IMG/VR virus record: IMGVR_UViG_3300000563_000012
Coordinates: 1 to 29,747 of that record
Strand: one strand, 5' to 3'
Length of the DNA stretch: 29,747 nucleotides
Source: a virus
Part shown: positions 1 through 29,747 of the stretch, one piece after another
Layout of the letters: every line of letters begins with the position of its first letter
Position numbering within the stretch: position 1 is the first letter of the stretch
Translations under genes and position numbers: made by a program
Notes under the pieces: model-generated
Told to the model about the DNA's origin: nothing
The model's input: the letters and a program-made list of their open reading frames with translations, nothing else
The model's database searches: none

Positions 1-1079
1 GAATCTAATTTTATCATTTCACGAGCATATTCATCCTCAAACTCATAACCATCATCTGCTATAACTCGATCATTAGGTGCATTATTATTTGATTCTAAAA
101 TATCGTTAATTCTATCATCACTAACACTACTTGGATATGTAAAAATATTTTCCTTAATAATTCCTATTCGTTTATTTAACATACCAGCAATATCGTAGAA
201 TTCTTCTGAAGCATAAAAATTTCTTTGATATGAACGTGAACTACCTCTCCCCCACATATCATTAATACCGTCTGTAAAAGCAGTACCAAAAATAGTAAAT
301 TGATTTTCAAGTCTTGCTCTTATTCTAAAGTCTTGACGAGTAAGACCAATTTCAAAATTTTCTTTATCGCCCCAAAAAGGTGCTATATTTACCGAAATTT
401 CTTGAGTTTCAATATGAGGTAAATCATCTAAATCGTTACTTTCTTTTATTCTTGTATTGTCTTCAACAAACAAATTTTCAGAATATCCTAAATTAACCAT
501 TGCTGCTGGATTCATTGAAAATCTACCGATATCTGTTATATCAACACTCATATGAACTATTTGATTTCCAGTTGGTGCACCAAATATCATATAATCACCT
601 GCTTTATTTGTTGTAGTTGTATATTTATAATATTTTTTATAAATATTAAGAAAACTAATATTTGTTACTAATTCAGGTTTAATTGGAAACGAACCAAATG
701 GTTGTCTTGGTTGATATTCTGATTCTACTTCATTATATTGACTAACTCTTGGAAGTAAGTTATATCTTTTTCCATCTTTATTTTTATCTCTTGGAGTTTT
801 ATATGGATATATTGATGTAATATTTGGATTATTTTCATCATTTTCATTTAATGGGATAAAAATTGAAATTTTTGCATTTTCAATACCAACACCATCATTA
901 GCAATTAACCTACCAAATAAAACACCATAATCAGCATTAAAATTTTGATAAAATTCTTTGGTGTCAAGTGACATTGATAAAAATTCAAAAGTATCTACTT
1001 CTTGTTGAAGTTTAACTTTAAAATGTTTATCATCGTTAATATTATTTGGATCAAGTTTAATTCTTTGTGATTTGTTCAT
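1..1079 (-). CDS. Tail/baseplate-type protein with carboxypeptidase-regulatory-like beta-sandwich repeats (C-terminus outside window)
   Basis: An open frame runs on the minus strand from an ATG at 1079 to the window edge (about 359 codons, no stop), so the C-terminus is missing. Residues 56-77 (GRLIANDGVGIENAKISIFI) and 154-166 (TTTTNKAGDYMIF) have the spacing of a carboxypeptidase D regulatory-like (transthyretin-type) beta-sandwich, split by an insert. In the insert, residues 98-103 read DKNKDG, like a DxNxDG calcium loop. Such domains are common in surface-exposed or adhesive proteins; that is family knowledge. A role in the baseplate or host attachment is inferred from its place next to the sheath gene and the late-type motif 14 nt upstream of the start. 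No signal peptide is visible. The frame and start are secure; the function is tentative. Confidence 0.75.
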   Translation of the reverse strand, partial: MNKSQRIKLDPNNINDDKHFKVKLQQEVDTFEFLSMSLDTKEFYQNFNADYGVLFGRLIANDGVGIENAKISIFIPLNENDENNPNITSIYPYKTPRDKNKDGKRYNLLPRVSQYNEVESEYQPRQPFGSFPIKPELVTNISFLNIYKKYYKYTTTTNKAGDYMIFGAPTGNQIVHMSVDITDIGRFSMNPAAMVNLGYSENLFVEDNTRIKESNDLDDLPHIETQEISVNIAPFWGDKENFEIGLTRQDFRIRARLENQFTIFGTAFTDGINDMWGRGSSRSYQRNFYASEEFYDIAGMLNKRIGIIKENIFTYPSSVSDDRINDILESNNNAPNDRVIADDGYEFEDEYAREMIKLD

Positions 1080-1093
1080 TAATATTAGTTTTT

Positions 1094-1103
1094 TATAAAT
1101 ACT
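1094..1103 (-). promoter_or_regulatory. Late-promoter-like motif AGTATTTATA before gene 1-1079
   Basis: On the minus strand the sequence reads AGTATTTATAAAAAA, ending 14 nt before the ATG at 1079. It is one of a set of near-identical motifs placed 14-53 nt upstream of structural genes and always in the same orientation to the gene. Promoter function is inferred. Confidence 0.6.
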
Positions 1104-1132
1104 TATATGGAAAAAAGGTTAAAATGAAACAT

Positions 1133-1168
1133 AAATGATGTTGTAAATGATGTTGTAAATGATGTTGT
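1133..1168. repeat. 12-bp tandem repeat, 3 copies of AAATGATGTTGT
   Basis: Three perfect head-to-tail copies (1133-1144, 1145-1156, 1157-1168), followed by the first three bases of a fourth. The array lies between the two divergent late-type motifs. It could be a protein-binding array or simple slippage; nothing in the sequence decides. Confidence 0.85.
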
Positions 1169-1351
1169 AAAAATTATAATACTAAATTTTTTGAAATATT
1201 TTTTTTAAAAGAAAGACATAAATTTTTATTAAAAATAGACAAAAAAAAAGAAAATGTCAATTTTTTTTAAAAAAAACACTAAAATTTTAAAAAATATAAA
1301 TAATTAAGATATGTTTTCTTAGAAAGGAATGTTTCTTTTGCAATATTTTTA

Positions 1352-1361
1352 AGTATTTATT
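1352..1361 (+). promoter_or_regulatory. Late-promoter-like motif (AGTATTTATT) before the sheath gene
   Basis: The sequence reads AAGTATTTATTTAAAAAG, ending about 52 nt before the sheath ATG at 1414, the longest spacing in the set. It differs from the consensus AGTATTTATA at the last base. Function is inferred from recurrence. Confidence 0.5.
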
Positions 1362-1413
1362 TAAAAAGAATTGGATAAAAAAATAATTAAAATAATTAAA
1401 ATAATTTTAAAAT

Positions 1414-4155
1414 ATGAATGATTTTGTGTTTACATCTCCCGGGGTAAAATTTAAAGAACGAGACTTATCTTTCGTTACTCGTAATGTTGGTATTACAACA
1501 CTAGGACTCGTTGGTGAAACTATTAAAGGACCTGCCTTTGAACCAGTTTTCTTACGAGATAAAGGTGAATTTAGTGATAAATTTGGTGGTCAAAGTATAA
1601 AAAGATTTGGCAATGGCAGTCTAAAATACGAGTTGCCTTATGTCGCTAATGCTTATTTAGAAGAAACAAATCAACTTTGGGTAACTAGAGTATTAGGATT
1701 ATCAGGTTATGATGCTGGTAATGCATGGGTATTAACCTTAAATGCTGGTGTTGATCCAACTACCGTTGGTGATACTACTGATGTTGAAACAATTGAAAAT
1801 ATACCTTTTAGTGGATTTACATATTTAGGATATACATTAAATTATGAAGATGATACTGGAAGTGTTTTTACTGGTTTTACAAAAACTAGTGATAATACAT
1901 TTGAAGGAGAACGTCATGAATTTACAGCAACTACATTAAATCAAGAAACTGGTGAAGGAGAAGTTACTGATGTAGTAACAAAAGTAAGTGGTACATCATA
2001 CACAGAATATGAAAATATGGTTCTTGCTGTTATTAGAAGTAGAGGATATGTTCAAGATGTTGTTAATGAAAAACCTTTAACAATTTTTGAAACAGATTCA
2101 TTGAGTGTTTTAGCAAATTCAACAAATATTGGTGTTGGTGATATGTTTGAAACTTTTACATTAAGAGCATCAAATACAGAGAATCCTAATGATGAACCTC
2201 AAGATTATGTTGTATCGTTAGATCCTAATTCAAGTAGTTTTTTACCAAATGTTATCGGACGAACACCTAAAGATAAAGATACTAGGATTTGGGTTGAGTC
2301 TGTTTATCCCGATTTAATTAAAAAATTAGATGGAGAAGATATTGGTTATGGTATTAATGATGCGTTAATAAAAACAACAACAAATGCTTTTTCAGATTAT
2401 AAGTCACAATTTACTACACCCAAAACTCCTTGGATTGTATCACAGTTAAATGGTAATAATGTAGATAAATTATTTAGATTTCATACAATTTCTGATGGTA
2501 ATTCAGCTAATAGAGAAATAAAAATAAGTCTAACAAACATTAATCCAATTACATTGGAATTTGATGTAATTGTAAGAGATTGGGCTGATAGTGATGCTAA
2601 TTTAACAATTATTGAAAGTTTTACAAGATGTTCATTAATTAAAACTCAAACAAACTTTATTGGAAGAAGAATTGGTACAATTGATGGTGAATATGATTTG
2701 AAAAGTCAATATATAATTCTTGAACTTGCTGAAAACATTGAACCAACACTATTTCCTGCGGGATTTGAAGGATATAAATTTAAAGATTATTCTGGTACAA
2801 CAACTGGTGATGAAACTACAAATGGTATTACACCTAAAATATATTATAAAACAAAATATGAAGACGATGAAAGACCAAGGGGGGTATTTTTAGGTGTTTC
2901 TGAATTAGCATATAGTACAGATACTTCTATTGGTAAAGGAATAAATCAAAACTTCTTCAATTTTAATGGACTATCAGGCTTTGCTAATACAAAAGGTTTC
3001 CATTTAGATATCGAAGCTACTGGTAAATATAATAATTTTGAATATGAAACTGGTGAAGGTAAATTTCAAACAATAGATGATATAATGGATGAAAATAATG
3101 CTTATTTTGAAATAGAAACTAGAAAATTTACTTTAGTACCTGCTGGTGGTTTTGATGGTTGGAATGTTCATAGAGAATCTCGTTCGAATAATGATGGTTT
3201 TCAATTAAATGGTATATTTGATGGTGTTGTTACAAATGGAAATCCAATGAATGATTTTCAAGCATGGGAAACTGCAATTAATACATTTGCTAATCCAGAA
3301 GAGGTTAGTATTAATTTATTTGCTACACCGGGTATTAATTGGGGTGACAATACTACACTTGTGAAAAACACAATTGAAATGATTGAAAATGAAAGAACCG
3401 ATAGTTTATATATTATCGATAGTCCAAATATTGATATACCTCAAGTAGTAGGAGAAAATAAAGCAGATGTTCTTGCTTCAAAAGATATTGTAGGGCTTCT
3501 TGATAGTGCAGATATTGATAGTAATTATGTTTGTACATATTTTCCTTGGATTCAAATAAGAGATGGTCAAAATAATGTTAATCTTTATATACCACCAACA
3601 GGTGAGGTAACAAGAGCAATGGCATTTACTGACAATTCTTCATATCCATGGTTTGCACCTGCAGGTTTAAATCGTGGTACTATTAATGCAAAAAAATCTA
3701 AATATAAATTATCTCTCGGTGCTCGTGATGTTCTTTATACTGGTAGAATTAATCCAATAGCAGATTTTGCTGATGTTGGAACTGCAATTTTTGGACAAAA
3801 AACACTACAAAAGAAAGAAAGTGCTCTTGATAGAATAAATGTTCGCAGATTATTACTTCAAATTAAAGTACTTATTTCAAATATTGCAATAAGATTAGTG
3901 TTTGATCAAAATGATGACACAACAATTGATGAATTTTTAAGTAAATCTACACCAGTTTTAGATACTATAAAAAGAGAAAGAGGTCTTCAAGAATTTAGAA
4001 TAAAAATGGATGAAACTGTAAATACTACAGAAACAATGGATAGAAATGAGTTATTTGGAGAAATTTTCTTAAAACCAACTCGTACTGTTGAATTTATTGG
4101 TATTAAATTTACAATAACTCCAAGTGGTGCTGCTTTTGAAGATTTTGGTGGATAA
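1414..4155 (+). CDS. gp18: Contractile tail sheath protein (T4 gp18-like)
   Basis: This is the sheath subunit that polymerises around the tail tube and contracts to drive the tube through the host envelope. The N-terminus carries the sheath signature TSPGVKFKERDLSF at residues 8-21. The last ~130 residues (VRRLLLQIKVLISNIAIRLV, then VEFIGIKFTITPSGAAF) match the conserved C-terminal sheath domain that hands strands to neighbouring subunits. At 913 residues it is clearly longer than T4 gp18 (659); the extra length is in the variable middle part (about residues 100-500), which in this family forms domains exposed on the tail surface. A small gene and the tube gene follow on the same strand, the usual sheath-tube order. 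The ATG start fits the SPGV motif position. Identity is confident; the nature of the inserted domains is unknown. Confidence 0.95.
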   Translation: MNDFVFTSPGVKFKERDLSFVTRNVGITTLGLVGETIKGPAFEPVFLRDKGEFSDKFGGQSIKRFGNGSLKYELPYVANAYLEETNQLWVTRVLGLSGYDAGNAWVLTLNAGVDPTTVGDTTDVETIENIPFSGFTYLGYTLNYEDDTGSVFTGFTKTSDNTFEGERHEFTATTLNQETGEGEVTDVVTKVSGTSYTEYENMVLAVIRSRGYVQDVVNEKPLTIFETDSLSVLANSTNIGVGDMFETFTLRASNTENPNDEPQDYVVSLDPNSSSFLPNVIGRTPKDKDTRIWVESVYPDLIKKLDGEDIGYGINDALIKTTTNAFSDYKSQFTTPKTPWIVSQLNGNNVDKLFRFHTISDGNSANREIKISLTNINPITLEFDVIVRDWADSDANLTIIESFTRCSLIKTQTNFIGRRIGTIDGEYDLKSQYIILELAENIEPTLFPAGFEGYKFKDYSGTTTGDETTNGITPKIYYKTKYEDDERPRGVFLGVSELAYSTDTSIGKGINQNFFNFNGLSGFANTKGFHLDIEATGKYNNFEYETGEGKFQTIDDIMDENNAYFEIETRKFTLVPAGGFDGWNVHRESRSNNDGFQLNGIFDGVVTNGNPMNDFQAWETAINTFANPEEVSINLFATPGINWGDNTTLVKNTIEMIENERTDSLYIIDSPNIDIPQVVGENKADVLASKDIVGLLDSADIDSNYVCTYFPWIQIRDGQNNVNLYIPPTGEVTRAMAFTDNSSYPWFAPAGLNRGTINAKKSKYKLSLGARDVLYTGRINPIADFADVGTAIFGQKTLQKKESALDRINVRRLLLQIKVLISNIAIRLVFDQNDDTTIDEFLSKSTPVLDTIKRERGLQEFRIKMDETVNTTETMDRNELFGEIFLKPTRTVEFIGIKFTITPSGAAFEDFGG

Positions 4156-4185
4156 AAATAATAAATAAAATAAAAAATAATTAAC

Positions 4186-4491
4186 ATGGCAAAAAAAGGA
4201 AGAAAAAAGGTAACAACAACTAATAAAACTAAAACATTTAATGAAGAAAGTTTTATTAACGAAAACACTTTAAATGGTAATGATGATGTTACAACAAAAA
4301 TAAATACTAATGAAGAAAATATTGTTGATAAAGAAGAAAAACCAATAGAGAAAGTAGAGAAAGAAAAGATTGTTGATAAAGAAGAAAAACCAATAGAGAA
4401 AGAAAAGGTTGATTATGTTGTTGAGAAAAAAGTAGAAAAAGAAAATATTGGTCGTGGACAATCTCGTTTAAATCGTAGAATGGGTGTTTAG
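4186..4491 (+). CDS. Small Lys/Glu-rich repeat protein between sheath and tube
   Basis: A 101-residue protein that I cannot assign to a family. It has a basic N-terminus (MAKKGRKKVTTTNK), a highly charged middle with two copies of IVDKEEKPIEK 16 residues apart, and a basic tail ending SRLNRRMGV. Composition suggests a disordered or single-helix protein. It starts 30 nt after the sheath stop and ends 63 nt before the tube ATG, so it is probably co-transcribed with the sheath. The open frame on the opposite strand here is low-complexity F/I/N and is taken as a shadow. A tail-assembly or internal role is only a guess from position. Confidence 0.7.
   Translation: MAKKGRKKVTTTNKTKTFNEESFINENTLNGNDDVTTKINTNEENIVDKEEKPIEKVEKEKIVDKEEKPIEKEKVDYVVEKKVEKENIGRGQSRLNRRMGV
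4321..4401 (+). repeat. Direct repeat of 33 bp (48-bp period) inside the small charged protein gene
   Basis: Positions 4321-4353 and 4369-4401 are identical over 33 bases and start 48 bp (16 codons) apart, encoding the two IVDKEEKPIEK copies. The period keeps the reading frame. Confidence 0.85.
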
Positions 4492-4504
4492 TTTTTTTAT
4501 TTTT

Positions 4505-4514
4505 AGTATTTATA
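4505..4514 (+). promoter_or_regulatory. Late-promoter-like motif AGTATTTATA before the tail tube gene
   Basis: AGTATTTATAAAAAAA lies 40 nt upstream of the tube ATG at 4555, just after the preceding gene's stop. A partly complementary ATAAATA follows about 12 nt later. Promoter role is inferred from recurrence of the motif. Confidence 0.6.
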
Positions 4515-4554
4515 AAAAAATAATAATAAATAATTTATGAAATTTTAAAAATAT

Positions 4555-5046
4555 ATGGCAAGAGAAATGATTAGGGGCATTCCTATGGAATTTGAACCCA
4601 AACGAGTAAATAGATTTTTTGCTGAATTCCCTGATGAATTAGGTATTGAAGTTTGGCAAGTTCAAGAATTTAAGAGACCATCATTAAATATTAATAGTGT
4701 TCCAATACAGTATTTAAATCATGAAAATTATGTTGCTGGTAGATATAATTGGGATACAATGAGCATTAGGTTTCTTGACCCGATAGGTCCTTCGACATCA
4801 CAACAACTAATGGAATGGGTTCGTTTACATGCTGAATCACTTACAGGTCGTATGGGATATGCTGCTGGCTATAAGAAGGATTTAAGATTAAAAGCACTTG
4901 ATCCAACGGGAATTGAGGTTGAAAAATGGTCAATTGAGCAAGCTCAAATTGTTAGTATTGATTTTGGTGATAATAATTATGAAGATGATGCATTAACTAA
5001 CATTACATTAGAGATACAACCATTTAGGTGTATACTTAATGTTTAA
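4555..5046 (+). CDS. gp19: Tail tube protein (T4 gp19-like)
   Basis: This protein forms the inner tube through which DNA passes; hexameric rings stack on the baseplate inside the sheath. The length (163 residues) equals that of T4 gp19. Features typical of the tube family are RVNRFFAEFPDELGIEVWQV (18-37), the WDTMSIRFLDPIGPSTSQQL stretch in the middle, and a C-terminal half ending in a beta-rich segment (SIDFGDNNYEDDALTNITLE, then IQPFRCILNV). The fold is related to Hcp and other tube proteins. It sits directly after the sheath and the small charged gene, has its own late-type motif, and is followed by a strong terminator hairpin at 5217-5245. This fits a highly expressed, separately transcribed late gene. 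Confidence 0.93.
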   Translation: MAREMIRGIPMEFEPKRVNRFFAEFPDELGIEVWQVQEFKRPSLNINSVPIQYLNHENYVAGRYNWDTMSIRFLDPIGPSTSQQLMEWVRLHAESLTGRMGYAAGYKKDLRLKALDPTGIEVEKWSIEQAQIVSIDFGDNNYEDDALTNITLEIQPFRCILNV

Positions 5047-5069
5047 GTTTTTTTTCATAAAAATTTTAT

Positions 5070-5077
5070 TATCTTTG
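5070..5077 (+). promoter_or_regulatory. Possible Bacteroidota-type -7 element TATCTTTG (weak)
   Basis: TATCTTTGT fits the -7 consensus TAnnTTTGY and lies 13 nt before the ATG at 5091. No TTG is found 17-23 nt upstream, so the -33 half is missing. It is much weaker than the three full sites in this window. Confidence 0.3.
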
Positions 5078-5090
5078 TAAAAAAACATAA

Positions 5091-5442
5091 ATGAAAGATT
5101 ATTTTTTAATCAATAATAGATCTGGTAAGAAAACAAAAAAAATTTGGTTAAAAAAAAATAAACCAGAACTTTATAAAATAATTACAGATTATAACGAAAA
5201 ACATTCGATTCCTGATAAAACACCTTTTAAAGAAAAGGTGTTTTTATTTATCTTTTGTCATATTTAATTTAAAACACATACCAATTTGCCCAGAATGTGG
5301 TTGTAAGAAAAAGTTTAATGGTAATTTAAAAAAGGGTTATAATAAAAATAAAACTGAATTTGAGATTATGAGTGATTTAGGTTATTTACAAATTTATGAT
5401 TGTGGTAACTTAAAATTTCTAAATAAAAATAACAGTATTTAA
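5091..5442 (+). pseudogene. Broken zinc-ribbon protein resembling the ends of phage homing-endonuclease-like proteins
   Basis: Two adjacent frames seem to be pieces of one protein. Frame A (5091-5267, 58 codons) ends PFKEKVFLFIFCHI. Frame B, shifted and open across the break, reads LKHIPICPECGCKKKFNG from 5269 and ends YLQIYDCGNLKFLNK at 5442. A SFKEK-type helix, then a P-C-x-x-C-G zinc knuckle, then a GY-x-x-IYDCGN terminus is a pattern I associate with phage-borne nucleases and homing-endonuclease-like proteins; that link is from memory. Here the two ends are close together with little between them, and a frame change lies near 5262-5268. So the gene looks both shortened and frameshifted. 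The terminator hairpin at 5217-5245 is inside frame A. The last bases overlap the convergent nuclease gene by 4 nt. Each half could also be a small real gene. Confidence 0.45.
5217..5245 (+). terminator. Rho-independent terminator after the tail tube gene
   Basis: A perfect 12-bp stem (AAAACACCTTTT, 5217-5228, with AAAAGGTGTTTT, 5233-5244) closes a 4-nt AAAG loop and ends in a T run. It lies about 170 nt after the tube stop and inside the broken zinc-ribbon frame. It is the most stable hairpin noticed in the window. Confidence 0.75.
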
Positions 5443-6233
5443 TTATTTATTTCATTAGTTCTTTTTTCCATTATTTTTTTTATAAAAAATGAATAATCTT
5501 TTGTTTCAATAATTTCATAATTATTATTTCTATGTGAAAACCAAACAACATAAGACTTACCTAAATTTATATTAATGTGTTTTTTTATTATTTGTTTATA
5601 TAATTCAAGTTGTAATGAATATAAATTCAAATCACAATTTTCTAATATTGATAGTTCGTCTAATAAATGTTTTTTTGGATTGTTATATGTGAATTCTTTA
5701 TTTGTTTTCCAATCATATAACTGAAATTCTTTTGCTTTTACATTATAAAATAACATATCTACCATTCCACCTATCATTGATTCAATATCATAAACTACTA
5801 ATTCAGTTTTTATTGGGATTAGTTTATTATATGAATCATCATAAAATTTATCTACATGTTTTTTTGTTATTTCATATTCTTTTAATATTGGATCAAATCC
5901 AAATTCATTTAAAATTGTTTTTTTGGGATACTCAAAGATTTTATTTAAAAATAAATTTTCGGCATAATCATGTATGATAGAACCTTTTATAGTTCCTTTT
6001 TTATTAATAAAACTCCATGCTCTAAGAATATCTTTTTGTTTTAAATTAAATTCATTTGCTTTATATTTTGACCAATATTCAGAATCAAAATCTTCTTGAT
6101 ATTTATGAATTAGGGTTGTTACTGAAACCAATTCCTTATTATCAACAAAATATTTATGTGGTTTATCATAATATTTTAATTTATTAAAATTTACAAATAA
6201 TTCTGTTGGTATGTTAATATTAGGAATTTCCAT
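5439..6233 (-). CDS. PD-(D/E)XK superfamily nuclease (RecB/Cas4-like)
   Basis: A 264-residue protein with the RecB-type nuclease motif set in order: an N-terminal KYFVDNKELVSVTTLIHKY strand-helix, His88 in GSIIHDYAEN, Glu144 in IKTELVVYD, Asp159 in GGMVDML, and Asp174-x-Lys176 in LYDWKTNK. Together these are the metal-binding and catalytic residues of the PD-(D/E)XK fold, so activity on DNA is expected. No iron-sulphur cysteine cluster is visible, unlike typical Cas4. It is the last gene of the long minus-strand run and lies 22 nt after the hub gene stop. Unlike its structural neighbours it has its own host-type promoter (6239-6269), which suggests early expression and a role in DNA degradation, recombination or processing. 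The ATG at 6233 is well placed. Confidence 0.85.
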   Translation of the reverse strand: MEIPNINIPTELFVNFNKLKYYDKPHKYFVDNKELVSVTTLIHKYQEDFDSEYWSKYKANEFNLKQKDILRAWSFINKKGTIKGSIIHDYAENLFLNKIFEYPKKTILNEFGFDPILKEYEITKKHVDKFYDDSYNKLIPIKTELVVYDIESMIGGMVDMLFYNVKAKEFQLYDWKTNKEFTYNNPKKHLLDELSILENCDLNLYSLQLELYKQIIKKHININLGKSYVVWFSHRNNNYEIIETKDYSFFIKKIMEKRTNEINN

Positions 6234-6238
6234 GAAGA

Positions 6239-6269
6239 CAAAGGTAATAAAGTAATTAATTAATTACAA
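6239..6269 (-). promoter_or_regulatory. Bacteroidota-type host promoter TTG-N20-TACCTTTG before the nuclease gene
   Basis: On the minus strand TTG (6269-6267) is followed after exactly 20 nt by TACCTTTGT (TAnnTTTGY; -7 element 6246-6239). The ATG at 6233 is only 5 nt further on, so the transcript would have a very short leader. The -33/-7 spacing matches the two other full sites in the window. Confidence 0.7.
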
Positions 6270-7143
6270 TATTTTTTTGTAAAATTCTCTCAAAATTAAT
6301 TTTTTCTAAATCTTCAATAATACTTGTTTTATCACTAGGTAATGCCGAATATCCATGAATGTGATTAATTATTGCATTACGTAAAATATTTAATGCTTCA
6401 ACTAAAACATCTCCCCTTGCAACTGGATGACCTTTTTCAAAAATACGATTTCTATCTTCATTATTTAGTTTTGCTGATTTGAATTTTGGTTCACCAGAAT
6501 GTGATATTATACTAATTTTATCACTTAAAATTATTGTATTGCTTTGATATTCAGTTGAATCTATTTTTGGTTCAAATGTTAGACTTATTTGAGCAGGATT
6601 TTTTGTATTTAATTTTAATATATTATTATTTTCATGTTTTCCTGCTCTTATGTTTATTTGATTCTCTTTTAATATAATATCGGTATTAACTCTACCAATT
6701 AATCCAATATCTTCTTTTTCAGGAAAAACATCCTTAGCGTCTGGAAATGTTGATGGTGCTTTATCTGGTTTAGCTAATTTCATATTGGTTGTTGATAATG
6801 CACTATACATAGATTCAAAATCAACTTTATGTAATTGAGATATAACACTCCCCATCCAAAATCTACTTCTTTGTGGATATTGAATGTCTTCAATAAAAAC
6901 TCTAACAATTTCACCTACTTTAGGATATAAATGAAAAAATTTAGGTAATAATGGAAATGCCCAAGGTAGTTCATTATTTGGTGTTTTATTATCAATATCA
7001 GGTAATTTTACCTTTATTCTACCACCATCCTCATCATCAAATACTGAAATTACTTCACCGTAATATATGGTTCTATTAACTTTAAAACCTAAATCAGATT
7101 TAAATGGATTTGATTTTTGTATTAATGGTTTATTATATGACAT
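6256..7143 (-). CDS. Baseplate hub / central spike protein with gp5-type OB fold
   Basis: Residues about 25-101 (TIYYGEVISVFDDEDGGRIK ... PKVGEIVRVFIEDIQYPQRS RFWMGSVI) form the OB-fold found at the start of T4 gp5 and of phage baseplate V/VgrG proteins, which joins the hub to the needle. At 295 residues it is far shorter than T4 gp5 (575). I see no lysozyme domain and no long beta-helix repeats; the C-terminal part is mixed (GHPVARGDVLVEALNILRNA is a helix). So this looks like a spike base without its own peptidoglycan hydrolase. It overlaps the upstream coiled-coil gene by 11 nt and sits within a minus-strand run of baseplate genes. The OB assignment is confident; the exact hub role is inferred. 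Confidence 0.8.
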   Translation of the reverse strand: MSYNKPLIQKSNPFKSDLGFKVNRTIYYGEVISVFDDEDGGRIKVKLPDIDNKTPNNELPWAFPLLPKFFHLYPKVGEIVRVFIEDIQYPQRSRFWMGSVISQLHKVDFESMYSALSTTNMKLAKPDKAPSTFPDAKDVFPEKEDIGLIGRVNTDIILKENQINIRAGKHENNNILKLNTKNPAQISLTFEPKIDSTEYQSNTIILSDKISIISHSGEPKFKSAKLNNEDRNRIFEKGHPVARGDVLVEALNILRNAIINHIHGYSALPSDKTSIIEDLEKINFERILQKNIVIN

Positions 7144-7360
7144 CTCTGTTATTTAATTCTTCAATTATTTTTACGTAATTATTTTCAATTTCATCTAATA
7201 ACGAAATTTTATGGTTAACATCATTAGTAGCTTTTTTCATTTCATCATCTATCTTTATTGTTTTATCAATAATTTCTTTTTTTAATCTTTCATGATTTTT
7301 CTTTGTATCGTTAACCATTTTTAATAGTTGTGTTTCTGTAAATTCATTTAAATTTTCCAT
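7133..7360 (-). CDS. Small coiled-coil protein next to the hub gene
   Basis: A 75-residue protein, nearly all helical and charged, with heptad-like spacing from about residue 5 to 70 (LKMVNDTKKNHERLKKEIID, then MKKATNDVNHKISLLDEIEN). No family is recognised. The 3' end overlaps the hub gene by 11 nt and the start is 8 nt after the upstream stop, so translation is probably coupled to its neighbours. A small assembly factor or structural linker is plausible from position only. Confidence 0.7.
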   Translation of the reverse strand: MENLNEFTETQLLKMVNDTKKNHERLKKEIIDKTIKIDDEMKKATNDVNHKISLLDEIENNYVKIIEELNNRDVI

Positions 7361-7368
7361 AATATATT

Positions 7369-7776
7369 TTATTGAATAACACCATATCCTGTGGTTATTG
7401 TTATTGTTGACCCGAAAACAGATACAGGACCTGCTGCCGAAACACCTGCTGCAGTTAATGTTGTCCCGGGGGGGATTGCTACCGTAATTGCAGCATCTTG
7501 TTGTAGTGCTTTAATAATCTCCTCAACCCTAATTCTTTCCATAATTTCATCAGGATTAACTGCACCTGAAGGTAATGTTCCTACTGGAAGTCCTGCTTCA
7601 CCTTTTCTTGTAATTATTTTTGATGCTATTTTAGTTGCAGATAAACCAGATCGAGTTGGAACACCAACTAAAATAATTGGAGAAGGAATTGATGGTGCAG
7701 TACCAACTGACGATAATTTTAATATTTTATCAAAACCACCAATAATTGAATCTATATTTGTAAAATCAACACTCAT
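7369..7776 (-). CDS. Small Gly/Ala/Ile/Thr-rich protein in the baseplate gene run, function unknown
   Basis: A 135-residue protein, MSVDFTNIDSIIGGF ... ITITTGYGVIQ, without charged clusters. It is rich in G, A, P, I, T and S, with a helix in the middle (DEIMERIRVEEIIKALQQDA) and beta-like ends (AITVAIPPGTTLTAAGVSAA). Its DNA has clearly higher G+C than its neighbours, with a run of seven Gs on the plus strand at Pro-Pro-Gly. An open frame on the plus strand (7391-7780) covers the same span; the minus frame is preferred because it fits the co-directional gene run with 8- and 11-nt gaps and has a more ordinary composition. It could be a spike-tip or membrane-facing baseplate component, but no PAAR motif is evident. 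Confidence 0.7.
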   Translation of the reverse strand: MSVDFTNIDSIIGGFDKILKLSSVGTAPSIPSPIILVGVPTRSGLSATKIASKIITRKGEAGLPVGTLPSGAVNPDEIMERIRVEEIIKALQQDAAITVAIPPGTTLTAAGVSAAGPVSVFGSTITITTGYGVIQ

Positions 7777-7787
7777 GTGAAAAATTT

Positions 7788-7958
7788 TTATTTTTTTAGT
7801 TTATTACAATCAATCCATTTCCAACCCAACAACATTCTTATTAAAAATCTTCTCAAGAAATTTGGTTTTTTTGTAAGACCTAATTGCGTACCATCAATCT
7901 TACCATCAATAAGATAAATCCCACTAATTTTTTTATTTGCTTTATTGTCTACTATCAT
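7788..7958 (-). CDS. Small basic protein (56 residues), function unknown
   Basis: A short open frame with ATG at 7958 and TAA at 7790-7788. Its ATG overlaps the stop of the upstream gene in an ATGA arrangement, a strong sign of translational coupling. The product begins MIVDNKANKKISGIYLIDGK, has a basic helix with aromatic residues (LRRFLIRMLLGWKWIDC) and ends KLKK. The hydrophobic stretch is too short and too charged to be a clear membrane span. It fills the gap between two baseplate-run genes, so it is probably a real gene of the same transcription unit. Confidence 0.7.
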   Translation of the reverse strand: MIVDNKANKKISGIYLIDGKIDGTQLGLTKKPNFLRRFLIRMLLGWKWIDCNKLKK

Positions 7959-9271
7959 ACATCAACTGGTATTAAACTTTTGATTACCCCAATATAGGAG
8001 TTTATTTTTTCCATTATTATTTTTCTTACTGCTGGTTTTAATAATTTCACTAATAATATTAAAATTAATGTATATATATATTCATTTAATAATGACAATA
8101 ATTCTTTTACAATACATTTTACAAAATTCTTAATTTCTTTAATGTCTTCACTAAAATCAGCACTAAAAATTGATTCTCCATCTTCACTATCAAATGCACT
8201 AATAAGACCAAGTATTGCTCTTACTTGTGGTGTTGCTATTAATGAATTAACTAAACTAATACTAATTTCATTAATTATTCTTTGAAAAAAACTATCTTTT
8301 AATGTTTCACTATTTTCTTCATCAACATCATTATCTTCAATTATATCATCAGCAACTTTATTCATACGAGAACTAACATCAAAAGCATCGTTTGTGTTTT
8401 TTATATCATTAATTAATAATGATAATGAATCTAAATCAAATTTCATTGAGGCATCAACACAACCTAAATTAGATTTTAAATTACCATCAAAAATTTGATT
8501 TGCTTTTTCAAACAAACTATTTAATTCATCTTCTTTTAATTCAAAATCTTCTTCATTATTAATTGCCTTTTCTAATAATTTTCTTATTTTTAATTCATTA
8601 AAAATTTTATTTTCAGTTTTATCTTGATTTGATGATATTGTGCCAAACATACTATCCATAACATTTGACATTATTTCTTTTTTATTAATTAATTCAATTC
8701 CATCAATAAATTCACCAATCCAATCACCAATACTTGATGATGATTTAGTTGGTGTTGGTTTAAATGTCATAGTATCATTACTACTATTATATGTCATGTT
8801 TAAAACATTATATGATATAACACTTCCATCATTAACAATTGCTTCACGTGCCTTTTTATCAAAATTATCATTGTCGTCACTATAAATTAAATCACCAGTA
8901 TCTGAATTTGGATCTGTTTTTAATTTATCAGATAAATCAATATTAGATATAGGCATATTAATACCATTATTTATAAAATTATTTGGTAAATTATCACCAG
9001 AATTTTCGTTTATTGTTTGTTTTTTTAAACCATCTTTTAATTTTGGTTCAATATCATCTAAAAAATTAGTAAATAATTCCCCTGTTAATTTACTCAATAC
9101 AGCACTTCCTGCAATAACCTTTAAAATGTCTAATAAAAAAGGAATTATTTCTTTTTTATTATTAATTGAAGGGATTGTGTTATCAGAATTAGGAATTTCG
9201 GTTTGTTGTTGCATTGAAGTTAATGCTCCAATACCACTATGAACCTCTTTTTTACTGTCAATTAAGCTCAT
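7955..9271 (-). CDS. Large acidic structural-type protein with hydrophobic C-terminal helices, function unknown
   Basis: A 438-residue protein that I do not recognise. Residues about 40-75 are a hydrophobic/helical segment (EIIPFLLDILKVIAGSAVLS). The middle is acidic and Asn/Ser-rich with likely loops, and residues 210-330 contain charged helices. The C-terminus has hydrophobic helices (LLSLLNEYIYTLILILLVKL) followed by a basic patch (KPAVRKIIMEKINS). The hydrophobic segment could be a membrane span or a buried bundle. Its start overlaps the upstream stop by 1 nt (TAATG) and its stop overlaps the next gene by 4 nt. A baseplate, hub or membrane-contact role is suggested only by its neighbours. 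Confidence 0.7.
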   Translation of the reverse strand: MSLIDSKKEVHSGIGALTSMQQQTEIPNSDNTIPSINNKKEIIPFLLDILKVIAGSAVLSKLTGELFTNFLDDIEPKLKDGLKKQTINENSGDNLPNNFINNGINMPISNIDLSDKLKTDPNSDTGDLIYSDDNDNFDKKAREAIVNDGSVISYNVLNMTYNSSNDTMTFKPTPTKSSSSIGDWIGEFIDGIELINKKEIMSNVMDSMFGTISSNQDKTENKIFNELKIRKLLEKAINNEEDFELKEDELNSLFEKANQIFDGNLKSNLGCVDASMKFDLDSLSLLINDIKNTNDAFDVSSRMNKVADDIIEDNDVDEENSETLKDSFFQRIINEISISLVNSLIATPQVRAILGLISAFDSEDGESIFSADFSEDIKEIKNFVKCIVKELLSLLNEYIYTLILILLVKLLKPAVRKIIMEKINSYIGVIKSLIPVDV

Positions 9272-9642
9272 TAGTTATTATCTTTTTCAATAGCATCTTT
9301 TGCCATTTGTATTAGTTCGTTTCTTCTTTTTGATGAAATCTCATCATCATCGTTATTGGATTTTGAACTACCTGAAGGATTTTTTTCTATAAAAACAACT
9401 TCTTTCAAATATTTTAAAAGCATGATTTTCTGATCTTGATTTTTTGCTTCAGCATTAATCAATTTTACTATTTGATCTCCCATCGCTTGAATTTCACCAC
9501 CTTCTTTTACTTTAGCTTCCCATTTAGTAAAAAGTCTTGATAACTTTGCTCTTATATTATGTGTATCATTATAAATTTCTTGTAATAATTTATTTACACT
9601 TTCTTCGTTAAATTTTAACGTTTTTCTTTTAGGTCTTGCCAT
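9271..9642 (-). CDS. Small helical protein, function unknown
   Basis: A 123-residue protein with basic N-terminus MARPKRKTLKFNEESVNKLL, amphipathic helices through about residue 90, an Asp/Ser/Asn linker (GSSKSNNDDDE) and a short C-terminal helix. It resembles a small DNA-packaging or assembly factor in size and shape (a small-terminase-like protein is possible), but no signature supports this. It is the first gene after a minus-strand late-type motif (9673-9682), so it probably begins the late transcript that continues through the baseplate genes. It overlaps the next gene by one base. Confidence 0.65.
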   Translation of the reverse strand: MARPKRKTLKFNEESVNKLLQEIYNDTHNIRAKLSRLFTKWEAKVKEGGEIQAMGDQIVKLINAEAKNQDQKIMLLKYLKEVVFIEKNPSGSSKSNNDDDEISSKRRNELIQMAKDAIEKDNN

Positions 9643-9672
9643 AATTATATTATTTATTAAACCTTATTTAAA

Positions 9673-9682
9673 TATAAATACT
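9673..9682 (-). promoter_or_regulatory. Late-promoter-like motif AGTATTTATA on the minus strand
   Basis: The minus strand reads TTTAGTATTTATATTTAAA, ending 30 nt before the ATG at 9642. It lies in the gap after the sigma-factor gene, so it could start a separate late transcript for the genes from 9642 down to the hub. Confidence 0.6.
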
Positions 9683-9707
9683 AAATGTATAAATTATTGA
9701 ATAAATA

Positions 9708-10583
9708 TTATAAAAAATAATCATCTTTTTCTAAAAAATATATTTCTTTAAATGGTTTTATCGCTAATCTAATTTCTTTTGCAGAAAGACCTGTTTGTTC
9801 TTTTAAAAATAATAGTATTTTATTTTTAGCAAATTTATTACTAACCTTTTTTGTGTAATGACCTTTAGGTGTTTCCTCTAAAAATAAAATGTTCCAATTT
9901 TTTAAAATGTTAATAATTGCATCACCTACAATAATTTCATTTAATTTTATTTCATCATCATTATCAATTTTATTTTTTATCTTTTTAATTACTTCGTTAA
10001 TTAAATTTTCGAGTTGTTTTTCATCAACATCTAATTCATATGAATGATTTAAATCTTGCTCAATTTCTTCAATATAATTATCGTATGATAAATTAGTTTT
10101 CTTTTCGTTATAACTTTTTTTACTATGATCTTTATAATAATTTCTAATTATTGTCTGACAATAACTATATGCTTTTGAAAAAAATAATTTATATTCATAA
10201 TAATCATCGTTCTCATTACCTAATCTTAGTTCTTCTAGTTTTTTCTTTGCATCATTTAAACATATAAATCTATGTTTATTTCCCAATTTAATCCATTTAT
10301 CGTTATCAATTTTTTTTCGTTCGATAATATATGGTTTATATTTAACCATATGTTCAATTAAATGTGATAATGCATTTGCTTCAACCTCATCAATATCATA
10401 ATTACCAATATGTATTGGATATCTCCTTAAAATTGATTCTATCATTTTACGAAATGGATCAATCAATAGTTTATTATATATTTTATTCTTTTCTACTGCA
10501 CAATCTGAAGTAATATAAGCAATAACTGCTTGTTCTTCATTTTCAGCAAAATATTGTAAAATTTTTTCATCTTTTTTTTTCAT
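9708..10583 (-). CDS. Phage sigma factor for late transcription (T4 gp55-like, sigma-70 region 2)
   Basis: A sigma subunit redirects the host RNA polymerase to phage promoters. Residues 36-84 (YNKLLIDPFRKMIESILRRY, then IDEVEANALSHLIEHMVKYK) and 137-156 (KAYSYCQTIIRNYYKDHSKK) reproduce the order seen in gp55-type sigma factors: a first core-binding helix pair, then the AFSYF.TI..N.......K helix of region 2 that binds core polymerase and the -10 element. At 291 residues it is longer than T4 gp55 (185), with an insert at about 85-135 and an extra C-terminal part ending in TGLSAKEIRLAIKPFKEIYF, which may be a helix-turn-helix. A matching set of conserved motifs before structural genes supports the assignment. 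It sits mid-way in the minus-strand run, 24 nt after the glycosyltransferase gene. Confidence 0.8.
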   Translation of the reverse strand: MKKKDEKILQYFAENEEQAVIAYITSDCAVEKNKIYNKLLIDPFRKMIESILRRYPIHIGNYDIDEVEANALSHLIEHMVKYKPYIIERKKIDNDKWIKLGNKHRFICLNDAKKKLEELRLGNENDDYYEYKLFFSKAYSYCQTIIRNYYKDHSKKSYNEKKTNLSYDNYIEEIEQDLNHSYELDVDEKQLENLINEVIKKIKNKIDNDDEIKLNEIIVGDAIINILKNWNILFLEETPKGHYTKKVSNKFAKNKILLFLKEQTGLSAKEIRLAIKPFKEIYFLEKDDYFL

Positions 10584-10607
10584 TATTAAATTTAAAATAT
10601 ATAAAAA

Positions 10608-11417
10608 TTATTTATCATCTAATAAAGAAAGATCAATATCTCTATCTTTAGTAAAATTAGATTCTTTATTTGCTGTTTCAAACCAAAACTTTCTTTCTTT
10701 AATTGCCATTGAATTATGATAATGACTAAATAAACTATCCTTTCTTTCAATTAAATGTTTATAACAAATTTTAGGTATTGTCATAATTTTCACACCATTA
10801 TTTAATGCACGTAAAAGAAATTCATACATAAATGTTAATTTAATTTTAGTTTTATACATACCTAATTCAATAAATTTTGATTTATTTATTGCTGCACCTG
10901 ATAATTTAAAATCCGTATATTGTTTTAATCCATTTATATTTAAATATCCCATTTCACCATTTTCACCAACAAATTGTTGTGCCCAAACAGTTTCATTGGT
11001 CATTTTAATTCCTTCATTCTTTTCATTTACCTCAATAATCATTGGCATGAATATATCAACTTTAGTATATGAAGTTATATACTTATCAACATTTTTTAAA
11101 TATGTAGGACTATATTCATCATCAAACTCAAGAACACTAAAAAATTTAGTTTCTACTGATTTAATTGCAAAGTTTATTTGTGATTGATAATCACTATTTT
11201 GAGTATTTACAATGTAAGTAGTATCAACATTTTTTAAATCTTTAATTTCTTTTACAGTATTTTTTACTTTATCTTCGATATTTTGAGGAAAAATTAAAAT
11301 GAGTTTTGGTAAATATTCAATTTCTTTTTGTTTTATTATTGATTCGATTGATTTTATTAAAAAATTATTAATATCATCATTAAAATCATGTATAGGAATT
11401 ATTGTTGTTACATTCAT
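10608..11417 (-). CDS. Family 2-type glycosyltransferase (GT-A fold)
   Basis: A 269-residue protein beginning MNVTTIIPIHDFND, the first strand of a GT-A nucleotide-sugar fold. It has a DxD-like acidic motif at residues 99-101 (LEFDDEYSPTYL) at the expected distance, then an acceptor-side region (FKLSGAAINKSKFIELGMYK). It should transfer a sugar from a nucleotide donor in the cytoplasm; donor and acceptor cannot be read from the sequence. It lies between a GT-B-type gene and the sigma factor in the minus-strand run, so virion-linked or DNA-linked glycosylation is possible. Fold assignment is good; specificity is unknown. Confidence 0.8.
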   Translation of the reverse strand: MNVTTIIPIHDFNDDINNFLIKSIESIIKQKEIEYLPKLILIFPQNIEDKVKNTVKEIKDLKNVDTTYIVNTQNSDYQSQINFAIKSVETKFFSVLEFDDEYSPTYLKNVDKYITSYTKVDIFMPMIIEVNEKNEGIKMTNETVWAQQFVGENGEMGYLNINGLKQYTDFKLSGAAINKSKFIELGMYKTKIKLTFMYEFLLRALNNGVKIMTIPKICYKHLIERKDSLFSHYHNSMAIKERKFWFETANKESNFTKDRDIDLSLLDDK

Positions 11418-11444
11418 AATATATATTATTTTTATATTTTTAAT

Positions 11445-12599
11445 TTATTTTTTTATGTTTTTATTGTTGTCTTGTTCAATAGCAGATTCAAACAATTTTT
11501 TTCTTTGTTCTATATATTCTTCATATATTTTAGTTAATTGTTTTTCACTATTTTTTTGACTATGTTTTGATGCAATTTCTTCCATTGATTTATACACTTC
11601 GGGTGAGATTCCATCATCTAAAAACTTAACTAAAACATCTGCAATTAACACAGGAATGTCATAATAATTATTAGTCCAAACACCACAATTATCTTTTATT
11701 TTAGTAGAATTTCCATCTTTATCTCTTTCTATTATATATTCTGGAATAATATCTGGTTTTAAACAAATTGGTATTGTTCCTGATTTCATACATTCGATTG
11801 CAAATGTTCCAAAACTAGCAATTCTATCTACCCAAACAGCAGCAAAATTATTTTGTAACCTTTTCGCAAAATCCTTCCTACGCATAGGTTGTGGTGGTTT
11901 GCTTTTTGTTAACATAGGATCAAAAGTTACCCAACTATATTGTGGATATTTAGAATAAAATAGTTTTACTATTTTAGATATTTCATTTGGATTTCTACCA
12001 ATAACAGAAATTATTGGTTTTTGAGGTAATTTTGATTTTTCAAAATAATCTGGAATTCCAATATCATATTTTTTTATATTAAATTTATTTAATCCCATAA
12101 AAACATCAACCCACTCAACTAATGATGGTGATGTTGTTAATATATCACGAACATTAAATGTAGACCAATCTGTCCCGGGTATTAAACTATTCATCATATA
12201 ATCAACTGATTGTAATAATCCAATTCTCAAACAAGGCAATTCTTTTGTTTGTTCCATTACGTTTGAAAATACTTCTGGTATAATCATAATATCTTCAGGA
12301 CCTACCGTTAGTTTAGGATCTGACATCGGAATATGTTCGTGCTCAGTTAATTCTTTTTCAACCCATTTAGGTATTTCATAATCTCCCTTTTCTACCAATA
12401 TTTTTACATTATATCCCATTTTCTTTACAACAAACGCATGGAAATATATTTCGTAAATAGATGCAATTGGATTTTCTGAATCAGGAACACAAAATAAAAA
12501 TTTAGATTTTTTATTTTCTATATTATCTAAAGAAAGTTTTATTTTTTCTAAATTTTCATTGTGCTTGTTTTCTTCTTTATTTTCTGTTTTTTTTGTCAT
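11445..12599 (-). CDS. GT-B-type glycosyltransferase (GT4-like)
   Basis: A 384-residue protein. After a charged ~30-residue N-terminus comes a Rossmann-like start (KFLFCVPDSENPIASIYEIY), then a second Rossmann domain from about residue 195 (PIISVIGRNPNEISKIVKLF). The donor-binding signature is at 252-281 (FAAVWVDRIASFGTFAIECM, then KSGTIPICLKP): the acidic E in FAIECMKSGTIP corresponds to the EX(7)E-type nucleotide-sugar site of GT4-like enzymes. It is translationally coupled to the upstream HAD-like gene by a 4-nt ATGA overlap and lies 27 nt before the family 2-type gene. Sugar and acceptor are unknown. Confidence 0.8.
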   Translation of the reverse strand: MTKKTENKEENKHNENLEKIKLSLDNIENKKSKFLFCVPDSENPIASIYEIYFHAFVVKKMGYNVKILVEKGDYEIPKWVEKELTEHEHIPMSDPKLTVGPEDIMIIPEVFSNVMEQTKELPCLRIGLLQSVDYMMNSLIPGTDWSTFNVRDILTTSPSLVEWVDVFMGLNKFNIKKYDIGIPDYFEKSKLPQKPIISVIGRNPNEISKIVKLFYSKYPQYSWVTFDPMLTKSKPPQPMRRKDFAKRLQNNFAAVWVDRIASFGTFAIECMKSGTIPICLKPDIIPEYIIERDKDGNSTKIKDNCGVWTNNYYDIPVLIADVLVKFLDDGISPEVYKSMEEIASKHSQKNSEKQLTKIYEEYIEQRKKLFESAIEQDNNKNIKK

Positions 12600-13345
12600 T
12601 TTTTATTATTTTTATATTTAATTATTTTTTCAAATTCTTTATTATTTATTAAATCCTTTATTTGTAGTATTTCTAAACCATTTGTTTTTATTTTTTCATT
12701 ATAAGGTCTATTTACTTTAATTATCTTTTTTTGAAATGGAGCACCTTTTAATAATAATTCAGGGTCTGTTGTAATTAAAATATCAATTCCTTTCCACATA
12801 TCATTATTATTATTAACAAATTTATATTTTTTAAATCTGCATGTCATTTTACTTAAGAAAAATAATGTGGGTGGTATACTAAACTTATTTTCAACAGATA
12901 ATACAGTAAAATCAACATGATTATCATATTCTAATAAAAAATTATTTACATCTAAATCCATTCCTCTGTACATAACCGTTGGAGATGCATGTAATTCAAA
13001 AAGATAATCTTCATACATAAATCTATTATAAACGTCTTTTGCAGTTAAATTATTTTTTTTTGTTTTTTTAAATAAAAAAATATCTGCTGGTGCTTCACCA
13101 TTTTCATCTTTTTGATAATCTAATGGATTTATATTCTTTGGTATTTCATCAACATCTTTTAATTCTTTTGTTTCTTCAACAATATTATTAAATTTATAAT
13201 GTTTGAAAAAATCATAAACATATGGTTGTTCTGGAATACCTTCATCCCCAAATTCTTGTGAATAAAATCTATCAAATTGTAACCATTTAGCTCTTAATAC
13301 TTCATTAATATCAATCCCTATCCTTTTTTTTCTTCTTAAATTCAT
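12596..13345 (-). CDS. HAD-superfamily-like protein with altered nucleophile motif (DxN)
   Basis: A 249-residue protein starting RKKRIGIDINEVLRAKWLQF. This matches HAD motif I (hhhhDxDGxL) in position and hydrophobicity, but the second acidic residue, normally the general acid, is Asn14 (DIN instead of DID). A later segment, GIDILITTDPELLLKGAPFQ, followed by KKIIKVNRPYNEKI, resembles the C-terminal part of 5'-nucleotidase-like HAD proteins. It overlaps the downstream glycosyltransferase gene by 4 nt and the upstream gene by 35 nt. It may be an inactive or changed-specificity phosphatase linked to nucleotide-sugar or glycan metabolism. The HAD link is by motif only. Confidence 0.6.
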   Translation of the reverse strand: MNLRRKKRIGIDINEVLRAKWLQFDRFYSQEFGDEGIPEQPYVYDFFKHYKFNNIVEETKELKDVDEIPKNINPLDYQKDENGEAPADIFLFKKTKKNNLTAKDVYNRFMYEDYLFELHASPTVMYRGMDLDVNNFLLEYDNHVDFTVLSVENKFSIPPTLFFLSKMTCRFKKYKFVNNNNDMWKGIDILITTDPELLLKGAPFQKKIIKVNRPYNEKIKTNGLEILQIKDLINNKEFEKIIKYKNNKK

Positions 13346-13619
13346 CTTTTTTATTTAAATATTTTATTTGATCTTGAAGTTTTATGTTTAAATCTTCCAT
13401 CAATTTATTATGTTTCTCAATTAAATTTTTTTTACTAATATATTCTGGATTAATACATTCAATACGTGTATCAACACTATTTGTTGGTATTAATATAATT
13501 TCACCAGAAAATGTTTGTGGTATTATCCTACTTGCTATTTTATGAATATAATCACTAATATCTTCAGAACGTATTCCAATAATTCCAATATATATTACAA
13601 ATATTTTATTTTCAGACAT
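13311..13619 (-). CDS. Small protein at the head of the minus-strand run, function unknown
   Basis: A 102-residue protein: a beta-rich start (NKIFVIYIGIIGIRSEDISD), a middle with PTNSVDTRIECINPEYI, and a basic coiled C-terminus ending KKKKKDRD. No family is recognised. It is the first gene of the minus-strand run. Its last 35 nt overlap the start of the HAD-like gene, unusually long for this window, which hints that the two are produced together. No clear late-type motif is seen upstream; a degenerate CGTATTATTATA occurs on the minus strand at about 13660-13675. Confidence 0.65.
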   Translation of the reverse strand: MSENKIFVIYIGIIGIRSEDISDYIHKIASRIIPQTFSGEIILIPTNSVDTRIECINPEYISKKNLIEKHNKLMEDLNIKLQDQIKYLNKKDEFKKKKKDRD

Positions 13620-13719
13620 TATTATTTATTTTTATTAATATTTGTTTAAAATTATTATGTTATATATAATAATACGTAAATTTTATAAAAATCTTGAATT
13701 TTTTATAAAATTTTTTTTA

Positions 13720-13729
13720 AGTATTTATA
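13720..13729 (+). promoter_or_regulatory. Late-promoter-like motif AGTATTTATA before the gp26-like gene
   Basis: AAGTATTTATAAAAAAAAAA ends 38 nt before the ATG at 13768. A T4-type TATAAATA in the opposite sense follows at 13740-13747, making an 8-bp inverted repeat across the A tract. The second element may be chance. Confidence 0.6.
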
Positions 13730-13767
13730 AAAAAAAAATTATAAATAACATTAAAATTTAAATTAAA

Positions 13768-14730
13768 ATGGCTAAGTCAATAAAAAAAGAATCTTTATCA
13801 AAAGAAAATAATAATATTCCAAAAAGAGAATCTTTATCAGATGCTTTAAATAAATATAGTGAGAAAAAAACTAAAACCACAAAAAATGAAGAAAGTGATA
13901 ATGTTGTTAGTTCAAAAATACCTGATTCACCAATAAATTCTAAAAATTTTCATGAAAATGATATTGAAACAACATTAACTAAAGAAACTGATCCAGATTT
14001 AATGATAGCATATGAATCAATAGAACTACCATCAAAAGGTCATTTTTATTCACATGGTATTTCAGAAGTAGATGTTGAATATATGACTTCAAGGGACGAA
14101 GATTTATTAACAACACCTTCATTAATAGAAAATGGTACTGTATTGGATATTTTATTAAAACGTAAAATAAAAACAAAAAATATAGAACCATCAAAATTAC
14201 TTTCTGGAGATAGAAGTGCTATTATTTTATTTTTACGTACATCTAGTTATGGTACTGATTATACTGTTGAAGTAACTGATCCAAGAAATGGTAATGTTTT
14301 TGAATCTGTTGTTGATTTATCTAAATTAAAATATAAAGAAATTACTGAATTACCTGATGAAAATGGTTATTTTAGTGTTGAATTACCAATGCGAAAAAAA
14401 TTAGTAAAATTTAAATTATTAAATGTTGGTGAAGATAAAGAAGTTTTTAATAAATCAGAATCAATTAAAGAAGCTTATGGTGATGAACATAATCAATATA
14501 ATACATTAAAAATAAAATCACAAATAATTTCAATTGATGGAAAAACAGATAAAACTTATATTAGTAAATTTGTTGATGCAATGCCAGCATTAGATTCTTA
14601 TACTATAAGAAGAAAAATTTTAGATGTTAATCCTGATGTTGATATGGAATATGAATTTAAAACAAATGATGGTCATAAATTTAAATCAAGATTAACACTT
14701 GGCATAGATTTTTTTTTCCCCAACACCTAG
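13768..14730 (+). CDS. Baseplate hub / tail assembly protein (T4 gp26-like), 0-frame product
   Basis: A 320-residue protein. The first ~75 residues are charged and low in complexity. Then IELPSKGHFY (85-94), MTSRDEDLLTTPSLIENG (106-123) and LSGDRSAIILFLRTSSYG (145-162) form the pattern I know from gp26-like hub proteins of T4-type phages. The protein ends TLGIDFFFPNT, so the family's usual aromatic C-terminus is present. Its 3' end runs over a nine-T tract and CCCC. Reading on in the -1 frame gives a sensible extension (see 14709-14924). The gene lies immediately upstream of the tape-measure gene, where phages keep their tail-assembly chaperones, and it has its own late-type motif. Family assignment is moderate; it could equally be named a chaperone. 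Confidence 0.75.
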   Translation: MAKSIKKESLSKENNNIPKRESLSDALNKYSEKKTKTTKNEESDNVVSSKIPDSPINSKNFHENDIETTLTKETDPDLMIAYESIELPSKGHFYSHGISEVDVEYMTSRDEDLLTTPSLIENGTVLDILLKRKIKTKNIEPSKLLSGDRSAIILFLRTSSYGTDYTVEVTDPRNGNVFESVVDLSKLKYKEITELPDENGYFSVELPMRKKLVKFKLLNVGEDKEVFNKSESIKEAYGDEHNQYNTLKIKSQIISIDGKTDKTYISKFVDAMPALDSYTIRRKILDVNPDVDMEYEFKTNDGHKFKSRLTLGIDFFFPNT

Positions 14731-14924
14731 CAAGTGATTATAAAAAAATGGTTAATAAAGAAATTTTTATATTAACTAAACATTCTAATTTTCAAGCCGA
14801 TTATATTGAAAAAATACCTGTTTATAAAAGAAGATATTTTTTACATTTATTAGAAAAAGAAATTGAAGAAGTTGAAAAAGAACAAAATAAAGTAAAAAAT
14901 ACACATAAAAAACCAAGAAGATAA
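14709..14924 (+). CDS. Probable -1 frameshift extension of the gp26-like protein (or separate 58-residue ORF from 14748)
   Basis: In the -1 frame relative to the gp26-like gene, translation stays open from the T9 tract to TAA at 14922-14924. Slippage on T TTT TTC (14712-14718) would join residue 317 to 68 further residues: PQHLASDYKKMVNK, then EIFILTKHSNFQADYIEK, then PVYKRRYFLHLLEKE and a basic tail. The residues before the internal ATG (14748) read as ordinary protein, which argues for a fusion of about 385 residues. If the ATG at 14748 is used instead, a 58-residue protein is made, with only A-rich sequence before it. Phage tail-assembly chaperones upstream of tape-measure genes often use exactly this type of -1 frameshift. 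A missing T in the homopolymer (10 Ts in truth) would give the same fusion without recoding. Confidence 0.65.
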   Translation, partial: FFFPQHLASDYKKMVNKEIFILTKHSNFQADYIEKIPVYKRRYFLHLLEKEIEEVEKEQNKVKNTHKKPRR

Positions 14925-14938
14925 TTCTTGGTTTTTTT
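14907..14938 (+). terminator. Rho-independent terminator between the frameshift gene and the tape-measure gene
   Basis: A 9-bp perfect stem, AACCAAGAA (14911-14919) with TTCTTGGTT (14925-14933), is extended by A/T pairs and followed by a T tract to 14938. It includes the stop codon of the -1 frame ORF. The late-type motif of the tape-measure gene starts on the last T. Confidence 0.75.
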
Positions 14939-14947
14939 GTATTTATA
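14938..14947 (+). promoter_or_regulatory. Late-promoter-like motif (TGTATTTATA) before the tape-measure gene
   Basis: TGTATTTATATAAAAT differs from consensus at the first base and ends 21 nt before the ATG at 14969. It directly abuts the terminator T tract, an economical terminator-promoter junction. Confidence 0.55.
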
Positions 14948-14968
14948 TAAAATATAAAATGATTTATC

Positions 14969-17425
14969 ATGGCAAAAAAAATTACAAGAGAAGATCTTAA
15001 AATAAGAGAAAATTATATTAAGTTATTAGAAGAAGAAAAAAATAATATATCTTCTACATTTAATTTAGAAAAAAGACGTAGTGTTGAATTAGAAATAATT
15101 TCTCAAAGACAAAGAATAATAAATGAATTAATAAAAGAACAAAAAGAAACTGGAAAAGATTATAAAGAAATAATAAAAAATTTAAATAAAGAACAAGAAA
15201 TTTCAAAAAAAAATGAGAAAAAATTAAATAATGAATTAAACACACAAAAAAAAATAAGAACTGATATAAATCGTTATTTAAGAATTGGAATTAGATATTT
15301 ACATGAACAAGATAAAATAATTAAATCTACAATTCTTAGTCTTGGTATGTCTGGTGATAGAGCAGATTTTATGAGACAATCTTTTGAAGATTCTGCTCAA
15401 TATGTTGCTAGATTAGGTGGTAGTTTAAAGGATGTTGCTGCAATAATGTTAGGTTATGCTGATATAACAGGTAGAGCACGTGCGTTATCACAAGAAAATG
15501 TTGAAGCAATTACTGCAATATATAGGGGAACTGGTTTAAGTGTAGAACAAGCAACTAAACTTGCTGCACAATATGAGTTTATGGGTAAAGATGCTAAAGC
15601 TACAATGGATTATGTTCAAGGTGTACTTGATACATCAGAAAGAATGGGAGTAAATACTGAAAAAGTGTTAATTGATGTTTCTAATAATTTTAAAAGATTA
15701 AGTACATTTACTTTTCAAAAAGGTGTTAGGGGATTTGCTGAAATGGCACAAAATGCTGAAAGAACTAGAATTAGTATACAATCTGCTTTAGATGTTGCTG
15801 AACATGTAAGAACACTAGATAATGTAATTAGATTAGGTGCTGAATTACAGGTTATGGGTGGTGAGTTTGCAAAAATGGACCCACTTCACTGGTTATATAC
15901 TGCTCGTAATGAACCAGAAAAACTACAAGAAGAATTATCAAGAATGACAAGAGGAATATATACTCTTCGTCAAACTTCTGAAGGTGCTTTTGAAAAATTT
16001 ATTAGTCCTGCAGATAGAGATAGATTATCACATGTTGCTAAATCACTAGGTATTGCTCAAGATGAAATGTTTCAAGCAGCACAAAGAGGTCTCGAACTTT
16101 CAATGATTGCTGATGATTTAGAAGGCATGGGTTTAACTACAAGAGAAAAAGAATTAGTTGAAGGTGCTGCTCAACTTTCAAGTGAAACTGGAAAAATGTT
16201 TGTTGAAATTGGTGGTGCAACAAAAGCAATTAATGATTTAACAGTAAGACAAGCAAGATCTTTTGCCGAAGAACAAAAATTATTAGAATCAAGAGCTAAA
16301 GAAGCATTAACATTTAATGAAGCTTGGGAAGCAACAATTAATGAATTCAAAAGTATATTATTACCATTATTACGTGATATTAATAGTGCAATTAGATATG
16401 TTAGACCATATGTTGAAAAATTTGCTGATTGGATAGGAGCAATTGATAGTGCATTAGTTAGATGGGTTGCTGTAGGTGCTGGTTTGGTTGGCGGTGCTAT
16501 TGCACTTAAAGGTGCTGCAAGTTTTGTTGCTGCTAAACTAGCTACAGTAAAATTACTTGGTGCTGGTGCTGGTGCTACTGGTGGTGCTGCAGCTACACTT
16601 GCAAGAGGTACTGGTGCTGGTAGAAAGGCTGCTGGTATTGGTCGTGGTGTTGGTCTTGCAGGTGTGGGTGTGGGTATTGCAGGTATTGGTACTGGTGCAG
16701 GCGTAAAAATCGCTGCTGAAGGAATTAGTGAACTTGCAGATGCTATGTCTAGATTAACTCCAGAACAAGGAGAAACTTTACAAAAAATAGGATATACATT
16801 AGCAAGTATGTTTACTGCAACTGTTGCTGTTGGTGTTATTGCTGTTGGTGTTGCAGGAAAAAAAGCTGCTATTGGTTTATTGGCAATTGGTGCTGCTGCA
16901 GTTGGAGTTGGTTTTGGTATTAAATTGGCAAGTGAAGGAGTTGCAAAAATGACAATTGGTATTGGAGAAATGATTGAAAGAAGTAAAGAAGCAGGTCCTG
17001 CTATGTTGCAAATTGGTGCTGGATTAATGGGAATGGCTGGAGCATTTACTGCATTTAATTTAGGTATGACAGGAATGGTAGCATTTAGAGCAATTTTAGG
17101 TAGTATAGCTAAAAGAGCAGATGCTTTAAATCAAGTAGGAAATGCATTTGAAAATATTGCTACTGTAATGAGAGGAAATAAAGAAGATTTTCAAGCAGTT
17201 GAAAATGCTGTTAATAGTATTTCAAATATGAATATCAAAGAAGGTGGTATTTTAAGTGATTTAGTTAATTTATTAAAACATCCATTAAAAGTAGAATTTG
17301 CTAATGATTCAATACAATTAAGAAATAATATTACATTAGAATTAGATAATGACGTACTAATGAATAAAATTATTGATGCTAATGTAATTGTAAGAAAAAT
17401 TGAAGATAGAAGAATCAATAAATAA
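14969..17425 (+). CDS. Tail tape measure protein
   Basis: An 818-residue protein whose length would set tail length and which is ejected ahead of the DNA. Residues 1-110 are strongly charged coiled coil (KLLEEEKNNISSTF, then NLNKEQEISKKNEKKLNNEL). Residues 110-470 are a helical domain with LSLGMSGDRADFMRQSFEDS and FNEAWEATINEFKSILLPLL, which is typical of tape-measure proteins. Residues 490-710 are Gly/Ala-rich hydrophobic segments (VGAGLVGGAIALKGAASFVA, VAVGVIAVGVAGKKAAIGLL), candidate membrane-inserting regions. It is 818 residues long (T4 gp29: 590). It stands after the gp26-like/frameshift gene and before the large baseplate protein. The local G+C rise comes from the Gly/Ala codons. Identity is confident. 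Confidence 0.92.
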   Translation: MAKKITREDLKIRENYIKLLEEEKNNISSTFNLEKRRSVELEIISQRQRIINELIKEQKETGKDYKEIIKNLNKEQEISKKNEKKLNNELNTQKKIRTDINRYLRIGIRYLHEQDKIIKSTILSLGMSGDRADFMRQSFEDSAQYVARLGGSLKDVAAIMLGYADITGRARALSQENVEAITAIYRGTGLSVEQATKLAAQYEFMGKDAKATMDYVQGVLDTSERMGVNTEKVLIDVSNNFKRLSTFTFQKGVRGFAEMAQNAERTRISIQSALDVAEHVRTLDNVIRLGAELQVMGGEFAKMDPLHWLYTARNEPEKLQEELSRMTRGIYTLRQTSEGAFEKFISPADRDRLSHVAKSLGIAQDEMFQAAQRGLELSMIADDLEGMGLTTREKELVEGAAQLSSETGKMFVEIGGATKAINDLTVRQARSFAEEQKLLESRAKEALTFNEAWEATINEFKSILLPLLRDINSAIRYVRPYVEKFADWIGAIDSALVRWVAVGAGLVGGAIALKGAASFVAAKLATVKLLGAGAGATGGAAATLARGTGAGRKAAGIGRGVGLAGVGVGIAGIGTGAGVKIAAEGISELADAMSRLTPEQGETLQKIGYTLASMFTATVAVGVIAVGVAGKKAAIGLLAIGAAAVGVGFGIKLASEGVAKMTIGIGEMIERSKEAGPAMLQIGAGLMGMAGAFTAFNLGMTGMVAFRAILGSIAKRADALNQVGNAFENIATVMRGNKEDFQAVENAVNSISNMNIKEGGILSDLVNLLKHPLKVEFANDSIQLRNNITLELDNDVLMNKIIDANVIVRKIEDRRINK

Positions 17426-17441
17426 TAATTTTTAAAATTAC

Positions 17442-17472
17442 TTGACAATAAAAAAAAAAGTTTGTAACTTTG
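17442..17472 (+). promoter_or_regulatory. Bacteroidota-type host promoter TTG-N20-TAACTTTG
   Basis: TTGACA starts at 17442 and, exactly 20 nt after the TTG, TAACTTTGA follows (17465-17472 plus A), matching TAnnTTTG except that the following base is A rather than a pyrimidine. Transcription would start near 17478, far upstream of the next gene. Confidence 0.65.
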
Positions 17473-17783
17473 ACAAGTCTTTTACAAAAAAACTTTTTAT
17501 TTAAAAAATTAAATAACAAAGATTACAAAATTTGTTAATTATATTATAATTTAATATAAATAAAAATTCTGACAGTTTGGGGGGATGTTATGTTTTTTTG
17601 TTAAAAAAATCTTTTCTGTCTTTTAAATCAAATCTATTAAATTTACTAATTTTTTATTTTAAAATTAAAAAATAAATTTAATTTCCCAAATATTTTTTAA
17701 ATAAATATATATATATTATCGTTCGTTGTGATTTGGATATAACTTTCCAAAAGTAAAATTAGTACCATTAAAAATAAATGTCA

Positions 17784-17793
17784 AGTATTTATA
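17784..17793 (+). promoter_or_regulatory. Late-promoter-like motif AGTATTTATA before the large baseplate gene
   Basis: CAAGTATTTATAAAAAAAAA ends 15 nt before the ATG at 17809. With the host-type site at 17442-17472 this gene would have both an early-type and a late-type signal. Confidence 0.6.
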
Positions 17794-17808
17794 AAAAAAA
17801 ATATTTGA

Positions 17809-20800
17809 ATGTCAAATTTAATTGAACAATCAGAAAAAATTAGGGAAAGGTTATTTGCTCGAAATTTATATGATTTTAATGATTCATACCCGGGAGATGC
17901 GGGTGAGTTAGGTGAAGTTATTAATGTTGTTAATAAGATAAGTCAAATAGTATCACCATATTCTGGTTTTGATTTAAATGAAACAGCATTTGGTAGAGTT
18001 ATTGGAGATAAAACACCATTAACTGAAATAGGTCTTATAATGTTAGGAAAGCAGTTCATGCAAAATTCAATGAAAAAATTGACAACTGATAATGTTCCTA
18101 CAATAGAACTTTCAAATATTTTTTTAAATGATGAAAAAGTTTTTCAAAGAAAAGAAGATTATTCAATAACAAAAAAAGATGATGTTGGTTACTTAGAAAG
18201 ATTTACAGATTTTTTTTACAAAAGAACCTCAGATAGAGAATTCTTTAAAGACGCTACTAATTTAGAATATATAAGAAATACTGGTGAAGCTCAATTATCA
18301 TTTTTATTTAAACAATTAAATAATAATAAATATGTTTCATCAGTAATAAAAGATAATAGTGATGGATTAATTAAATCAAGATCTAATACTATATTGAAAC
18401 CAGAAAAAATATATTTTAATTATTCATGGAATAAATATAGGAAGTTTCATGTGGATGTGTATGAAATGGAACTTTTTGCAAATAATGAAATGAGAAAAAG
18501 TGAAATTGATTTATTTAACGATAATGAAAATCAAGATTATGCACCAAATATAAATTTTGTTGAAGAAAATTTTGGTAAAACAATAAAAACAGAAAAATTT
18601 AAATCGTCTAATTTACTTAATAAAGATGATGAAAGAAATAATTGGATTAATAGTGATAGTGGTTTTAAATATGAAGATGATGAAAGTAAAATTGTCTGGG
18701 GTAGAGATGGGATTTCTCCTGAAACAGAGAAACAAATTCGATATTTTAGAGCATTATCACCATTTGATAAAACAATTAAAAGAAATAACCCCAAAGATTT
18801 TAATATTAGAACTGGATTATTAGAATATACTAGAAATTTAATAAATTCAACTGGTGGTCAAATTGGTGATATAACAAGAAAAGCATTTACTAATACTGAT
18901 AATGAGATTGCAGGTTTTAATGGTTCTGGATTATGGAGAGCACCAGATAATGCATTATCAAGATTTAGGGATAAATTTGGTATTCGTCAACACAGTATAT
19001 TAGACCAATATGATCGTTTTGTAAAAGCAATTAGATTTGATGGTAATCATGTTTATAATGGTGATGTTGATTCTGTTATAAATAAATCTGTTATACCAAG
19101 AATACATCCAACATTAGATGATGGTCATGTTAATAATAAAAATTTAATGTTTTCAATTGAAAATCTAGCAGTACAAATTTTAGATAGGGGTGAAACAGAT
19201 AAAAAAAGTAGATATGCTACAATAGATGATGAATTCGGAACAAAAATTCCAAAAACTGAAGTAGGAAACTTTAATGGTAGAGTTATGTGGTTTCCACCAT
19301 ATAATCTTGAATTTAATGAAACAGCAACAGCTAATTTTGAATCAACAGTAATGGTTGGAAGAAATGAACCTGTTTATAATTATATGCATTCTGAAAGAAC
19401 AGGAACAATTCGATTTTCATTACTTATTGATCATCCACCGCAATTAAAAAATTATAGAGGAAATAATAAACATAAAGAAATTGCAGAATTTTTTGCTTTT
19501 GGTGGTGATAGAATAAAAGAAGATGATGTTGATATTGATAGATTAGAACAAAAAAAAAGTGATATTGAAAATCAAATTACAGAATTAAAAAATAATGAAA
19601 AAGAAATTAATGTAAATCCACCTGAAGGTAAAATAAATATTTATTTTCCTAATGATCAGCCAAACAACAATGAAGAAACAGTTATCGATTATATGTATAA
19701 AACATTTAATTATGAAATAATGAATGGTTTAAAGGCTAAAGACAGTTCTAAAGGTAGTTTAAATAAACATATTTATTATGGAACTTCAGCAGAAGTATAT
19801 TGGATTTCAAAAAAAAACCCTATAGAATATGAATTTAATGAAAAATTGTATGGAGATCGTTCACAATATTATAGAGAAAAAAATGAAAATGTTAAAATTG
19901 ATAAATATTTAAGTGATGCATTTAATGATGAAAATAATAGAAAGTTTTTAAAAATTAAAATAGTAGGTGGTGCATCAAAATTATATAGAGGTGATGAAAA
20001 TGAAGAAGCATATAATTTAGAAGTAGGTGAAAAAAGGGCAAATGCTGCTAAATTTTTTGTTAAAGAAAGATTAAAAGCAATTTTCAAAAAAGACTTAGAC
20101 ATTAAAATTGAAACAAATAGCATTGGCAGTGAAAAAGCTGAAGTGATTAATGCATGTGAAACTAGAATAACAAATACAGCAACTAAATTAGAAAGATACG
20201 CTGAAATTAAAATTGAAAGAAATAATAATGCTGATACAACTGAAGTAGAATTAAATGAAAATGAAAAAGAAAAATTAGATAGTTTAGAGAAAGAATTATC
20301 AGAAATTAACTCTCAATTAAATAAAATTAGAACACCTGAAACGTTTAAGGAAAGAACTGTTGGAGATGAGAATAGTGGTGAAGGGGATGATGGAACATTA
20401 TTAGGTTTTAACTCAATAAGTAAGAATAAATTTTATCCAGCATTTCATTCACAAACACCAGAAGATTTTCATAAACGACTTACATTTTTACATCAATGTA
20501 CTAGGCAAGGTAAATCAATTAGATATGATTCAACAATAGATGATACTGGAATTCCAAGAGCAAGGAATTCGGTGTTTGGTAAACAACCGATTTGTGTTTT
20601 AAGAATTGGTGATTTTTTCCATACTAAAATAATTATTGAAACAATTACTCTTGATTATGATGATACTATATGGGATACGAATCCAGAAGGTTTTGGAATG
20701 CAACCTATGTTAGCTAACATAACATTAAATATTAAGATAATGGGTGGACAATCACTGAAAGCACCTATTGATGCATTACAAAATGCTGTTTCATTTAATT

Positions 20801-20916
20801 ATTATGCAAATTCAACATATTCAAAAGAAGGAACATATAAAACACCATCAAATATAGCGTCAAAACAAAAGAAATTTACTGAAGGTATTGATGATGAAAA
20901 TAATAATGAAGAATAA
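17809..20916 (+). CDS. Large baseplate/tail protein with an OmpA-like insert flanked by coiled coils
   Basis: A 1035-residue structural protein. The N-terminal ~570 residues are mixed, without a family I can name. Residues about 575-600 (IDRLEQKKSDIENQITELKN) and 820-845 (KEKLDSLEKELSEINSQLNK) are coiled coils. Between them, from about 607 (GKINIYFPNDQ), runs an OmpA-C-like domain: IKIVGG at about 716, then NLEVGEKRANAAKFFVKERL, then RYAEIKIER near 805, matching the N..LS..RA..V...L and NRRVEI pattern. The Arg of the peptidoglycan site is kept (EKRA) but the usual TD pair is not evident, so binding is uncertain. The C-terminal region (CVLRIGDFFHTKIIIETITL, then WDTNPEGFGMQPMLANITLN) looks like a tail/baseplate tube-type domain. 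It lies between the tape measure and the gp53/LysM-like gene, 2 nt from the latter. Confidence 0.8.
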   Translation: MSNLIEQSEKIRERLFARNLYDFNDSYPGDAGELGEVINVVNKISQIVSPYSGFDLNETAFGRVIGDKTPLTEIGLIMLGKQFMQNSMKKLTTDNVPTIELSNIFLNDEKVFQRKEDYSITKKDDVGYLERFTDFFYKRTSDREFFKDATNLEYIRNTGEAQLSFLFKQLNNNKYVSSVIKDNSDGLIKSRSNTILKPEKIYFNYSWNKYRKFHVDVYEMELFANNEMRKSEIDLFNDNENQDYAPNINFVEENFGKTIKTEKFKSSNLLNKDDERNNWINSDSGFKYEDDESKIVWGRDGISPETEKQIRYFRALSPFDKTIKRNNPKDFNIRTGLLEYTRNLINSTGGQIGDITRKAFTNTDNEIAGFNGSGLWRAPDNALSRFRDKFGIRQHSILDQYDRFVKAIRFDGNHVYNGDVDSVINKSVIPRIHPTLDDGHVNNKNLMFSIENLAVQILDRGETDKKSRYATIDDEFGTKIPKTEVGNFNGRVMWFPPYNLEFNETATANFESTVMVGRNEPVYNYMHSERTGTIRFSLLIDHPPQLKNYRGNNKHKEIAEFFAFGGDRIKEDDVDIDRLEQKKSDIENQITELKNNEKEINVNPPEGKINIYFPNDQPNNNEETVIDYMYKTFNYEIMNGLKAKDSSKGSLNKHIYYGTSAEVYWISKKNPIEYEFNEKLYGDRSQYYREKNENVKIDKYLSDAFNDENNRKFLKIKIVGGASKLYRGDENEEAYNLEVGEKRANAAKFFVKERLKAIFKKDLDIKIETNSIGSEKAEVINACETRITNTATKLERYAEIKIERNNNADTTEVELNENEKEKLDSLEKELSEINSQLNKIRTPETFKERTVGDENSGEGDDGTLLGFNSISKNKFYPAFHSQTPEDFHKRLTFLHQCTRQGKSIRYDSTIDDTGIPRARNSVFGKQPICVLRIGDFFHTKIIIETITLDYDDTIWDTNPEGFGMQPMLANITLNIKIMGGQSLKAPIDALQNAVSFNYYANSTYSKEGTYKTPSNIASKQKKFTEGIDDENNNEE

Positions 20917-20918
20917 TT

Positions 20919-21233
20919 ATGCCAAAAAAAGATTATAATAGATATAGTATTTTAAGGAACGTAAACAGACCACCTGATATGATGCCGTTTGTTAAATTAC
21001 CAGAAAATCCAAGTGATAAGTATGAAGTTTGGAATTATGGGTTTAGTAGAATGGATAAAATAAGTTTAAAATACTATGGAAATCCGTTTTATGATTTTTT
21101 AATTTTAATGGCAAATCCTCAATATAGAAGTGAGTTTGATATTGAAGATAATACAACAATTAGAATTCCATTTCCATTGAAAAAGGTAGTTGCTGATTAT
21201 GAATCAATTATTGAATCAATAAAAAATCAATAA
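20919..21233 (+). CDS. Baseplate wedge gp53/LysM-like protein
   Basis: A 104-residue protein. Residues 41-88 (GFSRMDKISLKYYGNPFYDF, LILMANPQYRSEFDIEDNTT, IRIPFPL) follow the LysM-like plan of gp53-type baseplate proteins: D.IS..YYGN...W/D..I..AN......I..G..IRIP. In T4, gp53 locks the baseplate wedge to the hub; this copy is shorter than T4 gp53 (196). It starts 2 nt after the large baseplate gene stop, so the pair is surely co-translated. It is the last tail gene before the glycosylation island. Confidence 0.8.
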   Translation: MPKKDYNRYSILRNVNRPPDMMPFVKLPENPSDKYEVWNYGFSRMDKISLKYYGNPFYDFLILMANPQYRSEFDIEDNTTIRIPFPLKKVVADYESIIESIKNQ

Positions 21234-21244
21234 TTTTTTTTTAA

Positions 21245-21275
21245 TTGGATATATAAAATTTTTTTATTATTTTTG
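21245..21275 (+). promoter_or_regulatory. Bacteroidota-type host promoter TTG-N20-TATTTTTG before the glycosylation island
   Basis: TTG (21245-21247), exactly 20 nt, then TATTTTTGC (TAnnTTTGY, 21268-21275 plus C). The ATG at 21303 is 27 nt downstream. No late-type motif is present here, unlike the structural genes. Confidence 0.7.
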
Positions 21276-21302
21276 CTTTTCTATTAAAAATAAAAAATTT
21301 TT

Positions 21303-22928
21303 ATGAAAAAAAATAAAATTGTTGTTGTTTTTTCATCACACTTATCCGATGAAGAAAATATTAAATTTAAAGAACATATTAGTAATACCATTGGTGTAAA
21401 ACATGAAATTGTTTGTTATGTTAATCATAATGAGTATAGTCTTTCCGAATTATATAATAAAGCATTATTAAAATATAAAGATGATAATGTTATTATAGTG
21501 TTTTGTCATAATGATATTATAATTAAAACTAAAAATTGGGGAAGAATATTATTATCTAAATTTAATAATTCAAATTATTCAATTATTGGTGTTGCTGGTT
21601 CAACATACTTACATGATAATGGTGTGTGGTGGCATGATAAAACAAAAATGAAGGGCATTGTAGAACATACAGATGGATATAATAATTGGATGTCTGAATA
21701 TAGTGACGAAAGAAAAGGACAAATAATGCCAACAATTTTAATTGATGGGTTATTTATGACTATTGATCCTAATATTATTGAACATAAATTCGATGAAGAT
21801 TTTAAGGGTTTTCATTTTTACGATATATCTTTTTGTTTTCCAAATTATTTAGATGGTTGTGATATTGGTGTAACAACAGACATTCGTATTTTACATAAAT
21901 CTGTTGGTCAAACTAACAAACAATGGGAAAAAAATAGTAAATTATTTGTGGAAAAATATAAAGATGAATTACCTAAAAAACACGTATCTGATGATAAGTT
22001 AAAAGTATTAATTTGTTGTCAATTTTTTAAAAACTTTACTGGTTCAGAGGTGAGTAATTATGAGTTGTCTAAAGAATTGGTAAAACTTGGTTGTGATGTG
22101 ACTTTAATATCAACAGTTGTTGGCAATCCTTTATTAAGTAAAGCAAAAAAAGCAGGTGTTAAGGTTTATAATATATCTAATTCACCGAATTATAAAATCG
22201 GTAATAACCAAAAATTAAATTTTTATAAAAACGAAAAAGATTTTGATATATTACATATTAATCATAAACCAATAGGTGAGATGATATTAAAAATGTACCC
22301 AAACACTCCTGCAGTAATGCATATAAGAAGTGAGGTAATACCTAAATTTGAAGAACCAATTATACATCCAATGATAAAAAAATATATTTCAATTAGAGAT
22401 AGTATTACTGAATATATAAAATCATTTAATATTAATGAAGATAAAATAACTTATATTGATAATCCTTTTGATTTTAATCGATTTAATTGTAATTATAATA
22501 TAAATATAAAAAATGAAAAAAGGATTGTTTTATTTATTGGAACATTAGATTATCTTAGAAAAGAAATATTATTTGATTTAAAAAAAATAACTAAAGAAAA
22601 TAATCAAATTCTTTGGATTATTGGTGAAAATAATGATAATTATTTAGATGAATTAAATGATGAACATATTATATATCATGGTATAAAACCAAATGTTGAG
22701 GATTATATAAAAAAATGTGATTATACCGCAGGAATATTTAAAGGTAGAACAACAATAGAAGGTTTTTTATGTGGAAAGGGAGGATGGATTTATGTTGTTA
22801 ATAAACAAGGAAAAATTTTAAGTAAAGAATTTCAAACACCACCTAAAGATACCGAAAAATATTCGAGTAAGTACTCAAGTAGAAAAGTATTTATTTTATA
22901 TAATAATATTATTAATTATTATAAATAA
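21303..22928 (+). CDS. Two-domain glycosyltransferase: StrF-like GT-A domain plus GT4-like GT-B domain
   Basis: A 541-residue fusion. Residues 1-225 resemble the StrF-type glycosyltransferase 2 family: KIVVVFSSHLSDE at the start, FCHND (67-71) as the DxD-like metal site, GVAGSTYLHDNGVWW (96-110) and FKGFHFYDISFCF (167-179). Residues about 231-541 form a GT-B enzyme: LKVLICCQFFKNFTGSEVSN (N-terminal Rossmann), KRIVLFIGTLDYLRKEIL (second Rossmann), and RTTIEGFLCGKGGWIYVV as the donor-site acidic loop. Two catalytic domains in one chain suggest successive sugar additions to one growing glycan. It is the first gene of the island with its own host-type promoter. Substrates are unknown. Confidence 0.85.
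   Translation: MKKNKIVVVFSSHLSDEENIKFKEHISNTIGVKHEIVCYVNHNEYSLSELYNKALLKYKDDNVIIVFCHNDIIIKTKNWGRILLSKFNNSNYSIIGVAGSTYLHDNGVWWHDKTKMKGIVEHTDGYNNWMSEYSDERKGQIMPTILIDGLFMTIDPNIIEHKFDEDFKGFHFYDISFCFPNYLDGCDIGVTTDIRILHKSVGQTNKQWEKNSKLFVEKYKDELPKKHVSDDKLKVLICCQFFKNFTGSEVSNYELSKELVKLGCDVTLISTVVGNPLLSKAKKAGVKVYNISNSPNYKIGNNQKLNFYKNEKDFDILHINHKPIGEMILKMYPNTPAVMHIRSEVIPKFEEPIIHPMIKKYISIRDSITEYIKSFNINEDKITYIDNPFDFNRFNCNYNINIKNEKRIVLFIGTLDYLRKEILFDLKKITKENNQILWIIGENNDNYLDELNDEHIIYHGIKPNVEDYIKKCDYTAGIFKGRTTIEGFLCGKGGWIYVVNKQGKILSKEFQTPPKDTEKYSSKYSSRKVFILYNNIINYYK
22886..22895 (+). promoter_or_regulatory. Possible late-promoter-like motif (AGTATTTATT) inside the end of the preceding gene
   Basis: AAAGTATTTATTTTATATAA occurs in the last codons of the two-domain glycosyltransferase gene, 38 nt before the ATG at 22934. 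It matches the variant before the sheath gene. Because it overlaps coding sequence it may be chance. Confidence 0.3.
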
Positions 22929-22933
22929 TTGTA

Positions 22934-24592
22934 ATGAAAAGAAATAAACTCGACATTAAAAAGGTTATTAAAAAGAAAATTGAAAATAATTATAAAAATA
23001 ATAATTACATAAATAAAAGAAAAGTGTCAAAAAAAAATGATGAGAGAAGAATGGGTGTTGGTAATGTAATTAAAAATAATGTAATTAAAAATAATGTAAT
23101 TAAAAATAATGTAATTAAAAATAATGTAATTAAAAATAATGTAAATTATTCTAGAATTACAAAATCACCTAAAATTGGAATATTAATTGTAAATTACAAC
23201 AATTTAGAATATACTAAAAATTGTGTTAACGACATAATTAATCAAATTAATCAAAATTTTATTTTATATGTTGTTGATCAAAATTCTAATGAAAAAGACA
23301 CTGATAAATATTTAAATAATTTAGATGGTAAATATGATAATATTAAAATAGTTAAAAACAATGAAAATGTTCCATTAAATTGGGTTTGGAATAATTTTTA
23401 TGAAATTTGTGATTTAGAGTATTTATGTTTTTTAAATAACGACATTAGACTTACTAATAATTTTATTGATGACACACACAGCACATTTAAATTAGAACCT
23501 TCGGTGGGTGCTATTATACACGTTACAAATAATTTAAATTATATTAAAACGGAACATAAATTAAAATATGAAATATTAACACCTCCCTTATATCAAGGAT
23601 GGGATTTTACATTAAAGAGATGTTGTTATAAAAAAATTCCAACAAATTTAAAAATTTTTGGTGGTGATGATTATCTTTTTGCTAATTTAATAAATAATAA
23701 TAATAATGTTGCATTAATATATAGTTCACCCATTATACATTATAAAGAAAGAACTAGGATAAAAATAACTAATATAAGTGATATACAAAAAAACGATGCA
23801 AAAAACTATTGGGATGAAATAAAAAAAGATAAATTAAAACAAATTGGTTCAACAGTTCCAACAAAATGTAATAAATATCCTTCAAATAACATTAAACTAT
23901 TACAAAACAAAAATTGTATATATACTGCGAGTATTGGTGATTATGATATACTTCATACATCTAATTGTGGAAAACTGGATAATTGGGATTATATATGTTT
24001 TACTGATAATAAAAATTTAAAATCTGATTTTTGGAAAATTATTTATGTTGAAAATCAACATAATAATTCATTAAATAATATTAAATTAGCGAGGTATTAT
24101 AAAACAAATCCATTTAAATTTTTATCATCATATGAAAATATTATTTGGAAAGATTCAAGAATTTCAATAAATTCTAATTTAAATAATTACTTATTATTAT
24201 TGAAGGATAATGATATGTTTTTTATGAAACACTATTGTTGTAATAGTATATTAATAGAATTTGATAATGTATTATCAGGTCGTTTAGAAACAGAAGAAAT
24301 GATAAATAAAATAAAATTAAAATATTGTAATGATAATTATCATTATGATAATGGATTGTTTGCAACTGGTATTTTAATGTATAAAAATAATATTAGAGTT
24401 CGTAAATTATTTAAAAACTGGTGGAATGAAATTAATGAAAATTCTCATAGAGACCAATTATCATTAAATTATGTTCTTTTTAAAAACCCTAATATTAAAT
24501 ACAGTTCTGATAAACAATTAAAAATATTATCACATAGTAATATGTCGTATTTTAAAGTAAATAATAGAACTAAAAAAAGATATGTATGTTAA
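22934..24592 (+). CDS. Two-domain glycosyltransferase: family 2-type domain plus DUF616/TOD1-type domain, with VIKNN repeat
   Basis: A 552-residue protein in three parts. Residues 1-75 are very basic and Asn-rich and contain five tandem VIKNN units. Residues about 80-300 are a family 2 GT-A domain (KIGILIVNYNNLEYTKNCVN; CFLNNDIRL as the acidic motif; GGDDYLFANLI). From about 328 (IYTASIGDYDILHTSNC), with DYICFTDN, NNIKLARYYKTNPFKFL, NIIWKDSRISI and HRDQLSLNYVLFK, it has the layout of the DUF616/TOD1-MUCI70 glycosyltransferase-like family. It starts 5 nt after the previous gene and overlaps the next by 7 nt. A second dual-enzyme protein next to the first suggests an ordered glycan-building pathway. 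Confidence 0.8.
   Translation: MKRNKLDIKKVIKKKIENNYKNNNYINKRKVSKKNDERRMGVGNVIKNNVIKNNVIKNNVIKNNVIKNNVNYSRITKSPKIGILIVNYNNLEYTKNCVNDIINQINQNFILYVVDQNSNEKDTDKYLNNLDGKYDNIKIVKNNENVPLNWVWNNFYEICDLEYLCFLNNDIRLTNNFIDDTHSTFKLEPSVGAIIHVTNNLNYIKTEHKLKYEILTPPLYQGWDFTLKRCCYKKIPTNLKIFGGDDYLFANLINNNNNVALIYSSPIIHYKERTRIKITNISDIQKNDAKNYWDEIKKDKLKQIGSTVPTKCNKYPSNNIKLLQNKNCIYTASIGDYDILHTSNCGKLDNWDYICFTDNKNLKSDFWKIIYVENQHNNSLNNIKLARYYKTNPFKFLSSYENIIWKDSRISINSNLNNYLLLLKDNDMFFMKHYCCNSILIEFDNVLSGRLETEEMINKIKLKYCNDNYHYDNGLFATGILMYKNNIRVRKLFKNWWNEINENSHRDQLSLNYVLFKNPNIKYSSDKQLKILSHSNMSYFKVNNRTKKRYVC
23066..23140 (+). repeat. 15-bp tandem repeat, five perfect copies, in the glycosyltransferase N-terminus
   Basis: The unit GTAATTAAAAATAAT occurs five times in a row with no mismatch (75 bp). 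The period is five codons and each unit encodes Val-Ile-Lys-Asn-Asn in frame. Copy number is likely to vary by slippage without breaking the frame. Confidence 0.95.
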
Positions 24593-25326
24593 AAAATGAA
24601 AACATTTATTACAAAAAAGATTTTAATTATTTTTTAAATAAAATAAAAAATAATGAGCACTTCAGATATTCAAGATTTAATGATGGTGAGTTAGTTGCAG
24701 TAATTGGTTCAACACCTAAAGGTGCTAATTGTGATGGACATCAGTATTTTCCTGAAATGGGAAAGAAATTAAAAGATGTTTTATTAAATTATAAAAATTC
24801 AGAAGATTATGTTTTAGAATCTTTTGATCATTGGTATAATAATTCTCTTGATATAAAAAAGATATTACATGATTTAAAAACAAAAAATCCAGAATTAGAA
24901 TTTTTGAATACTGATTTTATTAGAATTGCACATGAACAAGAACCTGAAAATTTTATAAAATTTTTGGAAATTTTGAAAACAAAAAAAATGGTAATTGTTG
25001 GTCCGTCATATTTAAAAAAACTAGATAAATATTTTAATTTTAGGTATGTAGAAGTTCCTCAAAAGAACTGTTATTTGAATATAAATAGAATTGTTGAAGA
25101 TATGAAAAAAATATCAGATATTGAAAATGATGTGTTTTTTTTATTATCTGCAAGTATGCCAGCAAATATAATAATTGATATGTTTGATGATGGAAGAAAT
25201 ACTTACTTAGATTGGGGAAGTGTTTGGGATACATTTTTTATATCACCAGAATTTAGATTTATACGTAAAAGATCATCAAGTAATAAAGTTAATATAATTG
25301 AAAAATATAAAAATTATTGGATATGA
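24586..25326 (+). CDS. GT-D-type glycosyltransferase-like protein (DxE motif)
   Basis: A 246-residue protein. FRYSRFNDGELVAVIG at residues 26-41 matches the RFGDGE signature of the GT-D fold (DUF1792-type), where the D-x-E (here Asp33-Gly34-Glu35) coordinates the nucleotide-sugar metal. The C-terminal half has KKMVIVGPSYLKKLDKYF and ASMPANIIIDMFDDGRNTYL, then DWGSVWD, in the places where GT-D proteins carry their second nucleotide-binding strand and an 'IDIG' motif. It overlaps the preceding gene by 7 nt. GT-D enzymes are known mainly from bacterial adhesin glycosylation, so protein glycosylation is one possibility. Fold assignment rests on motif pattern only. Confidence 0.7.
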   Translation: MLKNENIYYKKDFNYFLNKIKNNEHFRYSRFNDGELVAVIGSTPKGANCDGHQYFPEMGKKLKDVLLNYKNSEDYVLESFDHWYNNSLDIKKILHDLKTKNPELEFLNTDFIRIAHEQEPENFIKFLEILKTKKMVIVGPSYLKKLDKYFNFRYVEVPQKNCYLNINRIVEDMKKISDIENDVFFLLSASMPANIIIDMFDDGRNTYLDWGSVWDTFFISPEFRFIRKRSSSNKVNIIEKYKNYWI

Positions 25327-25982
25327 AAAAATTAGATAGTTTATGTATGCTAGTTCATACTTGTGATAAATATAATTTTTGTTGGGAAGGATGGTATTTA
25401 TCGTTTTTAAAAAATTGGAATAATGAAAAAATTAAAGTATTTTTTGTTAATGAAGAAAAAAATATTTTTTATGAAAACATAAAACAAATAAAAACGGGGT
25501 TTGGTGAATGGTCAGATAGGTTGATATTTGCATTAAATAAAATTAATTATGAAAATATATTATATATTCAAGAAGATATGTGGTTTAATAAAAAAATTGA
25601 TATTAATTCATATTTTTTTGATTTTATTGAATATGAAATGGATGCATTAAGATTATTAAATGGAGTTTATGGAAATTCAAGACACTATCAATTTGAAGAT
25701 AATGTTTATAATAATAAATATTTAAAATTTCATAAAAATAGTCAATATTTAATTTCTCATCAACCATCGATATGGAAAAAAAATTTTTTTTTAGAAAATT
25801 TAGAAATTGGTGAAAATCCTTGGAATAACGAAATTAATGGAACGAATAGAATAATACGAAATAAAAAAAAACATTCCATTTATTCGGTAATTGGTTTAGA
25901 GGAATGGTATAATCATGTAGTTAGGAAAGGTAATTTAACTAACAACGGAAAGAAAATATTAAAAAAATTAAAAGAAAATTGA
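25323..25982 (+). CDS. Glycosyltransferase-like protein (GT-A-type, unclassified)
   Basis: A 219-residue protein if begun at the ATG at 25323, which overlaps the upstream stop as ATGA. A TTG six nt earlier is in frame but less likely. The start LDSLCMLVHTCDKYNFCWEG, the FGEWSDRLIFAL segment and YIQEDMWF (82-88, with an acidic DxD-like ED) follow the plan of small GT-A enzymes: a first beta strand, a nucleotide-proximal helix and a metal-binding acidic turn. The C-terminal part has RLLNGVYGNSRHYQ and HQPSIWKKNFFLENL, plausible acceptor-side elements. It is coupled to both neighbours (4-nt overlaps). Identity as a glycosyltransferase is moderate; substrates are unknown. Confidence 0.65.
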   Translation: MKKLDSLCMLVHTCDKYNFCWEGWYLSFLKNWNNEKIKVFFVNEEKNIFYENIKQIKTGFGEWSDRLIFALNKINYENILYIQEDMWFNKKIDINSYFFDFIEYEMDALRLLNGVYGNSRHYQFEDNVYNNKYLKFHKNSQYLISHQPSIWKKNFFLENLEIGENPWNNEINGTNRIIRNKKKHSIYSVIGLEEWYNHVVRKGNLTNNGKKILKKLKEN

Positions 25983-26515
25983 TAGTTTTTACGAAAAATT
26001 TTAAAGGTATTGACTCAATAATTAATTTATTTAATAAAGATGATCTTATTTTTGTTGAGATTGGTGTATATGCGGGAGATGCATCTTTAAGATTTTTAAA
26101 ATCTAATAAAATAAAAAAATATTATGCTATTGATCCTTGGATGAATAATTATGATTCTAATGATTCTCTCTCAAAAAGAGAAAATATGGGTGAAGCTGAA
26201 TTATCTTTTGATAAAAAAACAAAAAAATATTTTAATAGAATTGTTAAATTAAAATTAAAATCCGATAATGCGGTTAAATTTATTGAAGAAAAAATAGATG
26301 GTATATATATTGATGGCTTGCATTCATATGAAGGAGTGAAACATGATATACAAAATTATTATCCATTAATTAAGGATGGTGGTATTATTTCTGGTCATGA
26401 TTATAATAATACTTGGTCAGGTGTAATTAGAGCAGTAAATGAAGTATTAGGGAAACCCGATTATGTTTTTGATGATAGTAATTGGGTTGTAATAAAAAAA
26501 CGGCAGATAAATTAG
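25979..26515 (+). CDS. Class I SAM-dependent methyltransferase (Methyltransf_24-like), TTG start
   Basis: A 178-residue protein. The SAM-binding motif I is FVEIGVYAGDAS (25-36), the acidic strand-2 residue is in YAIDPW (49-54), and the YIDGLHSYEGVKHDIQNYYP and GGIISGHDY segments are characteristic of the Methyltransf_24 type. No ATG lies upstream of motif I, so the start is most likely the TTG at 25979, which overlaps the previous stop (TTGA) and would depend on translational coupling. In a glycosyltransferase cluster such enzymes often O-methylate sugars, for instance to cap a chain; that is inference. It resembles the next gene. Confidence 0.8.
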   Translation: MIVFTKNFKGIDSIINLFNKDDLIFVEIGVYAGDASLRFLKSNKIKKYYAIDPWMNNYDSNDSLSKRENMGEAELSFDKKTKKYFNRIVKLKLKSDNAVKFIEEKIDGIYIDGLHSYEGVKHDIQNYYPLIKDGGIISGHDYNNTWSGVIRAVNEVLGKPDYVFDDSNWVVIKKRQIN

Positions 26516-26521
26516 TGTAAT

Positions 26522-27130
26522 ATGAATAGAACGACAATAATAAATTCAATAATTTCTAAATATAAATTCAAATCATATCTGGAAATAGGCGTTAGAGACC
26601 CAAGAGAGAATTTTAATGAAATAAAATGTGATTTTAAGCATGGTGTTGATCCTGCACCAATAAAACCCGTTAAATTTAAGATGATAAGTGATGAATTTTT
26701 TAAAAATCACGTTAATAATCAAAAATATGATGTTATATTTGTAGATGGTTTGCATACTGCCGAGCAGTCATATAAAGATGTTAAAAATTCAATAAATTGT
26801 CTTACAGATCAAGGTTTCATTGTAATGCATGATTGTAATCCACCAACAGAATATCATACAAGAAGTTATGATGAATATTTAAAAACAAGAGGGCAATGGA
26901 ATGGTGATGTTTTTAAAGCATTTATTAAATTAAAAAAGGAATTAAAGGGTTGGAATTGTTTTGTAATTGACGAAGATTTTGGGTGTGGGGTAATAACAAA
27001 AAATGAATTAAAAAATGATTTTTTTTCATTAGAAACAATACCAAATAATATTACTTGGGAATATTTTAATAAAAACAGAAAAATTTTATTGGATTTAATT
27101 ACTTATAATGATTTTATAAAAATTATTTAA
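26522..27130 (+). CDS. Class I SAM-dependent methyltransferase (Methyltransf_24-like), second copy
   Basis: A 202-residue protein with the same motif order as its upstream neighbour: SYLEIGVRDPRENF (18-31; motif I, though the usual Gly after GV is replaced), HGVDP (40-44), DVIFVDGLHTAEQSYKDV (70-87) and GFIVMHDCNPP (98-108). The shared DGLH motif and gene adjacency suggest an old duplication with divergence. The longer C-terminus (WNGDVFKAFIKLKKEL and CGVITK) may bind the acceptor. Starts 6 nt after the previous stop. It is the last gene of the glycosylation island. Confidence 0.8.
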   Translation: MNRTTIINSIISKYKFKSYLEIGVRDPRENFNEIKCDFKHGVDPAPIKPVKFKMISDEFFKNHVNNQKYDVIFVDGLHTAEQSYKDVKNSINCLTDQGFIVMHDCNPPTEYHTRSYDEYLKTRGQWNGDVFKAFIKLKKELKGWNCFVIDEDFGCGVITKNELKNDFFSLETIPNNITWEYFNKNRKILLDLITYNDFIKII

Positions 27131-27173
27131 TTTTTATGAGTTTTATTTTTACATGTATTAAAAATATAATTGA

Positions 27174-27827
27174 ATGTTGATTGAAATGAAACTAGCAAAC
27201 ATTATCTTTGAAAATGAGTTAATAAATCATACAAAAGTAGATTATGTTAATTATTATAACGAACCACAATTATATGATGATATAGATAAAACACTTCCAA
27301 CTCTTTATGTTGGTTGGAATTTCATGAAAAAATCTAATCCAAATAATCAAATAATTCAAAATGCTGATATATTAAAAGAAAGAATAATTAAAAATTATTT
27401 ATATTTTACATTTAGTTTTGATGAAAGTAAAAGTACTCATGTAAAAGGAGTTGATAAATTTATAAAAAAAGCTCCTGAACTCTATTTTAATCCAAAATAT
27501 AAATATATTAATAATGATCCTGTTTTTCTTCAAATACACAATATAGATGATTTATTTAATAAAATTCCAAAAGAAATTGATAGTTATTATTTATTAAAGA
27601 ATGATATGTTATATATTCTATGTGGAAAAGAGATTTTTGGTTTAGATTTGAAAATGTATAATTATTTTCAATTTAATGTTGAAAAAATTAAAAATGAGAT
27701 AAATAATAGAGCATCTATAAAGTTCAATGATCTTGATGGTAATTTATATGCCAAATATTATAAAAAATTTCCAGACTTTTCTTATCTTAAAAGATATTTA
27801 GTTGTTTTATTGACAAATAACGAATAA
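27174..27827 (+). CDS. Unknown protein after the glycosylation island
   Basis: A 217-residue protein (ATG at 27174; a second ATG four codons later could also serve). It has mixed alpha/beta character, rich in Asn, Lys and Tyr: NYYNEPQLYDDIDKTLPTLY, then VGWNFMKKSNPN near residues 45-60, and FQFNVEKIKNEINNRASIKF late. I recognise no family, signal peptide or membrane span. It is separated from the methyltransferase by 43 nt and from the late-type motif of the next unit by 26 nt, so it may close the preceding transcript. No promoter of either class is visible just before it. Confidence 0.65.
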   Translation: MLIEMKLANIIFENELINHTKVDYVNYYNEPQLYDDIDKTLPTLYVGWNFMKKSNPNNQIIQNADILKERIIKNYLYFTFSFDESKSTHVKGVDKFIKKAPELYFNPKYKYINNDPVFLQIHNIDDLFNKIPKEIDSYYLLKNDMLYILCGKEIFGLDLKMYNYFQFNVEKIKNEINNRASIKFNDLDGNLYAKYYKKFPDFSYLKRYLVVLLTNNE

Positions 27828-27853
27828 TTAACTTAATTTTTATTAATCTTTTC

Positions 27854-27863
27854 AGTATTTATA
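27854..27863 (+). promoter_or_regulatory. Late-promoter-like motif AGTATTTATA before the small gene at 27880
   Basis: CAGTATTTATATAAAAAAAT ends 16 nt before the ATG. The following ATAAGTACT can pair with the motif in RNA (with one G-U). It restarts a late-type unit after the glycosylation island. Confidence 0.6.
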
Positions 27864-27879
27864 TAAAAAAATAAGTACT

Positions 27880-28077
27880 ATGAAAAAAGATAAAGATTTC
27901 GAAAAAGCTATTAACAGTTTTATTGATGATTCAGAGGAATTAGAAGAAAATGAACAATTAAACGAAAAGAAAAATAATAAAAAAATTGTTCTTGATGAAA
28001 GAGAAGGATTAATTGAAAGAGTTGATCGTGTTTACGTAACCAATGATGGTCGTCAATTATTAAGAGAACGTTATTAA
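27880..28077 (+). CDS. Small charged protein, function unknown
   Basis: A 65-residue protein, acidic in the first half (FIDDSEELEENEQLNEKK) and basic at the end (VTNDGRQLLRERY). It resembles a small virion or assembly-associated protein only in context: it is the first gene after a late-type motif and is followed 12 nt later by a larger acidic protein gene. No family is recognised. Confidence 0.65.
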   Translation: MKKDKDFEKAINSFIDDSEELEENEQLNEKKNNKKIVLDEREGLIERVDRVYVTNDGRQLLRERY

Positions 28078-28089
28078 ATAAAAAATGTT

Positions 28090-28869
28090 ATGGAAGAAAA
28101 CAAAAAATTACTTTCTGAAGAACATCTTAGAAAGATATGGCATCGTAGTAACTATAAGATAAATGAAAGTCCTCGTTATCGTAAATTAGTTAATGATAGT
28201 GAAGAATTTGATAAAGTACCTTATATGACACAAGATGGTCAACCAGTACCACAAGGTCCATCACATTCAAATGTTTTTAACGAAGCAGGTGAACAGGAAG
28301 ATGCTGTTTTAGCACAACAAAAAGACATTAGAGAACCAAGCAATAGAGATCCAATTTTTTATGAAGATAAGGAAGAAGTTGAATCCCCAGAAAAAGAGGA
28401 TTCTCCTGAACCCGAAGAAATTCCTGATGCACCTACACCAGCATTTGATAAAGAAGAAAGAGAAGAAGAAGACGTAACAACTGTACCAGAAGTAGAACCT
28501 GAAGTTGATGAGATTCAAAATGAAATTATTAAACACAATACAGAAGCAATGAAATCAATTCATAATGAATTGAAAGGTTTAAATAATACTGTTTCATCTT
28601 TAAATTCAAAAATTAAAGAATTAAATACAGATGTTGAAGAAGTTCGTGAACCAACCAATGCTGAAAAATTGATAGATAAGAAAGATACATCATATCCATA
28701 TTATTTTAATTTAAATGATTTTTGGAAAAATAACTGGTTTGATGAGAATAATAATGCTGATGAAAATGGAATAAGAGAATTACCAGATGGATCTTATGTT
28801 GCTGATTTTGATGATTTACCACAAAAATCAAAAATTGATATTGATAATAGTTTTTATAAAATAACATAA
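28090..28869 (+). CDS. Acidic Pro/Glu-rich protein with a coiled coil, probable structural or scaffold-type
   Basis: A 259-residue protein. The N-terminus (LLSEEHLRKIWHRSNYKINE) is basic, residues about 90-140 are an acidic Pro/Glu linker (PEKEDSPEPEEIPDAPTPAF), residues about 145-185 form a coiled coil (NTEAMKSIHNELKGLNNTVS) and the C-terminal ~60 residues are folded-looking (YPYYFNLNDFWKNNWFDENN, then GIRELPDGSYVADFDDLPQK). No family is recognised. Such a linker plus coiled coil is seen in scaffold-like or neck-type proteins, which is only suggestive. It is probably co-transcribed with the flanking small genes (gaps of 12 and 4 nt). Confidence 0.65.
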   Translation: MEENKKLLSEEHLRKIWHRSNYKINESPRYRKLVNDSEEFDKVPYMTQDGQPVPQGPSHSNVFNEAGEQEDAVLAQQKDIREPSNRDPIFYEDKEEVESPEKEDSPEPEEIPDAPTPAFDKEEREEEDVTTVPEVEPEVDEIQNEIIKHNTEAMKSIHNELKGLNNTVSSLNSKIKELNTDVEEVREPTNAEKLIDKKDTSYPYYFNLNDFWKNNWFDENNNADENGIRELPDGSYVADFDDLPQKSKIDIDNSFYKIT

Positions 28870-28873
28870 AAAA

Positions 28874-29296
28874 ATGGAAAAACAACACAACACAAAAAAA
28901 AGATTATTTGAAATATTTGAGAAGGTAAATAAAATCAACCTTAATGAATGGTATCATGACGAATATTATGATAAACCTAAACAACTCAAAGGTATTGGTG
29001 GGTTTGGTAATATTGATTGGAAAATATTACACGAACAGTTAATGGTAAATACCGATGTCGGTGATTTTACTGATTATGATGGTATGTTGAGTCATGATGA
29101 ATTAAAACATTTAGAAGCATTCGATTTATTAGCAATTAATGGTGCGTTTCCTGTTATTGATAATGAACAATATAGGGAATATAATACGTTTAAATCAAAA
29201 GCGTTGGAAATATGGAATAAAGAAACCCCGATTCAAACACAATCAAATGATAGTGAATCACCATTTTTAAGAGGTAATGAACCTTCAAATATATAA
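28874..29296 (+). CDS. Small protein with N-terminal RLFE-x4-VN tag, function unknown
   Basis: A 140-residue protein. Its start KKRLFEIFEKVNKINLNEWY is closely like that of the next gene (KERLFEMLKRVNRLNEE). The rest (YYDKPKQLKGIGGFGNIDWK, MLSHDELKHLEAFDLLAING) has no family I know and ends in a Ser/Gln-rich tail. The shared amphipathic N-terminus in two otherwise unlike proteins looks like a targeting or cleavable tag, comparable in idea to the capsid-targeting sequences of T4 internal proteins. Starts 4 nt after the upstream stop and ends 2 nt before the metallopeptidase ATG. Confidence 0.65.
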   Translation: MEKQHNTKKRLFEIFEKVNKINLNEWYHDEYYDKPKQLKGIGGFGNIDWKILHEQLMVNTDVGDFTDYDGMLSHDELKHLEAFDLLAINGAFPVIDNEQYREYNTFKSKALEIWNKETPIQTQSNDSESPFLRGNEPSNI

Positions 29297-29298
29297 TT

Positions 29299-29742
29299 AT
29301 GAGAATTTCGCATCCATATGGTTCAAAGGAAAGACTTTTTGAAATGTTGAAAAGGGTTAATCGTCTTAATGAGGAAATTCTTCCAAAAGAGAAGAAGAAT
29401 GAGGTGATTAATAATTTTATTGAGTTCGTGAAAAAAGAAATTGGAATGAATGACGTTCCCGAAATAGAAATATCATATGACAATAAGATCGCACAAGACA
29501 TGCGTTCATTTGGTAAATATACACCAGAAAATAATGAACTATTAATTGTTGCTACAAATAGGAATTTAGCTGATATATTAAGAACTATAGCACATGAATT
29601 GATTCATCATAAACAATTTTCAGATGGTAAAATTACACATAATTCCAATGATACTGGAAGTGATGTAGAAAATGAAGCAAATTCATTAGCAGGTATTATT
29701 ATGAGGAAATTTGCAAAATTAAAACCAATAATTTTTGAATAA
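29299..29742 (+). CDS. Zinc metallopeptidase (HExxH) with N-terminal RLFE-x4-VN tag
   Basis: A 147-residue protein. After a tag-like N-terminus (KERLFEMLKRVNRLNEE) the catalytic core has IAHELIHHKQ (H99-E100-x-x-H103) and, about 20 residues later, DVENEANSLAGIIMRKF, whose Glu124 or Glu126 would be the third zinc ligand in the style of gluzincins such as ImmA/IrrE-type peptidases. So a zinc-dependent endopeptidase is likely. The small size and the tag shared with the upstream gene suggest a virion-associated or injected peptidase, or a maturation factor; this is inference. The complete stop is at 29740-29742. Confidence 0.75.
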   Translation: MRISHPYGSKERLFEMLKRVNRLNEEILPKEKKNEVINNFIEFVKKEIGMNDVPEIEISYDNKIAQDMRSFGKYTPENNELLIVATNRNLADILRTIAHELIHHKQFSDGKITHNSNDTGSDVENEANSLAGIIMRKFAKLKPIIFE

Positions 29743-29747
29743 AAAAA

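Follow-up and report, generated by a model that had tools for sequence, protein, structure and literature searches.

The window, by which we mean the whole stretch of 29,747 nucleotides analysed here, carries a gp26-like open reading frame (ORF), an open -1 frame that continues across its stop codon, and a large ORF that is probably the tape-measure gene (Table 1). The gp26-like ORF ends a few codons past a run of nine Ts, as the initial annotation had noted: the tract occupies positions 14709-14717, the 3' end of the ORF reads GAT TTT TTT TTC CCC AAC ACC TAG, and the stop follows three codons after the slip site. The heptamer T TTT TTC (14712-14718), named there as slippery, is indeed in the phase of the zero frame. 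A second heptamer, T TTT TTT (14709-14715), overlaps it in the same phase, and slippage on either would yield an identical protein. No stop interrupts the -1 frame between 14685 and a TAA at 14922-14924, and the fusion of the short form (TAC-N) with the extension measures 385 aa, in agreement with the first estimate. The heptamer by itself is not evidence of frameshifting, because the window has a GC content of 25% and nine in-frame T TTT TTT/C heptamers occur across its ORFs.

The ORF downstream begins 44 nt past the extension and shows a weak match (BLASTP, E 1e-4) to the annotated tape measure of Flavobacterium phage immuto. Its position and this match suggest that it is the tape-measure gene, so the location upstream of such a gene, which had been assumed from the beginning, is probable. 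In other parts of the window, the tail tube gene (4555-5046) is separated from the chaperone by a minus-strand gene block (5439-13619), which includes a baseplate-like ORF (6256-7143; phrog_430, E 0.001). A perfect 15-base tandem repeat of 5.5 copies (23062-23144) codes for an NVIKN repeat near the start of the ORF at 22934-24592.

Table 1. Features of the proposed frameshift locus, with the evidence for each
Feature	Coordinates	Strand	Evidence or remark
gp26-like zero-frame ORF, short form TAC-N	13768..14730	+	320 aa; PF12322, phrog_150, AlphaFold2 pLDDT 85
Slip site with two overlapping in-phase heptamers	14709..14718	+	from sequence
-1 frame extension, TAC-C domain	14718..14924	+	pN/pS 0.18; AlphaFold2 three-helix model; weak phrog_634 match
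Zero-frame stop TAG	14728..14730	+	position common to all clade members
First ATG of the -1 frame	14748..14750	+	ATG in 17/18 clade members, ATA in L029
Strong hairpin whose loop contains the stop of the extension; Ts follow	14907..14937	+	z -4.7
818-aa ORF, probable tape-measure protein	14969..17425	+	position; BLASTP to annotated tape measure

The two parts of the predicted fusion protein

The first ORF matches the Pfam family of the T4 base plate protein gp26 (PF12322) with an E value of 4.5e-8 and 33.5 bits, compared to a curated cut-off of 24.5, and the baseplate hub family phrog_150 with an E value of 3e-8. The latter family is also matched by all 18 members of alignment A1. By these profile matches, the ORF belongs to the T4 gp26 family (PF12322/phrog_150), and the original gp26-like assignment is upheld. 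A search of BFVD with the AlphaFold2 model retrieved predicted T4-type baseplate hub proteins of other phages, with E values down to 5e-25 and the SP-15 baseplate hub subunit among the fold matches. The best match in the PDB was the HK97 tail assembly chaperone 2ob9, which was not significant (E 1.0, prob 0.28).

The extension is modelled as a compact domain of three helices (pLDDT 87), and helix 1 begins at residue 5, right past the slip site and nine residues ahead of the first Met. Sequence matches to the gp51 family were weak. In the window, phrog_634 (gp51) was matched at E 0.005, and matches at E<=1, also weak, were found in 5 of 21 members. Comparison with the C-terminus of gp51 by hhalign gave a weak match for extensions of the group of relatives that continue in the +1 frame (E 3.8e-4, probability 36%) and no match for extensions of the window's -1 clade alone; a further comparison with the same C-terminus was likewise weak (E 0.036). 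The extension alone found no match in phage records by tblastn.

Conservation of the junction and coding in the -1 frame

Relatives were collected by a viral-contig search (13) and by an alignment search (80 more). The window's own clade consists of 18 distinct sequences, and the others in it are 57-63% identical to the window. GAT precedes the tract in 18/18, and the tract itself has nine Ts in 17 members and eight in one (L009). The zero-frame stop stands three codons past the slip site in every member, as TAG in 17 and TAA in L030. The -1 extension, which had been noted as open in the window, is open in 18/18, with no -1 stop in any. Over the 38 codons past the zero-frame stop, the -1 frame had a mean pN/pS of 0.18 among the 18 members, compared to 0.96 and 2.27 for the zero and +1 frames, respectively, and variability was highest at the third codon positions of the -1 frame. 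From the sequence comparisons, purifying selection is seen to act on the extension in the -1 frame only, both frames are judged to be coding, and the junction and the zero-frame stop are conserved. The split-frame arrangement is, on this evidence, real and more than chance, and with tract, stop, and extension kept in 18/18 members, these data favour the programmed -1 frameshift that was proposed at the outset.

Sequencing or assembly error would mean that the true tract has ten Ts and that the two frames form a single fused ORF. Homopolymers are prone to such errors. However, 18 distinct sequences from separate contigs all have the split frame with a conserved zero-frame stop, and no member's tract fuses the frames. 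The clade-wide junction and the -1-frame coding signal thus rule out an error, short of an identical mistake in all of these assemblies, and we give it a negligible probability.

The same two observations make it very unlikely that the extension is a free-standing gene whose translation begins with the ATG at 14748, for instance through reinitiation following termination at the TAG that lies 17 nt before it. An ATG is found at that site in most of the clade, and in one distant relative (L055) AAGGA and an ATG stand ahead of the C domain. Against a separate start, L029 has ATA at this position and the window has no Shine-Dalgarno-like sequence ahead of its ATG. Furthermore, the stretch from the zero-frame stop to the first ATG has the character of coding sequence (its codons are mostly GCN GGN GAN TAY AAA AAR), and from the slip site up to the ATG synonymous changes keep the amino acids, which bears out the early impression that the extension is protein-like before its first ATG. 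The first Met also falls within predicted helix 1, which begins at the slip site. A conserved start of an independent gene, named in the initial annotation as one way in which its proposal could fail, is therefore not what the clade shows.

Synonymous conservation of the T tract was considered as an independent proof. The probability is 1.8e-6 if the 18 rows are taken as independent, and it is not relied on, because the value is just 0.03-0.13 on the 6-9 most permissive loci.

A further explanation is transcriptional slippage, in which RNA polymerase adds a base on the nine-T tract, so that some mRNAs would be translated into the fusion without any change of frame; the same two proteins would be made and put to the same use. 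Runs of 9 A or T suffice for this in bacteria (PMC5009743), nine Ts are retained in all but one clade member, and just one other T-run of 9 is present on a coding strand in the window. Nevertheless, the tract of L009 has only eight Ts, the runs of 4-7 Ts of distant relatives (TTC TTT TGG, TTT TTT TGG, and six in PA5oct) are too short, and the two perfect ribosomal heptamers also fit the tract. Ribosomal slippage is favoured, because the architecture is preserved in family members whose tracts have 4-7 Ts. Since the nine-T run of the window is long enough for RNA polymerase slippage, the transcriptional route keeps a small but appreciable probability.

The initial annotation also suggested that a stimulatory RNA structure should be sought downstream of the slip site. 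No such structure was found in the window (z-scores of -0.4 to -0.7); two relatives reached -2.0, and the RNAalifold consensus downstream of the slip site contained almost no covariation. Stimulatory structures are not present at every known frameshift site. A candidate ACTTAGCG/CGCTAAGT stem seen in several relatives was rejected, as it is broken in the window and its covariation was not above that of shuffled sequences. A different element is the strong hairpin around the stop of the extension. Hairpins of differing sequence occur at or just past this stop in nearly all clade members, L006 being the exception. The window's hairpin is terminator-like, and it is possible that it acts as a terminator or attenuator between TAC-C and the tape-measure gene. 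The T4 late promoter TATAAATA was not enriched.

Proposed mechanism and relation to known chaperones

The gene of the window very probably encodes a tail assembly chaperone made in two forms, TAC-N (short) and TAC-NC (long, by frameshifting), and would be the counterpart of lambda G/GT. In the proposed mechanism, the majority of ribosomes would read on to the TAG at 14728 and release the 320-residue TAC-N. A minority would move into the -1 frame on the T tract, with two tRNA-Phe re-pairing from TTT TTC (or TTT TTT) to TTT TTT, and these ribosomes would make the 385-residue TAC-NC with its three-helix C-terminal domain. If the analogy with lambda gpG/gpGT holds, the tape-measure protein would be bound by TAC-N in many copies and by TAC-NC in few, and the C domain may recruit tail-tube subunits. 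We infer slippage by the ribosome rather than RNA polymerase, and likewise the short-to-long ratio and the chaperone function.

Phage lambda gpG/gpGT resembles the window in that a short chaperone and a long one made by a -1 frameshift are encoded immediately before the tape measure. The likeness is one of architecture, the window's TAC-N is larger, and the slippery sequence of lambda differs from that of the window. The lambda tape measure is bound by many copies of the short chaperone and few of the long, and it is the long form that brings in tube subunits (PMC5009743).

In T4, gene 26 belongs to the PF12322 family like the ORF of the window, and gp51 resembles the window's long form, as it combines a gp26-like N part with a C-terminal domain. 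Unlike in the window, these T4 forms are separate genes, 26 and 51, which lie on opposite strands and involve no frameshift. Frameshifting is reportedly conserved in several T4-like groups, with T4 using genes 26 and 51, according to the abstract of Vladimirov, Gautam and Davidson 2022 (Virology 566:9-15). The N part of T4 gp51 is homologous to gp26 (E 2e-6), which agrees with the published short/long chaperone pair as presented in the PRFect paper, where Vladimirov et al. are cited (PMC10885494).

The implied novelty of a link between T4-type gp26 and frameshifted chaperones does not hold, because this link was published in 2022 by Vladimirov et al., as cited in PMC10885494 and PMC12846349. 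The phage Adele paper (PMC12846349) cites them for poly-T -1 signals in the TAC-N genes of T4-like phages. As far as these citing papers describe them, such T4-like systems share with the window a gp26-type TAC-N, a poly-T slip site near its 3' end, a C domain in another frame, and a location upstream of the tape measure; the window's clade differs in that it is a further, uncultured group. The TAC locus of Vandenendeviridae and Andersonviridae (phage Adele, PMC12846349) is similar in arrangement, with a -1 shift at the end of TAC-N, which takes place at a conserved GTTTTT, and a C domain before the tape measure, although it is found in other phage families. With our analysis, the pairing of a short chaperone with a long one produced by frameshifting reaches a large set of uncultured T4-gp26-like tails.

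Shift direction in the wider family

Alignment of the extension with relatives, which had been recommended for the -1 reading, recovered homologous extensions in a shifted frame behind the same FF junction. Ten divergent phage records (L014-L023) each have a gp26-like ORF that ends at an FF or FL junction, past which an open stretch continues in another frame, namely +1 in LR756508, immuto, Mel-JY01, GXN1, SP-15, and LIS04, and -1 in XacN1, RAS14, PA5oct, and LR756511. A frameshift is marked in none of the annotated records among these, and the long form is absent from the public annotations of, for example, SP-15, immuto, Mel-JY01, XacN1, and PA5oct. Within a census of 100 rows, the continuation was +1 in 74 and -1 in 24, and the extension was not recovered in 2 (L076 and L084), whose contigs end early. 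The +1 rows include L014-L016, L018, L019, L021, and most of L032-L105, and their commonest sites are TTT TTT TGG CCT (39) and TTT TTT TAC CCT (11). A -2 shift would give the same frame as +1, but the TTC TTT TGG variants fit +1 better. The short/long architecture is near-universal in this gp26-like family.

The extensions of the window's -1 clade and of the +1 group are homologous (hhalign 98%, E 2.4e-13), and it is for these two sets that homology of the C domain across shift directions has been shown. Probably, a single homologous chaperone family with one conserved Phe-Phe junction is present, at which the window's clade and some jumbo phages shift by -1 and most relatives by +1 (or -2), each joining a C-terminal domain. 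A -1/+1 mixture within one homologous family was not found described in the literature, in which Vladimirov et al. 2022 are represented through the papers that cite them. A +1 shift at the tail chaperone has been proposed for the haloarchaeal myovirus HSTV-2 (PMC5009743), and is not new in itself. With both -1 and +1 in use at one homologous site, the family provides a natural comparison of the factors that determine which way a programmed frameshift goes.

In a quick tree, the -1 clade branched from within the +1 group. By AU tests, neither a single -1 clade (p 0.45) nor a grouping of the core +1 rows into one clade (p 0.79) was rejected, and in the latter case the constrained tree scored higher. 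Multiple independent switches between -1 and +1 are not proposed; only the coexistence of both modes is claimed, because neither constraint was rejected. In L097 (about 2720-2740), the extension lies in the -1 frame while that of its relatives is +1, which may be an indel or an error. Longer linkers were seen in L055 (about 2745-2800) and L094 (about 2735-2790), where the C domain is ~20 codons further downstream than in relatives, and the C domain of L055, with its AAGGA and ATG, may be started separately.

Follow-up and report, generated by a model that had tools for sequence, protein, structure and literature searches.

A fixed slot in the genomes of related large phages, known only from metagenomes, holds one conserved first enzyme and, behind it, mostly different sugar-building genes in different relatives, without recognisable export genes. 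We describe it from a window of 29,747 nt, the whole stretch of IMG/VR virus record IMGVR_UViG_3300000563_000012 that was analysed, together with its relatives. With confidence slightly above even, we read the slot as a hypervariable, serotype-like glycan-assembly locus of large contractile-tailed phages, in which soluble enzymes would extend a conserved core with swappable outer sugars, the carrier most likely being virion proteins.

The six-gene block of the window

The block comprises six consecutive plus-strand ORFs (21303-27130; Table 1) in which neighbours either overlap by 4-10 nt or are separated by 5 and 6 nt, and these coordinates bear out the co-directional, tightly packed layout and the placement described in the first-pass annotation. 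Firm transferase or methyltransferase matches were obtained for four of the six genes (1, 2, 5 and 6). The N-terminal domain of GT1 (GT1N, residues ~1-225) matched the StrF-like family PF13712 at 1.6e-26 (93.8 bits against a cut-off of 27), two of its relatives scoring 86.5 and 68.8 bits, and the C-terminal half matched the GT4 family PF13439 at 1.8e-9. The GT1 structure model was confident across residues 1-225 alone, with the GT4 half poorly modelled, and had Majastridin as its nearest solved structure; a single-sequence search of solved structures returned nothing but a response regulator, hit twice and weakly, and a profile search a single weak hit. Gene 2 matched PF00535 (GT2) at 4.4e-11 and, at its C-terminus, plausibly PF04765 (TOD1/DUF616; 7e-6, 19.1 bits, under the cut-off of 21.4), a region also matched by the PHROG glycosyltransferase family phrog_26101 at 4.1e-19. 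Gene 3 scored 19.8 bits (5.4e-4) against PF22882 (GT-D), which has a curated cut-off of 27; it is related to cluster c1, a member of which reached 26.3 bits against the cut-off of 27 for PF08759, and its relative in G017 is fused to a GT2 domain. Genes 5 and 6 both matched the methyltransferase family PF13578 (2.8e-17 and 2.2e-8), in agreement with the two methyltransferases initially proposed. Gene 5 probably acts in sugar O-methylation, and gene 6 has relatives in the islands of G017 and G013 at 58% and 52%.

Gene 4 gave zero matches in Pfam, PHROG or NCBIfam, and a viral-contig scan with it yielded two pattern matches, none confirmed; three relatives were found in islands (8.5e-12, 1.1e-8 and 0.005). 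Its structure model was poor (mean pLDDT 47), with GT-A enzymes as the best structural neighbours, none reaching E 0.001, and gene 4 is possibly a GT-A transferase. Single-sequence searches of solved structures with genes 4 and 6 found none. The StrF-like, GT4 and GT2 domains of the original description are thus firm, the TOD1/DUF616 and GT-D domains lie below cut-off and the GT-A assignment of gene 4 is unproven. Its three glycosyltransferase folds in one operon stand in part, with GT-A and GT-B supported (GT-B through Pfam only, the model being poor there) and GT-D probable for gene 3. Nothing was found to show that the block is early, and that label is unsupported; T4-type late promoter words showed no excess (19 against 14.3 expected) and so give no sign of late expression.

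Table 1. Slot, flanking and core glycosyltransferase genes in the window.
Feature	Coordinates	Strand	Description
g10608	10608..11417	-	core GT2 glycosyltransferase; PF00535 2.1e-8, over cut-off; 24/26 records
g11445	11445..12599	-	core GT-B glycosyltransferase; family profile against solved glucosyltransferase 8XSG 1.7e-17; 24/26 records
g12596	12596..13345	-	conserved protein adjoining core pair; follows GT1-led island in clade 2
Wedge-like gene	20919..21233	+	nearest conserved gene upstream of slot; PHROG baseplate wedge 4.7e-4, weak
Gene 1 (GT1)	21303..22928	+	N-terminal StrF-like GT-A domain (GT1N) fused to exchangeable C-terminal GT4 domain
Gene 2 (GT2)	22934..24592	+	GT2 domain and C-terminal TOD1/DUF616-like glycosyltransferase domain
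Gene 3 (GTD)	24586..25326	+	GT-D-like protein; PF22882 below cut-off
Gene 4 (g4)	25317..25982	+	possibly GT-A transferase; without family match
Gene 5 (MT1)	25979..26515	+	class I methyltransferase, PF13578
Gene 6 (MT2)	26522..27130	+	class I methyltransferase, PF13578
g27174	27174..27827	+	conserved gene closing slot; without convincing family match (Pfam, PHROG)

Conservation of the slot and its head enzyme

The wedge-like gene lay upstream of GT1 in 33/33 loci outside the distant clade 2, at 39-3614 nt and within 100 nt in 16/33, near-duplicate loci (e.g. L197/L198, L254/L257/L258, L236/L237) being uncollapsed in this count and in that of 45 below. Among the 46 records searched, the wedge-like gene was present in 29, g27174 in 45 (two of these at merely 27-28%) and GT1N in 28. 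Because GT1N recurs in 27/29 records with the wedge-like gene, its occurrence there is more than chance; the figure is 24/26 when three wedge-bearing records recruited by the GT1 search are dropped, and g27174 accompanies GT1N in 27/28 records, the exception being G001. In the two most distant records, G007 and G008, 5-6 kb separate the wedge-like gene from the g27174-like gene and GT1N is absent, and the head enzyme is therefore not universal. The wedge-like gene is also missing from the other 16 of the 18 records without GT1N, as expected if records are cut. GT1 had zero matches in 50,697 GenBank phage records, and the GenBank phage collection yielded no relatives of g27174, the wedge-like protein, g11445 or g10608.

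Exchange of the genes behind GT1N

Twenty-one islands were selected for carrying GT1N and g27174, so that the recurrence of these two in 20/20 other islands is by construction; in one relative set, 80/474 relatives were kept. Eight GT1N records were left unextracted: G026, G027 and G046, which look near-identical to G025, G032 (to G038), G041-G043 (to G040) and G001, the one without g27174. From the GT1N start to g27174, the islands span 1.5-23 kb and hold 273 proteins in 142 clusters, 102 of them singletons, with genes called by a simple longest-ORF script under which small counts may shift. Packing is tight, with 184/247 gaps of 6 nt or less and 5/273 proteins on the other strand. The partner domain of GT1N itself varies (GT4, n = 7; GT2, n = 8; none, n = 5; other, n = 1), and the remaining window genes recur sparsely in the other 20 islands (GT2, n = 2; GTD, n = 6; g4, n = 2; MT1, n = 1; MT2, n = 3). 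No cluster past the first gene is common to 73/171 island pairs, and G025 and G039 share 92% identity for 2315 bp from the GT1 start and mostly differ afterwards. GT1 is the sole gene of the two smallest islands, one of which, G040, keeps the core pair elsewhere.

Jaccard similarity of island content correlated with the identity of g27174 (Spearman 0.46) and of GT1N (0.24), and content is therefore not independent of ancestry. Foreign composition was discarded as an island mark, island G+C falling under that of the flank in just 6/21. With presence and absence in relatives checked, the initial picture of an inserted island gives way to one in which slot and first enzyme are kept and the remainder is exchanged. 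A different glycan is to be expected in most relatives.

A core glycosyltransferase pair at a second position

Two further conserved glycosyltransferase genes, g10608 and g11445, fall outside the block delimited by the first-pass annotation (10608-12599) and share a minus-strand run of the window with a weakly baseplate-hub-like gene. In clade 2, this core pair comes after GT1-led islands, a second genomic position, with 3-12 genes between GT1 and g12596 in 14/45 loci. In the one clade 2 locus annotated, the genes directly upstream of GT1 encode a glycosyltransferase, an exonuclease and a dUTPase and are not tail genes.

Sugar-nucleotide enzymes and export genes

Many additional glycosyltransferases, methyltransferases and sugar-nucleotide enzymes occupy the same slot in relatives. 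The last include HldE/HldD-like proteins, UDP-GlcNAc 2-epimerase, dTDP-glucose dehydratase and GDP-fucose synthase, with HldE/HldD-like clusters (by representatives) present in 6/21 islands; ADP-heptose is the classical donor for the lipopolysaccharide core. Scans of 28 (PHROGs) and 20 (Pfam) window proteins showed no nucleotide-sugar genes, in agreement with the original statement that the window has none. Of the 142 cluster representatives, 115 were scanned together; the others were 12 singletons shorter than 100 aa and 15 clusters, 14 of which were scanned separately (the exception, c9, contains GT1N relatives). No tail-fibre family was seen among the 25 listed of 77 Pfam families for these 115 slot proteins, and two of the 115 matched a LAGLIDADG model.

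By a crude hydropathy rule, 263 of the 273 island proteins have zero hydrophobic segments, nine have one, one has two and none has more; the same rule gave nine segments for rfbX and six for wbbH of the E. coli K-12 rfb region. The lipid-carrier initiator families PF02397 and PF00953 were found in 0/13 large records, although the controls detected them in 9 and 12 of 14 genomes, and the flippase family PF01943 likewise in 0/13, these three families covering part of the export routes. The limit of two segments and the missing families argue against an exported lipid-linked polymer from phage genes alone, and a Wzx/Wzy polymer of that origin was rejected on these grounds.

Proposed pathway and alternative readings

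In the pathway that we favour, a core kept in nearly all close relatives, GT1N at the slot head and the GT-B/GT2 pair, would operate with 0 to ~30 further genes exchanged between phages, the second domain of GT1 included. The enzymes are predicted from sequence to be soluble and would act in the host cytoplasm, where GT1N and the core pair may, in this presumed order of action, start and build an inner glycan whose cytoplasmic acceptor is most likely a virion protein or several of them. Variable glycosyltransferases would add outer sugars and methyltransferases would modify or cap them, the window version drawing on host nucleotide sugars and larger versions supplying some themselves, and the putative purpose is an altered surface chemistry of the virion. 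Virus-encoded virion glycosylation of the PBCV-1, Megavirinae and mycobacteriophage kind would be recognised by a cluster of viral glycosyltransferases and enzymes that modify sugars, with no genes for membrane export, and this pattern was found here. The tail-gene neighbourhood is weak evidence for the acceptor, and the genes upstream of GT1 in clade 2 differ. The idea, already put forward for the block, that its products work in series to make a methylated glycan fits its genes and the many more of these types in relatives. A narrower proposal, that a conserved initiating glycosyltransferase and a swappable cassette, in some phages with ADP-heptose-type pathway genes, create virion serotypes by placing a lineage-specific glycan on tail or capsid proteins, is one that we advance only tentatively.

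The three targets first suggested, virion, DNA and host surface, can be ranked provisionally, with virion protein most likely, host lipopolysaccharide a serious rival and DNA less so. Soluble glycosyltransferases could work on the host lipopolysaccharide core or on lipid-linked sugars exported by host machinery, and core lipopolysaccharide glycosyltransferases are themselves soluble or peripheral, which counts for an island that remodels such host surface sugars from the cytoplasm via host flippases, blocking superinfection or masking receptors. The HldE/HldD-like, UDP-GlcNAc 2-epimerase, dTDP-glucose dehydratase and GDP-fucose enzymes are typical of surface sugars, and the same interpretation is given for the glycosyltransferases of the pelagimyophage hypervariable island in the available part of PMC7029224. 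We nonetheless consider this reading somewhat unlikely, given that no protein of the 21 islands exceeds two hydrophobic segments, that PF02397, PF00953 and PF01943 were not found in the 13 large records and that the core glycosyltransferases lie in one minus-strand run with the weakly baseplate-hub-like gene, all of which would be compatible with export by the host.

Hypermodification of phage DNA, in which modified bases would carry an oligosaccharide as an anti-restriction coat, appears improbable. The dUTPase and exonuclease adjoining the clade 2 GT1, thymidylate-synthase-family genes in 9/14 large records and the 'DNA methyltransferase' label on the best PHROG families of genes 5 and 6 are in its favour, but the thymidylate-synthase-family matches are confined to one place in each of the nine records, and a tblastn search with T4 beta-glucosyltransferase at 1e-3 matched nothing but itself among the fetched loci. 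The Asn of thymidylate synthase (ThyA Asn177 site) is kept in 8/8 homologues tested, whereas T4 gp42, aligned with them, has Asp at this site; this argues against T4-type hydroxymethylcytosine, and glucosylation of that type was rejected. These homologues are from relatives, with G046 left out, the window being too short to reveal such a gene; those of G030 and G045 diverge in the region of the catalytic cysteine. Hydroxymethyluracil routes may serve a DNA modification. Ordinary accretion of unrelated cargo in a recombination-tolerant gap, with no single pathway, would account for the singletons (102/142 clusters) and the LAGLIDADG matches (2/115 proteins) but is very improbable in view of the retention of GT1N in 27/29 records with the upstream flank, the tight co-directional packing (5/273 on the opposite strand), an annotated content of chiefly glycosyltransferases, methyltransferases and sugar-nucleotide enzymes, and a run of genes headed by GT1 that, in a distant clade, occupies another place in the genome.

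Comparison with known systems

Bacterial O-antigen and capsule loci resemble the slot in their fixed position, conserved flanks and exchanged glycosyltransferase and sugar-nucleotide genes, whereas the slot lacks a recognisable flippase, polymerase or lipid-carrier initiator. We know of no hypervariable slot associated with virion glycosylation in mycobacteriophages. In their virions, subunits of the capsid and of the tail tube are glycosylated (Freeman 2023, as cited in the accessible portion of PMC12619734). The host recognition cluster of T4-like pelagimyophages and cyanomyophages, in the sections of PMC7029224 available, is likewise a hypervariable island in a structural region with several glycosyltransferases, and rfaE is among the lipopolysaccharide-type genes of these phages; that cluster is flanked by VrlC and gp14, has a mean length of 44.6 kb in pelagimyophages and holds tail fibres as well, whereas the slot lies between the wedge-like gene and g27174 and keeps one first enzyme, a distinction drawn by description.

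According to the available extracts of PMC9614988, enzymes of chlorovirus PBCV-1 (A064R, A061L) assemble the glycan of its capsid protein and methylate it and, as here, comprise mostly predicted soluble glycosyltransferases, methyltransferases and multidomain transferases; PBCV-1 is an algal virus, however, and its sole link to our phages is 2p73, a weak fold neighbour of the low-confidence gene 4 model. Fibril glycosylation in Megavirinae similarly involves clusters of 6 to 33 nucleotide-sugar and glycosyltransferase genes and clade-specific glycans (PMC10117803, in part), but in viruses of amoebae, whereas the loci here belong to phages that keep the head enzyme and exchange the genes behind it. 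Moraphages, large aquatic phages with mostly predicted Bacteroidota hosts, have four families annotated as glycosyltransferases in their core genome, along with T4-like tail genes and variable islands that were deferred to later studies (PMC12619734, in part). Clade 2, with GT1, g11445, g10608 and a further glycosyltransferase upstream of GT1, can be likened to them by description, and the part of that paper available describes neither the slot nor its head gene.

Implications

Within one lineage, the head enzyme of a slot is kept and most genes behind it are exchanged, nucleotide-sugar genes included. Phage glycosyltransferases are usually explained as modifiers of DNA or of the host surface. 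If the glycan is on the virion, these phage particles bear evolving sugar coats comparable to bacterial serotypes, with a bearing on adsorption, persistence and host recognition, and if the serotype proposal is true, the coat evolves by cassette exchange. The kept head enzyme offers a simple handle on these phages, since knowing its acceptor would make the rest of the system readable.

A fixed slot with a kept head gene and exchanged content

Relatives of this virus, gathered by scanning viral contigs with GT1 (gene 1 of the six-gene block at 21303-27130) and with neighbouring genes, share a fixed slot with a kept head, exchanged content and, outside it, conserved core glycosyltransferases. 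When 26 window proteins were searched against the relatives (tblastn), an N-terminal stretch of about 220 residues in gene 1 proved to be kept even without the rest of the block. Across 46 records searched whole, this N-terminal domain (GT1N) was found in 28, g27174, the gene at the downstream end of the slot, in 45, and the wedge-like gene at its upstream flank in 29. Of the 29 records showing the wedge-like gene, 27 carried GT1N (24 of 26 once three recruited by the GT1 search were removed), and g27174 occurred in 27 of the 28 carrying GT1N. G007 and G008, the two wedge-bearing records without GT1N in the whole-record search, are the most distant (wedge-like gene 38% and 45% identity, g27174 27-28%); their wedge-like and g27174-like flanks lie 5-6 kb apart. 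In a later profile scan, all 33 loci outside a distant group (clade 2) had the wedge-like gene upstream of GT1, at distances of 39 to 3,614 nt (<=100 nt in 16). The first-pass annotation had described an inserted glycosylation island, to be checked by its presence or absence in close relatives; there, the slot and GT1N are kept, and the rest of the block is mostly exchanged.

The window is an AT-rich whole virus record of 29,747 bases, probably a piece of a larger genome. Its contractile tail module comprises genes for sheath, tube and baseplate hub, with wedge-like genes weakly matched. The arrangement of the six genes is as first described. Domain labels held for genes 1, 2, 5 and 6, while that of gene 3 stayed below cut-off and gene 4 received no assignment. 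The predicted model of gene 1 is confident over residues 1-225 only; among solved structures Majastridin ranks first, and most of the next neighbours are GalNAc-transferases, human and other, and LARGE1; these are GT-A enzymes.

Features of the window, with positions, strands and assignments
Feature	Position	Strand	Assignment	Support
g10608	10608-11417	-	GT2	over cut-off
g11445	11445-12599	-	GT-B family	profile matches 8XSG at 1.7e-17
g12596	12596-13345	-	neighbour of g11445	
Tape-measure-like gene	14969-17425		tape-measure-like protein	named by appearance; no family match
Wedge-like gene	20919-21233	+	upstream flank of slot	
Gene 1 (GT1)	21303-22928	+	StrF-like domain fused to GT4 domain	
Gene 2		+	GT2 domain fused to second transferase domain	PHROG glycosyltransferase 4.1e-19; TOD1/DUF616 below cut-off
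Repeat in gene 2	23066-23140	+	VIKNN, five in tandem	
Gene 3		+	GT-D-like	below cut-off
Genes 5 and 6		+	methyltransferases	Methyltransf_24
g27174	27174-27827	+	downstream end of slot	
Two adjacent genes	28874-29296; 29299-29742		common N-terminal motif; second metalloprotease-like	

The N-terminal part of gene 2 is a lysine/asparagine-rich leader with a tandem pentapeptide repeat, possibly a slippage site; alignment to a relative of gene 2 in G039 starts at residue 81. In the G017 island, a relative of the gene 2 GT2 domain is fused to a relative of GT-D-like gene 3 (slice 8075-9568; L172:4137-5627, minus), a fusion which suggests that the two may act together. Elsewhere in the window, the two adjacent proteins at 28874-29742 have an N-terminal motif of the form K-RLFE-(I/M)--(K/R)VN--NE in common, which resembles a capsid-targeting leader cut by prohead protease. 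The tape-measure-like protein has four hydrophobic segments, and G+C is locally high around its gene (38% at 16-17 kb versus 18-30% elsewhere).

Exchange of island content

Twenty-one islands were compared (20 distinct records plus the window); GT1N and g27174 are constant among them because the islands were selected for both. The median island size was 10 kb, the extremes 1.5 and 23 kb, with GT1 the sole gene of the two smallest, and genes were tightly packed (184 of 247 gaps <=6 nt; five genes on the opposite strand). The 273 proteins fell into 142 clusters, of which 102 were singletons. Among 171 island pairs, 73 had no cluster in common beyond the first gene. Among the other 20 islands, window genes 2, 3, 4, 5 and 6 occurred in 2, 6, 2, 1 and 3, respectively. 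Even the partner of GT1N within the same protein varied: GT4 in seven islands, GT4 was replaced by GT2 in eight (in two of these the protein runs on for about 200 more residues), by something different in one and by nothing in five. G025 and G039 are 92% identical across 2,315 bp from the GT1 start; beyond this, apart from one displaced 1,766-bp stretch (90% identity) and 230 bp that match weakly, they carry different genes up to g27174. In G001, a 44-residue GT1N remnant with a stop (L163; G001:C1:101044-101175) precedes the intact gene by about 1 kb, possibly a trace left when recombination took place at the head of the island. GT1N identity tracked g27174 identity (Spearman 0.48, a value reached in 1 of 2,000 permutations), and island content (Jaccard) correlated with GT1N identity at 0.24 and with g27174 identity at 0.46. 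Island content thus follows ancestry to a degree.

A conserved glycosyltransferase pair outside the block

A search of 26 records found the glycosyltransferases g10608 and g11445 each in 24, among them G040, in which GT1 is the only island gene; the misses were the distant G008 and G013, whose contig starts just before the slot. The 8XSG match of g11445 is described as an Actinobacillus glucosyltransferase (PMC12159676), and 9 of 12 members of the g11445 family matched Glycos_transf_1 weakly. In the window, the pair lies in a minus-strand run with mostly short gaps (one of 178 nt), together with a weakly matched baseplate-hub-family protein (PHROG 0.001). We take this pair (10608-12599) to be part of the same glycan system as the island.

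Profile scanning detected 474 GT1 relatives in viral contigs, of which 80 were kept for analysis, versus one in a bacterial contig; the latter, from a Bacteroidota MAG, has the same tail genes upstream and is therefore probably phage. Clade 2 comprised 45 of the 80 (GT1 identity 40-46% over both domains), and the wedge-like gene had no match in the fetched DNA of these loci. In 14 of the 45, g12596 comes after GT1 with 3 to 12 genes in between, and g11445 and g10608 come next wherever the DNA continues; g12596 was not seen inside the fetched DNA of the other 31. In clade-2 records G047-G049, searched whole, GT1 and g11445 share a strand, with g11445 about 10-12 kb further downstream. Upstream of GT1 in one annotated clade-2 locus are a PHROG glycosyltransferase, an exonuclease and a dUTPase. 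That a GT1-led run of glycan genes occurs at two genomic positions points to GT1 as its functional head.

Enzymes encoded in the islands

Enzyme names were assigned from one representative per cluster. A UDP-GlcNAc 2-epimerase cluster, over its NCBIfam cut-off, occurred in 11 of 21 islands. An HldD-like cluster scored 330.6 bits (cut-off 274.6), whilst HldE was the best family match, below its own cut-offs, of kinase- and adenylyltransferase-domain clusters (3.9e-37 and 3.8e-28). All three occurred together in six of 21 islands (G010, G012, G013, G021, G033 and G038); these genes lie at the right island end near g27174, a phage-borne ADP-heptose-type set. For 115 further representatives, among the 25 of 77 Pfam families listed, GT2, NAD-dependent epimerase/dehydratase and a number of methyltransferase families were the commonest; aminotransferase and sulfotransferase domains also occurred. 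Best NCBIfam matches included dTDP-glucose 4,6-dehydratase (5.2e-117), GDP-mannose 4,6-dehydratase (3.2e-88) and GDP-fucose synthase (1.3e-86), member counts for which are inflated by cross-matches inside one superfamily.

The islands are without recognisable export genes. By a simple hydropathy rule, which gave nine segments for E. coli O-antigen flippase and six for the polymerase, 263 of the 273 island proteins had no hydrophobic segment, nine had one and one had two. PF02397, PF00953 and PF01943, found in 9, 12 and 13 of 14 control genomes, were all absent from the matches of the 13 large records scanned (113-365 kb, possibly fragments).

Relation to known systems and likely target

Glycosyltransferase-rich hypervariable islands have been reported in T4-like pelagimyophages, interpreted as host O-chain modification (PMC7029224), and in moraphages four core families are annotated as glycosyltransferases, the content of variable islands being left to later study (PMC12619734). 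In a collection that lacks most subscription papers, no title or abstract opening among the papers listed described a slot in which the head glycosyltransferase is kept while the cassette is exchanged.

GT1N and the core pair would assemble an inner glycan on an acceptor in the cytoplasm, and the variable island genes would elaborate it. Host lipopolysaccharide may be the target, via host export, and the heptose-type island genes would suit it. Alternatively, the island enzymes may modify DNA: in the annotated clade-2 locus, DNA-metabolism genes adjoin GT1, and the families of genes 5 and 6 carry the PHROG label 'DNA methyltransferase'. T4-type DNA glucosylation is disfavoured, as at the site of the gp42 Asp an Asn stands in all eight of the thymidylate synthase homologues tested. 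We favour virion proteins as the acceptor, given that the island has a structural-gene context in the window clade and given the precedent of chloroviruses, in which virus-encoded, mostly soluble glycosyltransferase and methyltransferase sets are described as glycosylating virion proteins (PMC9614988).
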